Origin: Wenjunlia vitaminophila DSM 41686
Lineage (GTDB): Bacteria; Actinomycetota; Actinomycetes; Streptomycetales; Streptomycetaceae
Reading direction: 5' to 3'
Length of the DNA: 64,000 nucleotides
Assembly: GCF_000380165.1 (NCBI RefSeq)
Contig: NZ_KB904662.1
Coordinates: 1 to 64,000, forward strand
Both the position numbers and the translations under genes were made by a program. Below are positions 1 to 64,000 of the stretch, piece after piece. Every line of letters starts with the position of its first letter. Positions within the stretch are counted from its first letter, which is position 1. Below the pieces are notes generated by a model. It did no database searches. It saw only the letters and a list, made by a program, of their open reading frames with translations, and was not told where the DNA came from.

Positions 1-1
1 G

Positions 2-115
2 TACGAGCTGACACCGCTCGGGCGGAGCCTCCTCGGCCCGCTCGACGTGGCCTGCGCCTGGGCCGAGGCGCACTGGGAGCAACTGCTCGACGCCCGCGAG
101 TCGGCCAGCCCTTAG
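2..115 (+). CDS. HxlR-type transcriptional regulator, C-terminal end only
   Basis: Only the last 37 codons lie in the window, so this is a partial gene cut by the left edge. The readable tail contains YELTPLGRSLLGPLDVACAW and then AEAHWEQLLDAR. This is the usual end of HxlR-family winged-helix regulators, which commonly sense redox or electrophile stress. The stop TAG is immediately abutted by the inverted-repeat element that starts at 115. Assignment rests on the tail motif alone. Confidence 0.6.
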   Translation, partial: YELTPLGRSLLGPLDVACAWAEAHWEQLLDARESASP

Positions 116-289
116 GGCCTGTCTGATGAATCCCGCCTGGGTCGTGACGCCTGGCACGCACGCTCGCTGCGTTGTCGGGATCGTCCATGTACGCCCAGTA
201 CGAGGACGACCCTCCGCCTTGCGATCGCACGCACCAGACGCCGCGACCCCCGCCCTCCGGGCGGACGGCGCTACTCATCAGACAGGCCC
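115..289. mobile_element. MITE-like hairpin element, 175 bp
   Basis: The terminal inverted repeats GGGCCTGTCTGATGA (115-129) and TCATCAGACAGGCCC (275-289) match perfectly. The interior is itself a near-palindrome: GGTCGTGACGCCTGGCACGC on the left pairs imperfectly with the complement of GCGTGCGATCGC...CGCGACCC on the right. The whole unit can fold into one long hairpin. It has no coding capacity. It resembles the non-autonomous IS5-type MITEs common in actinomycetes. It begins inside the stop codon of the HxlR-type gene, so insertion probably set or trimmed that gene's 3' end. No clear target duplication was seen. Confidence 0.75.
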
Positions 290-327
290 CAGGCGGGAGC
301 CGGCCCCGTCTCGCCGCAGGGACGGCA

Positions 328-368
328 CCTGTCAGGTTTCTTTGACAGGTGTTCTCGGCATGTGTCAA
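328..368 (+). promoter_or_regulatory. operator region of TGTCA/TGACA half-sites before the ArsR-type gene
   Basis: ACCTGTCA (328-335) and TGACAGGT (343-350) form a perfect 8-bp inverted repeat. TTGACA (342-347) and TGTCAA (363-368) form a second overlapping one. TTGACA could also serve as a -35 element, but no good -10 is visible at the right distance. The arrangement suits a dimeric winged-helix repressor acting on its own promoter; this is inference. Confidence 0.45.
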
Positions 369-396
369 TCTTTTCTTACACATGAAAGAGGTCGTC

Positions 397-741
397 ATGC
401 GTGATCTCTCGGACCTCACCGGCGATGAACTGCTGAAGGTCATGTCCGCGCTGGGGAACCCCCACCGGCTGCGGATCATCGCGGCGCTGGCCGAGGGACG
501 GAACTACGTCAGCCGGCTCGCCCGGGAGATCGGGATGAGCCGTCCTCTCCTGCACATGCACCTCCAGCGGCTGGAAGGGGCGGGACTGGTGACCGGGTCG
601 TTGGAACTGTCAGAAAGCGGCAAGGCGATGAAGTACTTCGAGGTCGCACCGTTCACCCTGCGCATCACCCCGGAGGTCGTGGCCGAGGCGGCGCGGACCC
701 TCAGTGACGCCGAAGAGACCAAAAGCGGGGGCGTGAAGTGA
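397..741 (+). CDS. ArsR/winged-helix transcriptional regulator
   Basis: This 114-aa protein has a winged-helix core near residues 12-80 (LLKVMSALGNPHRLRIIAAL, then SRLAREIGMSRPLLHMHLQR), as in ArsR-like repressors. The start at 397 is preferred because GAAAGAGG lies 5 nt upstream; ATGs at 349 and 382 lack this spacing. No CxC metal-binding motif is present, so metal sensing is not supported. Its stop overlaps the GTG of the next gene (GTGA), implying translational coupling. Nearby TGACA/TGTCA repeats suggest autoregulation. Confidence 0.75.
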   Translation: MRDLSDLTGDELLKVMSALGNPHRLRIIAALAEGRNYVSRLAREIGMSRPLLHMHLQRLEGAGLVTGSLELSESGKAMKYFEVAPFTLRITPEVVAEAARTLSDAEETKSGGVK

Positions 742-1028
742 ACGAACACATGGTGATGCTGGCGGACGCGGACTCGGTCGGCGCCGCCGCGGGGGTGGCG
801 GGCGCCACCGGGTTCTTCCTCCTGTGCATCGTGATCGTCTGGCAGGTCGCCGCCACCTGGCGGGCCAGGATGCTGGCCGGTCGCGAGGAGGAGTACCGCA
901 AGTTGGCGGCGCGGTACGCCGAACTCCTCGAGGACAGCGTGGAGCTCCAGCGCCGCACCGCGGAGGACCTGGCGCAGACCAGGACGGCGCTCGCCTCCGT
1001 GGAGAAGATGATGCGCGAGATCGACTGA
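738..1028 (+). CDS. small membrane protein with coiled-coil tail
   Basis: This 96-aa protein has one hydrophobic helix at about residues 14-40, ending in FFLLCIVIVWQVAATW. A charged helical region follows (ARYAELLEDSVELQRRTAED) that looks coiled-coil. It overlaps the ArsR-type gene by 4 nt, so the two are probably co-transcribed. No family was recognised. Pairing of a winged-helix regulator with a small single-pass membrane protein suggests an accessory role, for example sequestration of the regulator, but nothing in the sequence proves it. Confidence 0.7.
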   Translation: MNEHMVMLADADSVGAAAGVAGATGFFLLCIVIVWQVAATWRARMLAGREEEYRKLAARYAELLEDSVELQRRTAEDLAQTRTALASVEKMMREID

Positions 1029-1065
1029 CCCTCGGGGCCGGGAGCCCCTGCCCGAGAGGCCCAGT

Positions 1066-1101
1066 GGTCCGTCCGCCGAGCGGCAACTCCGCGGACGGAC
1101 C
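1066..1101 (+). terminator. hairpin after the regulator/membrane-protein pair
   Basis: GGTCCGTCCGC (1066-1076) and GCGGACGGACC (1091-1101) form a perfect 11-bp stem around a 14-nt loop, 38 nt after the stop of the small membrane protein. No T-run follows, as is usual in this GC range. Confidence 0.55.
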
Positions 1102-1125
1102 GAGAGGCACACACGACAAGCAGCT

Positions 1126-1171
1126 CTGACAACCGCGCTCCGCACACCGCCGCGGCATGGCCTGACAACCG
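1126..1171 (+). promoter_or_regulatory. direct repeat CTGACAACCG before the MMPL gene
   Basis: CTGACAACCG occurs at 1126-1135 and again at 1162-1171, 36 bp apart. Both lie in the ~135-bp region between the terminator hairpin and the MMPL start. The TGACA core is shared with the half-sites upstream of the ArsR-type gene, so both promoters may bind the same regulator. This is inference from motif sharing. Confidence 0.3.
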
Positions 1172-1236
1172 AGGGCCGCGGTGGGAGCGGCGTGCGCCCG
1201 AAACCTGTCGCACTCCCCGTACAAGGAGACCATCCC

Positions 1237-3357
1237 ATGGTGCCGCGGATCAAACAGTTGGCAACCGCACCGGGGAACAGGAGGACCAAGTGGGTCGTCC
1301 TGCTGTTCTGGATCGTCGCTGTCGTCGCGCTCGGTCCGCTGTCCGGCAAGGTCGGTGACGTCGAGGAGAACGGCGCCAACGCCTTCCTGCCCAGGGGCGC
1401 GGAGTCGGCCGAGGTCAACGACCTGCTCGAACGGTTCCGCACCGAGGAACTGATGCCCGCTGTGGTGATCTACGCAAGGGACGGCGGCGTCACGGAACAG
1501 GACCGGGCCAGGGTCGCCGCCGACCGTGCCGACTTCGCGCGGCTCGCGGCGGAGGACATCCCACCCGCGGAGCTGTCCGAGGACGGGCAGGCGTTGCTGC
1601 TCACCGTCCCCCTGGACTCGGGCGCCGACGACACCACCGACCGGGTCGACGAGATGCGCGAGACGGTGCGGGACGCGCCCGACGGCCTCGCCGTCCACGT
1701 CACCGGCCCCGCCGGCTCCCTGACGGACGCCGTGGCCGTCTTCGACGACCTCGACACCACGCTGCTGATGGCCTCCGCGCTCGTGGTCACCGTCCTTCTC
1801 CTGGTCATCTACCGCAGCCCGGTGCTGTGGCTGTTCCCGCTGCTCTCCGTGGGGTTCGCCGCGGTCATCTCCCAGGCCGTCACCTACCTCGGCGGCCGGT
1901 ACGCGGACCTGCCGGTGGACGGCCAGAGCGCCGGCCTGCTGATGGTCCTGGTCTTCGGGGTCGGCACCGACTACGCGCTGCTGCTGATCGCCAGGTACCG
2001 GGAGGAGCTGACCAGGCACCAGGACAAGCACGAGGCCATGTCGTTCGCACTGCTCCGCAGCGGACCGGCGATCCTCGCCTCCGCCTGCACCGTCGCCGTC
2101 GGCCTGCTGTGCCTGCTGCTGGCCGACCTCAACAGTTCCCGCAGCCTCGGCTGGGTCGGTTCCGCCGGTGTGCTCTGCGGGTTCCTCGCGATGGTCACCA
2201 TCCTCCCCGCGCTGCTGGTCATCGCCGGGCGGTGGGTGTTCTGGCCCCTGGTGCCGCGCCACGGCGACACCAAGCGCGCCGAACACGGGATCTACGGCCG
2301 GGTGGGCAAGCGGGTCGCGGACCGTCCCCGCTGGGCCTGGGCGACCGCCGCCGCCATCACCGGGCTGCTCGCCCTGGGCGCCACCGGCGTCACCACGGGC
2401 CTCGCCGACGCGGACATGTACACCGGCACCCCGGACTCGGTGTCCGGCCAGCGGCTGGTCTCCGAGCACTACCCGAGCGGTGCCTCGGCCCCCGCCGACG
2501 TCATCGCCGCCGCGGACGCGGAGGGCGAGGTCACCCGCACCGCCAAGGCCACCGAGGGGGTCGCCGACGTGCTCCCCCGGAGCGAACACACCGGGGACGG
2601 GCGGCTGGTCCACCTCCAGGTGGTGCTCGAGGACGCGCCGGACAGCGCCGCGGCCGAGGACACCATCGACCGGCTGAGGGACCGGGTGCACCGGATCGAC
2701 GGCGCCGACGCGGTGGTCGGCGGCCCGACGGCCAGCGACGCGGACACCGCCCGGGCGGCGTTGAGCGATGTCAAGCTGGTCATCCCGGTGGTGCTCGCCG
2801 TGGTGCTGCTGGTGCTGGTCGCCCTGTTGCGGGCCCTGGTCGCCCCCCTGGTGCTGCTGGCCACCGTGGTCGTGTCGTTCTTCGGCGCCCTTGGCGCCAG
2901 CAACCTGATCTTCGAGCACGTGCTGGGCTGGGCCGGGATCGACCACTCGTTGCCCCTGATGGGGTTCGTCTTCCTGGTCGCGCTCGGCATCGACTACAAC
3001 ATCTTCCTGATGACGCGCATCCGTGAGTCGGTCGTCGAACAGGGCCACGCGCGCGGCGTGCTGGCAGGTCTCACCAGCACCGGTGGGGTGATCACCAGCG
3101 CGGGTGTGGTGCTCGCCGCCACGTTCGCGATCTTCGCGACGATGCCGCTGGTGACCATGGCCGAGATCGGCATCCTGATCGGGCTCGGGGTGCTGCTCGA
3201 CACCTTCGTGGTCCGCACCATCCTCGTCCCGGCGCTGACCCTGGACATCGGCCGGGCCATGTGGTGGCCGGGGGCCCTCTTCCACCGCCTGGGCCGCGAC
3301 CCCGGCCGGCGTTCCGTCGGGACCGACCGGGAGGTGCGCCCGGACGTGCGTGTCTGA
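1237..3357 (+). CDS. MMPL/RND-superfamily membrane transporter
   Basis: This 706-aa protein shows the two-fold MMPL layout. TM1 is near residue 20, an exported domain follows (about 40-175), then a bundle of TM helices, a second exported domain (about 390-530) and a second TM bundle. Each half has the diagnostic proton-relay type motif: GVGTDYALLLIARYREEL and LGIDYNIFLMTRIRES. The start at 1237 is chosen because AAGGAG lies 8 nt upstream; the longer 1192 start has no site. Family members export lipids or drugs driven by proton flow. Substrate cannot be inferred. The ArsR-type regulator upstream may control it. Confidence 0.9.
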   Translation: MVPRIKQLATAPGNRRTKWVVLLFWIVAVVALGPLSGKVGDVEENGANAFLPRGAESAEVNDLLERFRTEELMPAVVIYARDGGVTEQDRARVAADRADFARLAAEDIPPAELSEDGQALLLTVPLDSGADDTTDRVDEMRETVRDAPDGLAVHVTGPAGSLTDAVAVFDDLDTTLLMASALVVTVLLLVIYRSPVLWLFPLLSVGFAAVISQAVTYLGGRYADLPVDGQSAGLLMVLVFGVGTDYALLLIARYREELTRHQDKHEAMSFALLRSGPAILASACTVAVGLLCLLLADLNSSRSLGWVGSAGVLCGFLAMVTILPALLVIAGRWVFWPLVPRHGDTKRAEHGIYGRVGKRVADRPRWAWATAAAITGLLALGATGVTTGLADADMYTGTPDSVSGQRLVSEHYPSGASAPADVIAAADAEGEVTRTAKATEGVADVLPRSEHTGDGRLVHLQVVLEDAPDSAAAEDTIDRLRDRVHRIDGADAVVGGPTASDADTARAALSDVKLVIPVVLAVVLLVLVALLRALVAPLVLLATVVVSFFGALGASNLIFEHVLGWAGIDHSLPLMGFVFLVALGIDYNIFLMTRIRESVVEQGHARGVLAGLTSTGGVITSAGVVLAATFAIFATMPLVTMAEIGILIGLGVLLDTFVVRTILVPALTLDIGRAMWWPGALFHRLGRDPGRRSVGTDREVRPDVRV

Positions 3358-3598
3358 CCCCGCGGCCCGGTGCCCGGTGCTGCGGTCGGCACCGCCACCA
3401 ACGCCCCCGGCACCCGGGTGAGGGCGACCACGAGCGGCGCGCGAGTGGTCGCCCAGCGGGAGGTAGCCTCAAAGCGCTACTTTCGCCCTTCAGGCGGCGA
3501 CAAACCGGACAACGACCGCGGAGCGCCCCGGCACCCGTGGCGCAGCGCGGCCGGTGCCGGCGGAGCGGCGGTGCAGGCGAACGATGTGGAGGAGCGGC

Positions 3599-4408
3599 AT
3601 GACCCAGCGGGTCGCGGTTCTCGGTGCGGGCAAGATCGGCGAGGCGCTGCTGTCCGGCATGATCCGGGCGGGCTTCTCGCCGACGGACCTGCTGGTCACC
3701 ACGCGACGTCCGGAACGGGCCGAGGAACTGCGCGCCCGCCACGGCGTCGAGGCGGTCAGCAACGCCGAGGCGGCCAAGACCGCGGACACCCTCATCCTGA
3801 CCGTCAAGCCACAGGACATGGGGGCGCTGCTGGACGAACTCGCCCCGCACGTCCCGGCGCAGCGCCTGGTCATCTCTGGGGCGGCGGGCATCACCACCGC
3901 GTTCATCGAGCAGCGGTTGGCCGAGGGCACCCCGGTGGTGCGGGTGATGACCAACACCCCGGCGGTGGTGGAGGAGGCGATGAGCGTCATCTCAGCGGGC
4001 ACCCACGCCACCGAGAAGCACCTGGTGCACACCGAGGAGATCTTCAACGCGGTGGGGAAGTCGCTCCGGGTCCCGGAGAGCCAGCAGGACGCCGCCACCG
4101 CGCTGTCCGGCTCGGGGCCGGCGTACTTCTACTACCTGGTGGAAGCGATGATCGACGCGGGCATCCTGCTCGGCCTGCCCAGGGCCCAGGCCCACGACCT
4201 GATCGTGCAGGCCGCCACCGGGGCCGCGGTGATGCTCCGCGACTCCGGGGAACACCCGGTGCGGCTGCGCGAGGCGGTGACCTCCCCGGCCGGCACCACC
4301 ATCAACGCCATCCGCGAGCTGGAGAAGCACGGGGTCAGGGCCGCACTGATCGCCGCTCTCGAGGCGGCCCGGGACCGCAGCAGGGAGCTGGCCTCCGGCA
4401 ACGGCTGA
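3599..4408 (+). CDS. proC: pyrroline-5-carboxylate reductase
   Basis: This 269-aa protein catalyses the last step of proline synthesis, NAD(P)H-dependent reduction of pyrroline-5-carboxylate. The Rossmann motif AVLGAGKIGEALLSGMI is at the N-terminus. The family signature region ALSGSGPAYFYYLVEAM with VTSPAGTTINAIRELE is near residues 160-240. The ATG at 3599 follows GTGGAGGAG at good spacing; the earlier in-frame start at 3554 adds a non-conserved extension. It stands alone, convergent with the peptidase gene and separated from it by a strong hairpin. Confidence 0.95.
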   Translation: MTQRVAVLGAGKIGEALLSGMIRAGFSPTDLLVTTRRPERAEELRARHGVEAVSNAEAAKTADTLILTVKPQDMGALLDELAPHVPAQRLVISGAAGITTAFIEQRLAEGTPVVRVMTNTPAVVEEAMSVISAGTHATEKHLVHTEEIFNAVGKSLRVPESQQDAATALSGSGPAYFYYLVEAMIDAGILLGLPRAQAHDLIVQAATGAAVMLRDSGEHPVRLREAVTSPAGTTINAIRELEKHGVRAALIAALEAARDRSRELASGNG

Positions 4409-4430
4409 GCGGCCTGCCTGGCGCACCGCG

Positions 4431-4475
4431 CCGGTCGGTGACCGCCGCACGCCGCGGGCGGCGGTCACCGACCGG
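4431..4475. terminator. bidirectional terminator between proC and the S9 peptidase
   Basis: CCGGTCGGTGACCGCCGC (4431-4448) pairs perfectly over 18 bp with GCGGCGGTCACCGACCGG (4458-4475), leaving a 9-nt loop. It sits between two converging genes and ends 8 nt before the peptidase stop, so it can serve both. Confidence 0.8.
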
Positions 4476-4482
4476 GAGCGGC

Positions 4483-6519
4483 TCAGAGCAGGTCAGGACG
4501 TTGCCACTCGTGGTCAAGGACGTGGTGGTCGAGGAAGTTCAGCACCGTCGAGTACCAGACCCGGGCGTTGTTCGGGGAGAGCACCCAGTGGTTCTCGTCG
4601 GGGAAGTAGAGGTACTTCGCCGGGACCCGGAGGCGCTGCAACTCCCGCCACAGCGCCATCGCCTCGCCCACCGGCACCCGGTAGTCCCGGGCCCCGTGGA
4701 TCACCAGCATCGGGGTGTTGATCTTCTCCGCGTGCAGGTGCGGGGAGTTCTCCTGGTAGCGCTCTCCGCTCTCCCCGGGGCGGCCGAAGATCCGGGAGAA
4801 GTCCCCGGGGCAGTCGGTGTCGCCGGCGAAACCGGCCAGGTTCCACAGGCTGGCGTGCGAGACGATGGCGCGGAAGCGGTCGGTGTGGCCGGCCACCCAG
4901 TTCGCCATGTAGCCGCCGTAGGAACCGCCGAGCAGCCCGGTGCGCTCCGCGTCGATGTCCCCCCGGGCCACCGCGGCGTCCGTCAGGGCGAGCACGTCCC
5001 GGTACGGCTGCTGGCCCCACCCGCTCCAACCCCGCTGGTGGTGGTGCTGGCCGTAGCCGGTGGACAGCGCCGGGTCGGGGAGGAGCACCGCGTAGCCCCT
5101 GGCGACCGCGGGCCAGGGGTTCCAACGCCAGTGCCAGGCGTTCCAGCTCGTCTGCGGGCCGCCGTGGACGAAGACCAGCAGCGGCGCGGGCCGGTCGGCG
5201 CGTGCCCGGTCGGGCAGGGCCAGCCAGCCGCGCAGCGCCACCCCGTCGTCCGCGGTGGTGTGCACCTCGGTGAGGGAACCGGGCAGGGCCACGGGACCGC
5301 CGGGGGCACGGAGCGGCACCGGCTCCTGGTCCACCCCGTCCGCGTCCAGGCGGACCGGCCGGGGTGGTGAGTCCACCGTGGAATGCAGCGCGTACACCGT
5401 TCCGCCGTCCGGGGAGACCACCACGTCGGTGTAGCAGCCGGACCGGGTGAGCCGGGTCCTGCTGCCGTCGGGGCGGAGCCGGAACACCGGGCGGTGGCCG
5501 TGGTCGTCGGCGGTGAAGAAGACGTCCCCGGTGGCTGCCGGCACCGGGGCGACCGGCCACAGGTCCAGGTCGGGGGTGAGGTCCCACCCGGCTCCGCCCT
5601 CCGGCCCGGCGGGGTCCAGGTCCAGGCGCCACAGGGTGACGTCCCCGGGCGCCTCCCGGGTGTTCCGGACGCCGCGCACGCACACCACCGAGCGACCGTC
5701 CCGGGTGAACACCGGCTCGGAGAAGGTGTGCTCGGGGGAGCCGAGCTGGGCCACCCGCTGGCCGGTGGTCGCGTCGGCGACCACCAGCGCGGCGCTCAGG
5801 TCGTGCGGCGGCCCCGACTCCAGCGAGACGTAGGCGACCAGTGACCCGTCGGGGGAGAGCGCGAGCCCGGTGGCTATCGGCCCCCGCTCGCCGACGTCCA
5901 CCGTCCGCCCGTGGCCGGCGCCGTCCGCGGGCCCGGTCACGAACACGTGGGGCACCCCGGGGCCGAGGTCGGCGTCCCAGAACCGCACGGGACCCGACTC
6001 GTGCAGGATCGCGGAGACCCCGGCCGAGCGGCGGTCGGCACGGCGCTTGGCGTCGTCCTCCGCGTCCTGCGCGCCGGGCAGCAACGAGGCGGCGAAGGCG
6101 AGGTGGCCGCTTCCCCCGGCCACCGCGTAGTCGTCGATGCCGCCGGCCCTGGCCACCAGCCGGGTGGCCTCGCCGCGCAGTGGCAGCCGCCACAGGGCGC
6201 GTCGGCCCTCGCCGGCCCCGTCGGCCTCGGCCTCCTGGCCGGGGGCCTTCCGGTCGGTCAGGAACAGCAGCGAACCGTCCGGCAGGAAGGCGGGAGCCGA
6301 TGCGCCCCGATCAGAGTTGGTCAGCCGCACCGCGTCGGCCCGGCCGGTCGGGTCCACTTCCCACAGCACGGGGACGTGCCGGGTTCCGTCGGGGGACAAC
6401 TCGGTGGCGCTGGTGACCAGTCGGGTGCCGTCCGGAGAGAGCGCGAGACCGGTCAGGCGCGGGAGGGCCACGAACGCGGACAGGTCGTGAAACACGGTCG
6501 CATCAGCCATGGTCATCAT
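4483..6519 (-). CDS. S9-family prolyl oligopeptidase / acylaminoacyl-peptidase
   Basis: This 678-aa protein has an N-terminal beta-propeller of repeated LALSPDGT-type blades (for example LTGLALSPDGTRL and FTRDGRSVV). A C-terminal alpha/beta-hydrolase domain starts near residue 410. The nucleophile serine is in GGSYGGYMANW, the catalytic His in PDENHWVL and the Asp in HGARDYRVP. No signal peptide is visible, so it is probably cytoplasmic. ATGs at 6519 and 6510 are both possible; a purine run lies ahead of the first. Substrate preference (prolyl versus acylaminoacyl) cannot be decided from sequence. Confidence 0.9.
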   Translation of the reverse strand: MMTMADATVFHDLSAFVALPRLTGLALSPDGTRLVTSATELSPDGTRHVPVLWEVDPTGRADAVRLTNSDRGASAPAFLPDGSLLFLTDRKAPGQEAEADGAGEGRRALWRLPLRGEATRLVARAGGIDDYAVAGGSGHLAFAASLLPGAQDAEDDAKRRADRRSAGVSAILHESGPVRFWDADLGPGVPHVFVTGPADGAGHGRTVDVGERGPIATGLALSPDGSLVAYVSLESGPPHDLSAALVVADATTGQRVAQLGSPEHTFSEPVFTRDGRSVVCVRGVRNTREAPGDVTLWRLDLDPAGPEGGAGWDLTPDLDLWPVAPVPAATGDVFFTADDHGHRPVFRLRPDGSRTRLTRSGCYTDVVVSPDGGTVYALHSTVDSPPRPVRLDADGVDQEPVPLRAPGGPVALPGSLTEVHTTADDGVALRGWLALPDRARADRPAPLLVFVHGGPQTSWNAWHWRWNPWPAVARGYAVLLPDPALSTGYGQHHHQRGWSGWGQQPYRDVLALTDAAVARGDIDAERTGLLGGSYGGYMANWVAGHTDRFRAIVSHASLWNLAGFAGDTDCPGDFSRIFGRPGESGERYQENSPHLHAEKINTPMLVIHGARDYRVPVGEAMALWRELQRLRVPAKYLYFPDENHWVLSPNNARVWYSTVLNFLDHHVLDHEWQRPDLL

Positions 6520-6598
6520 GGTGCCCCCCGGTCTTGTCCCCGGGTGGAGCGTTTACGGTTCCATGGCGTGCGCCGGCGTACCACCCTAAAGTGGCCCG

Positions 6599-7336
6599 AT
6601 GCGCTACGACCTGGTCATCTTCGACAACGACGGCGTCCTCGTGGACAGCGAGCCGATCGCGAACCAGATCCTCGCCGGGTACCTCACCGAACTCGGACAC
6701 CCCACCACGTACCAGGACTCGGTGCGGGACTTCATGGGTGCCGCCGTGCACCGCGTGCACGACCTGATCAGGGAGCGCACGGGCCGGGAGCTGCCGGCGG
6801 AGTTCGACGTCGAGTTGCAGGCCCGCACCCTGGAGGCGTTCCGCCGCGAGTTGCGCCCGGTGGCGGGGATGCCGCGGGTCCTGGACGAACTCGACGCGGA
6901 GGGGGTTCCGTACTGCCTGGCCTCGTCGGCCACCCACGAACGCATCCGGGCGGCCCTGCGCACGGTGGGCCTCGACGACCGCTTCGGGGCGCTCGGCCCA
7001 CTGCCGGTGGCCCCCGCCATGGCCGGGGCGGGCGCCGCGCCCGGTCCGGACGCCCCGTGCCGGGTCTTCTCCGCCCAGGACGTCGGCCGGGGCAAGCCCG
7101 CCCCCGACCTCTTCCTGCACGCCGCGGGGACGATGGGGGTGCCGCCGGAGCGGTGCGTGGTCGTCGAGGACAGCCCGCTCGGGGTGCGGGCCGCGGTGGC
7201 CGCGGGGATGGACGTGTTCGGCTTCACGGTGATGACCCCGCCGGACCGGCTCTCCGGGGCCACCGCGCTCTTCGACGACCCCCAGCGCCTGGTGGAACTG
7301 CTGTTGGGCCCGGGACCGATACCGTTGGCACCTTGA
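6599..7336 (+). CDS. HAD-superfamily hydrolase (phosphoglycolate phosphatase/beta-phosphoglucomutase-like)
   Basis: This 245-aa protein carries all four HAD motifs. Motif I is IFDNDGVLVDSE with the nucleophile Asp at residue 8. Motif II is the Ser in CLASSATHERI, motif III the Lys in GRGKPAPDLF, and motif IV is VVEDSPLGVRAAVAAGM. The cap domain lies between motifs I and II, as in subfamily IA. An unusual Ala/Pro/Gly-rich loop (about residues 140-156) interrupts the core before GRGKPAPD. It is divergent from the peptidase gene. Substrate is not predictable. Confidence 0.85.
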   Translation: MRYDLVIFDNDGVLVDSEPIANQILAGYLTELGHPTTYQDSVRDFMGAAVHRVHDLIRERTGRELPAEFDVELQARTLEAFRRELRPVAGMPRVLDELDAEGVPYCLASSATHERIRAALRTVGLDDRFGALGPLPVAPAMAGAGAAPGPDAPCRVFSAQDVGRGKPAPDLFLHAAGTMGVPPERCVVVEDSPLGVRAAVAAGMDVFGFTVMTPPDRLSGATALFDDPQRLVELLLGPGPIPLAP

Positions 7337-7337
7337 C

Positions 7338-7600
7338 TTCCTCCCCCGCCCCGAGGCGGGGGGCCAGCGGTCACCCGCTGGGTTTCCTGCTCCGCCGACG
7401 ACTGCCCCGTTCGGGAGGACTCCCGTTGAGGTCCCACGCCATCTCCCCAGGCGGACGCCGCCAGCCCGCCGGCCGCCAGGACGTCACGTGCCGCGTCCAC
7501 GTCCCGGCCACGGGCGGAACCGCACCCGCACAACCACTCCCGGACGGTCCGCGGGAGTTCCCCGCGGACCGCGCCGGGGGCCCCGCACGGCCGGCCGGGG
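7338..7600 (-). pseudogene. tnpB: decayed IS200/IS605 tnpB 3' remnant with right-end hairpin
   Basis: Reading the minus strand downward from about 7600, one frame gives CGAPGAVRGELPRTVREWLC, then GCGSARGRDVDAARDVLAAG and SSRTGQSSAEQETQRVTAG. This matches the C-terminal zinc ribbon and tail of TnpB (typically C..C...DELP..VREW.C..CG...DRDVNAARNILAAG). One cysteine of the first CxxC pair reads as proline, and the reading frame runs past the expected stop. No start or RuvC catalytic region remains. The stem CCCCGCC/GGCGGGG at about 7345-7367 looks like the right-end hairpin of such elements. The element is dead but recognisable. Confidence 0.7.
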
Positions 7601-7619
7601 CACCCACGGAGGGGGTCCG

Positions 7620-8792
7620 ATGAGCTGCGGGGCGAAGCTGATGTGGGACGAGGCCGTCACCGGGTACGACTTCGGCCCCGGACACCCGATGGACCCGGTG
7701 CGCCTGACGCTGACCATGCGGTTGGTGGAGGCGTTCGGCCTGGACGCGAAGGTGACCGTGGAGGCGGCCCCCGCGGCGTCGGACGGCGTCCTCGAGCTGG
7801 TCCACGACCGCGCCTACCTCCAGGCGGTGCGGTCCGCGTCGGCCGAGCCGGCCGACGCCGACCCTCGGCGCGGGCTCGGCACCGTGGACGACCCGGCCTT
7901 CCCCGACATGCACCAGGTCTCCGCGCTGATCGCCGGTCAGTCGGTGGCCGCGGCCCGGTCCGTGTGGCGGGGCACCCACGTCCACGCGGTCAACTTCGCC
8001 GGCGGGCTGCACCACGCCATGCCCGACCGGGCATCGGGCTTCTGCGTCTACAACGACGCGGCGCTGGCCGTGGCCGCGCTGCTGGAGGCGGGCGCGGAAC
8101 GGGTCGCCTACGTGGACGTGGACGTACACCACGGCGACGGCGTCCAGCACCGGTTCTGGAACGACCCCCGGGTGCTGACGGTCTCCCTGCACGAGGACCC
8201 GTTCACCCTGTTCCCGCAGACCGGCTGGCCGGAGGAGACCGGGGGACCGGACGCGCAGGGCAGCGCGGTCAACGTGGCGCTGCCCGCTGGCACCACCGAC
8301 GACGGCTGGCTGCGGGCGTTCCACGCCGTGGTGCCGGAGCTGCTGGCCGAGTTCCGGCCCCAGGTGCTGGTCACCCAGCACGGCGCGGACACCCATGTCG
8401 AGGACCCGTTGGCCCACCTGGCGGTGAGCCTGGACGCGCAGCGGGCGGTCGCCGCCTCCTGCCACGACCTGGCGCACCGGTACGCGGACGGGCGTTGGGT
8501 GGCCCTGGGCGGCGGCGGGTACGCGGTGGTGGACGTGGTGCCGAGGACCTGGACCCACCTGGTGGCCATCGCTGCGGGAACCCCCATCGACCCGTCCACC
8601 GAGACGCCGGAGGCCTGGCGGCAGGAGGTGTACCGGCGGACCCGGCGGCCGGCGCCGCTCCGGATGACCGACGGCCGCACCCCCCACGTCCGCTCCTTCG
8701 AGGACGGCGGCTACGACCCCGCGGACCGGCTGGACCAGGCGGTGCTGGCCACCCGCAGGGCGGTGTTCCCGCTGCACGGTCTGCTGCCCTGA
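7620..8792 (+). CDS. acuC: histone deacetylase-family (AcuC-like) acetyl-lysine deacetylase
   Basis: This 390-aa protein has the arginase/HDAC fold signatures. FGPGHPMDPVRLTLT is at the N-terminus. YVDVDVHHGDGVQH carries the metal-binding Asp and active-site His pair. TQHGADTHVEDPLAHL supplies a further metal-site Asp region, and ALGGGGY a late loop. AcuC-type enzymes remove acetyl groups from proteins such as acetyl-CoA synthetase. The ATG at 7620 follows GGAGGGGG; the longer ORF from 7488 reads through the tnpB remnant and is not coding. The adjacent transposon remnant lies within its promoter region. Confidence 0.88.
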   Translation: MSCGAKLMWDEAVTGYDFGPGHPMDPVRLTLTMRLVEAFGLDAKVTVEAAPAASDGVLELVHDRAYLQAVRSASAEPADADPRRGLGTVDDPAFPDMHQVSALIAGQSVAAARSVWRGTHVHAVNFAGGLHHAMPDRASGFCVYNDAALAVAALLEAGAERVAYVDVDVHHGDGVQHRFWNDPRVLTVSLHEDPFTLFPQTGWPEETGGPDAQGSAVNVALPAGTTDDGWLRAFHAVVPELLAEFRPQVLVTQHGADTHVEDPLAHLAVSLDAQRAVAASCHDLAHRYADGRWVALGGGGYAVVDVVPRTWTHLVAIAAGTPIDPSTETPEAWRQEVYRRTRRPAPLRMTDGRTPHVRSFEDGGYDPADRLDQAVLATRRAVFPLHGLLP

Positions 8793-8825
8793 CGTTCGGC
8801 CCCGTCGCCCGGCGGTGCCGTCGCG

Positions 8826-8853
8826 CGTCGGGTGACGGGACGTCGGGTGACGG
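8826..8853 (+). repeat. 13-bp direct repeat before the 8922 gene
   Basis: CGTCGGGTGACGG occurs at 8826-8838 and 8841-8853, separated by two bases. The pair lies 70-95 bp before the next start and could be an operator. No function is shown. Confidence 0.35.
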
Positions 8854-8921
8854 TTCCACCGAAAGGGGCAATTTTCCCTGTTGCGCGGTGAACTCGAGGG
8901 CGTACCAGCACAATCGGCAGG

Positions 8922-9737
8922 GTGCTGAGCCGGAACGAACTGCGCCAGCATCTGCTGGCCACCGGGATCGCGGGGCGGGTGGCCACCCCGCGCCAGCGGA
9001 ACCTGCACAGCTACCGCCTCTTCGCGGCCGGCGACCCCAGGGTGCGGCTCGGCCTCGACCCGTTGCGGCCCTGGACGGAGCCCGCGCTGCTGCGGCTGAT
9101 GGCGGCCCGTTGCGGGGTCTCGCCCGACCCGGGCCACACCGCCGGGCAGGACACCATCGACCCGGACCGCACCCTGGCCGCGCTGGACGCGCTCGCCGAA
9201 CGCCTGGCAGCCGCCGCCGCGGAACGCGTCCCGGTGCTGTTCGGCACCGGCCACCCCCACCGGCTCCTCGGCTGGTACGCCGCCCTGGCCGCGGCTCTGT
9301 CCGCCGCCGGCTGCCCGGTGCTCACCCCCGCCCGTGGGCGAACTGTCGACATGGCGACACGATTCGGCGTACGGCCCCATGTGCTCGACTACGTACGCGC
9401 GGTCGCCCTGGTCCGCCCTTCGGGTGCGCGTCGCGGACGGCCCATGCCCCCCGCGCACTCGCACTCCCCGCTCCCGGTGCGCACCGCCCTGTGTGCCGCC
9501 GCGGAGACCGGCGGACCGCTGCCGCGCCTGGTGATCGGCGACCACGGTTGGGCCTGCGGTGCAGGTCAACTGGGCATTGAAGCCGTGGGGTTGGCGGACA
9601 CCGACGACCCCGCGCTGTTCGTCGCCGAGGCGGAAGGGAGAGTCCTGGTCACGGTCCCGCTTGATGACGCCGTGCGGTCCGACTACTACCTTCCGCTTAC
9701 TCGTTATGTACTGAAACAGGCGTGTCTGTCACAGTAG
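8922..9737 (+). CDS. conserved phosphatase-annotated actinobacterial protein
   Basis: This 271-aa protein starts with GTG. Homologues beside the HTH/bS22 genes in Streptomyces are usually annotated as a phosphatase, but I see no classical catalytic signature. Visible conserved-looking segments are VLFGTGHPHRLLGWYAALA, VLDYVRAVALV, LVIGDHGWACGAGQLGI and VTVPLDDAVRSDYYLPL. The GDHGWACGAGQ and GTGHP stretches suggest a nucleotide- or sugar-like fold. It precedes the HTH gene in the same direction by about 130 bp. Function should be treated as unknown. Confidence 0.7.
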   Translation: MLSRNELRQHLLATGIAGRVATPRQRNLHSYRLFAAGDPRVRLGLDPLRPWTEPALLRLMAARCGVSPDPGHTAGQDTIDPDRTLAALDALAERLAAAAAERVPVLFGTGHPHRLLGWYAALAAALSAAGCPVLTPARGRTVDMATRFGVRPHVLDYVRAVALVRPSGARRGRPMPPAHSHSPLPVRTALCAAAETGGPLPRLVIGDHGWACGAGQLGIEAVGLADTDDPALFVAEAEGRVLVTVPLDDAVRSDYYLPLTRYVLKQACLSQ

Positions 9738-9864
9738 ACGGTCGAACGTGGCTCCTCTTCCCCACTAGTACCACCCGCATCTACTCTGGGAGGAAGCGCA
9801 CGTGCGTGCAGGAGTCACCGGAGGGGAAGCCGGTGCCCGTCACGTGCGGAAGGTTCGGTGTCTC

Positions 9865-10074
9865 ATGGCTTCTGGCGAGAGGCCTCTCAACGAGGTCGTG
9901 TTCCTGACCGTGGCCGAGGTGGCCGCGGTGATGAGAGTGTCCAAGATGACCGTGTACCGGCTGGTGCACAGCGGTCATCTGCCGGCGATCCGGGTGGGTC
10001 GGTCCTTCCGGGTCCCAGAGCAGGCCGTCCACACCTATCTCCGTGACTCATACGTGGGGGCGGACACGGCGTAG
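9865..10074 (+). CDS. excisionase-family (MerR-like) helix-turn-helix DNA-binding protein
   Basis: This 69-aa protein is essentially one winged-helix/MerR-like domain: VFLTVAEVAAVMRVSKMTVY, then RLVHSGHLPAIRVGRSFRVP. It belongs to the excisionase/AlpA family. The ATG at 9865 is favoured because GGAAGG lies upstream and the 69-aa length fits the small conserved actinobacterial orthologues next to bS22. The ORF could open at 9802 but that adds an unrelated leader. It is likely a housekeeping or developmental regulator rather than a phage excisionase, because no integrase is nearby. Confidence 0.85.
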   Translation: MASGERPLNEVVFLTVAEVAAVMRVSKMTVYRLVHSGHLPAIRVGRSFRVPEQAVHTYLRDSYVGADTA

Positions 10075-10200
10075 TGGTGACCGCGACCACCCTCGGATTA
10101 CAGCGGACGCATTCGGGCGGGTACGCTAAGCCGACGTAGGTCGTGTGGGCGCAGGAGCCCCGCACCGAGTGATCCGGCACCACAGCCCAGTGGTACCGGT

Positions 10201-10229
10201 ATGTCCCCCCGCGGACGCGGGGGTGATCC
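10201..10229. repeat. solitary type I-E-like CRISPR repeat sequence
   Basis: This 29-nt sequence, with core GTCCCCCCGCGGACGCGGGG then GTGATCC, has the length, palindromic middle and GTGATCC end of type I-E repeats found in actinomycetes. Only one copy exists and no cas gene is in the window. It could be a relic repeat or an unrelated hairpin in the bS22 leader. Confidence 0.35.
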
Positions 10230-10248
10230 ACAGTGAGCGAGGGTAGTC

Positions 10249-10347
10249 GTGGGCTCTGTCATCAAGAAGCGCCGCAAGCGCATGGCCAAGAAGAAGCACC
10301 GCAAGCTGCTCAAGCGCACGCGCGTGCAGCGTCGCAACAAGAAGTAA
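10249..10347 (+). CDS. 30S ribosomal protein bS22 (AURKAIP1/COX24 family)
   Basis: This 32-aa, extremely basic protein starts with [23 protein letters not shown], then [12 protein letters not shown]. It matches the tiny actinobacterial 30S subunit protein bS22 that binds near the decoding region. The gene is short enough to be missed by ordinary ORF calling. GAGCGAGGG lies just upstream. Its position after the HTH gene and before the SDR/acyltransferase pair is the same arrangement known from other actinomycetes. A very strong terminator hairpin follows. Confidence 0.95.
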
Positions 10348-10709
10348 CTGCGGCGACACGCGACGCCCCACCGGTACCGGCTCGGGGCGCTCGCGGTGCG
10401 GCACCTTTCAAGGCCACCTGCCCGTCGCCCCGGCCCACCGCTCTCGGTGGGCCGGGGCGACGGGCAGCGGTGTGCTGCGCGCGCCCGACCGTGGCGCCCG
10501 CGGCACGGCCCGTCCGTGGCGCCCGCGCCCGTCACCGAACCTGCCGCGACCCGCGCGGTCCCCCCCAGGTCGCCGGTGTCCGCCTGCGCTACCCGGACGG
10601 CTGTTTACCCGGACAGTTGACGGGGCGTTGACCCCGTCCCGCCCAGGAACACCGCAGAATGGACCCGGTGCCGGTCCGGAGCCGGCGCCGGTGAGGAAAG
10701 GGGCGCGGT
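10348..10709. other. intergenic region bS22 to SDR-family gene
   Basis: About 360 bases without a gene. It holds the 23-bp terminator hairpin at 10418-10467 and GC-rich sequence leading to the GTG at 10710. The stretch near 10601-10630 (GGCTGTTTACCCGGACAGTT) is locally AT-richer and could be promoter. No clear -35/-10 pair was identified. Confidence 0.4.
10418..10467 (+). terminator. terminator after bS22, 23-bp perfect stem
   Basis: CTGCCCGTCGCCCCGGCCCA plus CCG (10418-10440) pairs perfectly with its complement at 10445-10467 around the loop CTCT. It is one of the longest simple hairpins in the window and lies 70 nt after the bS22 stop. It should insulate this highly expressed gene from the SDR gene. 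Confidence 0.85.
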
Positions 10710-11813
10710 GTGGGCAGGGTCGTACTCGTCACCGGAGTCGCACGCCACCTCGGTGGTCGCTTCGTCCGCCGGATTCAGCGCGAGCCCACCGTGTCCCGGG
10801 TCATCGGGGTGGACGCGATCCTCCCCGAACACCCCCTCGGGCGTGCCGAGTTCGTCCACGTGGACATCCGCCACCCAGTGATCGGCAAGGTGCTCGCGGA
10901 GAACGCGGTGGACACCGTGGTGCACATGGACGTCAGCGGCACCCCGTTGGGGTCGGGCGGCCGGGCGGCGGTCAAGGAGACCAACGTCATCGGCACCATG
11001 CAGCTCCTCGGCGCCTGCCAGAAGGCGCCCACCGTCCGCCGCCTGGTGGTGAAGTCCACCACGAGCGTCTACGGCTCCGCCGCCCGCGACCCCGCGGTGT
11101 TCGGCGAGACCATGCTGCCCAAGGCGTTGCCCAGCGGGGGCTTCGCCAAGGACGCCTGTGAGGTCGAGGGCTACGTCAGGGGCTTCGCCCGGCGGCGTCC
11201 CGACGTCGCCGTGGCCGTGCTGCGGTTCGCCAACATCCTGGGGACCGCCGGCGGCACCCCGCTGGCCGACTACTTCTCCCTGCCGGTGCTGCCCTCCGTC
11301 CTCGGCTACGACCCCAGGCTCCAGTTCGTGCACGAGGACGACGCCATCGACGTGCTGCGGCTGTGTTCCCTGGAGCCGCGGCGCGGCACCCTCAACTCCG
11401 GCACCTTCAACATCGCCGGCGCCGGCGTGCTGTTGCTCTCCCAGTGCGCGCGGCGCCTCGGCCGGCCGACGGTGCCGATCCTGCCGCCGGCGATCACCTG
11501 GCTCGGCCAGCTCATGCGCGCCACCCAGGTGACCGACTTCTCCAAGGAGCAGATCCGGCTGCTGACCCACGGCCGTGTCGTGGACACCACCCAGATGCGG
11601 GAGACGCTGGGGTTCGCGCCCTGCTACAGCACGGCGGAGGCGTTCGACGACTTCGTCCGCGGCCGTGGCCCCGGGCTGCTGCCCCCGCAGCGGTTGGCCG
11701 AGGCGGTGGACCGGGTGGCCGGCCTGATCCCCCAGGACCGTGCCGCCGACCACTCCGGAGCCTCCCCCAGTGGTTCCGCCCGTACCCGCGAGGAGCACAC
11801 CCGTCATGGCTGA
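10710..11813 (+). CDS. NAD(P)-dependent epimerase/dehydratase-like (extended SDR) protein
   Basis: This 367-aa protein starts with GTG after GAAAGGGGC. The Rossmann segment is VVLVTGVARHLGGRFVRRI, a variant of TGxxGxxG, followed by VIGVDAILP and VVHMDVSGTP. A Ser/Thr-rich strand KSTTSVYGSAARDP is present, but no YxxxK pair is evident (GGFAKDACEVEGYVRGF instead), so it may bind nucleotide without normal dehydrogenase chemistry. Its end overlaps the start of the acyltransferase gene by 8 nt, implying coupled expression, probably in membrane or envelope lipid metabolism. Confidence 0.85.
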   Translation: MGRVVLVTGVARHLGGRFVRRIQREPTVSRVIGVDAILPEHPLGRAEFVHVDIRHPVIGKVLAENAVDTVVHMDVSGTPLGSGGRAAVKETNVIGTMQLLGACQKAPTVRRLVVKSTTSVYGSAARDPAVFGETMLPKALPSGGFAKDACEVEGYVRGFARRRPDVAVAVLRFANILGTAGGTPLADYFSLPVLPSVLGYDPRLQFVHEDDAIDVLRLCSLEPRRGTLNSGTFNIAGAGVLLLSQCARRLGRPTVPILPPAITWLGQLMRATQVTDFSKEQIRLLTHGRVVDTTQMRETLGFAPCYSTAEAFDDFVRGRGPGLLPPQRLAEAVDRVAGLIPQDRAADHSGASPSGSARTREEHTRHG

Positions 11814-13023
11814 CGCGAAGGTCATTCCGTTCGACGAGGACGGCCGCGGCCGGCGGGGCAGGACCCCGTCCCGCGGGGCCGCCGGGCGCGGCGGCGGTCG
11901 GCACGGGGACCGCCGCGGGGTGACGCCGTCCCGCGGCGGTGCGGCCCCGTTGGGGTCGGTGGCCCCGGACGAGGGCGCGTTGGCCGGGCTGCCGGTCGCT
12001 GACCCGTCGCCCGCCGCCGAGGCCGCAGCGGAGGCCGAGCGCGTTCCCGACTCCGCCCCCGATGCCGCCGCCGAGCCGTCCGACGCCGACCCGTCCGCGA
12101 CCGAGCCGGAGCCCACCCCCGGCCCGGGCCCTGCCGACGCGCTCTCCACGGTGCTCGGCGAGGTTGCCGGGCGCCTGCTCGACGGCGGCTGGGAGCGCAG
12201 GGCGGCCCACGGGCTGGCGTTCCTGCGCCGTCGGCTGACCGGTGAGTACCAGGTCGATGAGTTCGGATACGACCGGGAGCTGACCGAGCAGGTTCTGATG
12301 TCCGTCATGCGACCGCTGTTCAACGACTACTTCCGGGTGGACGTGGTCGGCATCGAGAACATCCCCGCCACCGGTGGTGCCCTGGTGGTGGCCAACCACT
12401 CCGGGACCCTGCCGCTGGACGCGCTGATGACCCAGGTCGCCGTCCACGACCTGCACCCCGAGCGGCGGCACCTGCGGTTGCTCGCGGCCGACCTGGTCTT
12501 CATGCTGCCGGTCGTCAACGAGCTGGCCCGCAAGGCCGGGCACACCCTGGCCTGTACCGAGGACGCCCAACGGCTGTTGGAGCAGGGTGAGGTGGTCGGG
12601 GTGATGCCGGAGGGGTTCAAAGGGCTCGGCAAGCCGTTCTCCGAGCGGTACAAGCTCCAGCGGTTCGGGCGGGGCGGGTTCGTCTCCACCGCGCTGCGCA
12701 CCCAGGTGCCGATCGTGCCCTGCTCCATCGTCGGCGCGGAGGAGATCTACCCCATGGTCGGCAACTCGCGGACCCTGGCCCGGCTGCTCGGCCTGCCGTA
12801 CTTCCCGATCACGCCGTTCTTCCCCTGGCTGGGGCCGCTGGGCGCGGTGCCCCTGCCCACGAAGTGGACGATCCAGTTCGGCGAGCCCATCCCCACCGAC
12901 GGGCACCCGCCGGAGGCCGCCGAGGACCCCATGCTGGTCTTCAACCTGACCGACCAGGTGAGGGAGACCATCCAGCACACCCTGTACCAGTTGCTGGTGA
13001 AGCGTCGTTCGGTGTTCTTCTGA
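11806..13023 (+). CDS. lysophospholipid acyltransferase (PlsC-like) family protein
   Basis: This 405-aa protein has a disordered Pro/Ala/Glu-rich N-terminal third (to about residue 115) followed by a PlsC-type domain. The acyl-acceptor motif appears as VVANHSGTLPLDALM, with wider His-to-Asp spacing than the classic HX4D. The glycerol-phosphate-binding motif is GVMPEGFKGLGKPF. A later block is VPIVPCSIVGAEEIYP. The ATG at 11806 follows GAGGAG and overlaps the upstream stop (ATGGCTGA). It likely acylates a glycerolipid at the membrane; the substrate is not known. Confidence 0.85.
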   Translation: MADAKVIPFDEDGRGRRGRTPSRGAAGRGGGRHGDRRGVTPSRGGAAPLGSVAPDEGALAGLPVADPSPAAEAAAEAERVPDSAPDAAAEPSDADPSATEPEPTPGPGPADALSTVLGEVAGRLLDGGWERRAAHGLAFLRRRLTGEYQVDEFGYDRELTEQVLMSVMRPLFNDYFRVDVVGIENIPATGGALVVANHSGTLPLDALMTQVAVHDLHPERRHLRLLAADLVFMLPVVNELARKAGHTLACTEDAQRLLEQGEVVGVMPEGFKGLGKPFSERYKLQRFGRGGFVSTALRTQVPIVPCSIVGAEEIYPMVGNSRTLARLLGLPYFPITPFFPWLGPLGAVPLPTKWTIQFGEPIPTDGHPPEAAEDPMLVFNLTDQVRETIQHTLYQLLVKRRSVFF

Positions 13024-13107
13024 ACGGGCCGCCGGCCGCCGGACGCCGGGTGCCCGGGTGTGCTCCGGGGCCGCCCCGGCGGTGGGGCGGCCCCGGTGGC
13101 GGAGTGG

Positions 13108-14409
13108 TTACTGCTCGGTCTGGCTGCCGCCGAGATCGAGGCCGGGAAACAGGTCCGGGAGGAGCGGCGGCAGGATGCCCCCGCTGTCCGGAGACTCCTC
13201 CTGGGTCCCCTCCGAGGTGCTCTGGCTGGGCTCCGGACTGTCCCCCGTGCCGCCGGTCAGACCGTCGGGGCTGATCAGACTGCCTTCCGCGGTGGCGCCG
13301 GGGGGCGACGGGCTGGGCGAGCCGGAGGGCGACCCTTCTTCGGACCCCTCGCCGCCCGGCGAGGGGGCACCCGAGGACGGGGAGGGAGCGCCGGACGAGG
13401 TGCTACCGGGGTCGATGACCGCGCCGGGCACGGTGAGCTCGTCGTTGGTGTGCTCCCCGTCGGAGGAGGGGTCGGGCAACAGCGCCCGCAGCGGAGTCAC
13501 GTCCCGCTCTATCGCGTCGAGCACCGAGGTCACGTCGTCCCTGACCTCGGCCAGCTCCTCAGGCAACTGGGGGCTCAGCTCCGACCACTCCCCGCGCTGG
13601 CTGTCCGAGAAGGCGGCCAGCTTCTCGATCGGCCGCAGTGAGCCGTCGCGCCGGTAGGCGCGGTTGAGGAGGTCGTGCCCCTGGGCTGCCTCGTCGTACA
13701 TCCCGGACAGCGCCCTTCGGACGTCCTTGACCTGGGAGTCGTCGAGCTCGCCCGACTCGCCGCGCTCCATCAGCCGGCGGGCCTCCTCGAGCCGGGTGGA
13801 GGCCAGGTCCAGGTAGATCTCGCCGCGGTCGGCCTCGCTGTCGGCCATGGTGAGCCGCAGGTCCTCCATGCTGCGCTTGAGGCCGTAGAGGGTGTCCCCC
13901 GGCAGCGCGTCCGAACTCGCCACCGCGGCGCCGCCGAGCCCGCCGGCGGCGATCCCCAGGGCGAGCCCGCTGATCGCCAGCCTGCGGCCCCAGTGCGTGC
14001 GGGGGCCGGGCCGGGCGGGACGCGGCCGAAGACGGCGCCGGCTCCGGCCGAGCCCCGCGGGTGTCTCGGGCAGTAGGGCGCGACCCCCTGAGGCGTCGTC
14101 GGCGAACGCCGCCTCCATCGCGGCCACCAACTGGGCACGCTGTGCCCTTTTCACCTCGGGGGAGAGCCTGGGCTGGGGGACGGCTCGCAGGGCGTCGGCC
14201 AGGGTGAGCATCCGCTCCTGGGCCGGGTCGGGCGCGGCACGCTTGGTCCTGGGGCCGGCGGCACCCTCGGCCCCGCCCTCGGCGCCGAGCGCGGGGGACT
14301 GCCGCGGCGGGGTGGCCTCCTCGCCGAGGGCGTCAGGCCGTTGGCCCCGCGCGTCGAGGGCCTGGGCGAAGGCGTTCGCCCGCCGGTGGGTCCTTGCGTT
14401 GGCGATCAC
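13108..14409 (-). CDS. rsbN: anti-sigma factor for BldN (RsbN)
   Basis: This 433-aa protein begins IANARTHRRANAFAQAL after GAGGAGG and GTG at 14409, matching the conserved RsbN N-terminus. An Arg-rich segment precedes a single TM helix near residues 145-170 (RLAISGLALGIAAGGLGGA). The extracytoplasmic part follows: GDTLYGLKRSMEDLRLTM with YLDLASTRLEEARRLME, a DUF5667-type region, then a long Pro/Ser/Gly-rich tail. There is no zinc-binding HxxxCxxC motif, as expected for RsbN. It holds BldN inactive at the membrane. It lies directly downstream of bldN on the same strand, and a BldN-type promoter is visible before it. Confidence 0.88.
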   Translation of the reverse strand: MIANARTHRRANAFAQALDARGQRPDALGEEATPPRQSPALGAEGGAEGAAGPRTKRAAPDPAQERMLTLADALRAVPQPRLSPEVKRAQRAQLVAAMEAAFADDASGGRALLPETPAGLGRSRRRLRPRPARPGPRTHWGRRLAISGLALGIAAGGLGGAAVASSDALPGDTLYGLKRSMEDLRLTMADSEADRGEIYLDLASTRLEEARRLMERGESGELDDSQVKDVRRALSGMYDEAAQGHDLLNRAYRRDGSLRPIEKLAAFSDSQRGEWSELSPQLPEELAEVRDDVTSVLDAIERDVTPLRALLPDPSSDGEHTNDELTVPGAVIDPGSTSSGAPSPSSGAPSPGGEGSEEGSPSGSPSPSPPGATAEGSLISPDGLTGGTGDSPEPSQSTSEGTQEESPDSGGILPPLLPDLFPGLDLGGSQTEQ

Positions 14410-14606
14410 GGGCGGCACCTCCTCTCGTTGTCACACCTTCGACTCGCGGACGTTGCCGAAGGGTTGCACAGTCGCTGTTCCGCCACTCTTTCGGGTGATG
14501 CCGATGGTGCTGCGAGACGCTCCCGGGAAACACCTGCCCGGGGATCAATGCCCAGAGGAGCTAGCGGTGGCACGGTGACGGCCCCCGACGGGGGCTTGCA
14601 CTGCAT

Positions 14607-14635
14607 GGAACGAGCAGCGTGCCACTTGGGTTACG
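14607..14635 (-). promoter_or_regulatory. candidate BldN-dependent promoter of rsbN
   Basis: On the minus strand, CGTAAC (14635-14630) is followed after 17 nt by CGTTCC (14612-14607). The published BldN consensus is CGTAAC-N16-CGTTGA, so the -35 is perfect and the -10 keeps CGTT. The site is about 200 nt upstream of the rsbN start. It implies BldN activates its own anti-sigma factor, as in Streptomyces. Confidence 0.5.
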
Positions 14636-14716
14636 CAGGCATGATGATCTCACCGGTTTGCGGAGCTTGGGGTGACCTACGGTGCTCGGTGGGGGAACGT
14701 CGCTCGAAAGGCCGAC

Positions 14717-15511
14717 CTACCGCGCGTCCTCGGGGAGCAGCCGGGCCAGCGTCCGCACCGCGCGGTACTGGAGGGTCTTGATCGCCCCCTCGTTCTTCCC
14801 CATCACCCGGGCCGTCTCGGCGACCGACATGCCCTGGAGGAAGCGGAGCGTGACGCACTCCTGCTGCTGGGGGTTGAGGCGGCGGACGGCCTGGAGCAGC
14901 GCGGCGTTCGACAGCGACTCCAGTACCGACTCCTCCGGGCTGCGTTCGACCTCGTTGGCGTCCAGCATCTCGCCGGTGGTCACCTCGAGTCGGAAGCGAC
15001 TTGACTTGAAGTGGTCGGCGACGAGGTTGCGGGCGATGGTCACCAGCCAGGCGCCGAAGTCCCGCCCCTGCCAGGTGAAGGTGCCGATCCGGCGCAGCGC
15101 GCGCAGGAACGTCTCGCTGGTGAGGTCCTCGGCGGTGGCCCGGCCGCCGACGCGGTAGTAGATGTACCGGTACACCGTCTCCGCGTAGTGGTCGTAGAGT
15201 TCGCCGAAGGCCTCCGCCTCACCGTGCTGGGCGCGCTCGACGAGGTCCATCATGCGATGGCCGTCGCTGTCCGCCCCGGGGCGCCGGGAGGGGTGGCCGG
15301 AGCCGCGCTCCCGCGAGGGCGGGGTGCGGGTGCGGTTGGCGACGCCTACGGCCGGGTTGGCCAGGGCGTAAACGGGGCCTGTGGAGACGGGGACAGGTGC
15401 GGAGGCGAAGGCCGGCTCGGCGTACGCGGGGACCAGGGGGCGCAGGTGGTGGTACACCAGTGCGCGCAGCGTAGCCAAACCTGAGGCGTCAACCCCGACG
15501 TGTGGGTACAC
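14717..15511 (-). CDS. bldN: ECF sigma factor BldN, developmental
   Basis: This 264-aa protein starts with GTG (YPHVGVDASGLATLRALV). It has an extension of about 86 residues before the sigma-2 region at MMDLVERAQHGEAEAFGEL, matching the proprotein extension of Streptomyces BldN. Region 2 contains YRYIYYRVGGRATAEDLTSE, then TFLRALRRIGTFTWQGRDFG. Region 4 contains LNPQQQECVTLRFLQG and MGKNEGAIKTLQYRAVR. BldN directs aerial-hyphae genes such as chaplins and rodlins. An upstream in-frame start at 15565 exists, but 15511 matches the known N-terminus and has GGGAG upstream. Confidence 0.95.
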   Translation of the reverse strand: MYPHVGVDASGLATLRALVYHHLRPLVPAYAEPAFASAPVPVSTGPVYALANPAVGVANRTRTPPSRERGSGHPSRRPGADSDGHRMMDLVERAQHGEAEAFGELYDHYAETVYRYIYYRVGGRATAEDLTSETFLRALRRIGTFTWQGRDFGAWLVTIARNLVADHFKSSRFRLEVTTGEMLDANEVERSPEESVLESLSNAALLQAVRRLNPQQQECVTLRFLQGMSVAETARVMGKNEGAIKTLQYRAVRTLARLLPEDAR

Positions 15512-15823
15512 GGGACTCCCAGAGGCAGAACTTCCATCACGTGCAGTACGGAACCCTTCACCCATCGTAGGGACGCGTGGGTGTCGGCGTGCGTCAGAGG
15601 AGAATAACGCTTCGTGTAGGCGACACTACACCGAGTTGTTGAATTCGCCGGTTACGCTCGGTCGGATTACCTTTGATGGCGAGTTGAGAATCAATTCTCG
15701 GTCAAGTCTGAGCACTTCCTGCGCGAGTTCGTTCGGTATGGAGCAGGGCGCGGATGCGTCCGCATGCGCCGCAGCCGTGGGACGTCCGGTTGGGAAGACA
15801 GCGGACCGCCAAACCACCAACGA
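15512..15823. promoter_or_regulatory. bldN upstream region with two inverted repeats
   Basis: About 310 gene-free bases upstream of bldN. GTGTAG...CTACAC (about 15615-15632) and GAGAATCAATTCTC (15686-15699, perfect 6-bp arms) are the clearest dyads. The region 15605-15730 is notably AT-richer than its surroundings and is the likely bldN promoter zone. In relatives this promoter is repressed by BldD, but I could not match a BldD box with confidence. Confidence 0.4.
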
Positions 15824-16729
15824 TCAGCGCCGGCGGCGGTTCTGCACCGCCACGGCCGCCGCCGCGCCCCCGGCCACCGCTCCCACGCCGGCCGCCGCGG
15901 GGATGCCGATCCGGGCGGCCTTCCTGCCGGTGCGGTAGTCGCGCAGCCGCCAGCCGTGCTGCCGAGCGTGCCGCCGCAGCGCGGAGTCCGGGTTGATCGC
16001 GTACGGGTAACCGACCAGCGAGAGCATCGGGATGTCGTTGGCCGAGTCGCTGTACGCCGCGCACCGGGACAGGTCGAGGCCCTCCCTCAGCGCCAGCGCC
16101 CGCACCGCCTCGGCCTTGGCCGGCCCGTGCAGGGTGGTGCCGACCAGGCGGCCGGTGTACACCCCGTCCACCGACTCCGAGACGGTGCCGAGCGCCCCGG
16201 TCAGCCCCATCCTGCGGGCGATGATCGAGGCCACCTCCACGGGGGCCGCGGTGACCAGCCACACCCGCTGCCCGGCGTCGAGGTGGGCCTGGGCGAGAGC
16301 CCGGGTGCCCGGCCAGATGCGGTCCGCCATGTACTCGTCGTAGACCTCCTCGCCGATCTCCGCCAGCTCCGCCACCCGGTGGCCACGGATGATCGACAAC
16401 GCGCTGTCCCGGGCGTCCCGCATGTGCCCGCTGTGCTCGCTGCCCACGAACCGGAACCAGGCGTGCTGCCAGGCGAACCGGGCCAGCTCCCGGTTGCGGA
16501 AGAACTTCCGCGCGTACAGCCCGCGCCCGATCTGGAAGAGCGCGGCGCCCTGCATCACGGTGTTGTCCAGGTCGAAGAACGCGGCGGCCCCCGGGTCCCC
16601 GACGACCGGGAACACCTCCTCCTCGGCGTGCGCGGCGGCGCTCGCAACCTCGGCGGACGCCCTGCCGGCCAGCGCGTTCCGCGTGCTTGCGGACCACCTG
16701 CGGGGACTGAACCTGCGCAGTACGGCCAT
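15824..16729 (-). CDS. HAD-IB family phosphatase (SerB-like)
   Basis: This protein is about 301 aa. Motif I is AAAFFDLDNTVMQGAAL, with Phe-Asp-Leu-Asp as in the IB group. Motif II is the Thr/Ala region VWLVTAAPVEVASII, motif III lies around LRGPAKAEAVRALA and motif IV is AAYSDSANDIPMLSLVGYPY. The C-terminus has a glycine/alanine-rich hydrophobic helix (AAAGVGAVAGGAAAAVAV) and an Arg tail, so it may be membrane-anchored. ATGs at 16741 and 16828 are alternative starts. It is divergent from the glutaredoxin gene. Confidence 0.85.
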   Translation of the reverse strand: MAVLRRFSPRRWSASTRNALAGRASAEVASAAAHAEEEVFPVVGDPGAAAFFDLDNTVMQGAALFQIGRGLYARKFFRNRELARFAWQHAWFRFVGSEHSGHMRDARDSALSIIRGHRVAELAEIGEEVYDEYMADRIWPGTRALAQAHLDAGQRVWLVTAAPVEVASIIARRMGLTGALGTVSESVDGVYTGRLVGTTLHGPAKAEAVRALALREGLDLSRCAAYSDSANDIPMLSLVGYPYAINPDSALRRHARQHGWRLRDYRTGRKAARIGIPAAAGVGAVAGGAAAAVAVQNRRRR

Positions 16730-16845
16730 GTCGCCGAGCATAACCAGTCCGCTGCCCAGCTCCGAGCCGGTGCCGTGGAGGTACGGCCCGGCCGGGCGGA
16801 CCACCACGCGTTCCGGACCGCCGCCCACCGCTGCACAATCGAGTC

Positions 16846-17118
16846 GTGACTCCCCTGCTGCGCCGGACCAAGCGCCCCTCCGACCACACCGTGACCCTCA
16901 TCGGCAAGCCCGACTGCCACCTGTGCGACCAGGCCAGAGCCGTGGTGGAACGGGTGACCGCCGAGCTCGGGGTGGACTGGGAGGAGCTGGACATCACCCG
17001 TGACGAGGAACTCCACCGCAAGTACTGGGAGCAGATCCCGGTGACCCTGATCGACGGCCGGCAGCACGACTTCTGGCGCGTGGACGAGGCCCGGCTGCGC
17101 CGGGCCCTGGGGGGCTGA
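16846..17118 (+). CDS. glutaredoxin-family protein
   Basis: This 90-aa protein starts with GTG. It has the thioredoxin fold with redox motif CHLC in TLIGKPDCHLCDQARAVVER. The cis-proline is in QIPVTLIDGRQHDF. It is a DUF836-like glutaredoxin relative, a small cytosolic dithiol protein. It is divergent from the HAD-IB gene, and the same pair occurs upstream of rex/hem genes in other actinomycetes, in keeping with redox control of this region. Confidence 0.88.
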   Translation: MTPLLRRTKRPSDHTVTLIGKPDCHLCDQARAVVERVTAELGVDWEELDITRDEELHRKYWEQIPVTLIDGRQHDFWRVDEARLRRALGG

Positions 17119-17342
17119 GGGCGCCCCGCCCCCCAACCCCGGCCCCCAACCCCGCCCGCCGCCCCGCTCGCAGCCCCGCTCCGTCCCGAACACACCTCCG
17201 TCGACCGGTCCCCTTCCCGCCACCACGCCCTGCCGCCCCGGCCCGTCCGGTGGCTCGTCGCGATGGTGTCTTAGGAATGGGTGTTCGTTTATTATCGAGG
17301 CGTTTTGTGTCTACTGGGGGCGTTGGTGAGGAGTGTGAGCCT
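17119..17342. other. intergenic, C-rich low-complexity then AT-rich promoter-like stretch
   Basis: Positions 17125-17245 are C-rich with repeated CCCCAACCCC-type units and hold no gene. Positions 17268-17325 (TTAGGAATGGGTGTTCGTTT then ATTATCGAGGCG) are strikingly AT-rich for this genome and are the likely promoter of the exonuclease gene. Confidence 0.4.
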
Positions 17343-18086
17343 GTGCTCTCCGGGTGGCTCGGGGCGTCCGCAACCGCTGGAGCGTCCTCTGGGCTCCGGG
17401 ACGCCAGCCCCTGCGGGTACGCGGTGGTGGACCTGGAGGCGACCGGTTCCAGCCCCAGGAGGCATCGGATCGTCGAGGTCGGCGTGGTGCTGCTGGACCG
17501 GGACCTCCGGTCGCAGGGCGAGTTCAGCACGCTGGTCGATCCCCTCGGCCCGGTCGGCCCCACCCACATCCACGGCATAGGCGCCGGGGACGTGGTCGGC
17601 GCACCCCGGTTCGCGGAGATCTCCTGGCACCTGCTCGGGCTGCTGCGCGGCCGGGTCCTGGTCGGGCACCACGTCGCCTGCGACCGGGGTTTCCTCGCCG
17701 CCGAGTTCTCCCGTCTCGGCGTGGACCTGCCCCCGGTGCCCACCCTGTGCACGATGCGGCTCGCCGCCGACCACCTCCCCGGGCTGGCCAGCCCCTCGTT
17801 GCGCGCCTGCTGCGCCGCCGCGGGGCTGCCCCGGTTCGCCCCGCACACCGCGCTCGGCGACGCCCGGGCCACCGCGGGGCTGCTGCGCCGCTACGCCGCG
17901 CTCGCCACCGGCTGCTCCGGTCGGACGCGTCCGGCGGCGTGGAACCAGGCACTCTCGGAGGCCGCTGGGCTGCGGTGGCCCGGCCGGGGCGCCCCCGGGG
18001 TGCCCCGGGGACCGGGCGGGGCCGGTTCCGCAAGGAACGCGCGGGGCCCGGTGATGGTGCCCACGGCCCGAAAAGGCGATGCGTGA
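17343..18086 (+). CDS. DnaQ-like 3'-5' exonuclease (DEDDh family)
   Basis: The exonuclease core starts with YAVVDLEATGSSPRRHRIVE, where Asp and Glu form ExoI. It continues through HIHGIGAGDVVGAPRFAEI and GHHVACDRGFLAAEF (ExoII Asp), to HTALGDARATAGLLRRYA (ExoIII His and Asp). All four DEDDh residues are present. The start is uncertain: GTG at 17343 follows GAGGAG, while GTG/ATG codons at 17250-17280 would add a short unconserved extension. The C-terminal 60 residues are Gly/Pro-rich. It probably acts in DNA repair or proofreading. Confidence 0.85.
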   Translation: MLSGWLGASATAGASSGLRDASPCGYAVVDLEATGSSPRRHRIVEVGVVLLDRDLRSQGEFSTLVDPLGPVGPTHIHGIGAGDVVGAPRFAEISWHLLGLLRGRVLVGHHVACDRGFLAAEFSRLGVDLPPVPTLCTMRLAADHLPGLASPSLRACCAAAGLPRFAPHTALGDARATAGLLRRYAALATGCSGRTRPAAWNQALSEAAGLRWPGRGAPGVPRGPGGAGSARNARGPVMVPTARKGDA

Positions 18087-18122
18087 TGCCCGTCACTTCC
18101 CTCGGACAAAGTGGACACCATC

Positions 18123-18142
18123 TTTGTGCACGCGTTCACAAA
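18123..18142 (+). promoter_or_regulatory. Rex operator (ROP) before rex
   Basis: TTTGTGCACGCGTTCACAAA matches the Rex operator pattern TGTGAAC...GTTCACA, with one arm mismatch (TTTGTG versus TTCACAAA). It lies about 75 nt upstream of the rex GTG. Rex binds such sites when NADH/NAD+ is low, so the rex-hem operon is probably repressed under good aeration. Confidence 0.8.
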
Positions 18143-18217
18143 GGCATAGCCTTCCCTGTACAGGACGGCTTCGGGGACACCGGCCGCCCGCAGCCCAGCT
18201 CTACCCGCAGGAGCATC

Positions 18218-19135
18218 GTGGCAACTGGCCGTACACACCGACCGGCGACCCGGAGCCGAGGAATCCCGGAGGCGACGGTTGCCCGCCTACCGCTGTACCT
18301 CCGCGCGCTCACCGCGCTGTCCGAACGTTCCGTCCCGACCGTGTCGTCGGAAGAGCTCGCCGCGGCGGCCGGGGTCAACTCGGCCAAGCTGCGCAAGGAC
18401 TTCTCCTACCTCGGCTCGTACGGCACCAGGGGTGTCGGGTACGACGTCGAGTACCTCGTCTACCAGATCTCCAGGGAACTGGGGTTGACCCAGGACTGGC
18501 CGGTCGTCATCGTCGGCATCGGCAACCTGGGTCACGCCCTCGCCAACTACGGGGGCTTCGCCTCGCGCGGTTTCCGGGTCGCCGGCCTGATCGACGCCGA
18601 CCCGGCGCTCACCGGGAAGACCACCGCCGGTCTGCTGGTCAGGCACACCGACGAGCTGGAGGCGATCATCCAGGAGAACCAGGTGTCCATCGGCGTGATC
18701 GCCACCCCGGCCGGCGCGGCCCAGGAGGTGTGCGACCGGCTGGTGGCCGCGGGGGTCACCAGCATCCTGAACTTCGCCCCCACCGTGCTCTCCGTGCCCG
18801 ATGGCGTGGACGTGCGCAAGGTGGACCTGTCCATAGAGCTCCAGATCCTCGCCTTCCACGAGCAGCGCAAGTCCGGGGAGGACGCGTTGGCCGCCGCGAA
18901 CGAGCGTGCCGCGGCCAACGCCGACGAACGGACCCCCGGTGAGGCCGGGGCCGCCGGCGAGGGGGGCGGGGGCACCGATCGGTCCGCGGCCGGCGACGAG
19001 GCTACGAACGAGCGGTCGGGGGCGCTCGCGCGTCCCGCCAAGGCCGCCAAGGCAGCGGTGAAGGCCGCCGTGGCCAAGAAGACCGGGAAGTCCTCGGGGC
19101 CTGACGGGGACGTCCCCGCCGTGATGCCGGCATGA
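18218..19135 (+). CDS. rex: redox-sensing transcriptional repressor Rex
   Basis: This 305-aa protein starts with GTG after AGGAG. The N-terminal winged helix is at about 22-90 (LRALTALSERSVPTVSSEEL, then SAKLRKDFSYLGSYGTRGVG). The NAD(H)-binding Rossmann domain starts at VVIVGIGNLGHALANYGGF (96-114), and the swapped C-terminal helix is LSIELQILAFHEQRKSG, ending about 220. Unlike typical ~210-260-aa Rex proteins, the last ~85 residues form a low-complexity tail ending in PAKAAKAAVKAAVAKKTGK, resembling histone H1/HU tails. Its stop overlaps hemA (ATGA). A Rex operator upstream indicates autoregulation. Confidence 0.95.
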   Translation: MATGRTHRPATRSRGIPEATVARLPLYLRALTALSERSVPTVSSEELAAAAGVNSAKLRKDFSYLGSYGTRGVGYDVEYLVYQISRELGLTQDWPVVIVGIGNLGHALANYGGFASRGFRVAGLIDADPALTGKTTAGLLVRHTDELEAIIQENQVSIGVIATPAGAAQEVCDRLVAAGVTSILNFAPTVLSVPDGVDVRKVDLSIELQILAFHEQRKSGEDALAAANERAAANADERTPGEAGAAGEGGGGTDRSAAGDEATNERSGALARPAKAAKAAVKAAVAKKTGKSSGPDGDVPAVMPA

Positions 19136-20472
19136 GCGTGCTCGTGGTCGGCCTCAGCCACCGGTCCGCGCCGGTGAGCGTGCTCGAACGTACCGCCCTG
19201 ACCGGCGACGACGCCCGGAGCAAGCTGCTCCAGGACGCCGTGGTCGCCGAGCCGGTGGCCGAGGCCGTGCTCCTGTCCACCTGCAACCGGACCGAGCTCT
19301 ACGCCGACGTGGACCGGTTCCACGCCGGGGTGGCGGAGCTGTCCACGTTGCTGTCCCAGCACACCGGGGTCTCCCTGGACGAGCTGACGCCGCACCTGTA
19401 CGTGCACTACGAGGACCGTGCGGTGCACCACCTGTTCTCGGTGGCCTGCGGCCTGGACTCCATGGTCGTCGGCGAGGGACAGATCCTCGGCCAGATCAAG
19501 GACGCACTGGGGCTGGCCCAGGAGCTGCACAGCGCGGGACGGGCCCTGAACGAGCTGTTCCAGCGGGGTCTGCGGGTGGGCAAGCGGGCACACAGCGAGA
19601 CCGGCATCGACCGGGCCGGGCAGTCCCTGGTGACGTTCGGCCTGGCCCAGCTCTCCGGCGTGGTCGGTGACCTGGCCGGCAGGCGGGCCCTGGTGGTCGG
19701 TGCCGGGTCGATGAGCTCCCTGGCCGCGGCCACCCTGGCCCGCGCCGGCGTGGCCGAACTGGTGATCGCCAACCGCACCGAGGAGCGAGCCGCCCGGCTG
19801 ACCGAGACGCTGCGCAGGAACGGGGCCCCCGGAGGCCGTGCGGTGCCGTTCGGGCACGTCCCGGCCGAGCTGGCACGGGCCGACGTGGTGGTGTCCTGCA
19901 CCGGTGCCGCCGGCCTCGTGCTGACCCGGGAGACCGTGGCCGACGCGGTGACGGAGCGTGGTGCCGGTGGGCCGCTCGCCCTGCTCGACCTCGCCATGCC
20001 GAGGGACATCGCCCCCGAGGTCCGCGAACTGCCCGGGGTCCACCTGGTGGATCTCGAACTGCTCTCCGAGGCGGAGTCCCTCGACCCCGGTGCGGGCGAC
20101 GTCGACCAGGTACGCAGGATCGTCTCCGCTGAGGTCGCGGCGTTCAGCGCGGACCAGCGCGCGGAGCGGATCACCCCGACGGTGATCGCGTTGCGCACCA
20201 TGGCCGCCGACGTGGTCAGCACCGAGCTGGCCAGGCTCGCCGGCCGGCTGCCCGACCTCGACGACCACGCGAGGGCCGAGGTCGCCCAGACGGTCCGCCG
20301 GGTGGTGGACAAACTCCTGCACGCGCCGACGGTCCGGGTCAAGCAGCTCGCAGGAGAGCCCGGCGGCGCGGGATACGCCGACGCGCTGAGGGAACTCTTC
20401 GACCTGGACCCGCAGACGGTGACCGCCGTCAGCCGGGCCGACACCGGCGCCCCGAATCGAGAACTGACATGA
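19132..20472 (+). CDS. hemA: glutamyl-tRNA reductase
   Basis: This 446-aa enzyme reduces glutamyl-tRNA to glutamate-1-semialdehyde, the first committed step of heme synthesis by the C5 route. The catalytic Cys is in LLSTCNRTELYAD. The conserved helix is GLDSMVVGEGQILGQIKDA, and the NADPH site is RALVVGAGSMSSLAAATLA. The C-terminal dimerisation domain is complete. It is the second gene of the rex operon, coupled to rex by a 4-nt overlap and to hemC by another, so heme flux is tied to the NADH/NAD+ ratio. Confidence 0.97.
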   Translation: MSVLVVGLSHRSAPVSVLERTALTGDDARSKLLQDAVVAEPVAEAVLLSTCNRTELYADVDRFHAGVAELSTLLSQHTGVSLDELTPHLYVHYEDRAVHHLFSVACGLDSMVVGEGQILGQIKDALGLAQELHSAGRALNELFQRGLRVGKRAHSETGIDRAGQSLVTFGLAQLSGVVGDLAGRRALVVGAGSMSSLAAATLARAGVAELVIANRTEERAARLTETLRRNGAPGGRAVPFGHVPAELARADVVVSCTGAAGLVLTRETVADAVTERGAGGPLALLDLAMPRDIAPEVRELPGVHLVDLELLSEAESLDPGAGDVDQVRRIVSAEVAAFSADQRAERITPTVIALRTMAADVVSTELARLAGRLPDLDDHARAEVAQTVRRVVDKLLHAPTVRVKQLAGEPGGAGYADALRELFDLDPQTVTAVSRADTGAPNRELT

Positions 20473-21500
20473 GCAGGACCGACCCGCGCATCCCCCGCGG
20501 GCCCAACGCCACCGGGCCCACCCCGCTGCGGTTGGGCACCCGGCGCAGTCCGCTGGCGATGGCCCAGTCCCGCCAGGTGGCCGAGGCCGTCTCGGCGGCC
20601 ACGGGCCGCAGGGTGGAACTGGTGGAGATCACCACCTACGGCGACACCTCGCGGGCGCCGATGTCGCAGATCGGCGGCACCGGGGTCTTCGTCTCCGCAC
20701 TCCGCGACGCCCTGCTCCAGCGACGGATCGACATCGCCGTCCACTCGCTGAAGGACCTGCCCACCGGGCAGGCGTCGGGCCTCGCACTGGCCGCGGTGCC
20801 CCGGCGGGAGGACCCGCGGGACGTGCTGGTGGCCAGCGGGGGCCGCAAACTCTCCGAGCTGCCCCGGGGCGCCCGGGTCGGCACCGGGGCGCCGCGCCGG
20901 GCCGCCCAGCTCCACGCCTGGGCCCGGGCGCACGGCACCGTCCTGGAGACGGTGCCCGTCCGCGGCAACGTGGACACCCGGATCGGCCTGGTCCGCTCCG
21001 GCGATCTCGACGCGGTGGTGCTGGCCAGGGCCGGCCTGATCCGACTGGGCCGACTCGGCGAGGTCACCGAGGTGCTGGACACCGACGTCATTCTGCCCGC
21101 CCCCGGACAGGGGGCGCTGGCAGTCGAGTGCGCCGCGGACGACGCGGCCCTCATCGCCGCGCTCGCCGTGCTCGACGACCCGCACACGCGGGCCTCGGTC
21201 ACTGCGGAGCGCTCCCTGCTCGCCGCCCTGGAGGCCGGCTGCTCCGCACCCGTGGGAGCACTGGCCGACACCCTGGGCCCGCCCCCGGGCGGGACGTCGG
21301 GGACGCGGACCGGCGAGCCACCTACCGAGCTGCGCCTGCGCGCCGCCGTCGGCACCCCCGACGGCAGCGTGCTGATGCAGATGTCCACCACCGGTCCTGT
21401 CCCGGCATCCGGAGGCGACCCCGCGGCACTCGGCCGTGAACTCGCCGCAAGGATGCTCGCCAGGGGAGCAGCCGGTCTGATGGGGGAGCGAGCACATTGA
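20469..21500 (+). CDS. hemC: porphobilinogen deaminase (hydroxymethylbilane synthase)
   Basis: This 343-aa enzyme joins four porphobilinogens into hydroxymethylbilane. N-terminal signature: LRLGTRRSPLAMAQSRQVAE. Active-site segment: IDIAVHSLKDLPTG. The dipyrromethane-cofactor Cys is in LAALEAGCSAPVGALAD. A Gly/Pro-rich insertion (GPPPGGTSGTRTGEPP) follows the cofactor loop and makes it longer than most family members. ATGA overlap with hemA and TTGA overlap with the next gene put it firmly in the operon. Confidence 0.96.
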   Translation: MSRTDPRIPRGPNATGPTPLRLGTRRSPLAMAQSRQVAEAVSAATGRRVELVEITTYGDTSRAPMSQIGGTGVFVSALRDALLQRRIDIAVHSLKDLPTGQASGLALAAVPRREDPRDVLVASGGRKLSELPRGARVGTGAPRRAAQLHAWARAHGTVLETVPVRGNVDTRIGLVRSGDLDAVVLARAGLIRLGRLGEVTEVLDTDVILPAPGQGALAVECAADDAALIAALAVLDDPHTRASVTAERSLLAALEAGCSAPVGALADTLGPPPGGTSGTRTGEPPTELRLRAAVGTPDGSVLMQMSTTGPVPASGGDPAALGRELAARMLARGAAGLMGERAH

Positions 21501-23125
21501 GCCCCACCACCGCCAAGCCTGAAACCACCGTTCGGCGTAGCCGACGGACACTCGGACACGTCACCTTCCTCGGTGCCGGCCCCGGCGATCCCGGTCTGCT
21601 GACCCTGCGCGCGGTCGAGGCACTCGCCGACGCCGACGTGCTGGTCGCTGACGCAACCGTCCTGGAGGCGGTGCGGCAGCACACCAGGGCAGGCGTGGAC
21701 GTCGCCGATCCGGTGCCGGATGACGCCTCCCAGCTTGTCATGTCGTCAGCGGGCAGCGGCAAGCGGGTGGTCCGTGCGGTCCCGGGCGACCCCGGACTGG
21801 ACGGCCGCGCCACCGAGGAGATGCTGGCCTGCGCCCGTGCCGGCGTCCCGTTCGAGGTGGTGCCCGGCGTGGCGAGCGCGGTGGGGGTGCCCGCGTACGC
21901 GGGGGTCCCGCTGCGTTCCGCCACCGGGACCGGCGTGCGGTTCCTCGACGCCGCGACGACCTCGGAGACCTGCTGGAACGAGGTCGGTTCCAGCGACGCC
22001 ACCCTGGTGGTGACCACCACCCTGGAGGCGGTCGCCGCCACCGCGGCCGAGTTGGTGGCCTCCGGGCGCAAACCGGACACCCCGCTCACGGTCACCGTGG
22101 CCGGCACCACCACCCGCCAGCGCACCTGGACGGCGACCCTGTCGACCATCGCCGCGGAGCTGAAGGCCAGCAAGGCGCTGCCGGCGGCGGAGCCCGGCCA
22201 ACCGGCGATAGCCGTCGTCGGCGACCAGGCCGGCCAGCGCGACCAGCTCTCCTGGTTCGAGACCAAGCCGCTGTTCGGCTGGAAGGTGCTGGTGCCCAGG
22301 ACCCGGGAGCAGGCCGCTTCGCTCTCCGACCAGCTACGTTCCTACGGAGCGGTGCCGCACGAGGTGCCGACCATCGCCGTGGAGCCGCCGCGGACCCCGC
22401 AGCAGATGGAGCGCGCGGTCAAGGGCCTGGTCACGGGGCGGTACGAGTGGATCGCGTTCACCTCCGTCAACGCGGTCAAGGCGGTTCGGGAGAAGTTCGA
22501 GGAGTACGGCCTGGACGCCCGGGCGTTCGCCGGGATCAAGGTCGCCGCGGTCGGCGAGCAGACGGCGAGGTCCCTGGTGGAGTTCGGGGTCAAGCCGGAC
22601 CTGGTGCCCAGCGGCGAGCAGTCCGCGGCCGGGCTGCTCGAGGACTGGCCACCGTACGATCCGGTGTTCGACCCGATCGACCGGGTGTTCCTGCCCCGGG
22701 CCGACATCGCCACCGAGACGCTGGTGGCCGGCCTGATCGAGCTGGGCTGGGAGGTGGACGACGTCACCGCCTACCGGACGGTGCGCGCCTCGCCGCCGCC
22801 CGCGGCCACCCGTGAGGCGATCAAGGGCGGCGGCTTCGACGCCGTGCTGTTCACCTCCTCGTCCACCGTGCGGAACCTGGTGGGCATCGCGGGGAAGCCG
22901 CACAACGTCACGGTGATCGCCTGTATCGGGCCGGCCACCGCCAAGACCGCCCAGGAACACGGGCTGCGGGTGGACGTGCTCTCGCCGGAGCCCTCGGTGC
23001 ACGCGCTGGCCGAGGCGCTGGCCGACTTCGGCGCGGCCCGGCGGGCGGCGGCGGTGGAGGCCGGCGAACAGGTGACCCGCCCCAGCGAACGACGCCCCGG
23101 ATCGCGCAGGAGGGCCCGCGGATGA
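21497..23125 (+). CDS. hemD: uroporphyrinogen-III synthase with N-terminal methyltransferase-like domain
   Basis: This 542-aa fusion starts with TTG in a TTGA overlap with hemC. Residues 15-240 resemble SAM-dependent uroporphyrinogen methyltransferase ([20 protein letters not shown]). The usual GGDPFVFGRGGEE loop is degraded to [15 protein letters not shown], so methylation may be lost or altered. Residues 255-520 are the uroporphyrinogen-III synthase ([47 protein letters not shown]). It cyclises hydroxymethylbilane. The last residues are Arg-rich. This fusion is standard in actinomycete hem operons. Confidence 0.92.
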
Positions 23126-24117
23126 CCACCCACGGCACGTACCCGGGCGCCCGCCCCCGGCGCCTGCGGCAGAACCCCGCGGTGCGGCGGCTGGTCGCCG
23201 AGACCAGGCTGCACCCGTCGGAGCTCATCCTGCCGCTGTTCGTCCGGGAGGGGATCAGCGAGCCCGTGCCGATCTCCTCCATGCCCGGGGTGGTCCAACA
23301 CACCAGGGACACCCTGCGCAGGGCCGCGGCCGAGGCGGTGGCCGCCGGGGTCGGCGGACTCATGCTGTTCGGCCTGCCCGAGCACAAGGACGCCCTGGGC
23401 TCCGCGGGGACGGACCCGGACGGCATCCTCCAGGTGGCCATCCGGGACGTGGTGGCCGAGGTCGGTGACGCCACGGTGGTCATGTCCGACCTGTGCCTCG
23501 ACGAGCACACCGACCACGGCCACTGCGGGGTGCTCGACGCGTCCGGGAAGGTGGACAACGACGCCACCCTGGAGCGGTACGCCGAGATGGCCCGGGTGCA
23601 GGCCGACGCCGGGGTGCACGTGGTCGGGCCGAGCGGGATGATGGACGGCCAGGTCGCCGCGGTCCGCCGGGCGCTGGACCGGGCCGGCCACCAGGACGTG
23701 GCGGTCCTCGCCTACACGGCCAAGTACGCCTCGGCGTTCTACGGCCCGTTCCGGGAGGCCGTCAACTCCTCACTGTCCGGGGACCGCAGGACCTACCAGC
23801 AGGACCCGGCGAACGGCCGGGAGGCGCTGCGGGAGCTCGCCCTGGACGTCGCCGAGGGCGCCGACATGGTGATGGTCAAACCCGCGCTCGCCTACCTCGA
23901 CGTGCTGCGCCAGGTGGCCGACGCCAGCGAGGTGCCGGTCGCCGCGTACCAGATCTCCGGCGAGTACGCCATGGTGGAGGCCGCGGCCCGCAACGGCTGG
24001 CTGGACCGGGAACGGGCGATCATGGAGACGCTGATCTCGATCCGCCGCGCCGGCGCGGGTTCCGTGCTCACCTACTGGGCCACCGAGGTGGCCCAGTGGC
24101 TGCGCGCGGAGCGGTGA
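23122..24117 (+). CDS. hemB: delta-aminolevulinic acid dehydratase (porphobilinogen synthase)
   Basis: This 331-aa enzyme condenses two ALA molecules to porphobilinogen. Schiff-base lysines lie in [19 protein letters not shown] and [14 protein letters not shown]. The metal loop reads [19 protein letters not shown]; it retains two cysteines but has Asp and His where zinc enzymes have a third Cys, which suggests a mixed or magnesium-dependent site. It is the last gene of rex-hemACDB, overlapping hemD by 4 nt. Confidence 0.96.
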
Positions 24118-24162
24118 ACGGCCGCCGGACCGGGACCGTGGTCCCCGCCCGGGGCCGTTCGG

Positions 24163-24846
24163 TCACGTGATCTGGGCCAGGACCTCCTTGGCCGCCTTGA
24201 GGGCCGCGCGCTCCATGGTCGTGGCCGAGGGGGGCTTCTCCCCCTCGAAGCCGGCCCCGTCGTAGGAGACCGTCAGGACCACGTTGGAGGTCCTGGCCAC
24301 CACCGTCACGTCGCGGTAGTTCTCCTTGTCCTTGACCACTTCGGCGCTGACCAACTGCGACTCGTCGCCGACGTCGGCGACGCGGATGGTCGGCTGCTCG
24401 CCCTTGCGCACGCCCTCCACGGTGGCCGTGGACTTCTTCAGCTTCCGGAACGCGGCCTTGGCCTGGTCCTCGGCGCTGCCCACGCCCGGGAGGGTGTCGC
24501 TGCGCTGGAGCGCCACGTCGAGCCAGCGGTACTGGTAGCCGTTCAGACCGTTCCAACTGCAACTGGCCCTGGCGTTGGCGTCGGGGGACTTGGCCGCGTC
24601 GCCCGAGGCGTCCTTGGTCTTCGGCACCAGGTCCTTGACGGTGTTCTTGGACAGGGTCTTGCAGGCGTTCGGAAGCCGGGTGAACTTGGCGGGCTCCAGG
24701 CTCGCACTCGGCGACGAGGCCACCGTCGGCGTCGCCGACTTCTCGGACGAGTCCGAGTCGTCGGACGACCCCGAGCAGCCCACGAGGAGCACCGGCACGG
24801 CCGCGACGGCGAGCACCCGGGTGAGAGCTTCGGCTATGCGTTGCAT
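24163..24846 (-). CDS. putative lipoprotein (DUF3558-like)
   Basis: This 227-aa protein has a signal peptide with lipobox VPVLLVGCSGSSDDSDS, giving lipidation at Cys about 24. A Ser/Asp linker precedes the domain. Two cysteines, in NACKTL and ARASCSWNG, probably form a disulfide, which is the DUF3558 pattern. The start at 24846 is used; 24858 is an alternative. The next minus-strand gene has the same architecture, so the two look like an ancient tandem duplication. Function unknown, exposed outside the membrane. Confidence 0.75.
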   Translation of the reverse strand: MQRIAEALTRVLAVAAVPVLLVGCSGSSDDSDSSEKSATPTVASSPSASLEPAKFTRLPNACKTLSKNTVKDLVPKTKDASGDAAKSPDANARASCSWNGLNGYQYRWLDVALQRSDTLPGVGSAEDQAKAAFRKLKKSTATVEGVRKGEQPTIRVADVGDESQLVSAEVVKDKENYRDVTVVARTSNVVLTVSYDGAGFEGEKPPSATTMERAALKAAKEVLAQIT

Positions 24847-24889
24847 GGTGGGCCACAATACGCGGCCCGCGGGAGGCGTCCCGGCGCGG

Positions 24890-25678
24890 CTACTGCTGGT
24901 CCAGCCGCTTGGCCAGGCCCTGCGCGACCAGGTGCGCGAAGCTCTGCAGCCCGCCGTCGGCGGGCGGCTGGGCGCCCTCGCGCGGCCACTGCTGGTACTG
25001 CACGGTGACGATGACGTTGTCGTCGCGGAACACCAACCGGACCTCCTGGTGCGGCGGCGCGTCGTCGTCGGACACGTACTCGGTGAGGAACGCCTCGTCC
25101 CCTATCCCGCCGACCAGGCGCGGGGCCGGCCCGGTCTCGGACGGCTCCACCTCGTCGCCCGTCCCGTCCGGAAGGCTGGTGCCGGTCGGCACCCCGGCCT
25201 GGTCGGCGCTGGCCAGGTAGTCGGCCTTGGCCTGCTCCTCGTCGCTGACCGCGGCGTCGTAGGAGACCACCCGCTCGAAGTCGACGGTGAGCCCCCGGCT
25301 GCCGGTGTCGTCGTCGCCGCGCCACATCCACTCGCAGCCGGCCCTGCGGTCGGTGTTGAAGGTGAGGGTGGGCTCTCCCCGCAGGGCGTCCTGATCGTCG
25401 TCCTGCCGCGCGTCGGCCCCGGGGTCCTCGTCGCCTTCCGGCATGGTGTCGAACTGGATCTGCTTCAACGCGCTGCGCGGCACCGCGCCACAGGGCTCGG
25501 GCAGCGTCTGGAACTTGCCGGGCGGCGCGGGGTCCGCGGGCTCCTGGACACCGTAGGCCTGGGTGCTCGCCCGCGTCTCCTGCTGGTCGGTGGAGGTGCT
25601 GCAGGCCCCGACGGCGAGCAGCGTCCCGGCGACCAGCGGTAGCAGTGCCCGCTGAACTCCCCGCGCAGGCACGGCCAT
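24890..25678 (-). CDS. putative lipoprotein (DUF3558-like), paralogue of the neighbour
   Basis: This 262-aa protein starts with ATG after GGAGAGGAG. Lipobox: TLLAVGACSTSTDQQETRA. Conserved landmarks match the adjacent lipoprotein: LPEPCGAVPRSALKQI and RAGCEWMWRG carry the cysteine pair, and VTVQYQQWP corresponds to its beta-strand. The domain is rich in acidic residues. It lies 43 nt upstream of its paralogue, likely in one operon. The open frame continues far upstream to 27433 on the minus strand, but that part is shadow of rtcB. Confidence 0.8.
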   Translation of the reverse strand: MAVPARGVQRALLPLVAGTLLAVGACSTSTDQQETRASTQAYGVQEPADPAPPGKFQTLPEPCGAVPRSALKQIQFDTMPEGDEDPGADARQDDDQDALRGEPTLTFNTDRRAGCEWMWRGDDDTGSRGLTVDFERVVSYDAAVSDEEQAKADYLASADQAGVPTGTSLPDGTGDEVEPSETGPAPRLVGGIGDEAFLTEYVSDDDAPPHQEVRLVFRDDNVIVTVQYQQWPREGAQPPADGGLQSFAHLVAQGLAKRLDQQ

Positions 25679-25924
25679 TCGCTGCTCCTCTCCCCGGAAA
25701 CCATTTGCTCCCCCACCCGGGCCATGGCTTGATGGAAGTCGCCACCGGTTCGACCACAGCGAGGAGGGAGGGGGACGTTGGCCCTCATTGTCCATCGCGG
25801 ATGCCGATGCGTCCGCCTCGACAGAGCTCAGCCATCGCAGTGAGTCCGTCTTTGCGGCTTTGAGCCCGTTTATCTTCCTTGGTTTTTCCCCAATCGTGTC
25901 TTCGTTGTGATCAGGAGGCCAATG

Positions 25925-27118
25925 ATGGTTTATGTCGAGGTACCCGGGGACAAGGTGCCGATCCGCATGTGGACGGACCCGGCCACCGTCGAGGACCAGG
26001 CCATGCGGCAACTCCGCAACGTCTCCACGCTGCCGTGGATCAGCGGTCTCGCCGTGATGCCGGACGTGCACTACGGCAAGGGGGCGACGGTCGGTTCGGT
26101 CATCGCCATGCGCGGTGCGGTCTGCCCGGCCGCCGTGGGGGTGGACATCGGCTGCGGGATGAGCGCCGTGCGGACCTCCCTGACGGCCCGTGACCTGCCG
26201 GACGACCTGTCCCGGCTGCGTTCCAGGATCGAGCAGGCCATTCCGGTCGGTCGCGGGATGCACGCCGAGCCGTTGGACCCCGGTCGGCTGCACGGCTTCC
26301 CGGCCGCGGACTGGGAACGCTTCTGGGCCGGTTTCGACGGGCTCGCCGAGGCGGTGCGGTTCCGCCGGGAACGGGCGCTCGCCCAGATGGGCACCCTCGG
26401 GTCGGGCAACCACTTCATCGAGTTCTGCCTCGACGAGACGGACTCGGTGTGGTTGATGCTGCACTCCGGGTCGCGGAACATCGGCAAGGAACTGGCCGAC
26501 CATCACATCGGTGTGGCCCAGGGGCTCCCGCACAACCAGGGCCTGGTCGACCGGGACCTCGCCGTCTTCATCGCGGACACCCCGCAGATGGCGGCGTACC
26601 GGCAGGACCTGTTCTGGGCCCAGGAGTACGCGCGGCTCAACCGCGCGCTGATGATGGCGCTCTTCACGGACGTGGTCAGCCGGGAGTTCCGCCGGGCCAA
26701 GGTGGTCTTCGACGAGCCGATCAGTTGCCACCACAACTACGTCGCCGAGGAGACCTACGACGGCGTGGACCTGTTGGTGACCCGGAAGGGCGCGATCCGT
26801 GCCGGCGCGGGTGACCTGGGCATCATCCCGGGTTCCATGGGTACGGGCTCGTACGTCGTCCGCGGTCTGGGCAACCCGGCCTCGTTCAACTCCGCCTCGC
26901 ACGGGGCGGGCCGCAGGATGAGCCGCAACGCGGCGAAGCGACGGTACTCCACCCGGGACCTGGAGGAGCAGACGCAGGGGGTGGAGTGCCGCAAGGACTC
27001 CGGCGTGGTGGACGAGATCCCCGGCGCCTACAAGAAGATAGAGAAGGTCATCGAGCAGCAGCGCGACCTGGTGGAGGTCGTGGCCAAGCTCAAGCAGGTC
27101 GTGTGCGTCAAGGGCTGA
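25925..27118 (+). CDS. rtcB: RNA-splicing ligase RtcB
   Basis: This 397-aa enzyme ligates RNA 2',3'-cyclic phosphate or 3'-phosphate ends to 5'-OH via a His-GMP intermediate. The metal-site Cys is in AVGVDIGCGMSAVRT. Other sites are TLGSGNHFIEFC, LHSGSRNIGKELADHH, CHHNYVAEE and PGSMGTGSYVV. The guanylylated His is in SASHGAGRRMSRNAAKR. The ATG at 25925 is 6 nt after AGGAGG. No Archease or RtcA gene is adjacent. It is divergent from the lipoprotein pair. In bacteria it repairs RNAs cut under stress. Confidence 0.97.
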   Translation: MVYVEVPGDKVPIRMWTDPATVEDQAMRQLRNVSTLPWISGLAVMPDVHYGKGATVGSVIAMRGAVCPAAVGVDIGCGMSAVRTSLTARDLPDDLSRLRSRIEQAIPVGRGMHAEPLDPGRLHGFPAADWERFWAGFDGLAEAVRFRRERALAQMGTLGSGNHFIEFCLDETDSVWLMLHSGSRNIGKELADHHIGVAQGLPHNQGLVDRDLAVFIADTPQMAAYRQDLFWAQEYARLNRALMMALFTDVVSREFRRAKVVFDEPISCHHNYVAEETYDGVDLLVTRKGAIRAGAGDLGIIPGSMGTGSYVVRGLGNPASFNSASHGAGRRMSRNAAKRRYSTRDLEEQTQGVECRKDSGVVDEIPGAYKKIEKVIEQQRDLVEVVAKLKQVVCVKG

Positions 27119-27216
27119 GGCAACGGGCCCGACGGCGACGGCCTGCCGGCTCCCCGGGCGGCGCGCCCGTGCGGGGGAGCCAGTTCGCTTCCGGTGGTCA
27201 GGCACCGGGGGAGGGG

Positions 27217-27277
27217 GCGCGCCCGGGAACGCCGGGCGCGCGGAGACGGCCGCCCAGGGGGTGCACCCTGGGCGGCC
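27217..27277. terminator. two hairpins between rtcB and the histidine phosphatase
   Basis: Hairpin 1: GCGCGCCCGG (27217-27226) with CCGGGCGCGC (27232-27241), loop 5. Hairpin 2: GGCCGCCCAGGG (27248-27259) with CCCTGGGCGGCC (27266-27277), loop 6. Both are perfect and lie between converging genes, so termination in both directions is likely. Confidence 0.75.
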
Positions 27278-27353
27278 CCGCGCACGCCGCCGGAAGCGCG
27301 GAGCCCGGGTGGGCGGGGTGGCCCCGCCGCCGCGCCCTGCGGCGGTGCCCCGG

Positions 27354-28040
27354 CTACGCGCCGAAGCTCCGGCCCCCGCGCGCCCCGCGACGGCTGTTGG
27401 CGCCCGGAACGAGATGGCGCGGCAGCAGGTCACGGGCCGGTTCGCTGTACCCGACGGAGACCAGCTTGTCGCCCTGGTAGGTGAACGAGGTCAGGCTGGC
27501 CAGGGAGCACTGTCGGCGGCGCGGGTCGTGCCAGAGCCTGCGGCGCTCGGCGAAGCAGCGGGTGACCCAGATCGGCAACTGGTGGCTGACGCAGACCGCC
27601 TCGTGACCCCGGGCCACGTCCCGGGCCGCGGTCACCGCGCCCATCATCCGCACCACCTGCTCGATGTAGGGCTCGCCCCAGGAGGGGCGGAACGGGTTGG
27701 TGAGGTGCTTCCAGTGCGACGGGTTGCGCAGGGAGCCGTCGCCCACCCCGAAGGTCTTGCCCTGGAAGACGTTCTCCGCTTCCAGCAGGCGGTCGTCGCT
27801 GGCCACCGTCACGCCGTGCTGGGCCGCGATCGGCTGCGCGGTCTCCTGGGCCCGCTCCAGCGGGGACGCCACCACGTACGTGACGTCCCGGTCCGCCAGG
27901 TGCACGGCGACCCGGTCGGCCATCTTCCGCCCCAGCTCGGACAGGTGATAGCCCGGGAGCCGCCCGTACAGCACCCCGGTGGGGTTCTCCACCTCTCCGT
28001 GCCGCATCAGATGGACGACGGTGATCTCGTTCTCACTCAC
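27354..28040 (-). CDS. histidine phosphatase family protein (phosphoglycerate mutase-like)
   Basis: This 228-aa protein starts with GTG after GGGAGGAAG. The catalytic RHG motif is VVHLMRHGEVENPTGVLYGR. The later catalytic His lies in EAVCVSHQLPIWVTRC, and an acidic residue in LLEAENVFQGKTF. It is a two-His phosphatase; the substrate is unknown. It lies upstream of the cytochrome c genes in many actinomycetes and is here downstream of hemL on the same strand, hinting at co-expression. The C-terminus is Arg/Gly-rich. Confidence 0.88.
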   Translation of the reverse strand: MSENEITVVHLMRHGEVENPTGVLYGRLPGYHLSELGRKMADRVAVHLADRDVTYVVASPLERAQETAQPIAAQHGVTVASDDRLLEAENVFQGKTFGVGDGSLRNPSHWKHLTNPFRPSWGEPYIEQVVRMMGAVTAARDVARGHEAVCVSHQLPIWVTRCFAERRRLWHDPRRRQCSLASLTSFTYQGDKLVSVGYSEPARDLLPRHLVPGANSRRGARGGRSFGA

Positions 28041-28163
28041 CCGGGTCTTCCTCCCGCTTCGCTGTCTGGTCTGCCGTGCCCGACCGGTGCGTGGCCGCTG
28101 GGGGCGCGCGCCGGTGGGACGTCGCTGGGGGCACGGGCCGGGGGAGCCCCGGCCGCACCGTCG

Positions 28164-29474
28164 TTACTCGGGCTCCGCCTGCGCCGCGGCGCGGGCCGCC
28201 GCCGGCAGCGCCGCCGCGATCCGCTCCACCGCCGCCGCGTCGTGCGCGGCCGAGACGAACCACGACTCGAAGGCCGAGGGCGGAAGGTAGACGCCCTGGG
28301 ACAGCATCGAGTGGAAGAACGCCGTGAAACGGTACGCCTGCTGGGCCCGGGCCTCGTCGTAGGTGGTCACCGCGGACTCGGTGAAGAACACCGAGAACAT
28401 GTTCCCGGCGACCTGCACCCGGTGGGCCACGCCCGCCTCGGCCAGTGCCTGGCCGACCAGGGTGGACACCTCGGCCGCGACCCGGTCCACCGTCGCGTAG
28501 ACCTCGTCGGTGCAGAGCCGGAGCTGGGTCAGTCCCGCGGCGGTGGCCACCGGGTTCCCGGAGAGGGTGCCCGCCTGGTAGACCGGCCCGGCCGGGGCGA
28601 GGTGGCCCATGACGTCCGCCCGGCCGCCGAACGCCGCCGCGGGGAAGCCGCCCCCCATCACCTTGCCGAACGTCATCAGGTCGGGGCTGACGCCCTCCAG
28701 CCCGTACCAGCCCGCCCTGGACACCCGGAACCCGGTCATCACCTCGTCGGAGACGAACAGCGCCCCGTTGTCCCGGCACAGGTCGGCGAGGCCCTGGTTG
28801 AACCCGGGGAGCGGCGGGACGACACCCATGTTGCCGGGGGACGCCTCGGTGATCACACAGGCGATCTCGTCGGGGTGCGCGGCGAAGGCGGTCCGCACGG
28901 CCTCGAGGTCGTTGTACGGCAGGACGATGGTGTCGCTGGCCTGGGCACCGGTGACACCGGGGGTGTCCGGCAGCGCGAAGGTGGCCACCCCGGAGCCGGC
29001 GGCGGCCAGCAGGGCGTCGACGTGCCCGTGGTAGCAGCCGGCGAACTTCACCACCTTGGACCGGCCGGTGAAGCCCCGGGCGAGCCGGATCGCCGACATG
29101 GTCGCCTCGGTGCCGGAGGAGACCAGGCGGACCTGCTCCACCGGAGCCACCCGGGCGACGATCTCCTCGGCGAGCGCCACCTCGCCCTCCCCGGGGGCGC
29201 CGAAGGAGGTGCCCCGGGACACGGCCTCCTGGGCGGCGGCGGTGATCTCCGGATGCCGGTGGCCCAAAAGCACCGGTCCCCAGGAGCACACCAGGTCCAC
29301 GTACTCGCGGCCGTCGGCGTCGGTAAGGTAAGGGCCGGTACCGGACACCATGAACCGGGGCGTACCGCCCACGGCGCGGAAGGCGCGCACCGGAGAGTTC
29401 ACCCCGCCAGGCGTCACAGCGGCGGCGCGGTCGAACAAGGTCTGCGAAACTGGGGCTTGGTACGGATAGCTCAC
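28164..29474 (-). CDS. hemL: glutamate-1-semialdehyde 2,1-aminomutase
   Basis: This 436-aa PLP enzyme converts glutamate-1-semialdehyde to 5-aminolevulinate, the substrate of HemB. N-terminus: [20 protein letters not shown]. Phosphate-binding region: [16 protein letters not shown] and [14 protein letters not shown] Lys: [22 protein letters not shown] at 29474 gives the usual length; ATG at 29499 (MGFENIAL) is an alternative. It is outside the rex-hem operon but only 4 kb away, on the opposite strand. Confidence 0.96.
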
Positions 29475-29765
29475 GAGGGCAATGTTCTCAAAGCCCATCG
29501 GGAAAGTGTTGACTGGGCGTTTCGGAGCACCGTTCCTGGACGGGCATCTGAGACGATGATCGGGTTGCGCGGTTGAAGCGACGGATGGTCGGGTAGTCAC
29601 ATGCAGCGCGGTGGTGAACTGGGCGAAGGGGCCGACGACCCCTCCAAGGCTGACCGCGCGCTACCCACAGGCAGGCCGCGCAGGCGACGCTCGCCCAGGC
29701 AGGGCCCGACCGGCCCCGACGGAGCCCACAAGGGAGCTGCGGAAGGTGGAATCAGGGGTGGCCGC
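29475..29765. other. divergent intergenic region hemL / conserved unknown
   Basis: About 290 bases between diverging genes. The minus-strand half near 29500-29530 (CGGGAAAGTGTTGACTGGGC on the plus strand) is AT-richer and contains TTGACT, a possible -35 for the plus-strand gene. The plus frame from 29601 is open but reads low-complexity Arg/Pro sequence and is unlikely to be translated. Confidence 0.35.
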
Positions 29766-30200
29766 GTGGGGGTGACCTACAAGTACTTCGGAGCGCCCGA
29801 CGGCGCTGCCGCCGCCCGCGTCCCGACCTCCTACAGCCGTGAGGAACTGGGCGGCGACGAACTCGGCAACGGCCTGTTCACCAAGGTCAAGCCGGAGACG
29901 ATGGCCGCCATGGTGCTCACCGGCATCGAGGGCGTCCCCCTGGCCAAGGTCCCGCCGCTCGAGTTGATCGTGCTGCACCCCGACTACGCGGTGGTCAAGC
30001 TCCCGACCAGCGTGGTGGACCCGCTGCGCAGGGCCAACGAGGAGACGCTGGGCGCCGCCGCCTTCATCTGGTCCACCGTGCCGGACCGGCGGGGCCCGAG
30101 GGACGCCTTCGTCATCTACAAGATGCTCAACGAGTGGCAGAACTTCGCCCAGCGGCTCGACGAGGCCGGCCACCAGCTCTACTGCCTGGTCTGGCCGTAG
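29766..30200 (+). CDS. conserved actinobacterial protein of unknown function
   Basis: This protein is about 144 aa from GTG at 29766 (or 29772), beginning GVTYKYFGAPDGAAAARVPT. It is soluble and compact, with FTKVKPETMAAMVLTGIEGV, LELIVLHPDYAVVKLPTSVV and a C-terminal HQLYCLVWP. I recall near-identical proteins in many actinomycetes but no assigned function. It has no signal peptide, TM helix or recognised catalytic motif. The strong conservation suggests a housekeeping role. It sits divergently from hemL. Confidence 0.75.
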   Translation: MGVTYKYFGAPDGAAAARVPTSYSREELGGDELGNGLFTKVKPETMAAMVLTGIEGVPLAKVPPLELIVLHPDYAVVKLPTSVVDPLRRANEETLGAAAFIWSTVPDRRGPRDAFVIYKMLNEWQNFAQRLDEAGHQLYCLVWP

Positions 30201-30235
30201 GGCACACGGCCCCGGGTCCGCCCGGGGCCGTGCCC
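30200..30235 (+). terminator. terminator after the conserved unknown
   Basis: CACGGCCCCGGG (30205-30216) pairs perfectly with CCCGGGGCCGTG (30221-30232) around a TCCG loop. Flanking GGGCA/TGCCC extend the stem imperfectly. It begins at the stop codon of the gene. Confidence 0.75.
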
Positions 30236-30269
30236 GACGTCCCCGCGGGCCCCGGGGTACCGTGCTCGG

Positions 30270-30722
30270 GTGGAAGACACCGAGTTCCGACCGGCGCAGG
30301 AGCCGGACCTCCCCGCGATCGTCGCGCTGCTGGCCGACGACCCGCTGGGCGCGAGCCGGGAGAGCCCGGACGACCTCGCCCCCTACCGGGCGGCGTTCGA
30401 GCGCCTGCGCGGCGATCCCAACCAGCTCCTGCTGGTGGCGACCGAGCGGGGCGAGGTCGTGGGCACCCTCCAGTTGAGCTTCCTCGCGGGCCTGTCCCGC
30501 CGGGGCAGCAGCCGGGCGCTGATCGAAGCCGTGCGCGTCCACCGCGACCAGCGCGGTGAGGGGCTCGGGGGCCGGATGGTGCAGTGGGCCGTGGACGAGG
30601 CGCGCCGTCGTGGTTGCGCCCTGATCCAGCTCACGTCCGACGTGACCAGGACGGACGCCCGGCGCTTCTACGAGCGGCTGGGCTTCGTCGCCTCGCACGT
30701 GGGGTTCAAGATGCCGCTGTGA
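30270..30722 (+). CDS. GNAT-family N-acetyltransferase
   Basis: This 150-aa protein starts with GTG. The acetyl-CoA binding motif is VHRDQRGEGLGGRMVQWAVD (R/Q-x-x-G-x-G/A pattern). A later strand-helix is LIQLTSDVTRTDARRFYERL followed by GF, the usual substrate-side signature of small-molecule GNATs. It is probably monocistronic between the terminator and the SDR gene. Substrate unknown. Confidence 0.88.
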   Translation: MEDTEFRPAQEPDLPAIVALLADDPLGASRESPDDLAPYRAAFERLRGDPNQLLLVATERGEVVGTLQLSFLAGLSRRGSSRALIEAVRVHRDQRGEGLGGRMVQWAVDEARRRGCALIQLTSDVTRTDARRFYERLGFVASHVGFKMPL

Positions 30723-30836
30723 CCAGCGGCCGGACCACCCCCGACCTCCGTTGACGCCGCACACCGGCCCATGGAGGATCGGCGGGTACGGCCGGACCGG
30801 TCACCGTTCACCACACCTGGGAAGGACACACCTGGC

Positions 30837-31589
30837 ATGGCACCCACCGCAGTCGTCACCGGGGCCAGCAGCGGCATCGGCGCGGCCACCGCGCGCCGGC
30901 TCGCCGCGGCGGGCTACCGGGTGGTCCTCGCGGCACGGCGTGCGGACCGCGTCGAGGCGCTCGCGGCCGAACTGACCGACCGCGGACACCAGGCCGTCCC
31001 CCAGGTGCTCGACGTCACCGACCGTGCCGCCGTGGACGCCTTCGCCGCCGCGCTCGACCGCTGCGACGTGCTGGTCAACAACGCCGGCGGGGCGCTGGGC
31101 GCCGACCCCGTGGCCACCGCGGACCCGGCCGACTGGCGGGCGATGTTCGAGGTCAACGTCATGGGGACGCTGCACGTGACCCAGGCGCTGCTGCCCGCGC
31201 TGCGGGCGAGTGGGGACGGCACCGTGGTGGTGCTCTCCTCCACCGCCGGGCACGTCGCCTACGAGGGCGGGGGCGGCTACGTGGCGGCGAAGCACGGGGC
31301 GCACGCGCTGGCCGGGACGCTGCGCCTGGAGCTGTGTGGTGAGCCGGTGCGGGTGATCGAGGTCGCCCCGGGGATGGTGCGCACCGACGAGTTCGCGCTC
31401 AACCGGTACCGCGGTGACGGGGACAAGGCCGCCGCCGTCTACGCCGGGGTGGCCGGGCCCCTGGTCGCCGACGACGTCGCCGACGCGGTGGCCTGGGCGG
31501 TGACCAGGCCGAGTCACGTCAACGTGGACCTGCTGGTGCTGCGCCCGCGCGCGCAGGCGGCACAGCACAAGGTGCACCGGGACGGCTGA
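30837..31589 (+). CDS. short-chain dehydrogenase/reductase
   Basis: This is a 250-aa classical SDR. Cofactor motif: VVTGASSGIGAATARRLAAA. An Arg follows in VVLAARRADRVEALA, which suggests NADP preference. NNAG motif: VLVNNAGGALGADP. Catalytic Ser is in VVLSSTAGHVAYEG and the Y...K pair in GGGYVAAKHG. PGMVRTDEF closes the active site. The ATG at 30837 follows GGGAAGGAC. The C-terminus ends in a basic segment. Substrate unknown. Confidence 0.92.
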   Translation: MAPTAVVTGASSGIGAATARRLAAAGYRVVLAARRADRVEALAAELTDRGHQAVPQVLDVTDRAAVDAFAAALDRCDVLVNNAGGALGADPVATADPADWRAMFEVNVMGTLHVTQALLPALRASGDGTVVVLSSTAGHVAYEGGGGYVAAKHGAHALAGTLRLELCGEPVRVIEVAPGMVRTDEFALNRYRGDGDKAAAVYAGVAGPLVADDVADAVAWAVTRPSHVNVDLLVLRPRAQAAQHKVHRDG

Positions 31590-31681
31590 GGCGCCCGCCA
31601 GGGCGGTCGCGGCCCGGTGGGGGCCGGCCCCGGGTGCCGGCTCTCCCTCCGTGGTCTTCGTTCTCCCCGTCTTCCTCTCCG

Positions 31682-31740
31682 CTGTTTGTTCGTTTCCGGG
31701 TAGGGGCACGCGCCCCTACGGGACGAAACAGAACAGACAG
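31682..31740. repeat. 59-bp imperfect palindrome before the PfpI-type gene
   Basis: Core arms GTAGGGGC (31700-31707) and GCCCCTAC (31712-31719) are perfect. Outer arms CTGTTTGTTC (31682-31691) and GAACAGACAG (31731-31740), plus GTTTC/GAAAC, pair with few mismatches. It is 47 nt upstream of the GTG at 31788, so it is in the promoter or 5' leader. It could be an operator, a leader hairpin or a late terminator of the SDR gene. Confidence 0.55.
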
Positions 31741-31787
31741 GAATCCGTCGGTACCAGACGGACATCGATGAAACACGGAGAGGAACG

Positions 31788-32351
31788 GTGACCAACGTGG
31801 AGTCGACCCTTCAGGGCAAGAAGATCGCCTTTGTCGTGGCTCCCGAGGGCGTCGAGCAGGTCGAGCTGACCGAACCGTGGCGAACCGTGCAGGAGGCAGG
31901 GGGCACGCCACACCTGGTGTCCACCCGCCGCGGCGACATCCAGGCCTTCCACCACCTGGACCGGGCGGACACCTTCCCGGTGGACGAGACCGTGGAGACC
32001 GCGGACGTCGCCGAGTACGACGGCCTCGTGCTCCCCGGCGGCGTGGCCAACCCGGACTACCTGCGGATGGACGAGCGCGCCGTCGCCTTCGTCAGGAGCT
32101 TCTTCGACGCGGGCAAGCCGGTGGCCGTGATCTGCCACGGGCCGTGGACCCTCATCGAGGCCGACGTGGTCCGCGACCGTGTGATGACCTCGTGGCCCAG
32201 CCTGCGCACCGACCTGCGCAACGCCGGCGCGACCTGGGTGGACGAGCAGGTCAGGGTCTGTGACCACGGGCCCAACAAGCTGATCAGCAGCCGGATGCCG
32301 GACGACCTCAAGGCGTTCGACGAGGCGCTGCTCACCGAGTTCGCCAAGTGA
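31788..32351 (+). CDS. DJ-1/PfpI-family protein (general stress protein type)
   Basis: This 187-aa protein starts with GTG after GGAGAGGAAC. It has a flavodoxin-like fold. The acidic residue is in KIAFVVAPEGVEQVELTEPW, the nucleophile Cys in GKPVAVICHGPWTLIEAD, and the strand DGLVLPGGVANPDYLR is as in PfpI/YraA proteins. Members act as deglycases or stress hydrolases. A GGGTAG element at 31698 resembles the -10 of general-stress sigma factors, but the -35 spacing is poor. Probably monocistronic. Confidence 0.9.
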   Translation: MTNVESTLQGKKIAFVVAPEGVEQVELTEPWRTVQEAGGTPHLVSTRRGDIQAFHHLDRADTFPVDETVETADVAEYDGLVLPGGVANPDYLRMDERAVAFVRSFFDAGKPVAVICHGPWTLIEADVVRDRVMTSWPSLRTDLRNAGATWVDEQVRVCDHGPNKLISSRMPDDLKAFDEALLTEFAK

Positions 32352-32434
32352 ACCGGAGCGCGCGGCGACCCGGGGGACGTCGGACCGCACGGTAACCGAC
32401 CCCAGCCAGTGACCGGGTCACCGGCGCACAGCAC

Positions 32435-32476
32435 GGCCCGACGGCCGCCCGGCACGCCGCGGGCGGCCGTCGGGCC
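32435..32476. terminator. terminator after the PfpI-type gene
   Basis: GGCCCGACGGCCGCCCG (32435-32451) pairs perfectly over 17 bp with CGGGCGGCCGTCGGGCC (32460-32476), loop 8. It is 84 nt after the stop and before the ResA-like gene. Confidence 0.8.
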
Positions 32477-32549
32477 TGGTCAGCGGTGACTTGCGGAAAG
32501 ACGGGAGGGGCGGTAAAGGCTCTGAATCCTGGCATGCGAAACTTTTCAC

Positions 32550-33158
32550 ATGAGTGTGACACCCGCCCGCCGCTCCCGCGCACACCGAGCCGTGGCTCTG
32601 TCCGGGGCCGTGGCCGTCGCCATGGCCGTGGTGGCCGGTTGCAGTACCGCCAACGAGGCCTCGGGCGGGGAAGGACAGGGCTTCGTCAGCGGGGACGTAC
32701 GGGTTGACCAGTACTCCCCGGGCGAGCGCAAGGACGCGCCGGAGCTGTCCGGCAAGACGCTCCAGGGCGAACCACTGGACCTCGCGGACTACCGGGGCAA
32801 GGTGGTGGTCCTCAACGTCTGGGGCTCCTGGTGCGCCCCCTGCCGGGCCGAGGCCAAGCACCTGAAGAAGGTGTCCGAGGAGACCGCCGACCAGGGCGTG
32901 CAGTTCATCGGGATCAACACCCGTGACACCAACGCCAACGCCCGCGCGTTCGAGCGCAACCACGAGATCACGTTCCCCAGCGTCTCCGACCGCTACGGCA
33001 AGCTGGTGGCCAGGTTCCGCGGCTCGGTGCCGCCCAGCGCCATCCCCACCACGCTCGTCATCGACCGGCAGGGACGGATCGCGGCGAGGGTGCTCAACGC
33101 CGTCAGCGACAAGGAACTGCGGAAGATGCTCACCCCGCTGATCGCGGAGCGGACGTGA
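32550..33158 (+). CDS. resA: TlpA/ResA-type thiol-disulfide oxidoreductase, lipoprotein
   Basis: This 202-aa protein starts with ATG. Signal peptide and lipobox: VAMAVVAGCSTANEASGG. Thioredoxin fold with active site LNVWGSWCAPCRAEAKHL and cis-Pro in SAIPTTLVIDRQGRI. It is exported and membrane-anchored, and reduces apocytochrome c heme-binding cysteines before heme attachment. First of four overlapping or abutting genes ending with CcsB, so it belongs to System II cytochrome c maturation. Its stop overlaps ccdA (GTGA). Confidence 0.92.
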   Translation: MSVTPARRSRAHRAVALSGAVAVAMAVVAGCSTANEASGGEGQGFVSGDVRVDQYSPGERKDAPELSGKTLQGEPLDLADYRGKVVVLNVWGSWCAPCRAEAKHLKKVSEETADQGVQFIGINTRDTNANARAFERNHEITFPSVSDRYGKLVARFRGSVPPSAIPTTLVIDRQGRIAARVLNAVSDKELRKMLTPLIAERT

Positions 33159-33901
33159 ACGAGACGGTCGCGAACGGGGCGCTGCTGCTCGCCGTTCCGG
33201 TGGCGCTGATCGGCGGGCTGGTGTCGTTCTTCTCCCCGTGCGTGCTCCCGCTGGTACCCGGCTACCTCTCGTACGTGACCGGGACCTCCGGCAGCGACCT
33301 CGCGCAGGCCAGACGGGGCCGGGTGGCCCTCGGCGCCGCCCTGTTCGTGGCCGGTTTCTCCGCGGTCTTCGTGTCCGGGGGGCTGCTCTTCGGCGGCTTC
33401 GGGTCCCGGCTCCAGGAGCACCAGGACGTCATCACCCGGGTGCTGGGGGCGCTGACCATCGTGCTCGGGCTCTCCTTCATGGGGTCGTTGAGAATCCTCG
33501 ACCGGGTGCTGCAACGCGAGGTGCGCTGGCACTGGAAGCCGGCGATGGGCCTGGCCGGGGCGCCGATGTTGGGCGTGCTCTTCGGGATCGGCTGGGTGCC
33601 GTGCACCGGCCCGACGCTGGCCGCCGTGAACACCCTGGCCTACACCGAGGCGAGCGCCGGTCGCGGCGCCTTGCTCACCGCGGTCTACTGCCTGGGCCTG
33701 GGCGTGCCGTTCATCGTCACCGCGGTGGCGTTCCGTCGCGCGCTGGGGATGTTCGCGTTCATCAAGAAGCACTACGTGTGGGTCATGCGCATCGGCGGCG
33801 GCATGCTCGTCACCGTCGGCGTCCTGCTGGTCACCGGGGCCTGGGACGGGATCGTCAACGATCTGCAAGTGTGGTCCGCCGACTTCACCGTGGGGATCTG
33901 A
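33155..33901 (+). CDS. ccdA: cytochrome c biogenesis protein CcdA
   Basis: This 248-aa polytopic protein has six hydrophobic helices. The two redox cysteines are in FFSPCVLPLVPGYLSYVTG (TM1) and IGWVPCTGPTLAAVNTLAY (TM4), the CcdA signature. It carries reducing power from cytosolic thioredoxin across the membrane to the ResA-like partner. GTG start overlapping the resA-like stop; 3-nt gap to resB. Confidence 0.95.
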   Translation: MNETVANGALLLAVPVALIGGLVSFFSPCVLPLVPGYLSYVTGTSGSDLAQARRGRVALGAALFVAGFSAVFVSGGLLFGGFGSRLQEHQDVITRVLGALTIVLGLSFMGSLRILDRVLQREVRWHWKPAMGLAGAPMLGVLFGIGWVPCTGPTLAAVNTLAYTEASAGRGALLTAVYCLGLGVPFIVTAVAFRRALGMFAFIKKHYVWVMRIGGGMLVTVGVLLVTGAWDGIVNDLQVWSADFTVGI

Positions 33902-33904
33902 GGC

Positions 33905-35605
33905 ATGGCCGACTCGACCAGGACCGCCACCGCCGAATCCGGCGCCGTCACCGAGCAGGAACGGGACGACGAGCTGCTCCAGGACGCCGAACGGCTGAGC
34001 AGCGCCCCCCGGGAGGAGGACCCCGGGGAGGGCCCCGGCCCGGTGGGCATCGGCCTGGTGGGCTGGCTGCGCTGGTTCTGGCGGCAGCTGACCTCGATGC
34101 GGGTCGCCCTGCTGCTGCTGTTCCTGCTCTCGATCGCCGCGATCCCCGGGTCGCTGGTCCCGCAGGAGGGCACGAGCGAGGGCCAGTTCAAGGTCCTGGA
34201 GTTCAAGGAGCAGCACCCGACGCTGGGGCCGCTCTACGATCGCCTGGGCCTGTTCGACGTGTACAGCTCCGCCTGGTTCTCAGCGATCTACATCCTGCTC
34301 TTCGTCTCCCTCGCCGGCTGCATCCTGCCGCGGAGCTGGCAGTTCTTCCAGGCGTTGCGCTCCAGGCCACCGGCCGCCCCGCGGAACCTCAGCCGGCTGC
34401 CGGTGCACACCACCTGGGAGACGGCCGTGGACCGCGACGAGGTGCTGGCCGCGGCGACGCGCATCCTGAAGCGGCGGCGGTTCCGGGCGCACCTCGGCGA
34501 CGGGGCGGTGGCCGCGGAGAAGGGCTACCTGCGCGAGGCCGGCAACCTGGTCTTCCACATCTCGCTGTTCGGGCTGCTGGTGGCCGTCGCCCTCGGGCAC
34601 CTGTTCAGCGCCTCGGGGAACAAGCTGGTGGTCGAGGGGGACGGGTTCGCGAACTCGCTCACCCAGTACGACGACTTCTCCTCCGGGCCGCTCTACGACG
34701 ACGAGGCGGACCTCGACGCCTTCGGCTTCACCCTGGACGACTTCAGGTCGGCGTTCGAGGAGTCCGGCAGCCAGCGGGGCACCGCCCGCAAGTTCGAGGC
34801 GGACCTTACCTACTGGACCGGCGACGGCGAGCGGACCAAGAAGACCACCATCAAGGTCAACTCACCGCTGAAGGTCGGCGGGACCAAGATCTACCTGGTG
34901 GGCTTCGGCTACGCCCCCGTGGTCACGGTCCGCGACGGTCAGGGCCAGGTCGCCTACCAGGGTCCGGTCGCCTGTCTCCCGCAGGACGCCAACACCACGT
35001 CCACCTGCGTGATCAAGGTTCCGGACTACGTGGACGAGAACGGGAAGAAGACCCAGCTCGGCTTCACCGGCACCTTCGTCCCCACCTTCGGCGGCGCCAC
35101 GGAGCGCGGCATGGTCTCCCAGTTCCCCTCGCTGAAGTTCCCGGCGCTCTTCCTCACCGCCTACCGCGGTGACCTGGGCATCGACTCGGGACTGCCGCAG
35201 AACGTCTACCAGCTCAAGACCAAGAACATGAAGCAGTTCAAGAAGGCCAACGGAGATCCGTTCGCCAAGTACCTGCTCCCCGAGGAGAAGATGGAGCTGC
35301 CGGGCGGGGCGGGGACGCTGGAGTTCACCGGGATCAAGGAGTACGCCCAGTTCGAGGTCAGTGAGAAGCCGGGCAAGGGGCTGGCGCTGGCCAGTGCCTC
35401 GCTGGCGTTGCTGGGACTGATCTGCTCGCTGTTCGTCCAGCGCCGCCGGGTGTGGGTCCGGGCGACCCCGACCGAGGGCGGCGGTACCGTCGTGTCGATG
35501 GCGGGGCTGGCCCGCAGTGAGTCGGCCAAGATCGCGGAAGAGCTCGCCGACATCGCCGTGGAACTGCACGACGACGCGGAGCCCAGCCGTTCGGAGAAGG
35601 AGTGA
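33905..35605 (+). CDS. resB: cytochrome c biogenesis protein ResB
   Basis: This 566-aa protein has an acidic cytoplasmic N-terminus (1-50), then TM segments near LTSMRVALLLLFLLSIAAIP, YILLFVSLAGCILPR and LVFHISLFGLLVAVALGHLF. A large exported domain follows (about 230-490) and a last TM ALASASLALLGLICSLFVQ. ResB/Ccs1 works with CcsB as the heme lyase of System II. It is encoded 3 nt after ccdA and 3 nt before ccsB. Confidence 0.94.
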   Translation: MADSTRTATAESGAVTEQERDDELLQDAERLSSAPREEDPGEGPGPVGIGLVGWLRWFWRQLTSMRVALLLLFLLSIAAIPGSLVPQEGTSEGQFKVLEFKEQHPTLGPLYDRLGLFDVYSSAWFSAIYILLFVSLAGCILPRSWQFFQALRSRPPAAPRNLSRLPVHTTWETAVDRDEVLAAATRILKRRRFRAHLGDGAVAAEKGYLREAGNLVFHISLFGLLVAVALGHLFSASGNKLVVEGDGFANSLTQYDDFSSGPLYDDEADLDAFGFTLDDFRSAFEESGSQRGTARKFEADLTYWTGDGERTKKTTIKVNSPLKVGGTKIYLVGFGYAPVVTVRDGQGQVAYQGPVACLPQDANTTSTCVIKVPDYVDENGKKTQLGFTGTFVPTFGGATERGMVSQFPSLKFPALFLTAYRGDLGIDSGLPQNVYQLKTKNMKQFKKANGDPFAKYLLPEEKMELPGGAGTLEFTGIKEYAQFEVSEKPGKGLALASASLALLGLICSLFVQRRRVWVRATPTEGGGTVVSMAGLARSESAKIAEELADIAVELHDDAEPSRSEKE

Positions 35606-35608
35606 GAC

Positions 35609-36706
35609 GTGTTCGTCGCCGCCGAGGTCAATGACAACCTCGCCCAGATCAGCAATGTGTTGATGTACTCGGCGATGGCCGTGTACACCCTGTCGTTCCT
35701 GGCCCACTGCATGGAGTGGGTGTTCGGCAGCCGCAGTCGGGTCGCGGTGCAGTCCGCGGCGCTGGCCGCGGCCTCCCGGGCGTCCGAGGCGGCGGAGGCG
35801 GCGAAGGCCTCGGCGGTCTCGGTGACGGTGGCGACCCGGGGCGGGGGCACCATGACGCTGGAGCGGCCCCGGGTGGTGACCCGGTCCGCCGGCCGCCCGG
35901 CGAAGGACGGGCCCGGTGCCGCCGGCACCGACCAGCGGGCCGACGTGCTGGGCCGGATGGCGGTCTCCCTGACCGCGCTGGCCTTCGTGCTGCACTTCGG
36001 TTCCGTGGTGGCGCGCGGGGTCTCGGTCCAGCGTCCGCCGTGGGGCAACATGTACGAGTTCTCCACCGCGTTCTCGCTGATGGCCGTCGGCACCTACCTG
36101 GGCCTGCTCCTCGCCAAGCGGCCGGTGCGCTGGCTCGGCCTGCCGGTGACCACGGCGGTGCTGCTCGACCTCGGCCTCGCGGTGAGCGTGCTGTACACCG
36201 AGTCGGACCAACTGGTGCCGGCCCTGGACTCGTACTGGCTGTGGATCCACGTCTCCACGGCGATCATCTCCGGCGCGGCCCTGTACCTGGGCGCGGTGGC
36301 GGCCGTGCTGTACCTGTTCAAGGACCGTTACGAGGCGGCGCGGCTGGCGGGACGCGACGGCGGGCGGCTCGCCACCGTCTGGCAGCGCCTCCCCTCCGCG
36401 GCATCCCTGGACAAGTTCGCCTACCGGGTCAACGCGCTGATCTTCCCGCTGTACACGTTCGCGATCATCGCCGGGGCGATCTGGGCGGAGGCCGCGTGGG
36501 GCCGCTACTGGGGCTGGGACCCCAAGGAGATCTGGTCCTTCGTCACCTGGGTCGGCTACGCCGCCTACCTGCACGCCAGGGCCACCGCCGGCTGGAAGGG
36601 CCGCCGGGCCGCCTACCTGGCCCTGATCGCCTTCGCCTGCTTCCTGTTCAACTACTACGGCGTCAACATCTTCATCACCGGCAAGCACTCCTACGCGGGA
36701 GTCTGA
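35609..36706 (+). CDS. ccsB: cytochrome c biogenesis protein CcsB (ResC)
   Basis: This 365-aa polytopic heme-handling protein starts with GTG. The tryptophan-rich WWD signature is WGRYWGWDPKEIWSFVTW near residue 296. Conserved His-containing segments are LHFGSVVARGVSVQRPPWGN and YFLTGKHSYAG-like GVNIFITGKHSYAGV at the end. A long Ala/Glu/Lys linker (about 50-100) separates TM1 from the rest. It pairs with ResB to deliver and attach heme outside the membrane. Confidence 0.94.
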   Translation: MFVAAEVNDNLAQISNVLMYSAMAVYTLSFLAHCMEWVFGSRSRVAVQSAALAAASRASEAAEAAKASAVSVTVATRGGGTMTLERPRVVTRSAGRPAKDGPGAAGTDQRADVLGRMAVSLTALAFVLHFGSVVARGVSVQRPPWGNMYEFSTAFSLMAVGTYLGLLLAKRPVRWLGLPVTTAVLLDLGLAVSVLYTESDQLVPALDSYWLWIHVSTAIISGAALYLGAVAAVLYLFKDRYEAARLAGRDGGRLATVWQRLPSAASLDKFAYRVNALIFPLYTFAIIAGAIWAEAAWGRYWGWDPKEIWSFVTWVGYAAYLHARATAGWKGRRAAYLALIAFACFLFNYYGVNIFITGKHSYAGV

Positions 36707-36792
36707 CCCGGACCGTCACCGGCCGCCGTCGGGTCCGCCCGGCGGCGGCCGGTTCGCGTCCGGGCGGGGAGCCCGCGCGGGCCCGCCGGCGC

Positions 36793-37098
36793 TCAGTGGG
36801 TGTCGTCCTCGTCCCGCTTCTTCTCCAGGGACCTGAGGAACTCGGGATTGTCGTCCGGGGCCACGAACCCGCCGGAGCCCGCCGGGCGGGGACCGAGGCG
36901 GGGAGCGAAGCCGCCGCGCTCGCGACCGGCGATCAGCCAGGCCACAGGTCCGATCAGCACCGTGCCGAACAGCAGGACGATCAGGACCCAGGCGACCTTG
37001 GGCAGGTGCCGCACCTTGTCCTCCGGCGTGGTCAGGCAGTCGATGAACGCGTAGGTCCACAACGCCAGGACCAGCAGGATCGGCAGATACCTGGTCAT
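36793..37098 (-). CDS. small membrane protein with PLD-nuclease N-terminal (PLDc_N) domain
   Basis: This 101-aa protein starts with ATG after GAAGGA. Two TM helices: TRYLPILLVLALWTYAFIDC and VAWVLIVLLFGTVLIGPVAW. A linker KVRHLPK lies between, the PLDc_N arrangement. The C-terminal 40 residues are charged and disordered (NPEFLRSLEKKRDEDDTH). Function unknown. It is divergent from the UbiD-like gene and found beside it in other actinomycetes. Confidence 0.85.
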   Translation of the reverse strand: MTRYLPILLVLALWTYAFIDCLTTPEDKVRHLPKVAWVLIVLLFGTVLIGPVAWLIAGRERGGFAPRLGPRPAGSGGFVAPDDNPEFLRSLEKKRDEDDTH

Positions 37099-37205
37099 GG
37101 TGGTCACCGGTCCTTCGTGAGTGGGGGTCTGGCCGGAGTCGCGAGGGGCCGGAGGATGGCCCCTGCCGTCCGGTCCAGGGTAGTCGGTGTCGGATACTGA
37201 CACCT

Positions 37206-38657
37206 ATGGCATACGACGATCTTCGGGGGTTCCTGCGGGCGCTGGAGCGGGACGGCGACCTGAAACGTGTGAAGGCCGAGGTCGATCCCCACCTGGAGGT
37301 GGGGGAGATCGTGGACCGGGTGAACAAGGCCGGCGGCCCCGCCCTGCTCTTCGAGAACGTCCGGGGATCGGACATGCCGCTGGCGATGAACGTGTACGGC
37401 ACGGACCGCCGACTGCTCAAGGCCCTGGGACTGGCCTCCTACACCGCACTGGGCGACAAGATCGCCGGACTGGTCAGACCGGAGCTCCCCCAGGGCTTCA
37501 CCGGGATCAGGGAGGCGTTCGGCAAGCTGGCCGGGGTGTCCCACGTGCCGCCGAAGAAGGTCAAGGACGCCCCCGTCCAGGAGGTGGTGGTCACCGGGGA
37601 CCAGGTGGACCTGGACCGACTGCCCGCGCTGTTCACCTGGCCGAAGGACGGCGGGTCCTTCTTCAACCTCGGCCTCACCCACACCAAGGACCCGGACACC
37701 GGGGTGCGCAACCTCGGCCTGTACCGGCTCCAGCGGCACGACTCCCGCACCATCGGGATGCACTGGCAGATCCACAAGGACTCCAGGAACCACTACCAGG
37801 TGGCCGCCCGGCGCGGTGAGCGACTGCCCGTGGCCATCGCCTTCGGGTGCCCGCCGGCCGTCACCTACGCCGCCACCGCCCCGCTGCCCAGCGACATCGA
37901 CGAGTACCTGTTCGCCGGGTTCGTGCAGGGCAAGCGGGTGGAGATGGTGGACTGCCGGACCGTTCCGCTCCAGGTGCCGGCCAACGCCGAGGTGGTGCTC
38001 GAGGGCTGGCTCGAACCGGGACGGATGCTCCCCGAGGGGCCGTTCGGCGACCACACCGGCTTCTACACCCCGCAGGAGCCCTTCCCCGCGCTGCGCATCG
38101 ACTGCGTGACCAGCAGGCGCCGTCCGCTGTTCCAGTCCATCGTGGTCGGCCGGCCGCCGACCGAGGACGGGCCGCTGGGCAAGGCCACCGAACGGTTCTT
38201 CCTCCCGCTGCTGAAGGTCGTCGTGCCGGACGTGGTGGACTACGACCTGCCCGAGGCCGGCGCCTTCCACAACTGCGCCATCGTCTCCATCGACAAGCGC
38301 TACCCCAAGCACGCCCAGAAGGTGATGCACGCCATCTGGGGGGCGCACATGATGTCGCTGACCAAGCTCATCATCGTCGTGGACGCCGACTGCGACGTCC
38401 ACGACTACCAGGAGGTCGCCTGGCGGGCCTTCGGCAACGTGGACTACGCCCGCGACCTGCTGCTCACCGAGGGGCCGGTGGACCACCTCGACCACGCCTC
38501 CTACCAGCAGTTCTGGGGCGGCAAGGCGGGCATCGACGCCACCGCCAAGCTGCCCGAGGAGGGCTACACCCGGGACGGCGGTTGGCCGGAGATGATCGTC
38601 TCCGATCCGGCCACCGCCGAGCTGGTCGCCAGACGCTGGCACGAGTACGGCCTTTGA
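37206..38657 (+). CDS. UbiD-family decarboxylase, menaquinone (futalosine) pathway
   Basis: This 483-aa enzyme is of the prenylated-FMN-dependent UbiD family. It starts YDDLRGFLRALERDGDLKRV. Landmarks: NLGLYRLQRHDSRTIGMHWQ, EMVDCRTVPLQVPANAEVVL, EGPFGDHTGFYTPQEPFP and AIVSIDKRYPKHAQKVMHAI. It should decarboxylate the prenylated naphthoate intermediate late in menaquinone synthesis. The cofactor maker UbiX is encoded 6 kb away at 44797, with mqnP next door. This fits the futalosine-pathway gene set known in Streptomyces. Confidence 0.92.
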   Translation: MAYDDLRGFLRALERDGDLKRVKAEVDPHLEVGEIVDRVNKAGGPALLFENVRGSDMPLAMNVYGTDRRLLKALGLASYTALGDKIAGLVRPELPQGFTGIREAFGKLAGVSHVPPKKVKDAPVQEVVVTGDQVDLDRLPALFTWPKDGGSFFNLGLTHTKDPDTGVRNLGLYRLQRHDSRTIGMHWQIHKDSRNHYQVAARRGERLPVAIAFGCPPAVTYAATAPLPSDIDEYLFAGFVQGKRVEMVDCRTVPLQVPANAEVVLEGWLEPGRMLPEGPFGDHTGFYTPQEPFPALRIDCVTSRRRPLFQSIVVGRPPTEDGPLGKATERFFLPLLKVVVPDVVDYDLPEAGAFHNCAIVSIDKRYPKHAQKVMHAIWGAHMMSLTKLIIVVDADCDVHDYQEVAWRAFGNVDYARDLLLTEGPVDHLDHASYQQFWGGKAGIDATAKLPEEGYTRDGGWPEMIVSDPATAELVARRWHEYGL

Positions 38658-38670
38658 GTCAGGAGGCAGT

Positions 38671-39591
38671 GTGAGCACCAAGTCAGTGACCGAGGGGCTG
38701 GTGGGCCCGGAGCCACGCCCCGGTCGGCTGCGCGCGTTCCTGCGGGTGGTGAAGATCGAGCACTCGATCTTCGCCCTCCCGTTCGCCTACATCGGCTGCC
38801 TCACGGCCATGCTGCTCGACGACGAGTCGGTGCACTGGGCGGAACTGGGCCTGGTGACCGTCGCCATGGTGGGGCTGCGCACCTTCGCCATGGCGGCCAA
38901 CCGGATCATCGACCGGGAGATCGACGCGCGCAACCCCAGGACCGCCGGCCGCGAACTGGCCACCGGCGCGCTGTCCGCGCGCAGCGCCTGGGTCGGGGCG
39001 CTGGTCGCCATGGTGGTCTTCCTCGGTGCCGCAGCGCTGCTCAACCCGCTGTGCCTGGCGCTCTCGCCCCTGGCCGTGCTGCCCATGGTGGTCTACCCGT
39101 ACGGCAAGCGGTTCACCGACTACCCCCACGCCATCCTCGGCCTGGCCCAGTCGATCGGCCCGATCGGTGCCTGGTTCGCGGTCACCGGCGCCTGGTCCTG
39201 GGACCCGGTCCTGCTGGGCATGGCGGTGGGCATCTGGATCGGCGGCTTCGACCTGATCTACGCCTGCCAGGACGTGGCCGCCGACCGCACCCAGGGGGTG
39301 CGCAGCGTCCCCGCCCGGTTCGGGGTGGCGGGCGCGCTGGTCGGCGCGCGGGTCTGCCACGCGGTCACGGCGGTGCTGTTGGTGTGGTTCGGCGTCGCCA
39401 CGGACGCGGGCGTCGCGTGGTGGGTGGGCGTCGTGGTGGTCGTGGTGGGGCTGGTCTACGAGCACACGCTGGTCAGGCCGGACGACCTGTCCCGGGTCAA
39501 CCAGGCCTTCTTCACCGTGAACAGCGTGATCGGCGTGGCGCTCTTCGCGTTCGCCCTGCTCGACCTGGTCCTGCGCGGCCTGCGCGGCTGA
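38671..39591 (+). CDS. mqnP: menaquinone prenyltransferase MqnP (UbiA family)
   Basis: This 306-aa polytopic membrane enzyme starts with GTG. The two Mg-diphosphate motifs are MAANRIIDREIDARNPRTAG (NxxxDxxxD) and YACQDVAADRTQGVRSVPAR (DxxxD). The start KIEHSIFALPFAYIGCL is typical of UbiA/MqnP. It attaches the polyprenyl chain in the futalosine pathway. It lies 13 nt after the UbiD-like gene and shares its operon. The next gene downstream belongs to the antiporter cluster rather than to the pathway. Confidence 0.93.
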   Translation: MSTKSVTEGLVGPEPRPGRLRAFLRVVKIEHSIFALPFAYIGCLTAMLLDDESVHWAELGLVTVAMVGLRTFAMAANRIIDREIDARNPRTAGRELATGALSARSAWVGALVAMVVFLGAAALLNPLCLALSPLAVLPMVVYPYGKRFTDYPHAILGLAQSIGPIGAWFAVTGAWSWDPVLLGMAVGIWIGGFDLIYACQDVAADRTQGVRSVPARFGVAGALVGARVCHAVTAVLLVWFGVATDAGVAWWVGVVVVVVGLVYEHTLVRPDDLSRVNQAFFTVNSVIGVALFAFALLDLVLRGLRG

Positions 39592-39701
39592 GGCGGGGGC
39601 GTCCCCCGCGCTGGCCCTTATGGGTTAGGGACCGTGCGTGTCCCGCACGGCCTGGTGCCCGGTGACGGCGGCCGTTGGCATCGTGGCGGTGAGGTGAGTG
39701 C

Positions 39702-40184
39702 ATGATCTCCGTTCTCGAAGTCACCTGGTGGTGGGGGACGTGCGTGGGCGTCTGGCTCGTCACGTTGTCGTCGGTGACACCGGCCGAGCTCGCGGTGGCC
39801 ACCGTGTGCGGTCTGCCCTGCGCGGTGGCCGCACGAGTGGTGCGCAAGGCGGTCCGGGGGCGTTGGCGTCCGCGCCTCCGCTGGTGTTCCTGGGCGGTGG
39901 CGCTCCCCGCCTCGGTGGTGGTGGACACCGTGCGGGTGTTCCAGCAGGCGGCCCGCCGCTCCTGGCACCGACGCCGGCCGGAGGCCGAGGGCACGTGGAG
40001 GCGGACGCCACTGCCGGAGGACGTCGAGGGGGCCACCGCGGCTGCCCGTCGGGCCCTGGCCACGCTGGCGATCTCCGCCACACCCGGGACCTACGTGGTG
40101 GACGGTGACCGCTCCGGGCCGCACCTGCTGGTCCACTCCCTGACCGCGTCGCCCAGCCGGACGGAGCGGGTGATCGCCCGGTGA
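39702..40184 (+). CDS. mnhE: Na+/H+ antiporter subunit E (MnhE/MrpE)
   Basis: This 160-aa protein has two or three TM helices near the N-terminus (VTWWWGTCVGVWLVTLSSVT and SWAVALPASVVVDTVRVFQQ). The cytoplasmic half ends TPGTYVVDGDRSGPHLLVHS, the MnhE signature of a small domain with TPG(T)...D. It is first in a seven-gene cluster E-F-G-D'-B-C-D. Its stop overlaps the next gene. It begins 110 nt after mqnP. Confidence 0.88.
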   Translation: MISVLEVTWWWGTCVGVWLVTLSSVTPAELAVATVCGLPCAVAARVVRKAVRGRWRPRLRWCSWAVALPASVVVDTVRVFQQAARRSWHRRRPEAEGTWRRTPLPEDVEGATAAARRALATLAISATPGTYVVDGDRSGPHLLVHSLTASPSRTERVIAR

Positions 40185-40444
40185 ACGCCTGGCTGTGGTG
40201 CGCCAACGTGTTGTTGGCGGGTGGCCTCGGCCCGGCCGCCTGGCTGGGGATGCGCGGCGATCCGGTCCGCCGGCTGGTGGGGTTGGAACTCGGCGGGGTG
40301 GTGGCGACCCTGTTGCTCCTGGTGTTCCCCCAGGCACTCGGCCAACCGTCGTACCTCATCGTGCCGCTGGTCATGGCCCTGCTCACCTTCGTCGGCACGC
40401 TGGTCTTCACCCGGCTCCTCGCACCGCGACCGGCCGGAACATGA
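40181..40444 (+). CDS. mnhF: Na+/H+ antiporter subunit F (MnhF/MrpF)
   Basis: This 87-aa protein starts with GTG and has three TM helices. The conserved middle RGDPVRRLVGLELGGVVATL corresponds to the MrpF RGP(S)..DRVxALD region, and the C-terminus is FVGTLVFTRLLAP. The acidic residue usual in TM2 appears as Glu in GLELGG. GTGA and ATGA overlaps couple it to mnhE and mnhG. Confidence 0.85.
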   Translation: MNAWLWCANVLLAGGLGPAAWLGMRGDPVRRLVGLELGGVVATLLLLVFPQALGQPSYLIVPLVMALLTFVGTLVFTRLLAPRPAGT

Positions 40445-40740
40445 CGGCCGAGGACGTCCGGCACGTGGTGGCGGTCGGCCTGGCCGCGGCCGGCACCGGG
40501 GTCGTGGTCCTCTCGGCCCTGGCCGCGCTGACCATGCGCGAGGTCTACGGAAGGCTCCACTTCCTCACACCGGTCACGTCGCTGGGCGCGCCGCTGATCG
40601 GCGTGGCGCTGGCGGTCGAGAACGGATGGGGGTTGACGGCCGCGCTGGACCTGCTCACCGCCGGGCTGCTGACGGTGACCGGGCCGGCGCTCGCAGCGGC
40701 CACGGGCAGGGTGGCGGCGCACCACGACGGCCTGCGGTGA
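40441..40740 (+). CDS. mnhG: Na+/H+ antiporter subunit G (MnhG/MrpG)
   Basis: This 99-aa protein starts with ATG at 40441, overlapping the mnhF stop. The signature MREVYGRLHFLTPVTSLGAP matches the MnhG/MrpG R-x-x-D/V-x-x-RLH conserved block. Three TM helices. In-frame extension upstream to 40195 is shadow of mnhF. It is needed for assembly of the antiporter complex in characterised Mrp systems. Confidence 0.88.
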   Translation: MTAEDVRHVVAVGLAAAGTGVVVLSALAALTMREVYGRLHFLTPVTSLGAPLIGVALAVENGWGLTAALDLLTAGLLTVTGPALAAATGRVAAHHDGLR

Positions 40741-40749
40741 GGGGTCCAG

Positions 40750-41022
40750 GTGACCCCCCTGATCGTCATGTCCCTCGCCCTCGTCGCGGTGTTGGGTACC
40801 GCGGTGGTCCTGACGAACGAGCCCGAGCGGCAGGCGGTCACGCTCTCGCTGTTCGGGCTCTCCCTCACCGTTCTGTTCGTCGTCCTCCAGGGGCCCGACG
40901 TCGCGTTGTCCCAGCTCGGGGTGGGGGCGGCGGTGGTGCCGTTGATGGTGATGCTGGCCATCCGCCGGATGCGGCGTGACCAGGAGCGGGAGGCGGACGG
41001 CCGCGGGGAGGCCGGGGAATGA
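40750..41022 (+). CDS. MbhD/DUF4040-type antiporter subunit (MrpB N-terminal-like)
   Basis: This 90-aa protein starts with GTG, has three TM helices and a charged tail. The DUF4040 signature is LFVVLQGPDVALSQLGVGAA, corresponding to the conserved (A)PDVALTEAxVGAG block found in the C-terminal part of MrpA and in MbhD. Its Glu is replaced by Gln in SQLGVG, which is unusual. Here it is a stand-alone gene, as in archaeal Mbh clusters. It overlaps the next gene by 4 nt. Confidence 0.82.
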   Translation: MTPLIVMSLALVAVLGTAVVLTNEPERQAVTLSLFGLSLTVLFVVLQGPDVALSQLGVGAAVVPLMVMLAIRRMRRDQEREADGRGEAGE

Positions 41023-41777
41023 GCAGCCGCGGCCGGCTCGCCCTGTTCCTGCTGGGTGCCGCGGGTGTGGCGGTGCTGTTCGCGACGGCCTTCCTCGGCA
41101 TGCCCGCCTTCGGGAGCGAGGACCACCCCTACCGGGACCTCGCCGTTCCCGCCGCGGTGCGGCACGCCACCGCCAACGTCGTGTCCTCGGTCAACTTCGA
41201 CCAGCGGGGCATCGACACCTTCGGGGAGGAGACCATCGTCCTCGGGTCGGTGATCGGTGTGGCGGCACTCCTGCGCCCCGCCCAGCGGGAGAGCGAGCAG
41301 CGCCCGCCGCCGGACCGGCACAGGCTGGAATCGACGACCCTGCTCGGGTACGTGCTGCTGCCCGTGACGCTGGTCGTCGGCCTCGACGTCGTGGCACACG
41401 GGCACGTCTCACCCGGCGGGGGCTTCCAGGGAGGCGTCATCCTGGCGACCGGGTTCCACCTGCTCTACCTGGCGGGGAGCTACCAAGCCCTGGCCCGGCT
41501 GCGGCCCGTGGAGATCTTCGACCGTGGTGAGGCGCTCGGTGCCGGCCTGTTCGGCGTGCTCGGCGCGGCCGGCCTCGCGGCGACCGGAGCCTTCCTCGCC
41601 AACGTCATCCCCACCGGATCGTTCGGCCAACTGTTCTCGGGCGGAACGGTCCCCGTTCTCAACGTGCTGGTGGGGCTGGAGGTGAGCTGCGGCGCCGTGG
41701 TCCTGCTCACCCACTTCTTCACCGAGGCCATCACCCTCTCGGTGGGCGGCCGGCGGGAGCGGGGAGGCGGCACGTGA
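41019..41777 (+). CDS. mnhB: Na+/H+ antiporter subunit B (MbhE + MnhB)
   Basis: This is a 252-aa protein in two parts. Residues 1-90 resemble MbhE (NVVSSVNFDQRGIDTFGEET, the conserved DFRGxDTLGE block). Residues 105-252 are MnhB (GLDVVAHGHVSPGGGFQGGV followed by ILATGFHLLY). The HxSPGGGFQGG block is diagnostic of MrpB. Six or more TM helices. ATGA-type overlap on both sides. Confidence 0.9.
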   Translation: MSSRGRLALFLLGAAGVAVLFATAFLGMPAFGSEDHPYRDLAVPAAVRHATANVVSSVNFDQRGIDTFGEETIVLGSVIGVAALLRPAQRESEQRPPPDRHRLESTTLLGYVLLPVTLVVGLDVVAHGHVSPGGGFQGGVILATGFHLLYLAGSYQALARLRPVEIFDRGEALGAGLFGVLGAAGLAATGAFLANVIPTGSFGQLFSGGTVPVLNVLVGLEVSCGAVVLLTHFFTEAITLSVGGRRERGGGT

Positions 41778-42121
41778 ACCTGTACGCCTACGGGGTCGCC
41801 GGCTGGCTGCTGCTGGTCGGAGCGTTCGGCGTCGTCCGCAGCGCCAACCTGGTGCACGCCGTCGTGTCGTTGTCCGTGGCCCAGTCGGGCACCTACGTGC
41901 TGCTGCTGTGCGTCGGCTACCAGAGGGCCGCCGGCGCGCCGGTCTTCGGCTCGACGCTCCGGCCCAGCACACGGGTGACCGATCCGGTGGTGCAGGCGAT
42001 GACCCTCACGGACATCGTCGTCTCCGCGACCGTCACCGCGCTGCTGTTGGCCACCGCCGTCCAGGTGCACAAGCAGCAGGGCACCGTGGACCCCAACCGG
42101 CTGTCCGCGCTGAAGGGCTGA
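41774..42121 (+). CDS. mnhC: Na+/H+ antiporter subunit C (MnhC, NuoK-like)
   Basis: This 115-aa protein starts with GTG and has three TM helices. The NuoK/MnhC signature runs RSANLVHAVVSLSVAQSGTY and continues through TRVTDPVVQAMTLTDIVVSA, with the DPVxQAMxLTDIVI block diagnostic for MrpC. It sits between mnhB and the large antiporter-like subunit and overlaps the former by 4 nt. Confidence 0.93.
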   Translation: MNLYAYGVAGWLLLVGAFGVVRSANLVHAVVSLSVAQSGTYVLLLCVGYQRAAGAPVFGSTLRPSTRVTDPVVQAMTLTDIVVSATVTALLLATAVQVHKQQGTVDPNRLSALKG

Positions 42122-42123
42122 CG

Positions 42124-43974
42124 GTGACGTCGGGAACCGCCGCGCACCTGATGCCCCTCGCCATCGCCGTCCCGGTGCTGGTGGCCTGTCTCATGGTCGC
42201 CGCGGGAAGCAGGTTGCCGCACCACGTGCTCGACCTCCTGGGCGTCGCCACGTCGCTCACGGTGTGTGCCCTGGCGGCGGTCGTGCTGACGCGGTCCGCC
42301 GACGGCCGCGTCGTCACCTGGAACGGCGACTGGCGGCCGAAGCGGGGGGTCAGCGTCGGCATCCCCCTCGTCGCCGACAGCCTCAGCGCCGGAACGGCCC
42401 TGCTGATCGCCGGACTGATGAGCTGCGCGCTGCTGTACAGCTGGCGCTACTACTCCCCGGTGCGCGGCTACTACCACGCGCTGATGCTCCTGTTCCTCGC
42501 CGGCATGGAGGGGTTCGTGCTCTCCGGCGACCTGTTCGACATGTTCGTCTTCTTCGAGCTCATGGGCATCGCCGCGTACGCGCTCACCGGCCTCAAGATC
42601 GAGGACCCCACGGCGGTCCAGGGCGGCCTCAACTTCGGCATCGTCAACTCCCTCGGCGCCTACTTCTCCCTGGCGGGCATCGGCGTCCTGTACGCCAGGC
42701 ACGGGCAGCTCGGCCTCGCACCGCTCGGCCAGCGGCTCACCGAACACCGGGCCGACGCGCTGACCGTCGTGGCGCTGGTGGTCATCGTCACCTGCTTCCT
42801 GGTGAAGGCGGCCGTCGTGCCCTTCCACTTCTGGCTGCCGGACGCGCACGCGGTGGCGCCCGCGCCGGTGTGCGTGCTGTTCTCCGGAGTGATGGTCGAA
42901 CTCGGCCTCTACGGTGCGTTCCGGGTCTTCTGGACGGTCTTCGGGAGCGCGGTGCCGCACGACGACATCCGCGGCGCCTTCCTCCCGGCCGGGGTGCTCA
43001 CCGCGGTGGTGGGCGCCCTGATGTGCTTCGCGCAGAGCCACCTCAAGCGCATGCTGGCCTACTCCACCATCGCCCACGTCGGCCTGTTCACGACCGGGCT
43101 CGCCACGCTCACCCCCGAGGGCACCGCGGGCGTGGCGTTGTACGCGGCAGCGCACGCGGGGGTCAAGTCCGCCCTGTTCCTGCTGGTCGGCGTCATCCTG
43201 GCCAGACACGGACACGTGGACGAGCTGAAGCTGCACGGCTGCGGCAGGGACGCCCGGTTCGTGTCCTGGCTGTACTTCGCCGCGGGCGCCGCCCTGGCCG
43301 GGCTCCCCCCGTTCGGCACGGCCCTGGGCAAGTCGGTGACCGAGGAGGCGCTGACCAGGGCGGGACACCCGTGGGGGCCCGCGGTGTTCGTGGCCGTCTC
43401 AGCCCTGACCGGCGGGGCCGTCCTGCGGGCGGGCTTCCGCATCTACCTGGGGGCGGGCCCGGCACCCGACGCCGGCGGCCCGGTCGCGATCGCTGCGCAG
43501 ACCACCGGAATCGAGGAGCACCGGGAGACCGAGCAACTGAGCCGCACACCGCGCACCATGTACGCGGCGGTCCTCCTGCTGCTGGCGGGCGGTCTGGCCG
43601 TCGGCGTGCTCCCCGGCGCCGGCCGAGCCTTCGACCACGCCGCGGAGGGCTTCACCGACCCCCGGGGCTACGCCGCGGCGGTCCTGTTCGGAACGGCCCC
43701 CGCGGTGGGCTCCCCGCACCACGAGTCGACGTGGACCGCGCAGGGCGTGGTCCTCGGGTGCGTGTCCACCGCGGCTGCGGTCCTCCTCGCCGCCGCGGCC
43801 GTCCGGGCGCCGCGGGCACCGGACGCACGCCGGGCCCGGCTCCGCCCTTTCCTGCGCTCCCTGGCCGCCGTGCGGGCACTGCACTCCGGACACGTCGGTG
43901 ACTACGCCGCCTGGCTCCTGTTCGGCATGACCGCGCTGGCCGCGCTGGTCGGGGTCCTCCCAGTTGACGGCTAA
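42124..43974 (+). CDS. mnhD: proton-conducting antiporter subunit D (MnhD/ND2-ND4-ND5 family)
   Basis: This is a 616-aa protein with about 14 TM helices. The conserved Glu is in DMFVFFELMGIAAYALTGLK and the channel Lys in TCFLVKAAVVPFHFWLPDAH. LKRMLAYSTIAHVGLF and the later Lys in AHAGVKSALFLLVGVIL complete the proton path. GTG at 42124 follows AAGGG. It is the only large antiporter-like subunit: no MrpA/ND5 homologue is in the cluster. Its TAA shares bases CTAA with the stop of the converging rhomboid gene. Confidence 0.92.
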   Translation: MTSGTAAHLMPLAIAVPVLVACLMVAAGSRLPHHVLDLLGVATSLTVCALAAVVLTRSADGRVVTWNGDWRPKRGVSVGIPLVADSLSAGTALLIAGLMSCALLYSWRYYSPVRGYYHALMLLFLAGMEGFVLSGDLFDMFVFFELMGIAAYALTGLKIEDPTAVQGGLNFGIVNSLGAYFSLAGIGVLYARHGQLGLAPLGQRLTEHRADALTVVALVVIVTCFLVKAAVVPFHFWLPDAHAVAPAPVCVLFSGVMVELGLYGAFRVFWTVFGSAVPHDDIRGAFLPAGVLTAVVGALMCFAQSHLKRMLAYSTIAHVGLFTTGLATLTPEGTAGVALYAAAHAGVKSALFLLVGVILARHGHVDELKLHGCGRDARFVSWLYFAAGAALAGLPPFGTALGKSVTEEALTRAGHPWGPAVFVAVSALTGGAVLRAGFRIYLGAGPAPDAGGPVAIAAQTTGIEEHRETEQLSRTPRTMYAAVLLLLAGGLAVGVLPGAGRAFDHAAEGFTDPRGYAAAVLFGTAPAVGSPHHESTWTAQGVVLGCVSTAAAVLLAAAAVRAPRAPDARRARLRPFLRSLAAVRALHSGHVGDYAAWLLFGMTALAALVGVLPVDG

Positions 43975-44597
43975 CTGCGGCGGAAGACGAACGGAGCAGC
44001 CACCCCGCCCAGCAGGCCGAACAGGTGCCCCTGCCAGGAGATCCCGCTGTCCGTGGGGAGCACGCCCCACAGGATCGAGCCGTAGAGGACGGCCACGCCC
44101 ACGCCCACCACGACGTCCAGCACCTTGCGGTCCACGAAGCCGCGCACCAGCAGGTAGCCGAAGAGACCGAAGATCAGGCCGCTGGCCCCGGCCGTGTTGG
44201 TGTTGGCGGGGGCGACCAGCCACACCCCGACACCGCTGGCCACGATGATGAACGTGGCCACCGCGAAGAACCGGCTCAGCCCCCGCGCGGCGGCGAGGAA
44301 CCCCAGCACCAGCAGCGGCACCGAGTTGGCCGCCACGTGGTCGTAGCCGAAGTGCATGAACGACGCCGGGATCACGTCGGCCAGCTCACCCACCTGGCGC
44401 GGGACTATGCCGTACTGGTCGAGCCGGTGGTCCCGGGCCGTGTCCACCGCCTCGAGCAACCACAGCAGCCCCACCCAGAAGCTCATCAGCAGCGCGGCGG
44501 CGCGCACGTCGGCCAACCCGCCGCGCAGCGAGCGGCGGGCCGGGGCGGGACGACGACCGGTGAAGGACGACGGGTCGTACGACGGCTGGTGGGCCAC
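43971..44597 (-). CDS. rhomboid-family intramembrane serine protease
   Basis: This protein is about 208 aa and starts with GTG after AAGGGGGA. Six TM helices. The catalytic Ser is in TAGASGLIFGLFGYLLV (GxSG) and the catalytic His in SWQGHLFGLLGGVAAPF. The HFGYDHVAANSVPLLVLG segment is the conserved HxxxxHxxxN block in TM2. It cleaves substrates within the membrane. Its end overlaps the convergent mnhD by 4 nt with no terminator between. A longer start at 44633 is possible. Confidence 0.9.
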   Translation of the reverse strand: MAHQPSYDPSSFTGRRPAPARRSLRGGLADVRAAALLMSFWVGLLWLLEAVDTARDHRLDQYGIVPRQVGELADVIPASFMHFGYDHVAANSVPLLVLGFLAAARGLSRFFAVATFIIVASGVGVWLVAPANTNTAGASGLIFGLFGYLLVRGFVDRKVLDVVVGVGVAVLYGSILWGVLPTDSGISWQGHLFGLLGGVAAPFVFRRS

Positions 44598-44796
44598 TGC
44601 ATTCCCCCTTGACGGCGTGGGTGACGGCCTCAACGGTGCTGACGGAGCCCCCCCGGGTGGTGAGGGACGTCACGGGCGGGATCTTCGGTTCGGGTGGACG
44701 TCGCGGGTCGGTGTCCTTCCACGGTAGGGAACGACGGGGAGGTCTGTCCTTGTTCCGGTCGGGAAGTCCCGCGCCGCGCCGGATAGGCTCGACCGT

Positions 44797-45480
44797 GTGG
44801 AGCGGGACAACAGGAGCACCGGGGGGGACGGCGGGCGCCGGCCCTGGGTCGTCGGGGTCTCGGGAGCCTCGGGGACGCCCTACGCCGCCGCCGTGGTCCG
44901 CGCCCTGCTGCACGCGGGGGAGGCGGTGGACCTGGTGGTGAGCCGGGCGGCCAGGCTCACCATCCTCGACGAGACCGGGGCCCCGTTCCGGGACGCGCAC
45001 TGGCGCGCCGACCTGGCCCGGTGGCTGGGCACCGACGCCTCGGGGGCGCCGACGCCCGAGCCTGACCTGGACTCCGTCCGCCACTGGTCCCCCGGGGACC
45101 TGGCGGCGGGCCCGTCCAGCGGCTCCTACCCGGCCCGCGGGATGCTCGTCGTCCCGGCGAGCACCGCGGCCGTCGCCGGGATCGCCCTGGGGCTGTCCAA
45201 GGACCTGTTGCAGCGCACGGCGAGCGTGACCCTCAAGGAACGCCGGCCGCTGGTGGTGGTGGTGCGGGAGACGCCGCTCGCCGGCCAGACGCTGCGCCAC
45301 CTGGTCACCCTGGACGAGGCCGGCGCGGTGGTGCTGCCCGCCGCACCGGCGTTCTACGCCGGTGCCCGGGGTATTCAGGACCTCGTGGACTTCGTCGCCG
45401 GCAGGACGCTGGACGCGGTCGGGGTGCCACACAAGCTGTACCGCAGGTGGGAGGGGGACATCGGGGGCGGTCGCGCGTAG
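44797..45480 (+). CDS. ubiX: flavin prenyltransferase UbiX
   Basis: This 227-aa protein starts with GTG. FMN-binding N-terminus: WVVGVSGASGTPYAAAVVRA. Prenyl site: VVPASTAAVAGIALGLSKDL with LQRTASVTLKERRPLVVVVR ETPL. C-terminus: FVAGRTLDAVGVPHKLYRRW. It makes prenylated FMN for the UbiD-like decarboxylase at 37206. In Streptomyces it follows mqnP directly; here the antiporter operon and rhomboid gene separate them. Confidence 0.95.
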   Translation: MERDNRSTGGDGGRRPWVVGVSGASGTPYAAAVVRALLHAGEAVDLVVSRAARLTILDETGAPFRDAHWRADLARWLGTDASGAPTPEPDLDSVRHWSPGDLAAGPSSGSYPARGMLVVPASTAAVAGIALGLSKDLLQRTASVTLKERRPLVVVVRETPLAGQTLRHLVTLDEAGAVVLPAAPAFYAGARGIQDLVDFVAGRTLDAVGVPHKLYRRWEGDIGGGRA

Positions 45481-45536
45481 CGGAGCCCGGAGGTGAGACC
45501 CGCGCAACGGCGAGGAACGGAAGGCTTGGCAGACAC

Positions 45537-45989
45537 ATGGACGCGGTGGACAGGCAGCTCATCCAGGCGCTGCGGGAGAACGGCAGGGCGTCCTACGCCG
45601 AACTGGGACGGCTGGTGGGGCTCTCCGGTCCCAGTGTCACCGACCGGATCAACCGTCTGGAACAGGCCGGGGTGATCACCGGCTACCGGGCCACGGTCGC
45701 CCCGGCCGCGCTCGGGCTCGGTGTCACCGCCCTGGTGGGGGTGCAGCTCACCACCGCCGCCGACCACGAGGAGGTGGCCAGGAGGCTCCGGGACCTGGCG
45801 GAGATCGAGGACTGCTGGTTCATCGCCGGCGACGACTCGTTCATGCTCAAGGTGCGGGTCGGCGACGTGGACGGTCTCGAGCGGACCATCCACCGGCTGT
45901 CCGGCACCAAGGGCGTCTCCCGCACCCGGACCACCGTGGTGCTCTCCACCAAGTGGGAGAGCCGGGTCGGGGAGGTCCCGCAGGTCTGA
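45537..45989 (+). CDS. Lrp/AsnC-family transcriptional regulator
   Basis: This 150-aa protein has an N-terminal HTH, MDAVDRQLIQALRENGRASY with LGRLVGLSGPSVTDRINRLE. The C-terminal RAM ligand-binding domain includes GVTALVGVQLTTAADHEEV and DCWFIAGDDSFMLKVRVGDV. The ATG at 45537 follows GAGGAACGGAAGG at some distance. Its place between ubiX and mqnE is the same as in Streptomyces, which suggests it monitors an amino acid or pathway intermediate and controls menaquinone genes. Confidence 0.93.
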   Translation: MDAVDRQLIQALRENGRASYAELGRLVGLSGPSVTDRINRLEQAGVITGYRATVAPAALGLGVTALVGVQLTTAADHEEVARRLRDLAEIEDCWFIAGDDSFMLKVRVGDVDGLERTIHRLSGTKGVSRTRTTVVLSTKWESRVGEVPQV

Positions 45990-46149
45990 GCCGGCCCGTC
46001 GCGCGGGGGCGCCGCCCCGGTGGCGTAGGCTCGCCTGAGCCGGTCGCGGACCGGACCCGCCGGCTCGGCCGGGCCCCGGACGGACGGGGTACGCGGGCGC
46101 GGCGCGGGTTCCGGGCGCGACGCTGAACTGGTGGGCACAGGGAGGCCAG

Positions 46150-47313
46150 ATGGACGCCGGGCTCAAGCGGGAGCTGGAGGAGAAGGTCAACGCGGGGGAG
46201 CGGTTGTCCCGCGAGGACGGCATCGCGCTGTACGAGTCCGACGACCTGGCCTGGCTGGGCGGGCTCGCCCACCAGGTGCGCACCCGCAAGAACGGTGACG
46301 CGGTCTACTTCAACGTCAACCGCCACCTGAACATGACCAACGTGTGCAGCGCCTCGTGCGCCTACTGCTCGTTCCAGCGCAAGCCGGGCGAGAAGGACGC
46401 GTACACCATGCGGATCGAGGAAGCGGTCCGGCTGGCCAAGACCATGGAGAGCGAGCACCTCACCGAGCTGCACATCGTCAACGGGCTCCACCCGACCCTG
46501 CCCTGGCGGTACTACCCCCGTTCCCTGCGGGCGCTGAAGGAGGCGCTGCCGCAGGTGTCGCTGAAGGCGTTCACCGCCACCGAGATCCAGTGGTTCGAGA
46601 AGATCTCCGGGCTGCCGGCGTCGGAGATCCTCGACGAGCTGATCGACGCCGGCCTCGAGTCGTTGACCGGCGGCGGCGCGGAGATCTTCGACTGGGAGGT
46701 CCGCCAGCACATCGTGGACCACGCCTGCCACTGGGAGGACTGGTCGCGCATCCACAGGCTGGCGCACTCCAAGGGGCTGAAGACGCCGAGCACCATGCTC
46801 TACGGGCACATCGAGGAGCCGCGGCACCGGGTGGACCACGTGCTCAGGCTGCGTGAGCTCCAGGACGAGACCGGCGGCTTCCAGGTCTTCATCCCGCTCC
46901 GCTACCAGCACGACTTCCACGACTCCAGGGACGGCAAGGTCCGCAACCGGCTCCAGGAGCGCACCACCATGGCCACCGGGGTGGAGGCGCTGAAGACGTT
47001 CGCGGTCTCCCGGCTGCTGTTCGACAACGTCCCCCACGTGAAGGTCTTCTGGGTGATGCACGGCCTGTCCACCGCGCAGCTCGCCCTCAACCACGGTGCC
47101 GACGACATGGACGGGTCGGTCGTGGAGTACAAGATCACGCACGACGCGGACAACTTCGGCACCCCGGCCAAGCTGACCCGGGAGGACCTCCTCGAGCTGA
47201 TCCGGGACGCCGGTTTCCGACCGCTGGAGCGCAACACCCGCTACGAGGTGATCCGCGAGTTCCCGGGTCCTGACCCGGACCGCCGCGAGTCCCCGCAGCC
47301 CATGCGGGTGTGA
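46150..47313 (+). CDS. mqnE: aminofutalosine synthase MqnE
   Basis: This is a 387-aa radical SAM enzyme. The [4Fe-4S] motif CxxxCxxC is in NVCSASCAYCSFQRKPGEKD. Downstream blocks: EHLTELHIVNGLHPTLPWRY, SLTGGGAEIFDWEVRQHIVD and KTPSTMLYGHIEEPRHRVDH. It joins the 5'-deoxyadenosyl radical to the enolpyruvyl benzoate made with MqnA, the entry steps of the futalosine pathway. GGGAGG precedes the ATG. Expressed after the Lrp-type gene. Confidence 0.97.
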   Translation: MDAGLKRELEEKVNAGERLSREDGIALYESDDLAWLGGLAHQVRTRKNGDAVYFNVNRHLNMTNVCSASCAYCSFQRKPGEKDAYTMRIEEAVRLAKTMESEHLTELHIVNGLHPTLPWRYYPRSLRALKEALPQVSLKAFTATEIQWFEKISGLPASEILDELIDAGLESLTGGGAEIFDWEVRQHIVDHACHWEDWSRIHRLAHSKGLKTPSTMLYGHIEEPRHRVDHVLRLRELQDETGGFQVFIPLRYQHDFHDSRDGKVRNRLQERTTMATGVEALKTFAVSRLLFDNVPHVKVFWVMHGLSTAQLALNHGADDMDGSVVEYKITHDADNFGTPAKLTREDLLELIRDAGFRPLERNTRYEVIREFPGPDPDRRESPQPMRV

Positions 47314-47383
47314 TCCCGGCCGCCGGTGTCCGTCCCGTGGACCGTGGAGGGGCCACGCGGACGGGGCAGGTACCGTCGGTTCC

Positions 47384-47902
47384 ATGGGACTGACGTTCGA
47401 GATGGATCCGGAGCTCACCCCGGAGCTGCGGGACCAGGTCGTCTCCGTCTGGACCGACGTGTCGAACGCGGACGGCGCGGTGGGCTTCGTGCCGCCGGTT
47501 GCCGAGGACGACGTGCGGCCCACGGCGGAGAAGCACTTCGCGGCCATGGCCGCCGGCCGCACACGGCTGCTCGCCGCCTGGGACGGGGACAAGCTGGTGG
47601 GCACCGCCTTCTTCTCCTTCAACGACCACCCACTGATGACCCACTGGTGCTGGCTCTACACGGTGATGCTCCACCCGTCCCGGCAGGGAGAGGGCGAGGG
47701 GAGCAGGCTGCTGCGGGAGGCGGAGCGCCAGGGCCGGCGGATGGGCCTGGAGTCGTTCCGCCTCACCTGCCGGGGCGGCACCGGCCTGGAGCGGTTCTAC
47801 GCCTCCGTCGGGTACCGCGAGGTCGGCCGGGTGCCCGCCGCGATCCGGGTGGCGCCCGGCGACGACAGGGACGACGTCATGATGTGGCTCGACCTGCGCT
47901 GA
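47384..47902 (+). CDS. GNAT-family N-acetyltransferase
   Basis: This 172-aa protein contains an acetyl-CoA loop LHPSRQGEGEGSRLLREAER and a C-terminal GTGLERFYASVGYREVGRVP, typical of GNAT domains. An acidic insertion, TDVSNADGAVGFVPPVAEDD, lies near the N-terminus. It follows mqnE by 70 nt on the same strand but is probably not part of menaquinone synthesis. Substrate unknown. Confidence 0.88.
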   Translation: MGLTFEMDPELTPELRDQVVSVWTDVSNADGAVGFVPPVAEDDVRPTAEKHFAAMAAGRTRLLAAWDGDKLVGTAFFSFNDHPLMTHWCWLYTVMLHPSRQGEGEGSRLLREAERQGRRMGLESFRLTCRGGTGLERFYASVGYREVGRVPAAIRVAPGDDRDDVMMWLDLR

Positions 47903-47970
47903 GGGCCACGGACCGGCCGTGCTTCACTGGAAGGCGGCCGGGTTCGCCGAGAACGAGAGAAGTAGCCGCC

Positions 47971-48297
47971 GTGAGCACCGTGACACCCACCAAACACGCC
48001 GCGCTCCGCTACACCGGAATGCGTCTGGGGATCTTCGTCCTGTGTTTCCTCGTCGTCTGGCTGCTCGCCTACGTCGAGGTCATCGAGGTCAACGGGGCCG
48101 AGGGGACGGTACTGCTGATCGGCGTCGCCGCCCTGCTCTCCGCGCCGATCAGCTACGTGGTGCTGAGCCGGCAGCGCGACGCGATGTCGGAGGAGATCGT
48201 GGACAAGGTCACCCAGACCAAGCGGCGGCTGGCCGAGGACCGCACCCGGGAGGACGCGGCGCAGGACGCCGACCGGCTCCGGCCCCAGAAGAGCTGA
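47971..48297 (+). CDS. small two-TM membrane protein (DUF4229-like)
   Basis: This 108-aa protein starts with GTG after GAGAAG. Helices: MRLGIFVLCFLVVWLLAYVE and GTVLLIGVAALLSAPISYVV. A charged C-terminal helix follows: LSRQRDAMSEEIVDKVTQTK. It matches the DUF4229 arrangement common in actinobacteria, often near menaquinone genes. Function unknown. Confidence 0.85.
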   Translation: MSTVTPTKHAALRYTGMRLGIFVLCFLVVWLLAYVEVIEVNGAEGTVLLIGVAALLSAPISYVVLSRQRDAMSEEIVDKVTQTKRRLAEDRTREDAAQDADRLRPQKS

Positions 48298-48597
48298 CCC
48301 GCCGGCCACCGACCCACCGCGAGCAGCGGAACGACCGCGTCGCACGCCGCCCACCAGTGGTCGGAGGTGGCCGACCTGTGTCGGACAGCGACACTCAGGT
48401 CCCTGAGCCTCGGCTCGGAGGGCGTCAGCACCCCCACCTGACGGCTGTGGGCCCACCGTCATCCCTGCTGGAACGGGGATGCGAACTCCTCGCTCGGGGA
48501 CGACGCCACCTGGGGCGACCCGGACGACGAATCCCGGTGGTGCGCCGCGCCCGTGCTCGGGCGGGCCCGCCCCGGAAGACCATCTCAAAGTATTGCT
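48298..48597. other. gene-free stretch before the leader-peptide promoter
   Basis: About 300 bases without a convincing reading frame on either strand. It contains short GC-rich dyads only. It may hold the terminator of the small membrane-protein gene, but no strong hairpin was found. Confidence 0.4.
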
Positions 48598-48627
48598 TTG
48601 ATGAACCCAAAGCCTCAGTGGTAATCT
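48598..48627 (+). promoter_or_regulatory. promoter of the leader peptide / symporter transcript
   Basis: TTGATG (48598-48603) and TAATCT (48622-48627) are separated by 18 nt, a good vegetative-type promoter in an otherwise GC-rich setting. The expected start site, about 7 nt after the -10, falls at about 48634, directly at the ATG of the leader ORF (48635). The mRNA would therefore be leaderless. Confidence 0.6.
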
Positions 48628-48634
48628 CCACGGC

Positions 48635-48736
48635 ATGACGACAGTACTGACCCACCGAGCCACGGCGGACGCACCGCTCGTGGCGCGGCTCGAGGTCGAC
48701 TTCTGTCGCCGGGTGTCGGCTGCCTGTCGCGGCTGA
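48635..48736 (+). CDS. putative cysteine-type leader peptide (33 aa)
   Basis: The peptide reads MTTVLTHRATADAPLVARLE then VDFCRRVSAACRG. It matches the pattern of actinobacterial 'putative leader peptides' (R-x-H/E-x-D-L/F-x-R-V-x-S-A-x-C) found before sulfur-assimilation and thiol-transport genes. Two cysteines lie near the end. It is too short for routine gene calling. With no room for a ribosome site after the predicted start of transcription, it is probably translated leaderlessly. It sits 304 nt before the DAACS symporter, consistent with attenuation by cysteine supply. Confidence 0.65.
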   Translation: MTTVLTHRATADAPLVARLEVDFCRRVSAACRG

Positions 48737-48766
48737 GTCCGCGCCCCGCCCCGGCGTTGTCGTCAC

Positions 48767-48784
48767 GGCCCGACTGATCGGGCC
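48767..48784 (+). terminator. attenuator-like hairpin after the leader peptide
   Basis: GGCCCGA (48767-48773) pairs perfectly with TCGGGCC (48778-48784) around CTGA, 30 nt after the leader stop. Further downstream, GTCACC at about 48892 can pair with GGGTGAC at about 48928, and other dyads overlap it, so alternative folds are possible up to the symporter start. Role in attenuation is inference. Confidence 0.4.
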
Positions 48785-49040
48785 CCACCCCCCTCGACAT
48801 CCACCTCGGTGATCCACGGCGTGTCGGCCACGGGACCGTCTCAGGGACGGCCGTGACCGGAGGCCGTGCCGAGCCCCTCCCGACCCACCGTCACCGGCGC
48901 CCACCCGGCGCGCCCACCGCGCCCGGCGCGGGTGACGTGCGTCGGAGCGGCGCAGTGGCTGTCGTGGGTCGGGCGCGACCGCGGGGCGGCGGCACCTCCC
49001 GTTCCCCGTCCCCCCCGTACCACGCACCCGGAGTGTGCCC

Positions 49041-50360
49041 GTGTCGTCCTCCACCACCGTCAAGCCCCCCAGTCCCCTCGCCGGCCTGCGCCGGACCCCG
49101 TTCTGGGCGCAGATCATCGGCGGCCTCGTGCTCGGTGTCGTCCTCGGCCTCGTCGCCCGCGAGTACCACGTGGACTGGCTCACCGAGACCCTGACCAGAA
49201 CCGGCGACATCTTCGTGCAGTTGCTCAAGCTCGCCGTCGCCCCGCTGGTCTTCACCGCGATCCTGGTCAGCATCGCCAACCTCCGCAACGTGACCAACGC
49301 CGCCCGGCTGGCCGGCCGCACCCTGCTGTGGTTCCTCGCCACCTCGCTGATCGCGGTGACCATCGGCATCGTCATCGGCGTGCTCACCGACCCCGGCTCC
49401 GGCACCGGGCTGCGCCCGTCCGACGGCGAGCGGGTGGACGGCGTCTCCGCGTCCTGGGTGGACTTCCTCACCGGGATCGTCCCCACCGACGTGATCACCC
49501 CGTTCACCGAACTCAACGTGCTCCAGATCGTCTTCCTCGCCGTGGTGATCGGTGTCGCCGTGCTGAAGGTCGGCGACCGCGCCGAACCGGTCCTCACCCT
49601 CAGCCGCACCGTCCTGGAACTGGTCCAGAAGGCCCTGTGGTGGGTCATCCGGCTGGCGCCCCTCGGCACCCTCGGCCTGATCGGCAAGTCGGTGGCCACC
49701 TACGGCTGGGACCTGCTCGAGCCCATGGCGACGTTCACCGTCGACGTCTACGTCGGGTGCGCGCTGGTGCTGTTCGGCGTCTACCCGCTGCTGCTGTGGC
49801 TGGTGGCGAAGGTCAACCCGCTGCACTTCTTCCAGGGCGCCTGGCCCGCCATCCAGCTCGCGTTCGTCTCCCGTTCCTCCGTGGGCACCATGCCGGTCAC
49901 CCAGCGGTCGGTGGAGCGCCTCGGCGTGCAGCGGGAGTACGCGGCCTTCGCGGTCCCGTTCGGCGCGACCACCAAGATGGACGGTTGCGCCGCGATCTAC
50001 CCGGCGCTGGCCGCGATCTTCGTCGCCCAGGTCTTCGGAGTGAGCCTCGGCATCGGCGACTACCTGTTGATCGCCTTCGTCTCCGTGGTCGGCTCGGCCG
50101 CCACCGCGGGGCTGACCGGCGCCATCGTGATGCTGACCCTGACCCTGTCCACGCTGGGCCTGCCGCTGGAGGGCGTGGGCCTGCTGCTGGCCATCGACCC
50201 GGTGCTTGACATGGTGCGCACCGCCACGAACGTCGCGGGTCAGGCGGCCGTACCGGTGCTGGTGGCCTCCCGCGAGGGCATCCTGGACCGCGAGGCCTTC
50301 GCGGGGGTCAGTAGCTCCCCGGTGGAGGAGGCACCGGTCCGCGAGCCGGTCGCCGTCTGA
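49041..50360 (+). CDS. dicarboxylate/amino acid:cation symporter (DAACS family)
   Basis: This is a 439-aa protein with eight TM helices and two hairpins. Landmarks: LVFTAILVSIANLRNVTNA, LQIVFLAVVIGVAVLK, the Ser-rich hairpin SRSSVGTMPVTQRSVERLGV, PFGATTKMDGCAAIYPALAA, and AIDPVLDMVRTATNVAGQAA with the DMxRTxxNVxG cation-binding motif. GTG at 49041 follows GGAG at 7 nt; GTG at 49035 is too close. Members carry glutamate, dicarboxylates or cystine. The Cys-type leader peptide upstream makes a cystine transporter plausible. Confidence 0.88.
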   Translation: MSSSTTVKPPSPLAGLRRTPFWAQIIGGLVLGVVLGLVAREYHVDWLTETLTRTGDIFVQLLKLAVAPLVFTAILVSIANLRNVTNAARLAGRTLLWFLATSLIAVTIGIVIGVLTDPGSGTGLRPSDGERVDGVSASWVDFLTGIVPTDVITPFTELNVLQIVFLAVVIGVAVLKVGDRAEPVLTLSRTVLELVQKALWWVIRLAPLGTLGLIGKSVATYGWDLLEPMATFTVDVYVGCALVLFGVYPLLLWLVAKVNPLHFFQGAWPAIQLAFVSRSSVGTMPVTQRSVERLGVQREYAAFAVPFGATTKMDGCAAIYPALAAIFVAQVFGVSLGIGDYLLIAFVSVVGSAATAGLTGAIVMLTLTLSTLGLPLEGVGLLLAIDPVLDMVRTATNVAGQAAVPVLVASREGILDREAFAGVSSSPVEEAPVREPVAV

Positions 50361-50380
50361 CGTCAGGCGGCCCCTCGGGC

Positions 50381-50431
50381 CGCGGAGCCCCGGGCACCGG
50401 TGCGGACACCACCGGAGCCCGGGGCTCCGCG
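50381..50431 (+). terminator. terminator after the symporter
   Basis: CGCGGAGCCCCGGGC (50381-50395) pairs perfectly over 15 bp with GCCCGGGGCTCCGCG (50417-50431). The 21-nt loop has its own weak dyad. It is 20 nt after the stop. Confidence 0.8.
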
Positions 50432-50625
50432 CTGTCGGGAACGGGCCGGAGCCGCCCGGCTCGGCACACCCGTCGTTTCCCCGACGCGGTGAGGACCGAC
50501 CGCCGCCACTAGCTCCGAGTCGCCGGGTCCCTGATCAGCGCCAGGTGGAACGCGGCGGTCCACCGATGAGTCCACCGTCCTCGAACGGTCTACCCAGCGA
50601 CACGACCGTTCTCGACAGGGGTGCC

Positions 50626-50994
50626 ATGTCCACCATCCAACCAGTGATCGTGACCGCCAACCACGACGTCCTGCTCAGCTTCTACACGCAACTGTTCGGC
50701 GCTGAGCAGACCTTTCGGGTACCGGAGGAAGGACCGGCCTTCTACCTCGGCCTGCGCATCGGCGACACCGACCTCGGGCTGGTGGCCAAGGAGGACCCGG
50801 GGACAGGGGCGGCGTCGCGAATTCTGCTCAGCATCGGTGTGGACGACGTCGACGAGACGCTCGGCCGGGTGGTGGCGCTGGGCGGCTCGGTCCGCAGCGG
50901 CCCCAACGACATGCCGTGGGGACAGCGCGTCGCCCACATCTCGGACCCCGACGGCAACCCGGTGAACCTCACCCAGCCGATCCCGGCCCGGTGA
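50626..50994 (+). CDS. VOC/glyoxalase-fold protein
   Basis: This 122-aa protein has the paired beta-alpha-beta-beta-beta modules of the vicinal oxygen chelate fold: IVTANHDVLLSFYTQLFGAE in the first and GQRVAHISDPDGNPVNLTQP, ending in the usual D-P-D-G-N-x-x-x-L, in the second. The ATG at 50626 follows GACAGGGG. The longer open frame to 50206 is shadow of the symporter. Members include antibiotic-binding and dioxygenase proteins; no function can be fixed. Confidence 0.85.
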   Translation: MSTIQPVIVTANHDVLLSFYTQLFGAEQTFRVPEEGPAFYLGLRIGDTDLGLVAKEDPGTGAASRILLSIGVDDVDETLGRVVALGGSVRSGPNDMPWGQRVAHISDPDGNPVNLTQPIPAR

Positions 50995-51104
50995 CGCTGT
51001 TCCGGGCGCATGTGCTGGTCGTGGGCTGACGCGGGACAGACCACTGGCGACCCGCCCTCTGTGCGCTCGGCGGCGAGCCACTCCCTCATCCGCTGCCACA
51101 CCCG

Positions 51105-51164
51105 CTCGGCTATGGCTGCCCGCTGTTCCCCGCGAGTGACGGGCGGCGCCGTACAGCGCCGCCC
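51105..51164 (-). terminator. terminator after STAND copy 1, in duplicated flank
   Basis: GGGCGGCGC (51141-51149) pairs with GCGCCGCCC (51156-51164), loop 6, just after the copy-1 stop on the minus strand. The preceding 45 bases (51105-51150, GGCTGCCCGCTG...GAGTGACGGGCGGCGC) recur at 53900-53944 after copy 2, showing that the duplicated unit included the 3' flank. Confidence 0.6.
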
Positions 51165-51192
51165 GTGAGGAAGTAGGGAGAAGTACGACAGC

Positions 51193-53178
51193 TCACCTCC
51201 CAGCCGTCCGCGCGACGTGCAGATTCCGGCGGATGACCGTGGTCATGGGGTGGTTGGGGCCGAGGACACGCAATGCGGCACTGAGGGTGGCCTCGTACAG
51301 GGGGATGGCGCGGTCCAGGTCTCCGGCTTCCTGGTAGGCGGTGGCGAGGTTGTTGCGGCTGGTCAGGGTGTGGGGGTGGTTGGGGCCGAGGACACGCAAT
51401 GCGGCACTGAGGGTGGCCTCGTACAGGGGGATGGCGCGGTCCAGGTCTCCCGCCCCCCGGTAGGCGGCGGCGAGGTTGTTACGGCTGCTCAGGGTGTCGG
51501 GGTGGTCAGAGCCGAGGATGCGTTCGCGGTCGGTGAGGGTGGCCTGGTGCAGGGGGATGGCGCGGTCCAGGTCGCCCGCTTCCCGGTAGGCGCTGGCGAG
51601 GTTGTTGCGGCTGGTCAGGGTGTGGAGGTGGTCAGGGCCGAGGACACGCAATGCGGCACTGAGGGTGGCCTCGTACAGGGGGATGGCGCGGTCCAGGTCT
51701 CCCGCCCCCCGGTAGGCGCTGGCGAGATTGTTGCGGCTGGTCAGGGTACCGGGGTGGTCAGGGCCGTTGAGGCGGATGCTTGTCTGGTGTGCGCGTTCGG
51801 CGTAGGCGACGGCCTGCTGGTGCTGGCCCTGGCCACTGAGGAACCAACCGGTCCAGTCGAGGAGGTGAGCGGTGTCCTGGGTGTCCTGATCGGGTGTGGT
51901 GAGGCTGGTGTGGGCGTGGACGTGGGGGAGCAGAGCCCTCCAGCGGGCCCAGGTGCCTACGTCGGTTGCGGGATCGGTGGTGGGGAGAGCGATGTGCAGG
52001 AGGGCGGCGGCTCGCTCGCGGGCGTGTGTGATGGTGTCCTCGGTGTTGTGGGCGTTGGGGGTGCGGGCGACTGCCTGGACGAGACGGTGCACGCTGACGC
52101 TGTTCTCGGTGAGGGTGATCATGCTGTAGGCGGCCAGCGTCCCCAGCGCCTCATTCACCGCGAGCGCATCGTTGGCAGGGGCGGTGAGGACGTCTCGGGG
52201 GAGTCGGTCGGGGGCGAGCCAGGCCAGGACGGAGAGCATCGCGACTGCGAGAGGGGTGTGGGTGGCGATGGTCTCCAGGGTCAGGCGCCACGTGCGGGCG
52301 ATGGTGCGTTCGTGCTGTCCGAGAACGGCGGGGGTGGCGTGGATCCGGGCCGGGTACTCGCGGAGCAACTGGTGGTAGTCGCTGGCGCTGATCTGATTCC
52401 GGGCGATGTACGCTCCGGCTTGCTCCAGCGCCAGGGGCAGGCAGCCCAGTTCCGTGGCCAGTTCGGTGAGGGCGGGGCGATGACCGGGGGCGGTGTGACC
52501 GCTGGCACGGGCCAACAGGTCGGTGGCGGAGTCCAGGGTCAACACGTCGATGGCCACGGGGTGGGCCAGACGGTGCCATCCGACGGCGCGGCGGCTGGTG
52601 ATCAACACTCGTCCGGCGTCCAACTGCCCCAGGTACGGCTCGAGGTCGGCGGGGTCCTCGACGTTGTCCAGCACCAGCAACCAACCGGGGTGCGTCTGGA
52701 GCCAGGTCAGCGCCCACGTGACATTCGTAGCCGTGTCGGTGCCGGCCTGGCCGTGCAGCCGCTCAGCCAACGCGGCGAGGCCGGCGGTGAGGTTCTGCGG
52801 GCTGTCCGCGGTGATCCACCAGGTCAGGGTGTACGCGGAGCGGTGGGTACGGGCATAGTCCAGGGCGAGAGTGGACTTGCCCACACCACCGAGACCGTGA
52901 ATGGCCTGGGTGATGACACTGTTTCCGTCGTGCACCGCCTCGTGCAGGAGAGCAAGGTCGTCATCCCGGCCCAGGATGGGGCCGTGGAACGGCGGAAGGT
53001 TGTGTGCGCCAGTTGTCGCCGGAACGGATGCCGCGGGCGGCAGGGACGGCATGGGCTGGTAGTAGTGGTAGGCGTCGCCGGTGTTCAGGGTGCAGGCTGA
53101 GCCGACGGCGGTGGACCTGGTGGCGTTGGCGTGGATGCCGCCCGGCGGTGGTGTGAAGGAGCCGGGCGGCGCGGTCAG
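51193..53178 (-). CDS. STAND NTPase (NB-ARC) with TPR repeats, copy 1; predicted -1 frameshift product
   Basis: Coordinates give the -1-frame part from the shift site. The first ATG in this frame is at 53052 (620 aa). Counting from that Met: P-loop HGLGGVGKSTLALDY at about 53-66, Walker B GWLLVLDNVEDPADL, RNBS-like VLITSRRAVGWHRL, GLPL-type LGCLPLALEQAGAYI, MHD-region SVSVHRLVQAVAR. Then four full 42-aa TPR units (SRNNLASAYRGAGDLDRAIP) and a partial fifth. Between the shift site and 53052 the frame encodes LTAPPG...GGIHANATRSTAVG, shared with copy 2 but lacking a standard start. Fusion to the upstream ORF would give 810 aa. Such proteins often act in phage defence or signalling; role inferred. 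Confidence 0.85.
   Translation of the reverse strand: MTAPPGSFTPPPGGIHANATRSTAVGSACTLNTGDAYHYYQPMPSLPPAASVPATTGAHNLPPFHGPILGRDDDLALLHEAVHDGNSVITQAIHGLGGVGKSTLALDYARTHRSAYTLTWWITADSPQNLTAGLAALAERLHGQAGTDTATNVTWALTWLQTHPGWLLVLDNVEDPADLEPYLGQLDAGRVLITSRRAVGWHRLAHPVAIDVLTLDSATDLLARASGHTAPGHRPALTELATELGCLPLALEQAGAYIARNQISASDYHQLLREYPARIHATPAVLGQHERTIARTWRLTLETIATHTPLAVAMLSVLAWLAPDRLPRDVLTAPANDALAVNEALGTLAAYSMITLTENSVSVHRLVQAVARTPNAHNTEDTITHARERAAALLHIALPTTDPATDVGTWARWRALLPHVHAHTSLTTPDQDTQDTAHLLDWTGWFLSGQGQHQQAVAYAERAHQTSIRLNGPDHPGTLTSRNNLASAYRGAGDLDRAIPLYEATLSAALRVLGPDHLHTLTSRNNLASAYREAGDLDRAIPLHQATLTDRERILGSDHPDTLSSRNNLAAAYRGAGDLDRAIPLYEATLSAALRVLGPNHPHTLTSRNNLATAYQEAGDLDRAIPLYEATLSAALRVLGPNHPMTTVIRRNLHVARTAGR
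51236..51775 (-). repeat. 126-bp tandem repeats encoding TPR units, copy 1
   Basis: Four nearly identical 126-bp units (42 codons each) repeat, marked by CTCGTACAGGGGGATGGCGC at about 51295, 51420 and 51668 and a variant between them. High DNA identity between units indicates recent unit amplification or gene conversion. Confidence 0.75.
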
Positions 53179-53184
53179 TTTGGG
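53137..53184 (-). other. candidate programmed -1 ribosomal frameshift site, copy 1
   Basis: On the minus strand the heptamer C CCA AAC (53184-53178) fits X XXY YYZ in the frame of the upstream ORF. The next codon is its stop TGA (53177-53175). After a 7-nt spacer, GCCGCCCGGC (53170-53161) pairs perfectly with GCCGGGCGGC (53146-53137), 14-nt loop. A -1 slip gives CCC AAA CTG ACC and enters the STAND frame. The rival reading is a CUG start overlapping the stop (CTGA). Confidence 0.55.
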
Positions 53185-53624
53185 TGACCGTCCCTGCCCC
53201 CGGTACTGCCGGTGCCGGGGTGGTTGGTGATGGCGTCGCCTGTGGAGACAGCGCCGTGGATGGTCTGCGCGGCGACCGCGCGGTGTCCGGAGGCGGTGAT
53301 GGTGGCGCCTCCCGGGTAGCCGCCCACCATGTGGGCCAGGTCGGCGGCCAACTCCTCGTCCCCCAGGAGCACCTTCTTGATCTGCCTGCGTAGGGCGCCT
53401 TGGGCGTCTGCGTCGTCCGGTTCCTCGGCCAACTCCGCAACGGCACCTTCGACACCGGGTTGACTGCCAGGGCGGCCGATGATCCGGTGCAGGAGCCGTT
53501 GCCCCAACGACACCGTCGCACCGGCGGGGGCGTCCTCGGCCTGGATGAGCACTGCCGTGCCGTGGGCGGTCACCACTGCGGTGACCTCACGCGTGATCTC
53601 CTCCGACAGAGCAACTGTGTCCAC
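53175..53624 (-). CDS. N-terminal domain ORF of STAND copy 1
   Basis: This 149-aa protein starts with GTG at 53624 with GGAGGG upstream; an earlier in-frame start at 53678 is possible. It contains VALSEEITREVTAVVTAHGT, then ATVSLGQRLLHRIIGRPGSQ, an acidic helix AELAEEPDDADAQGALRRQI and a Ser/Gly beta-like end ITASGHRAVAAQTIHGAVST. The equivalent ORF in copy 2 aligns along its whole length. The ORF ends HPN-stop at the slippery heptamer, so it is probably both a free protein and the N-terminal part of the fusion. No named family recognised; the layout resembles effector-associated domains of STAND proteins. Confidence 0.75.
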   Translation of the reverse strand: MDTVALSEEITREVTAVVTAHGTAVLIQAEDAPAGATVSLGQRLLHRIIGRPGSQPGVEGAVAELAEEPDDADAQGALRRQIKKVLLGDEELAADLAHMVGGYPGGATITASGHRAVAAQTIHGAVSTGDAITNHPGTGSTGGRDGHPN

Positions 53625-53968
53625 CGCGGTCCGTCCCTCCCCGCACACCACTTTCCGGAGCAGTCTCCCCACCGCCACGGGCTGAAGTCATGTCAGCCAG
53701 AGTAGTTGCCGGAGCGTGTGTCCGTGACCACTACCTCACCCAGCGATGACTTCTTGAGGGCTCACACGCTGTGGGTGGTGGCTTCCGGTGCGGGCCTTGG
53801 CCGCGGTGAGTTTCTGCTGACGCGGGCGTAGGTTCCGGTTGGAGCCGCCTTGCTGATCGGGGCAGGGCACGGGGCTGCCGTTGTCCGCGATGCCCCGCGC
53901 TCGGCCACGGCTGCCCGCTGGTCCCGTGAGTGACGGGCGGCGCTCGGGGAGGTGAGAGGGGGGCCGGC
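53625..53968. other. spacer between STAND copies
   Basis: About 340 bases with no supported gene. 53900-53944 repeats the 3' flank of copy 1 (51105-51150). The stretch 53680-53760, on the minus strand just upstream of copy 1, is AT-richer and contains TACTCT as a possible -10, but no matching -35 was found. Copy 1 could be transcribed from here or by read-through from copy 2. Confidence 0.4.
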
Positions 53969-56467
53969 TCACCCGTCACCGGTCAGTGCGCGCTGGAGGA
54001 TCTCGCGGAACACGGTGGTTGACGGGTGCTCGGGGCCCAGGACGCGTTCGGCGGTGCGGACGGTGGTCTCCAGCAGGGGGACGGCGCGGTCCAGGTCCCC
54101 TGCTGCCTCGTAGGCGCTGGCGAGGTTGCCTCGGGTGATCAGGGTGAGGGAGCGGTCGGGGCCGAGGACGCGCTCACAGTCGGCGAGCACGGACTCGTAC
54201 AGGGGGATGGCCCGGTCCAGGTCCCCGGCCGCCCGATGGGCGCTGGCCAGGTAGTCGCGGGTGGCCAGGGTGTTGGGGTGGTCGGGGCCGAGGAGGTGCT
54301 CGAAGTCGGCGAGCACGGATTCGTGCAGGGGGATGGCCCGGGCCGCGTCACCGGCCTTCCAGTAGGCAATGCCGAGGTTGTTGCGGCTGTGCAGCGTGTC
54401 AGGGTGGTCGGGGCCGAGGACGCGCTCGAGGTCGGCGAGGATGGATTCGTGCAGGGGGATGGCGCGGTCCAGGTCCCCGGCCGCCTGGTAGGCGCTGGCG
54501 AGGCCGCCACGGCTGGCCAACGTCTGGGGATCGCGGGGGCCGAGGACGCGCTCACAGTCGGCGATGACGGACTCGAACACCTCGATGGCGCGGTCCAGGT
54601 GTCCGGCGGCCTGGTAGGCGCTGGCCAGGTAGTCGCGGGTGGTGAGGGTGAGGGGGTGGTCGGGGCCGAGGACGCGGGCGCTGTCGGCGAGGACGGACTC
54701 CTGCAGCGGGATGGCGCGGTCCACGTCATCGGCGGCCTGGTAGGCGCGGGCGAGGTTGTTGCGGGTGGTGAGGGTGAGGGGGTGGTCGGGGCCGAGGACG
54801 CGGGCGCTGTCGGCGAGGATGGACTCGTGCAGGGAAATGGCGCGGTCCACGTCGTTGGCGGCGTGGTAGGCGCGAGCGAGGTTGTTGCGGCTGTTCAGGG
54901 TGTAGGGGTGGTCGGGGCCGAGGGTGCGGACGCTGTCGGCGAGGACGGACTCGTGCAGCGGGATGGCGCTGTTCGGGTCTCCCGCTGCCTGGTGGGCCAT
55001 GGCGAGGTTGTTGCGGCTGGCCAGGGTGTCGGGGTGGAGCGTTCCGTGCAGGCGGGCGGCCGTGTGGACAGCACGTTCGCCGTAGGCGACGGCCAGGTCG
55101 GTCTGGCCCTGTCTCGCGAGGAACAGGGCCGTCATGCTGAAGAGCCGGTCGGTGCCCGGCGGGTCGTGACGGGGTTCGGTGAGGGCGGCGTGAGCGTGGA
55201 TGTGGGGCAGCAGGGCCTTCCACCGGGGCCACGCGCCCAGGTCCACTTCGGGGTCGCCGTCCGGGAGCGCGGCGTTGAGCAGGGCGGTGGCGTGGTGACG
55301 GGCGGTGGTGACGGCGTCCTGGGTGCGGTGGGGGTCGTGAGGGTCGATGGTGCGGGTGGTGGTCTGGACGAGGCGGTGGACACTGACCGTGTCCGGGGTG
55401 AGGGTGATCATGCTGTAGTCGGCCAGCAGCGCCAACGCCTCGTCCACCGCGAGGACGTCCTGCCCCAGGACGGTGAGGACGTCGCGGGGGAGCTGGTCGG
55501 GGGCGAGCCAGGCCAGGACGGACAACAGGCGGACCGCCAGCGGGTCCTGGGCGGCGATGGAGTCCAGTGTCAGGTGCCAGACGCGGGCGACGGTGGCCTC
55601 GTGCTGCCCCGCCCTGGCCGGGGTGGCGTGGATCCGGGCCGGGTGGTGGGCGAGGCGTTCGCGGTAGGTGGTGATGCTGACGTGGTGCCGGGTGATGTAG
55701 GCCCCGGCCTGCTCCAGCGCCAGGGGGAGGTAGCCGAGGTCGGCGGCGAGCTCGGTCAGGGCCGGCCGGTGGTCGGGGGAGGTGTGGCCGCTGGCGCGGC
55801 CCAACAGGTCGGCCGCGGGTCCGGGGGCCAGAACGTCGATCCGGACGGGGTGGGCGAGGTGCCGCCATCCGGTGGCGCGACGGCTGGTGATCAGCACGTG
55901 ACCGGCGTCGAGCTGTCCCAGGTGCGGTTCGAGGTGTGCGGGGTCCTCCACGTTGTCCAGGACCAGCAGCCATCCCGGGTGGGTCTGCAACCAGGTCAGG
56001 GCCCAGGTGGCCTGGTTGGCCGTGCTGACGTGGGAGGTTGGTCGGGCTTGGAGGCGTTCGGCGAGCGCGGCGAGTCCCGCGGTGATGCGCTCCGGGCTGT
56101 CGGCGGTGATCCACCAGGTCAGGGTGTGGTCCTGACGGTGCGCGCGGGCGTAGTGCAGGGCCAGGGTTGACTTCCCCACACCGCCGAGACCGTGAACCGC
56201 CTGGGTGATGACGCTGTTCCCCTCACGGACCACCTGGTCCAACCAGGCCAGCTCGGCGTCCCGCCCCAGGATCGGGGCGTGGGCGTGGGACAGGTTGTGC
56301 AACCCCCGAGGTGCCTCGACGGCGGCCGGGGACGGGGGAGCCGGGTGGTGGGTGACGGTGTCACCGATGTGGAGGGTGCCGGTCAGTGAGCCGATGGCGA
56401 CGGAGCTGTCGGCGTTGGCGTGGACGCCGCCCGGTGCGGGTGGGGCAGGGCCGGGCGGCGCGGTCAG
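53969..56467 (-). CDS. STAND NTPase (NB-ARC) with TPR repeats, copy 2; predicted -1 frameshift product
   Basis: This is the paralogue of copy 1. From the shift site the frame reads LTAPPGPAPPAPGGVHANAD, then SSVAIGSLTGTLHIGDTVTH. The NB-ARC follows: P-loop VHGLGGVGKSTLALHY, Walker B WLLVLDNVEDPAHL, VLITSRRATGWRHL, LGYLPLALEQAGAY and SVSVHRLVQTTTR. Eight full 42-aa TPR units and a partial ninth come next, twice as many as copy 1. The frame remains open upstream to 57130, but that part is shadow of the upstream ORF. The first credible conventional start is a TTG beside LHNLSHAHAPILGRD. Fusion to the 56464-56922 ORF would give 984 aa. Confidence 0.85.
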   Translation of the reverse strand: MTAPPGPAPPAPGGVHANADSSVAIGSLTGTLHIGDTVTHHPAPPSPAAVEAPRGLHNLSHAHAPILGRDAELAWLDQVVREGNSVITQAVHGLGGVGKSTLALHYARAHRQDHTLTWWITADSPERITAGLAALAERLQARPTSHVSTANQATWALTWLQTHPGWLLVLDNVEDPAHLEPHLGQLDAGHVLITSRRATGWRHLAHPVRIDVLAPGPAADLLGRASGHTSPDHRPALTELAADLGYLPLALEQAGAYITRHHVSITTYRERLAHHPARIHATPARAGQHEATVARVWHLTLDSIAAQDPLAVRLLSVLAWLAPDQLPRDVLTVLGQDVLAVDEALALLADYSMITLTPDTVSVHRLVQTTTRTIDPHDPHRTQDAVTTARHHATALLNAALPDGDPEVDLGAWPRWKALLPHIHAHAALTEPRHDPPGTDRLFSMTALFLARQGQTDLAVAYGERAVHTAARLHGTLHPDTLASRNNLAMAHQAAGDPNSAIPLHESVLADSVRTLGPDHPYTLNSRNNLARAYHAANDVDRAISLHESILADSARVLGPDHPLTLTTRNNLARAYQAADDVDRAIPLQESVLADSARVLGPDHPLTLTTRDYLASAYQAAGHLDRAIEVFESVIADCERVLGPRDPQTLASRGGLASAYQAAGDLDRAIPLHESILADLERVLGPDHPDTLHSRNNLGIAYWKAGDAARAIPLHESVLADFEHLLGPDHPNTLATRDYLASAHRAAGDLDRAIPLYESVLADCERVLGPDRSLTLITRGNLASAYEAAGDLDRAVPLLETTVRTAERVLGPEHPSTTVFREILQRALTGDG
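54010..55050 (-). repeat. 126-bp tandem repeats encoding TPR units, copy 2
   Basis: Eight 42-codon units and a partial one. The units are more diverged than in copy 1. Adjacent units near 54640-54850 share long identical stretches (GAGGGTGAGGGGGTGGTCGG appears at about 54645 and 54771), pointing to local unit duplication. Confidence 0.7.
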
Positions 56468-56473
56468 TTTGGG
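56425..56473 (-). other. candidate programmed -1 ribosomal frameshift site, copy 2
   Basis: The same arrangement as copy 1: heptamer C CCA AAC (56473-56467), then TGA (56466-56464) and a 6-nt spacer. CGCCGCCCGG (56460-56451) then pairs perfectly with CCGGGCGGCG (56434-56425), 16-nt loop. Loop sequences differ from copy 1, while heptamer, stop and stem are retained. Because the stem encodes a Pro/Gly linker, part of the pairing could be codon bias. Confidence 0.55.
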
Positions 56474-56922
56474 TGCGGGCCCGCCCCGTTGACGCCGTCG
56501 GCACGTCCGGCGCCGGGAGTGATGTGGACGGTGTCGCCGGTGGAGACGTTGCCGTGGATCGTCTGTGCGGCCACCGAACGGTCCCCGGAGGCGGTGACGG
56601 TGACGCCCGGGGCACCGGCGACCAGCCGAGCGATGTCCTCGGCCAGGGCGTCGTCGGCGAGCAGGGCCTTCCTGACCTGCATGCGCAGGGCGGCCTGGGC
56701 GTCGGGGTCGTCGGGGTCGTCGGCGAGGTCCGCGACGGCGTCCTCCACACCGGGCTGCTCCCCGGGGCGCCCGGTGATCCGCCGCAGCACGCGCTGCCCC
56801 AGCGAGACGGTGGCGTCGGCGGTGGTGTCCTGGACCCTGGTGAGCACTGCCGCGCCATAGGCGGCGACGGCGGCGGTGACCACCGGTGTGATCTCGCCCG
56901 ACAGTGCGACCGCGTCCACCAC
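56464..56922 (-). CDS. N-terminal domain ORF of STAND copy 2
   Basis: This 152-aa protein starts with GTG GTG after GAGGAGGGG. It has VDAVALSGEITPVVTAAVAA, ATVSLGQRVLRRITGRPGEQ, AVADLADDPDDPDAQAALRM and ITASGDR-type VTASGDRSVAAQTIHGNVST GDTV. It ends GPHPN-stop on the slippery heptamer. Alignment to the copy-1 ORF is clear over the full length, with different linkers just before HPN. It has no TM helix. Function unknown; likely regulatory or effector-recruiting domain fused to the STAND module by frameshifting. Confidence 0.75.
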   Translation of the reverse strand: MVDAVALSGEITPVVTAAVAAYGAAVLTRVQDTTADATVSLGQRVLRRITGRPGEQPGVEDAVADLADDPDDPDAQAALRMQVRKALLADDALAEDIARLVAGAPGVTVTASGDRSVAAQTIHGNVSTGDTVHITPGAGRADGVNGAGPHPN

Positions 56923-57249
56923 GTTGCGTCCCCTCCTCGCGAACGAGCCCCCGGCGGGCCCGCCGTCCTGGGGGGCCGCACCGGTTCTTCAGGTTAGCCG
57001 TGAACCGCGGCGTGTGGTGGCCGTCTCCCGTCACCCGCGGGGCGGTGGCTCCTGGCACCGCGGGTGCTGCCGCGTCCGGACGGGGCACGCGGGCCGCGGG
57101 CCGCGGCGAACGGGGGGGGGTGGCGGTCACCCGATCGGTTCCGTGGCGTCGCGGGGCCGGCCCGGCGCTCCTAGCGTCGCTGGTGACGGGGTGCGGTCAA
57201 CCGGTCGCGCAGTGAGAGCGCGCCCCGCGCCCCGGCCCTGGAGGCCGCC
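56923..57249. other. divergent intergenic region, STAND copy 2 / secreted protein
   Basis: About 330 bases. Positions 57112-57120 are a run of nine G, preceded by repeated GGGCCGCGG. No strong promoter pair was found. GGTTCCGTGG and TCCTAGCGTC near 57135-57180 could be elements for the plus-strand gene. It must contain the promoter for copy 2. Confidence 0.35.
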
Positions 57250-57828
57250 ATGCGCGTCGTCACCACCGCCCGTCGAGTCGCCGTGCTCGCCATATCAGCC
57301 GGCTGCCTGGTGGGCGGGTGCCCGACCGCCGGGGCCGCCGAGGGCGACCAGGTGGTCATCACCCCGGCCGCGGTCCAGCCGGGCCAGGCGGTCACCGTCT
57401 CCGCCTCCGGGTGCGTCGCGGGCAGCGTCAACGCCAGGCCCCAGGCGTTCTCGGACGCGCTGGTGGACCAGGTGCTGCGGCTGGCGCCCACCGGCGAGCC
57501 CGGGACGGTCAGCGGAACGGGGGAGGTCAGCCCGGACGTCTCCCCGGGTACCTTCCTGGTCGAGGTCACCTGTGACCACCCGAACCAGGCGCCCAGCCTG
57601 CGGTCCACGCTCACGGTCACCGCGGAAGGCCCGCCCGGGGCCGTCTCCGTCAGTCCGGCCGGCCAGCCGGCGCGGCACGCCGCCCCGCCGGACCGGGAGG
57701 CGCGGGACGGTGGGTCGGGGGCGACGTCGCTCGGCAGGACCCTGGCGATGGCCGGGGGCTCGGCGCTGCTGGTCGGGGCGGCCGGGGCAGCGGTCTTCGC
57801 CCTGAACAGACGCTCCCGGGGGAACTGA
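57250..57828 (+). CDS. secreted, C-terminally membrane-anchored protein of unknown function
   Basis: This 192-aa protein has a signal peptide RRVAVLAISAGCLVGGCPTA with cleavage likely after GAA. An Ig/beta-sandwich-like exported domain follows (DQVVITPAAVQPGQAVTVSA to TFLVEVTCDHPNQAPS), with a Cys pair (SGCVAGS and VTCDH). A Pro/Ala linker and C-terminal TM helix MAGGSALLVGAAGAAVFALN with basic stop-transfer end the protein. This layout is common in actinomycete surface proteins. Function unknown. Confidence 0.8.
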   Translation: MRVVTTARRVAVLAISAGCLVGGCPTAGAAEGDQVVITPAAVQPGQAVTVSASGCVAGSVNARPQAFSDALVDQVLRLAPTGEPGTVSGTGEVSPDVSPGTFLVEVTCDHPNQAPSLRSTLTVTAEGPPGAVSVSPAGQPARHAAPPDREARDGGSGATSLGRTLAMAGGSALLVGAAGAAVFALNRRSRGN

Positions 57829-57990
57829 GGCCGAGCGAGGGAACGGGCGCCGGCCGGCGGCAGCGGGGACAAACGGCCTCGGCGGCGGTCGGCCGGGAAC
57901 GCGGTCGGCGGGAATACCTCCGCCCGTGCCGTCCCGGCTCCCGCGGGTGGGACGCCGGGCGGGAAAGGGCTGGCCATCCAGGAAAGGGCA

Positions 57991-58022
57991 GGAGCCCCGC
58001 ACCGTGGCCGGTGCGGGGCTCC
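57991..58022 (-). terminator. terminator of the cold-shock gene
   Basis: GGAGCCCCGCACC (57991-58003) pairs perfectly over 13 bp with GGTGCGGGGCTCC (58010-58022), loop GTGGCC, 22 nt after the stop of the minus-strand cold-shock gene. A pyrimidine-rich stretch follows on the minus strand. Confidence 0.85.
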
Positions 58023-58044
58023 TTAGGAACTGCGCGAGGCGCGA

Positions 58045-58248
58045 TTACGCGGGGCTGACGTTCTCCGCCTGCGGGCCCTTGGGGCCCTGGGTGACGTCGA
58101 AGGTGACCTGCTGGTTCTCTTCGAGCGAACGGAAGCCGGACGCGTTGATCGCGGAGTAGTGGACGAAGACATCGGGACCGCCGCCGTCCTGGGCGATGAA
58201 GCCGAAGCCCTTTTCAGCGTTGAACCACTTGACGGTTCCGGTAGCCAT
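58045..58248 (-). CDS. cold-shock protein (CspA family)
   Basis: This 67-aa protein starts with ATG after AGGAGA. RNP1 and RNP2: [17 protein letters not shown] and [14 protein letters not shown]. The end [20 protein letters not shown] is typical of actinobacterial CspA. It is an RNA chaperone that melts mRNA structure. The ORF can be read from 58266 but the ribosome site fixes the start at 58248. A long, structured, AT-rich leader lies upstream, as usual for cold-shock genes. Confidence 0.97.
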
Positions 58249-58356
58249 AAAAATTCTCCTAGGCACAGACGCTGGTTCCGCCTTGTGCGGATCCCAGATC
58301 GCTGCCGTTTTCGCCCCGCATCCAGAACCTTTTTGTGAAAAGCCTGAAAAACTACA

Positions 58357-58417
58357 AAAGCCTGCGGGTTACATGCTCCGGTCACATGCGCCGGTTACAT
58401 GATTACTCGCAGGCTTT
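58357..58417 (-). promoter_or_regulatory. csp leader: stem enclosing three 13-bp tandem repeats
   Basis: AAAGCCTGCG (58357-58366) pairs perfectly with CGCAGGCTTT (58408-58417). The loop consists of three consecutive 13-bp units, GGTTACATGCTCC, GGTCACATGCGCC and GGTTACATGATTA (58367-58405). It is 110-170 nt upstream of the csp ATG, in a region much more AT-rich than average. It could be an operator array at the promoter or a temperature-responsive 5' UTR element. Confidence 0.55.
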
Positions 58418-58584
58418 GAGTACTGCAAGGAAACCAAACTGCAACTTGGCTTTAAGCCTAGCATGGGCACCGGGGTCGGGCCAGGGTCGGCGATGGCGAA
58501 TTACTCCGGTCGGGTTCCTTCCCCAAGGGCCCGTTCCGCGTACCGACCGGGGGCCCGGCCGGTACGCCGGCGGGGCGGGTCTAG

Positions 58585-59487
<903 letters not shown>

Positions 59488-59491
59488 CGCC

Positions 59492-59528
59492 GGGCCCTGT
59501 CCCGGCCCGCCGGGCCGGGACGGGGCCC
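59492..59528. terminator. terminator between mqnA and the FtsK/EccC gene
   Basis: GGGCCCTGTCCCGGCCC (59492-59508) and GGGCCGGGACGGGGCCC (59512-59528) form a 17-bp stem with one T-G pair. The two genes converge here. Confidence 0.75.
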
Positions 59529-59539
59529 GCCGTCCACCG

Positions 59540-62500
59540 TCAGGTCGTCGTCAGCGGCACCTGCACCACGTGCACCGCCCCGTCCCCCAGGTGCAGCAGG
59601 CCCCGGCCCGGCTGGATGGGCTGGCCGACCTGGTTGCGTTGCAGCCGCACCCCGAGCAGGTCGGCGTCGGAGATGTTCTGCGGGGAGAGCAACAGCCCGC
59701 GGCGGGCCTTCTTCGCCTCCACCTGCCAGCCGGAGAACCCTCCGCAGACGTCGTCCGCGTCACCGGCGATCACCACGCCGACGTGTGCCCCGACGGACCG
59801 CCGCAGCACCGAGGAGAGCACGTCGGAGGCGTCGCAGGAACGGAGCATCTCCGCGTCGTCCACCAGGATCATCCCGGGCCCGCTGAGCCGGGAGATGGCC
59901 TCGCTCAGTTCGTCGGCGTCGATGTCGTCGCCCTCGAAGTACCCGGCCACGCCGGGGGCCCTGGCCAGCATCCGCATCGGCGACTGCCGCGGCGCACCGA
60001 TGATCACCTGGGTGCCCACCGTGAGGAACGAGCGGGTCATGGTGAGCAGGGTGGTGCTGCGGCCGGAGCGCGGCGGCCCGGCGATGACGAACGCCGGAGT
60101 GCCCTGGGACAGGTCCGGTCCGAGCGCGGTGAGCTGGTCGCCGCCGACCGCGGCCATCGCCCACATCGCCCCCCGGTCGGCGTCCCGCAGGTCCCACGCC
60201 TCCTCGAAGGTGATCCGCTGCGGCAGGACGTCCACCCGGAACGGCCACCGGTGGCGCGGCACCCCGGCGTCCCTCCGCCTGGCCGCGGCGCCGATGGCCT
60301 CGATCGCCGCCGCCTGCGCCTGACCGGCCACGTCCTCGGTGAGCAGGGCGACGTGCGTCTCCACCGCCCCCTGGGCGCGGAACCCGCGCCCGGGCGGGAT
60401 GCTGGACGGGATCTTCCTCGGGTTGAGCCCCAGCAGCGTCAGGTCCGAGGGATCACTGAGCTGGAACGACAGCTTGTTCTCGGTGAGCGTGGAGATCCGG
60501 CCGGTGAGCAGGGTGCGGTCCCCGGTGATGATCAGGTGGACCCCGACCGAGGCGCCCTCGCGCAGGATCTGGAACAGCGTGTCCACCAGCGCGCCGGAGT
60601 TGAGGTCGCCCAGCGACGCCAGGAACCCCTCCCAGCGGTCCAGCATCAGCACGATGTGCGGCAGCCGCTCGTGCTCGGGCACCCCGTTGCGCTGCTCGTT
60701 GATGTCGGTGAAGCCGCGCTCGCCGAGGGCGGACATCCGCTCCTGGACCACGTTGGCCAGCTTCTCCACCAGCCGGATGGCCCGGTCCGACTCGTTGCTG
60801 CGCACCACCGCGCCGCAGTGCGGCAGCTTGTTCAGGGCGAGCAGCGCGCCGTTGCCGCAGTCCAACGCGTACAGGTGGACGTCCGCGCAGGTGTTGTACT
60901 GGGCGATCGAGCCGGCCATGGTGCGCAGCACCTGGGAGCGGCCCATCCTCGGCGCCCCGGAGATCAGCATGTGGCCGAACGTGGTCAGGTCCACCGACGC
61001 GGTGCGCCTGGCCTGCTGGCCCGGCAGGTCGTCCACCGCGTACGGGGCGGCGACCAGGCCGTCCGAGGAGGCGTGGGTGGGCGCGGGGAGCTCGGCGATC
61101 ACCATCTTCTCCGGCAGGGCCGGCAGCCAGGGGCTGTGCTGCGGCGGGATCTGGAGCTGGGCGTTGGCCCCCTGGATCGCCTCGACCAACACCGCGAGGT
61201 CGGTCAGCAGGTCGTCGTCGTTGCCGCCGCCGCTGGACGGCCGCTCGGGCGCGGGGCGGCCCAGCGCCTCCCAGCCCAGGGCCACGCTCCACGGGGCGGG
61301 CACGGACGCGGAGGCCACCTGACCCGGCCTGCGGCCCCCGACGCGCCCGGACTGGAACGGCAGCAGGGAGGCTGCGCCGAGCCGGACGAAGGCGCGGCCG
61401 GGGGTGGACTTGGAGATGTAGCCGGAGTCGGGGGCGTCGATGACGTCCATGGACTCGCTGGCGTCGGTGACCCGCAGGGCGATCCGCAGGTTGGTGTTGG
61501 CCCGGATCTCCGGGGAGACCACACCCGAGGGGCGCTGGGTGGCCAGGATCAGGTGGATGCCGAGCGACCGACCGCGCTGGGCGATGTTCACCAGGCCGGT
61601 GACGAAGTCCGGGAGCTCCCGGGCCATGGACGCGAACTCGTCGATGACCAGCAGCAGCCGCGGCATCGGGGCGAGCGACGGGTTCCGCCGCATCGCGATC
61701 AGGTAGTCCTCCAGGTCCTTGGTGCCGGCCGCGGCCAGGATGTGCTCGCGGCGGCGCAGCTCCGCGCCGAGGGACTCCAGGGCCCGCTCCACCAGATGGG
61801 TGTCGAGGTCGGTGACCATGCCCACGGTGTGCGGCAGCTTCACGCAGTCCTTGAACGCCGAGCCGCCCTTGTAGTCCACCAGGACGAAGGTCATGGCGTC
61901 CGGCCGGTTCACCACCGCGAGCGACGCCACCAGGGTCTGCAACAGCTCGGACTTGCCGGAGCCGGTGGTGCCGGCGACCAGGCCGTGCGGTCCGTCCCTG
62001 ACCAGGTCGATGGAGAACGGGCCGTCGAACGACGCGCCGACCACGGCGGAGGTGCTGCGCCCGCCCATGTTCCACAGCGCGGCGATCGCGTCGGGGTTGG
62101 GCGGCTCCATGTTGATGACGTCGAGCAGCCGACAGGCGTCCGGCAGCGCCGAGGTCTCGTCCCCGCTGACGTCCCGGACCGGGGCGATGGCGCGGGCCAC
62201 CTGCTCGCACCACTGCGGCGTCACGCAGTCCGGGCGCACGCTCTCCGCGGGCTGCTCACCGGCCATGGAGACCTGGAGCAGCCCGTAGTAGTCCTCCTCC
62301 ACCAGCGCCCGGCACTCCTCGGGCAGCAGCCGGCGGTCCGCGTCCAGGCAGATCAGGTGGATGCCGACCTGCGGCCCCTCACGCAGGATCTGGGTCAGGC
62401 CCGGCATGGCGCGCAGCCGTCGGGAGCCGTCGAGGACCACCAGCACAGTGGGGCCGGACCAGATCTGGTTGGGCTGGATCCCGGCGTCGCGGGCGGCCTC

Positions 62501-63928
62501 CTGACGGGCGGTGAGCTGGGCGAGGAGTTCGCTGATCCGCCGGGCGACGCTGTCCGCCTCGGTGCCCAGCAGGACCACGGCGCTCTGCCCCTCGCGGGCG
62601 CGGGCGTGCGGCAGCCACCGCACCCACTCCCAGGAGTGGCGGCCCTGCGGTTCGGTGAGCACGCAGATGCTGAGGTCCGCGGGGGTGTGCAGGACGGCGG
62701 CCTGGGTGACGAGCCAGCGGCCGATGGCCCGGGGCAGCTCCCCGCGGCCGGCGATGCCGACCACCCCGTGCCGGCGCAGCGGGATGGTGATCGGCACGTC
62801 GAGCAGCTTGCGCGGGTCCTTGCGCTTGTGCTCCTCCTGCTGCGGGTCGGTGACCTGCACCTCCGACGGCAGGGTGCCGGTGCCGACGCGGAGCAGGCCG
62901 TGGTCCTCGTCGGTGAGGCGGCGCTCCCACAGCCGTTGCCCGGGGCCGGTGGCGGTGAGGAAGAGCGCGGCCGGGTCCGGGGCGCCCAGTCGGCGGGCCA
63001 GGGTCTCGGCGGACATGGCCTTGCGGGCCTGCCGCTCGATGGAGTCCTTGGCCCGTCCCCACTCGGCGAGGGTCTTCCGGAACGACTTCTTGCCGTGCTT
63101 CTTGTCGTAGAAGTAGTTGGCGACCAGGGCGATCGGGCTGAGCACCGCCAGGATCAGGAAGATCATCCGGTCCATGATCAGCGCCATGGTCACGGCGCCG
63201 ACCAGGGGCACCAGGGCCATGATCCACGGGAGCGGGCGGTTCTCCGTCTCCTTGGGCTTGGAGGGGATGGCGAACTGGGTGAGGCGGGGTGGCGGGGTGA
63301 TCCGCGGCGGGCGGTTGTAGTCGAACCCGGTGCCGTCCTCGGACGGCTTCAGCGCGGTGTCCGGGAAGGTGGGCGGGGCCAGTTCGAGGAGTGTCTGGCC
63401 GACCCCGACCACGCTGCGGTACCGCCAGGGCTTCGGTTGTTCGAGCGGCTGGCCGTCCATGGTGGCCGAGCTGCCGAACACCGGACGGGCGGTGACCGTG
63501 CCGTCCACCGCCACGTCCACCTCGACCGCGGAGCTGGGGAGGGCGGCGTCGTTCACCCGGATCCAGGCGTCGGTGCCGCTGCCGACCACGGTCACCCCGG
63601 GGCCGAGCCGGTGCACCCCGCCGGCGTCGGGGCCGCCGACGATCCGCAGCTCGACGGTGCCCTGGGCCTGGGGCGGCGGGCAGGCGGCCGGGTCGGCGAT
63701 GCTGACCAGCGCGCCGTCGCGCACCGGGGAGGCGTCGAGCGGCACCGCCGGGTCGATCCGGAACCCGTTGACGTGGAGGATCGGTGGCCCCGCGCCGTCG
63801 TCCGGCCGTCCGAGCTGGCGGGCGATCTCGGCGGCGAGCGCGCCCACCGAGGAGGCGGGATCGGCATCGACCAGCAGGTCCGCACGGTCCTCGCGGACGG
63901 GGTCGATGACGCTGAGCTGGAGTTCCAC
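59540..63928 (-). CDS. eccC: type VII secretion FtsK/SpoIIIE ATPase (EccC/EssC-like)
   Basis: This 1462-aa protein starts with GTG after AGGGGGAC. The N-terminus is ubiquitin-like (about 1-80), then FHA-like (85-185: VVGSGTDAWIRVNDAALPSS). Two TM helices follow near 240-275 (PWIMALVPLVGAVTMALIMD, IFLILAVLSPIALVANYFYD), then three FtsK-type ATPase modules. Module 1 has a canonical P-loop GTTGSGKSELLQ near residue 655 with Walker B RLLLVIDEFASM. Modules 2 (GAPRMGRSQV, about 990) and 3 (GPPRSGRSTT, about 1285) have Arg in place of the P-loop Lys. It should drive export of WXG100-type substrates. No WXG100, EccB or EccD gene is within the window. Confidence 0.9.
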   Translation of the reverse strand: MELQLSVIDPVREDRADLLVDADPASSVGALAAEIARQLGRPDDGAGPPILHVNGFRIDPAVPLDASPVRDGALVSIADPAACPPPQAQGTVELRIVGGPDAGGVHRLGPGVTVVGSGTDAWIRVNDAALPSSAVEVDVAVDGTVTARPVFGSSATMDGQPLEQPKPWRYRSVVGVGQTLLELAPPTFPDTALKPSEDGTGFDYNRPPRITPPPRLTQFAIPSKPKETENRPLPWIMALVPLVGAVTMALIMDRMIFLILAVLSPIALVANYFYDKKHGKKSFRKTLAEWGRAKDSIERQARKAMSAETLARRLGAPDPAALFLTATGPGQRLWERRLTDEDHGLLRVGTGTLPSEVQVTDPQQEEHKRKDPRKLLDVPITIPLRRHGVVGIAGRGELPRAIGRWLVTQAAVLHTPADLSICVLTEPQGRHSWEWVRWLPHARAREGQSAVVLLGTEADSVARRISELLAQLTARQEAARDAGIQPNQIWSGPTVLVVLDGSRRLRAMPGLTQILREGPQVGIHLICLDADRRLLPEECRALVEEDYYGLLQVSMAGEQPAESVRPDCVTPQWCEQVARAIAPVRDVSGDETSALPDACRLLDVINMEPPNPDAIAALWNMGGRSTSAVVGASFDGPFSIDLVRDGPHGLVAGTTGSGKSELLQTLVASLAVVNRPDAMTFVLVDYKGGSAFKDCVKLPHTVGMVTDLDTHLVERALESLGAELRRREHILAAAGTKDLEDYLIAMRRNPSLAPMPRLLLVIDEFASMARELPDFVTGLVNIAQRGRSLGIHLILATQRPSGVVSPEIRANTNLRIALRVTDASESMDVIDAPDSGYISKSTPGRAFVRLGAASLLPFQSGRVGGRRPGQVASASVPAPWSVALGWEALGRPAPERPSSGGGNDDDLLTDLAVLVEAIQGANAQLQIPPQHSPWLPALPEKMVIAELPAPTHASSDGLVAAPYAVDDLPGQQARRTASVDLTTFGHMLISGAPRMGRSQVLRTMAGSIAQYNTCADVHLYALDCGNGALLALNKLPHCGAVVRSNESDRAIRLVEKLANVVQERMSALGERGFTDINEQRNGVPEHERLPHIVLMLDRWEGFLASLGDLNSGALVDTLFQILREGASVGVHLIITGDRTLLTGRISTLTENKLSFQLSDPSDLTLLGLNPRKIPSSIPPGRGFRAQGAVETHVALLTEDVAGQAQAAAIEAIGAAARRRDAGVPRHRWPFRVDVLPQRITFEEAWDLRDADRGAMWAMAAVGGDQLTALGPDLSQGTPAFVIAGPPRSGRSTTLLTMTRSFLTVGTQVIIGAPRQSPMRMLARAPGVAGYFEGDDIDADELSEAISRLSGPGMILVDDAEMLRSCDASDVLSSVLRRSVGAHVGVVIAGDADDVCGGFSGWQVEAKKARRGLLLSPQNISDADLLGVRLQRNQVGQPIQPGRGLLHLGDGAVHVVQVPLTTT

Positions 63929-64000
63929 GGTGCCGTCCCCCTGGGGCGTTGTTCTTGCCTGCCGTCACCGCCGTCAACACCGCGACGGTGGCGGCCAGGC

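Follow-up and report, generated by a model that had tools for sequence, protein, structure and literature searches.

What does an operon for a multisubunit Mrp/Mbh-type antiporter do when it encodes no MrpA? The question is raised by a tight operon at positions 39702–43974 (+ strand) of the window, the 64,000-nucleotide stretch of contig NZ_KB904662.1 analysed here, which comes from the soil-type actinobacterium Wenjunlia vitaminophila DSM 41686. Its seven intact, overlapping or adjacent reading frames, all on the + strand, encode MrpE (MbhA-like, 160 aa, 39702–40184; Pfam MNHE, 9.7e-10, over cut-off), MrpF (MbhB-like, 87 aa, 40181–40444; MrpF_PhaF, 9.4e-10), MrpG (MbhC-like, 99 aa, 40441–40740; PhaG_MnhG_YufB, 2.6e-9), a stand-alone DUF4040 protein (MbhD-like, 90 aa, 40750–41022; MbhD, 1.1e-13), an MbhE-MnhB fusion (252 aa, 41019–41777; MnhB, 8.4e-23), MrpC (MbhG-like, 115 aa, 41774–42121; Oxidored_q2, 2.6e-15) and MrpD (618 aa with an MbhH-like core, 42118–43974, from a TTG start at 42118; Proton_antipo_M, 8.8e-54). 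All seven subunit families are recognised by Pfam, and the MbhE part of the fusion falls under its cut-off (6.6e-5; 23.3 bits against 27); fusion residues 51–225 nevertheless align with Pyrococcus MbsE, itself a fusion (6u8y_E, E 1.5e-21). A sequence-only reading had placed the locus at 40441–43974, an interval that omits mrpE and mrpF even though both were named in its text, but its seven subunits, the order E-F-G-(DUF4040)-B-C-D, the separate DUF4040 frame, the joining of MbhE to MnhB and the single large proton-channel subunit are all borne out by the Pfam matches and the frame layout. A promoter and terminator scan gave no signal above shuffled sequence.

MrpA is absent from the assembly. 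The one PF13244 (DUF4040) match and the one MnhB match genome-wide both lie in the window, and the nine other antiporter-type matches all fall in three nuo-type clusters, one complete (C39) and two partial (C80 and C51); the distant mrpA for which the sequence-only reading had proposed a search was not found among these matches. That the complex is an ordinary Mrp, its MrpA split with loss of the ND5-like half or encoded elsewhere, seems to us scarcely credible. The assembly is in 111 contigs at 99.21% completeness, so that a gene might hide in a gap, but against this stand the single PF13244 match, the position of the window's MrpD outside a canonical MrpD clade that itself has support of 100, and a DUF4040 glycine at a position that is Glu in all 16 of the aligned canonical domains. 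Moreover, of the 62 genomes among 150 in the family search that have a short-frame DUF4040, only one also has a long-frame, MrpA-type one.

The AlphaFold2 model of the large subunit (pLDDT 81.7) has the fold of canonical MrpD chains in the PDB (Z 37–39; against 7qru_D, VIA-align Z 37.9 over 470 residues, rmsd 3.0), and Glu147, Lys230, His346, Lys350 and Lys405 are kept; in the related loci, window excluded, the TM5 Glu is present in 109/109 and the TM7 Lys in 108/108 that could be read. The protein is longer than the Bacillus-type PDB MrpD chains (490–493 residues; 574 in Dietzia), and its C-terminal ~110 residues (43639–43971, + strand) appear to form an MbhI-like tail, with helices predicted at 541–563, 569–587 and 593–613 such that two membrane-length helices flank a basic one. 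Individual matches are weak: the NCBIfam MbhI profile finds 11 of the 16 tails taken from homologues (1.7e-4 at best) and does not match the window's own, while a tail-profile search of the PDB places 6cfw_I at the top with an E of only 0.11. A strict MbhI motif, fixed beforehand, occurs in 57 of 97 stand-alone ORFs and in none of 20 canonical MrpD sequences; a looser pattern present in 90/90 complete ORFs was written after viewing the tails and so describes the stand-alone ORFs without amounting to a test. In its parts, then, the operon appears to match MbhA to MbhI and to lack only the redox part J–N.

In a tree, the large subunits of the family form their own clade with support of 100, placed inside neither Mbh/Mbs nor canonical MrpD; this answers the phylogenetic check that had been proposed, the window's subunit falling outside ordinary MrpD. 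Either group is allowed as sister (p-AU 0.855 for Mbh/Mbs, 0.779 for MrpD). Because the sequence groups had been assigned before tree building, by profile score and residue pattern, they are not independent of MrpD similarity, and the tree includes 7 of many Streptomycetaceae loci; by BLAST the best match to the window's MrpD scores 550 bits, and the second-best, from Streptomyces, 549 bits.

An Mrp without MrpA is in itself not new, nor is the complex peculiar to this genome: the type is described as group 3 by Haja & Adams (2021, PMC8415708), and the operon has what that description calls for, namely no mrpA, mrpD only, and all other Mrp domains (E, F, G, DUF4040/MbhE, B, C and D). The label is used differently in PMC5703873, where group 3 contains every subunit, MrpA included, in irregular order; the operon, having no MrpA, falls outside that usage. 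The stand-alone Mrp of P. furiosus (mrpEFGBB'CD), as presented in PMC8415708, likewise has neither MrpA nor an energy-input module, follows the order E-F-G-(DUF4040/B)-B-C-D and contains one MrpD. It differs in its fusions, which there join DUF4040 to MbhE and leave MnhB separate, while the present operon has a DUF4040 frame of its own and joins MbhE to MnhB. By that paper's description, several of its ion-path residues are conserved with MBH and MBS, whereas the present complex has lost the DUF4040 acid and the helix-8 Lys and gained an MrpC Asp. Among the titles and abstracts listed from an open-licence library, none described the bacterial family and none was a study of a Streptomyces group 3 Mrp.

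The proposal that the operon mirrors the antiporter half of Mbh is strengthened by the small subunits, which among PDB chains score best against MBH/MBS: MrpC at 58 and 49 bits against 40 and 38 for Mrp chains, DUF4040 at 30.7 and 28.8 against 22.2 and 17.9, and the fused B subunit at 80 bits to MbsE, which is the same E+F fusion. The order A-B-C-D-E-F-G-H-I of the MBH/MBS antiporter half (6cfw, 6u8y) is also shared, and the putative MbhI-like tail adds to the resemblance; unlike MBH/MBS, the operon has no J–N module, its MbhI-like part is fused to the large subunit, and that subunit sits in a clade of its own. With canonical Mrp of groups 1 and 2 (6z16, 7qru, 7d3u) it has in common subunits B to G, the MrpD fold, the TM5 Glu, the TM7 and TM12 Lys and the exit acids, but it lacks the MrpA ND5-like N-domain, and its DUF4040 is a separate protein.

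Is the operon maintained? All 94 related loci examined show this gene order on one strand (every one of the seven subunits was detected in 70, while 20 gave no separate MrpG match and 4 no MrpE match), so that chance does not account for it, and the family spans Actinomycetota, Acidobacteriota, Planctomycetota and Pseudomonadota; because this order recurs across at least four phyla, we conclude that the operon is kept by selection and is not decaying. The 80 loci that were named rank highest among at least 493 relatives. A functionless, decaying remnant is accordingly very improbable. The window's MrpF has Ile at residue 60, where 64 of 81 actinomycete rows keep Asp, and two related loci (L090, L103) have a broken mrpC or mrpD reading; but Ile or Val recurs at that position in 16 of the 81, the seven frames here are intact and MrpD retains its catalytic residues.

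No conserved partner gene accompanies the operon. Clustering of neighbours from 97 loci returned mainly assorted chromosomal genes, the commonest, of short-chain dehydrogenase type, in 22, and 20 immediate neighbours from 19 loci, three of them without a family, showed no pattern and no hydrogenase or complex-I-type catalytic subunit by Pfam. In the window the operon sits between ubiA and rhomboid/ubiX genes. A fixed link to menaquinone synthesis was rejected since matches to ubiD, ubiA, ubiX, mqnE, ccsB and rhomboid occur in 0/20 same-family stand-alone loci within ~8 kb (one shorter, L084), and also because the single congener examined, G008, lacks the operon: a 4388-bp segment (39590–43977, + strand) is missing, leaving 65 bp between its ubiA and rhomboid genes (blastn, window 35001–49000 against L227).

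These surroundings bear on the idea that the complex is the membrane arm of a redox enzyme whose catalytic part is encoded elsewhere, the MbhI-like tail being the docking site and the partner lying among the partial nuo clusters or being an orphan NuoD-like gene. MbhI is described as joining the antiporter and hydrogenase parts of Mbh (PMC7684303), and the genome does hold, beside its complete and partial nuo clusters, a second NuoD-like gene (C68). We nevertheless regard such an arm as improbable: no redox gene recurs beside the operon in other genomes, the orphan adjoins methyltransferase and PH-domain genes and no hydrogenase set, and the genome searches found a single large subunit of a hydrogenase, which belongs to the soluble NAD(P)-dependent sulfhydrogenases. 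No J–N module was found in the window, and the genome's hydrogenase/49-kDa matches are that soluble enzyme, NuoD and the orphan.

If the complex stands alone, how might ions pass through it? The sequence-only reading had pointed to the Gln of the DUF4040 motif VALSQLGVG as replacing the usual acid. The Gln is present (Gln55, codon 40912–40914) and lies at the position of MbhD Glu69 in alignments to 6cfw_D, 6u8y_D and 7qru_A, but it is unusual only against MbhD and MbsD, which carry Glu there (Glu58 in MbsD). Canonical MrpA domains have Gln at this position and their essential Glu four residues on (Q55/E59 in 16/16 aligned by profile, of 20 fetched), where the window has Gly59 (codon 40924–40926; MrpA Glu687). 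A Glu-to-Gln change is thus not by itself the telling one; both the Mbh-type and the Mrp-type acids are missing, as they are in 97/108 family loci, which makes Gln55 a family trait. The alignments behind these residue states were fitted to the family's own profiles, with the window, its copy L177, L100 and L129 dropped as copies; of the 20 canonical control loci, 4 could not be aligned for DUF4040 and 13 could not be aligned for MrpF.

A new acid appears in another subunit. MrpC Asp80 (codon 42011–42013), on helix 3, lies between Thr79, the equivalent of Thr75 of A. flavithermus MrpC, and Ile81, the equivalent of Ile77 of B. pseudofirmus MrpC, and so by alignment adjoins the proposed cation barrier; its location rests on alignment because the MrpC model has low confidence (pLDDT 68.7). 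Asp80 is found in 108 of 109 family loci (one has Asn), in 0/38 canonical or Mbh-like rows and in 0/5 PDB chains, and it coexists with a DUF4040 acid in 11/108 loci, that is, it precedes the full loss of that acid. MrpC also has Gln37 (104/108 family loci), Ser38 and Tyr41 in place of His37/His40 of Mrp or Asp37/His41 of Mbh. In MrpD, Glu261 (codon 42898–42900) replaces the helix-8 Lys, which is found in 0/107 family loci read; Glu occurs there in 3/17 Mbh-like controls as well. The window's MrpF keeps an acid, Glu36, at the place of Asp35 (A. flavithermus) or Asp38 (B. pseudofirmus) in an alignment to 6z16_F; a neutral residue replaces that Asp in 89/108 family loci, a change that is not specific, as 13 of 16 Mbh-like controls have Asn. 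The fused B subunit retains Asp61, Asp66, Glu70 and Phe136, the Asp66/Glu70 pair being present in 108/109 loci other than the window. The ion path thus seems to have been rewired across the family, with the acidic ion-holding residue apparently moved to another subunit, and the earlier suggestion that ion specificity may be altered gains a sharper basis from the family-wide loss of the DUF4040 acid together with a new, near-invariant MrpC Asp.

Taken together, the complex is most likely a cation/H+ antiporter, and we consider it reasonably probable that it is a free-standing, MrpA-independent group 3 Mrp-type complex of seven polypeptides, MbhA-B-C-D-(E+F)-G-(H+I) with no redox module, acting as a secondary antiporter with its coupling acid at MrpC Asp80. 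Protons would move through the single MrpD channel by way of the Glu147/Lys230 pair, Lys350 and Lys405, and a monovalent cation would cross at the MrpC/DUF4040/MnhB interface and exit by way of Asp66 and Glu70 in the fused B subunit; the coupling carboxylate would be on MrpC helix 3 and not on the DUF4040 helix, and the MrpD tail may act as a clamp, the role of the helix-HL element beside the antiporter-like subunits of Mbh, Mbs and MrpA. Such an architecture is workable, since the P. furiosus counterpart is reported to use Na+ and to aid the response to pH (PMC8415708). Against antiport, neutral residues occupy most of the usual cation-ligand positions (DUF4040 Glu and MrpC His/Asp lost, MrpF neutral in most loci), and there may be no Na+ transport at all. 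The same losses, with that of the helix-8 Lys and the retention of the proton-relay residues, would suit a proton-only module: an E-channel of complex-I type, relayed through Asp80, that provides a regulated route for protons or a means of pH control. We think this unlikely, since the operon retains the whole of the proposed cation-entry part (MrpE, MrpF and MrpG) together with the B subunit's exit acids. To our knowledge, complex I, which moves protons, does so without E, F or G.

The operon corresponds to the half of an ancient respiratory enzyme that exchanges cations for protons, in the form of a free-standing seven-gene machine, and belongs to a broad bacterial family. Beyond the known group 3 type, this family adds its own bacterial clade, an apparently MbhI-like tail and the ion-path changes. 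We would tentatively go further, to a possibility that falls short of probable: a separate bacterial branch of the Mrp/Mbh/complex I superfamily whose coupling carboxylate has moved from the DUF4040 helix to Asp80 in the hydrophobic barrier between two proposed Na+ sites, coupling one proton channel to a cation, perhaps not Na+, over a shorter path and with no energy-input subunit, the double-acid members being stages of the move. How a cation passes between the two Mrp sites across that barrier is stated to be unclear in a 2022 structure paper (PMC9568556), and the driving force of MrpA-less Mrp is given as unknown in PMC8415708. The family, which has a single proton channel, lacks both MrpA and the classical coupling acid and carries a new acid in the barrier, is a natural experiment on both points, and because its hosts are aerobic, cultivable bacteria, a minimal antiporter from it could be produced and probed by mutagenesis. 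It is also relevant to the origin of respiratory complexes from Mbh-like antiporter modules, or to the shedding of such modules by them.

The operon consists of seven reading frames on the plus strand with mutual overlaps or gaps of a few bases: MrpE (39702-40184), MrpF (40181-40444), MrpG (40441-40740), DUF4040/MbhD (40750-41022), an MbhE-MnhB fusion (41019-41777), MrpC (41774-42121) and MrpD (42118-43974). Pfam matches exceed the family cut-off throughout, save for the fusion's MbhE half (E 6.6e-5, below cut-off), which is backed by alignment to the fused MbsE of Pyrococcus. These matches agree with the sequence-only reading, which had proposed a stand-alone DUF4040 and an MnhB fused to MbhE; its coordinates began after the first two genes and thus omitted MrpE and MrpF. 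It had also called for a search for a distant mrpA. The assembly spans 6.43 Mb in 111 contigs at 99.21% completeness, and no MrpA was found in it: its sole PF13244 match and its sole MnhB match both lie in the operon. Nine of the genome's ten antiporter-type PF00361 matches are outside the operon, all in three nuo-type clusters, one complete (locus L014, contig C39) and two partial (L013 on C80, L012 on C51). These clusters encode NuoL/M/N-like proteins, the C51 set being strongly divergent, with long branches in the large-subunit tree. The genome also carries an orphan second NuoD-like gene (contig C68, locus L238, 5993-7579), flanked by methyltransferase and PH-domain genes, and a soluble NAD(P)-dependent sulfhydrogenase-type [NiFe] hydrogenase set (contig C46, locus L239, about 4883-10979) adjoining HypD-, HypC- and HypF-like frames, these three assigned by eye.

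An MrpA-less Mrp is known as such: group 3 Mrp without MrpA has been published (PMC8415708), and the window operon is a variant of it. The 'group 3' label has also been applied to irregular gene order (PMC5703873) and to Nitrospira, whose Mrp stands apart from the window operon because it comprises mrpA-G plus extra NuoL/M-like genes (PMC7784846). Among open-licence papers, we found none on the bacterial stand-alone branch.

That branch is widespread. DUF4040 matches occur in 85 of 150 Streptomycetaceae genomes; by open-frame length, they are long (at least 871 aa, MrpA) in 24 genomes, short (at most 330 aa) in 62, and both in one. All 20 short-frame loci examined in the family carry the same operon; through identical proteins, two of their genomes can be matched to Streptacidiphilus jiangxiensis and Kitasatospora sp. 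DSM 101779, which identifies the family as Streptomycetaceae. A scan of genome contigs, from which the best 80 of at least 493 relatives were named, yielded loci from Streptomyces, Mycobacterium, Micromonospora, Nocardia, Amycolatopsis and Sinomonas, and from Planctomycetota, Acidobacteriota, Rhodospirillales, Methylobacterium, Gluconacetobacter and others; those at the end of this list are Mbh-like. Gene order is identical, on a single strand, in 94 stand-alone-type loci, of which 70 have all seven subunits, 20 lack a separate MrpG match and four lack an MrpE match. In some of the 20, MrpF and MrpG are apparently fused, as in a Streptomyces subset (L078, L087, L088, L089 and others) with an MrpF frame of about 140-150 aa. 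Reading frames are split in two loci (mrpC in L090, mrpD in L103), through sequencing error or decay.

In the one congener genome compared, 65 bp separate ubiA from the rhomboid gene (locus L227, 3340-3404), against 4388 bp, operon included, in the window (39590-43977; blastn). Both flanking genes are part of a futalosine-type menaquinone cluster, and the site is a clean presence/absence. Window MrpD groups with Mycobacterium, Micromonosporaceae, Sinomonas, Nocardia and Pseudonocardiaceae in a set of 11 rows (support 98), apart from the tree's seven Streptomycetaceae rows, and each of the seven subunits has its best BLAST match outside the 20 same-family loci; for MrpD, one Streptomyces among the 80 named loci (the best of at least 493) trails the best match by no more than one bit. 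The history is more likely one of gain by transfer than of loss.

The phylogeny suggested earlier places the branch outside ordinary MrpD. A tree was built from 118 large subunits (47 stand-alone, 22 canonical MrpD including two PDB chains, 20 MrpA, 18 Mbh/Mbs, plus NuoL/M/N). Its stand-alone rows make up a single clade (SH-aLRT 100, stem 1.11), separate from canonical MrpD (support 100), MrpA (100), NuoL/M/N and the Mbh/Mbs group (91). Constraining the clade with Mbh/Mbs or with MrpD improved the likelihood over the quick tree (by 17.4, p-AU 0.855, and 17.0, p-AU 0.779), so either may be the sister. The small subunits point to an affinity with Mbh/Mbs, judging from best PDB-chain scores (MrpC with MbsG/MbhG, DUF4040 with MbsD/MbhD, fused B with MbsE). 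The predicted MrpD structure (pLDDT 81.7) aligns over residues 6-523 with B. pseudofirmus MrpD (Z 37.9, rmsd 3.0, 470 aligned), and its NuoL matches extend up to residue 602. Its final ~110 residues are predicted to form a basic helix between two helices of membrane length. NCBIfam MbhI is matched by 11 of 16 MrpD tails (best 1.7e-4), the window's own being unmatched, and a tail profile against the PDB places MbhI on top (E 0.11). MbhI supplies the short helix HL that, in Mbh, lies next to the one antiporter-like subunit (PMC7684303). On this moderately supported reading, the operon would correspond to MbhA through MbhI, with two fusions, E+F and H+I.

Residue equivalences were taken from PDB alignments and structure papers (PMC7419157, PMC9568556), and counts cover 109 distinct stand-alone loci besides the window. 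The suggestion that Gln replaces the usual DUF4040 acid holds in part: residues 55 (Glu in MbhD/MbsD) and 59 (MrpA Glu687) are both non-acidic in 97/108 loci, with Glu55 in 11 and Glu59 in none, and Gln55 itself is normal in canonical rows (Gln55 with Glu59 in 16/16 aligned; Glu55 in 16/17 Mbh-like). The MrpD helix-8 Lys, present in 20/20 canonical and 14/17 Mbh-like rows (the other three Glu), occurs in none of 107 stand-alone loci (79 Glu, 12 Pro, 5 Ala, 4 Gln, 3 Ser, 2 Asp, 1 Gly, 1 Val). Three actinobacterial Mbh-like loci (L196, L202, L203) have this Glu for Lys, with DUF4040 Glu present and MrpC Asp80 absent. MrpC residue 80 is Asp in 108 of 109 stand-alone loci (Asn in one) vs 0/18 Mbh-like and 0/20 canonical, and is preceded by Thr in 147/147 rows. 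MrpC residue 37 is Gln in 104/108 (Mbh-like: 15 Glu, 2 Asn, 1 Asp). MrpF residue 36, Asp in 7/7 aligned canonical rows, is Glu in 19/108 and otherwise neutral, a non-specific change because 13/16 Mbh-like rows have Asn. Retained are MrpD TM5 Glu (109/109), TM7 Lys (108/108 read) and both exit acids of fused B, Asp66 and Glu70 (108/109).

MrpC residues 79-80-81 correspond to 75-76-77 in the structure papers. Thr75 lies opposite the exit acid, and high-salt conditions reportedly require it (PMC7419157); Ile77 forms with MrpA Val686 a hydrophobic block separating two proposed Na+ sites, and the way Na+ gets past this block is described as unclear (PMC9568556). By alignment, the stand-alone family places an Asp in the block and has lost the first-site acid. 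A proton-only device is a less likely alternative. The simplest reading of the substitutions is that the coupling carboxylate may have been relocated, in a cation/H+ antiporter with a single proton channel; the stand-alone Mrp of P. furiosus shows that a complex lacking MrpA is able to act on pH with Na+ (PMC8415708).

What the first reader, a model, noticed from the sequence alone, without database searches (positions are those of the whole stretch)
48598..48736. Leaderless cysteine-type leader peptide ahead of a DAACS symporter
Seen: a 33-codon ORF ending VDFCRRVSAACRG starts at the predicted transcription start of a TTGATG-18-TAATCT promoter. Known: short peptides with R-x-H-x-D-L-x-R-V-x-S-A-x-C occur before sulfur-assimilation genes in actinobacteria and are thought to sense cysteine. 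Inference: the symporter is a cystine/thiol importer under ribosome-mediated attenuation.
Basis: partly seen in the sequence, partly recalled or inferred. Interest (0 to 1): 0.62.

Follow-up and report, generated by a model that had tools for sequence, protein, structure and literature searches.

The report
Cysteine leader peptide before cystine-type symporter
A tiny cysteine-containing gene sits at the very start of the message for an amino-acid importer, is conserved before the same importer in most related Streptomyces genomes, and most likely lets the ribosome switch the importer on when cysteine runs short.

Summary
The 33-codon ORF (48635-48736) starts 7 nt after the -10 of a TTGATG-18-TAATCT promoter. 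Of 80 named orthologous loci, 72 carry a leader ending (PLVAR)LHVDLCRCMSAVC(CR)* before the same symporter, nearly always with ATG/GTG 7 nt after a TAnnnT box. The window's PLVARLEVDFCRRVSAAC is a divergent member (His->Glu, Leu->Phe): 42 bits on a profile of relatives, next best of 103,970 window peptides -6. Codon-position substitution shows selection on the peptide. The symporter forms its own clade but shares signature residues with the cystine/S-sulfocysteine symporter TcyP. In Streptomyces the leader's Cys-Arg-Cys codons are complementary to a conserved block after the stop, itself complementary to a block that can pair with the Shine-Dalgarno region: an erm-like translational attenuator. 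The window lacks a recognisable version of the first helix. Best reading: a Cys-tRNA-sensing leaderless leader controlling a cystine-type importer, a new target for a leader class known from mycobacteria. Cysteine response, substrate and RNA switch are untested.

The parts
48596..48612 (.). Palindrome CTTTGATGAACCCAAAG overlapping the -35; candidate operator
   Evidence: Only copy of CTTTGRNNNNNYCAAAG in the 6.4 Mb genome; CTTTG-n7-CAAAG with at most 1 mismatch in 76 of 80 orthologous loci; kept where the leader is lost
48598..48603 (+). -35 element TTGATG
   Evidence: read directly; position conserved in relatives
48622..48627 (+). -10 element TAATCT (TAACGT/TAGCGT in relatives)
   Evidence: 7 nt before the leader ATG in the window and nearly all relatives
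48635..48736 (+). Leaderless 33-codon leader peptide ORF
48704..48706 (+). first regulatory Cys codon (TGT)
   Evidence: Cys at this place in most relatives
48725..48727 (+). second regulatory Cys codon (TGT)
   Evidence: Cys at this place in all strict-pattern relatives
48991..48999 (+). GGCACCTCC, possible partner of the Shine-Dalgarno region
   Evidence: predicted pairing with 49030-49039; energy not better than dinucleotide shuffles (p 0.51)
49030..49033 (+). Shine-Dalgarno GGAG of the symporter gene
49041..50360 (+). DAACS/SDF symporter gene (listed from GTG 49035; GTG 49041 preferred), TcyP-like residues in HP1, TM7 and TM8
   Evidence: PF00375 E 2e-107; only SDF family member in the genome
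45537..45989 (+). Lrp/AsnC-family regulator, syntenic in relatives; a lead for the protein that binds the palindrome
   Evidence: PF01037/PF13404; present in 67 of 80 orthologous loci

Best explanation
The transcript starts at the A of ATG 48635, so a 70S ribosome begins directly on the leader. If Cys-tRNA is charged, the ribosome passes the Cys codons and leaves; the RNA folds so that the symporter's ribosome-binding site is poorly available, and little importer is made. If Cys-tRNA is short, the ribosome stalls on the Cys codons, the leader's Cys-Arg-Cys segment (region 1) cannot pair with the block after the stop (region 2), region 2 pairs with region 3, and the Shine-Dalgarno region (region 4) is released. 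The importer then brings in cystine or a related sulfur amino acid such as S-sulfocysteine. A regulator acting on the palindrome at the -35 adds a second input. Shown here by computation: the leader, its conservation and selection, leaderless spacing, the palindrome, and complementarity of regions 1, 2 and 3 in Streptomyces. Inferred: cysteine response, substrate, identity of the regulator, and the switch in the window's own, longer (about 300 nt) leader-symporter gap.
For: Conservation of leader plus symporter in Streptomyces, Kitasatospora (different Cys-bearing peptide), other families of the order and Nonomuraea. Substitutions per codon in the 12-codon HVDL..C block are 0.10/0.08/0.21 at positions 1/2/3, against 0.63-0.65 just after the stop. 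Relatives' leaders hit NCBIfam NF042934 'putative leader peptide' at E 1.6e-5 to 1.2e-3, three also a mycobacterial Cys-rich leader model, NF042936 or NF042933. Leader UGCCGCUGUAUG complements CAUGCAGCGGCG about 8 nt after the stop in Streptomyces; region 2 pairs with GCCGC downstream, with 10 two-sided changes, covariation 0.137 against 0.091 shuffled, 1 of 500. Masking region 1 as a stalled ribosome would moves mean 2:3 pairing from 0.02 to 0.42 and 3:4 from 0.54 to 0.22 in 39 sequences. TcyP-like residues. In-genome control: HVDL leader about 400 nt before a NIR/SIR reductase ORF.
Against: Window leader has only two, non-adjacent Cys codons, deviates at His and Leu, and has no NCBIfam hit. 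Its region 1:2 helix is not found above chance (p 0.45 and 0.83) and its SD-hiding stem is no stronger than in shuffles (p 0.51; mean p 0.44 over 72 loci). In the window model, masking the first Cys codons makes the SD more, not less, paired. Helix 1:2 never varies on both sides, so covariation neither supports nor refutes it. SD opens on masking in only 16 of 39 sequences, and less in 5. Some genomes have lost the leader and keep the gene.
Confidence: 0.68

Rival explanations
1. Same leader, but the output is Rho-dependent transcription termination: efficient passage of the leader exposes the C-rich stretch to Rho, and stalling changes this.
For: No intrinsic terminator; stretch between leader and symporter is C-rich (C 0.45/G 0.33 in the window, 0.44/0.27 in relatives); Rho suggested for mycobacterial cys leaders lacking terminators (PMC1262725).
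Against: Region 2 and 3 blocks are conserved near-exactly and lie between leader and SD, more than Rho loading needs; M. smegmatis Cys leaders are reported as translational attenuators (cited in PMC9031893, PMC13236596).
Confidence: 0.2
2. The peptide is a leftover or only a translation-initiation aid; control is by the protein that binds the palindrome at the -35.
For: Palindrome conserved in 76 of 80 loci, kept where the leader is lost and the symporter itself starts 6-7 nt after the same -10 (L009, L014, L077).
Against: Peptide sequence, including Cys positions, is under selection in most genomes; Kitasatospora changed the peptide but kept Cys codons.
Confidence: 0.1
3. The symporter carries aspartate/glutamate-like or other acidic solutes, and the Cys leader couples it to general amino-acid or redox state rather than to cystine.
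For: R276, D394 and R397 of GltPh (my numbering from memory) are kept; pairwise BLASTP favours GltP (176 bits) over TcyP (155); best solved relative is an aspartate transporter.
Against: TcyP has the same residues; the TM7 one-residue insertion GCA..YPA and the Pro in [DE]PxxDMxRTAxNV are shared only with TcyP among those compared; a Cys leader before an Asp importer has no obvious logic.
Confidence: 0.25
4. In the window the leader is decaying (His->Glu, Leu->Phe, two Cys codons, long gap) and no longer regulates.
For: Divergence from all relatives at the two conserved places; no conserved region 2.
Against: ORF, both main Cys codons, palindrome, -35/-10 and 7-nt spacing all intact.
Confidence: 0.2

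Closest known systems
Leaderless polycysteine short ORFs of mycobacteria (Ms4527A/Ms5788A families; Canestrari et al. 2020; NCBIfam NF042936, NF042933, NF042934)
   Same: Leaderless start, Cys codons near the stop, same HVDL-type core in relatives, placed before sulfur genes, proposed ribosome-stalling control of a downstream ribosome-binding site
   Different: Target is a DAACS symporter; Cys codons spaced rather than a tract in the window; window peptide not recognised by the models; palindrome over the -35 in addition
Candidate cys leader peptides of Actinobacteria (Seliverstov et al. 2005, PMC1262725)
   Same: Short Cys-bearing ORF, no terminator hairpin downstream
   Different: Those precede cys operons and cbs of Mycobacterium, Propionibacterium and Bifidobacterium
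E. coli TcyP/YdjN, cystine and S-sulfocysteine symporter
   Same: SDF family; SRSS in HP1, GAT...GCA..YPA in TM7, [DE]PxxDMxRTAxNVxG in TM8
   Different: About 32% identity, separate clade, KMDG instead of GQNG; no leader peptide known to me there
ermC-type translational attenuators (from my own knowledge)
   Same: Logic of alternating helices 1:2, 2:3, 3:4 around a leader peptide
   Different: Signal would be Cys-tRNA, not an antibiotic; leaderless start; weak 3:4 helix

Membership tests
Actinobacterial Cys-type leader peptide (NF042934 cis_reg_atten) | Profile match over curated cut-off (27 bits) | tested here: not met
   Window: no hit at E up to 10; relatives 18.4-24.4 bits
Actinobacterial Cys-type leader peptide (NF042934 cis_reg_atten) | RxHxDLx(R)..(S/T)AxC core | tested here: inconclusive
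   Complete in relatives; window RLEVDFCRRVSAAC, two conserved residues changed, yet 42 bits on a relatives' profile
Actinobacterial Cys-type leader peptide (NF042934 cis_reg_atten) | Leaderless initiation codon | tested here: met
   By promoter spacing only: -10 ends 7 nt before the ATG, conserved
Actinobacterial Cys-type leader peptide (NF042934 cis_reg_atten) | Cysteine-dependent expression of the downstream gene | not testable with these tools
   needs experiment
DAACS/SDF symporter | PF00375 over gathering score | tested here: met
   360 bits, cut-off 27.9
TcyP orthologue | Groups with TcyP in a tree | tested here: not met
   Own clade 99/99; TcyP clade 100/99; order of groups unresolved
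TcyP orthologue | TcyP-specific residues of the transport core | tested here: met
   GCA..YPA insertion, SRSS, DP..DM.RTA.NV.GQ; absent together from GltP, DctA, SstT and a GltT-like protein
TcyP orthologue | Cystine or S-sulfocysteine uptake | not testable with these tools
   needs transport assay
Classical transcription attenuator | Intrinsic terminator between leader and gene | tested here: not met
   none found in 48200-50600
Translational attenuator with hidden ribosome-binding site | Alternative conserved helices that hide or free the SD | tested here: inconclusive
   Regions 1, 2, 3 conserved and complementary in Streptomyces; SD helix no better than shuffles, not resolved in the window

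The most novel reading that the evidence does not exclude
A widespread, undescribed dual switch: a ribosome sensing Cys-tRNA on a leaderless peptide, and a dedicated regulator on a near-private palindrome at the same promoter, jointly control a new clade of cystine-type DAACS importers in Streptomycetaceae; some lineages have dropped the ribosomal sensor and run the importer itself as the leaderless ORF from the same promoter.
Probability: 0.45. Interest if true: 0.65.

Novelty: new member of a known kind. Interest (0 to 1): 0.47.

Why it matters
If true, cysteine import in Streptomyces joins the set of genes that ribosomes themselves regulate through leaderless Cys peptides, and an uncharacterised transporter clade gains a likely substrate. 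The natural leader deletions at an otherwise unchanged promoter make the role of the peptide directly testable.

Tried and rejected
Rfam search of the region: nothing credible. Generic promoter/terminator scan: nothing. Pfam and NCBIfam on the 33-aa peptide: no hit. First scans of minus-strand relatives read them in the wrong orientation; redone correctly. A first own-genome leader scan printed nothing because of file naming; redone. Covariation for helix 1:2: none, the pairs are nearly invariant. SD sequestration by energy: not above shuffles, so it is argued only from conserved blocks. Tree for TcyP kinship: separate clade, with SstT long-branch attraction; kinship argued from the shared insertion only. 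Neighbours of homologs in Ensifer, Phyllobacterium, Tsukamurella and Sphingomonas gave no substrate clue. Lrp/AsnC as binder of the palindrome: a lead only; not found within the fetched flanks (5 kb or less) in Kitasatospora loci that keep the palindrome. The Canestrari 2020 paper itself is not held; I rely on citing papers and memory. No paper found in the held library describes this leader before the symporter.

Full report
Observation. The stretch reads as described: TTGATG (48598-48603), 18 nt, TAATCT (48622-48627), 7 nt, ATG at 48635, and a 33-codon ORF with Cys codons at 48704 and 48725 and TGA at 48734-48736. The symporter gene follows about 300 nt later; the GGAG at 49030-49033 favours GTG 49041 as its start. 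The window is part of a 6.4 Mb genome whose relatives with the symporter are mostly Streptomycetaceae.

Conservation. The symporter has 66-78% identical orthologs in the family and order. Of the 80 best named loci (Streptomyces, Kitasatospora, Embleya, Actinacidiphila, Mangrovactinospora and others), 72 hold a short ORF with the core HVDLxR..SAxC that stops 44-258 nt before the matched part of the symporter. The other eight: one with a degenerate leader whose frame runs on (L067), four Kitasatospora-type loci with a different but Cys-bearing leader (L060, L066, L068, L070), and three without such a leader (L075, L077, L092). After correct orientation, the wider set of relatives also shows it, including other families of the order, as does Nonomuraea. 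The genes ubiX, Lrp/AsnC, mqnE, GNAT and DUF4229 lie next to leader and symporter in 64-72 of 80 loci, each. A profile from the relatives picks the window's peptide out of 103,970 peptides by 48 bits, and codon positions differ as expected for a selected peptide.

Promoter. In relatives the promoter reads CTTTGAGnnnCTCAAAG..gtgTTAACGT-7nt-ATG. The constant 7-nt distance from the -10 to the ATG/GTG argues for a leaderless message. The strongest confirmation is natural: in L009, L014 and L077 the leader is gone and the symporter's own ATG sits 6-7 nt after the same -10. The palindrome over the -35 occurs once in the window's genome; in relatives about half of its copies are at this symporter, and the overall count elsewhere is about that of the reversed-pattern control. 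With at most one mismatch it is present in 76 of 80 loci. It is probably the site of a dedicated regulator, unidentified.

Leader class. Relatives' leaders match NCBIfam NF042934 'putative leader peptide' (E 1.6e-5 to 1.2e-3, under the curated cut-off), and some the mycobacterial Cys-rich leader models; the window's own peptide does not. In the same genome a leader MPSAGTDLVGRLHVDLGRMSSAICPVN* lies about 400 nt before an ORF with nitrite/sulphite reductase domains, which supports the link of this peptide class with sulfur genes. Such leaders in M. smegmatis are reported to act by cysteine-dependent translational attenuation (Canestrari et al. 2020, as cited in PMC9031893, PMC9094748 and PMC13236596), and cys leaders without terminators were predicted in other Actinobacteria (PMC1262725). 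The S. lividans reannotation lists leaders for other amino acids (PMC8079986).

RNA switch. In Streptomyces the codons Cys-Arg-Cys-Met (UGC CGC UGU AUG) are complementary to CAUGCAGCGGCG shortly after the stop. The block CAGCGGC (region 2) and a downstream block GCCGC(A/U)C (region 3) are the best conserved non-coding stretches between leader and Shine-Dalgarno. Regions 1:2 pair in 91% of cells but hardly vary; 2:3 shows two-sided changes above shuffles; region 3 can pair with the Shine-Dalgarno region in two registers. With region 1 masked, the ensemble shifts from 1:2 plus 3:4 to 2:3. Caution: these are related GC-rich sequences; the SD duplex is no stronger than in dinucleotide shuffles, and the window's longer spacer shows no such clear switch.

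Transporter. It is the genome's only SDF-family symporter. Its tree clade, with homologs in Arthrobacter, Tsukamurella, rhizobia and sphingomonads, is separate from TcyP, GltP and DctA. It shares with TcyP (annotated as cystine/sulfocysteine symporter; see also PMC10213525) a one-residue insertion in TM7 (GAT...[DN]GCA..YPA), SRSS in HP1 and [DE]PxxDMxRTAxNVxG in TM8; GltP, DctA, SstT and a GltT-like protein lack this combination. By my recollection of GltPh numbering, the changed residues (N310->K, D405->Q) are sodium-site residues that TcyP has also changed, so coupling may not be the GltPh type. A cystine-type substrate is thus the best guess, at about 55-60%.

Verdict. A genuine, conserved leaderless Cys leader; known class, new target; probable dual control. 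Mechanism well motivated in relatives, open in the window.

Noticed in passing
window 48596-48612: Palindrome CTTTGATGAACCCAAAG over the -35, conserved across Streptomycetaceae at this gene; probable site of an unidentified regulator.
   Followed up: partly
L009, L014, L077 (and by translation L092): Natural loss of the leader: the symporter ATG itself sits 6-7 nt after the conserved -10, giving a probably leaderless symporter mRNA.
   Followed up: yes
L060, L066, L068, L070, L017: Kitasatospora-type loci keep promoter and palindrome but encode a different Cys-bearing leader without HVDL.
   Followed up: partly
L075, just upstream of position 5001: A Cys-rich short ORF (MSSAGECCPCPR...) appears to overlap the symporter's own ribosome-binding site and start.
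   Followed up: no
L114 (G000:C24:51345-54364): Second HVDL leader in the same genome, about 400 nt before a nitrite/sulphite reductase-domain ORF.
   Followed up: yes
window 45537-45989: Lrp/AsnC regulator in conserved synteny with mqnE and the symporter; could be the palindrome-binding protein.
   Followed up: partly
window 49041-50360: KMDG in place of NMDG and Gln in place of the last sodium-site Asp: ion coupling of this symporter clade may differ from GltPh.
   Followed up: no
window 51193-53052, - strand: 619-aa ORF with an NTP-binding-like GGVGKST motif and C-terminal tandem repeats of tetratricopeptide look.
   Followed up: no
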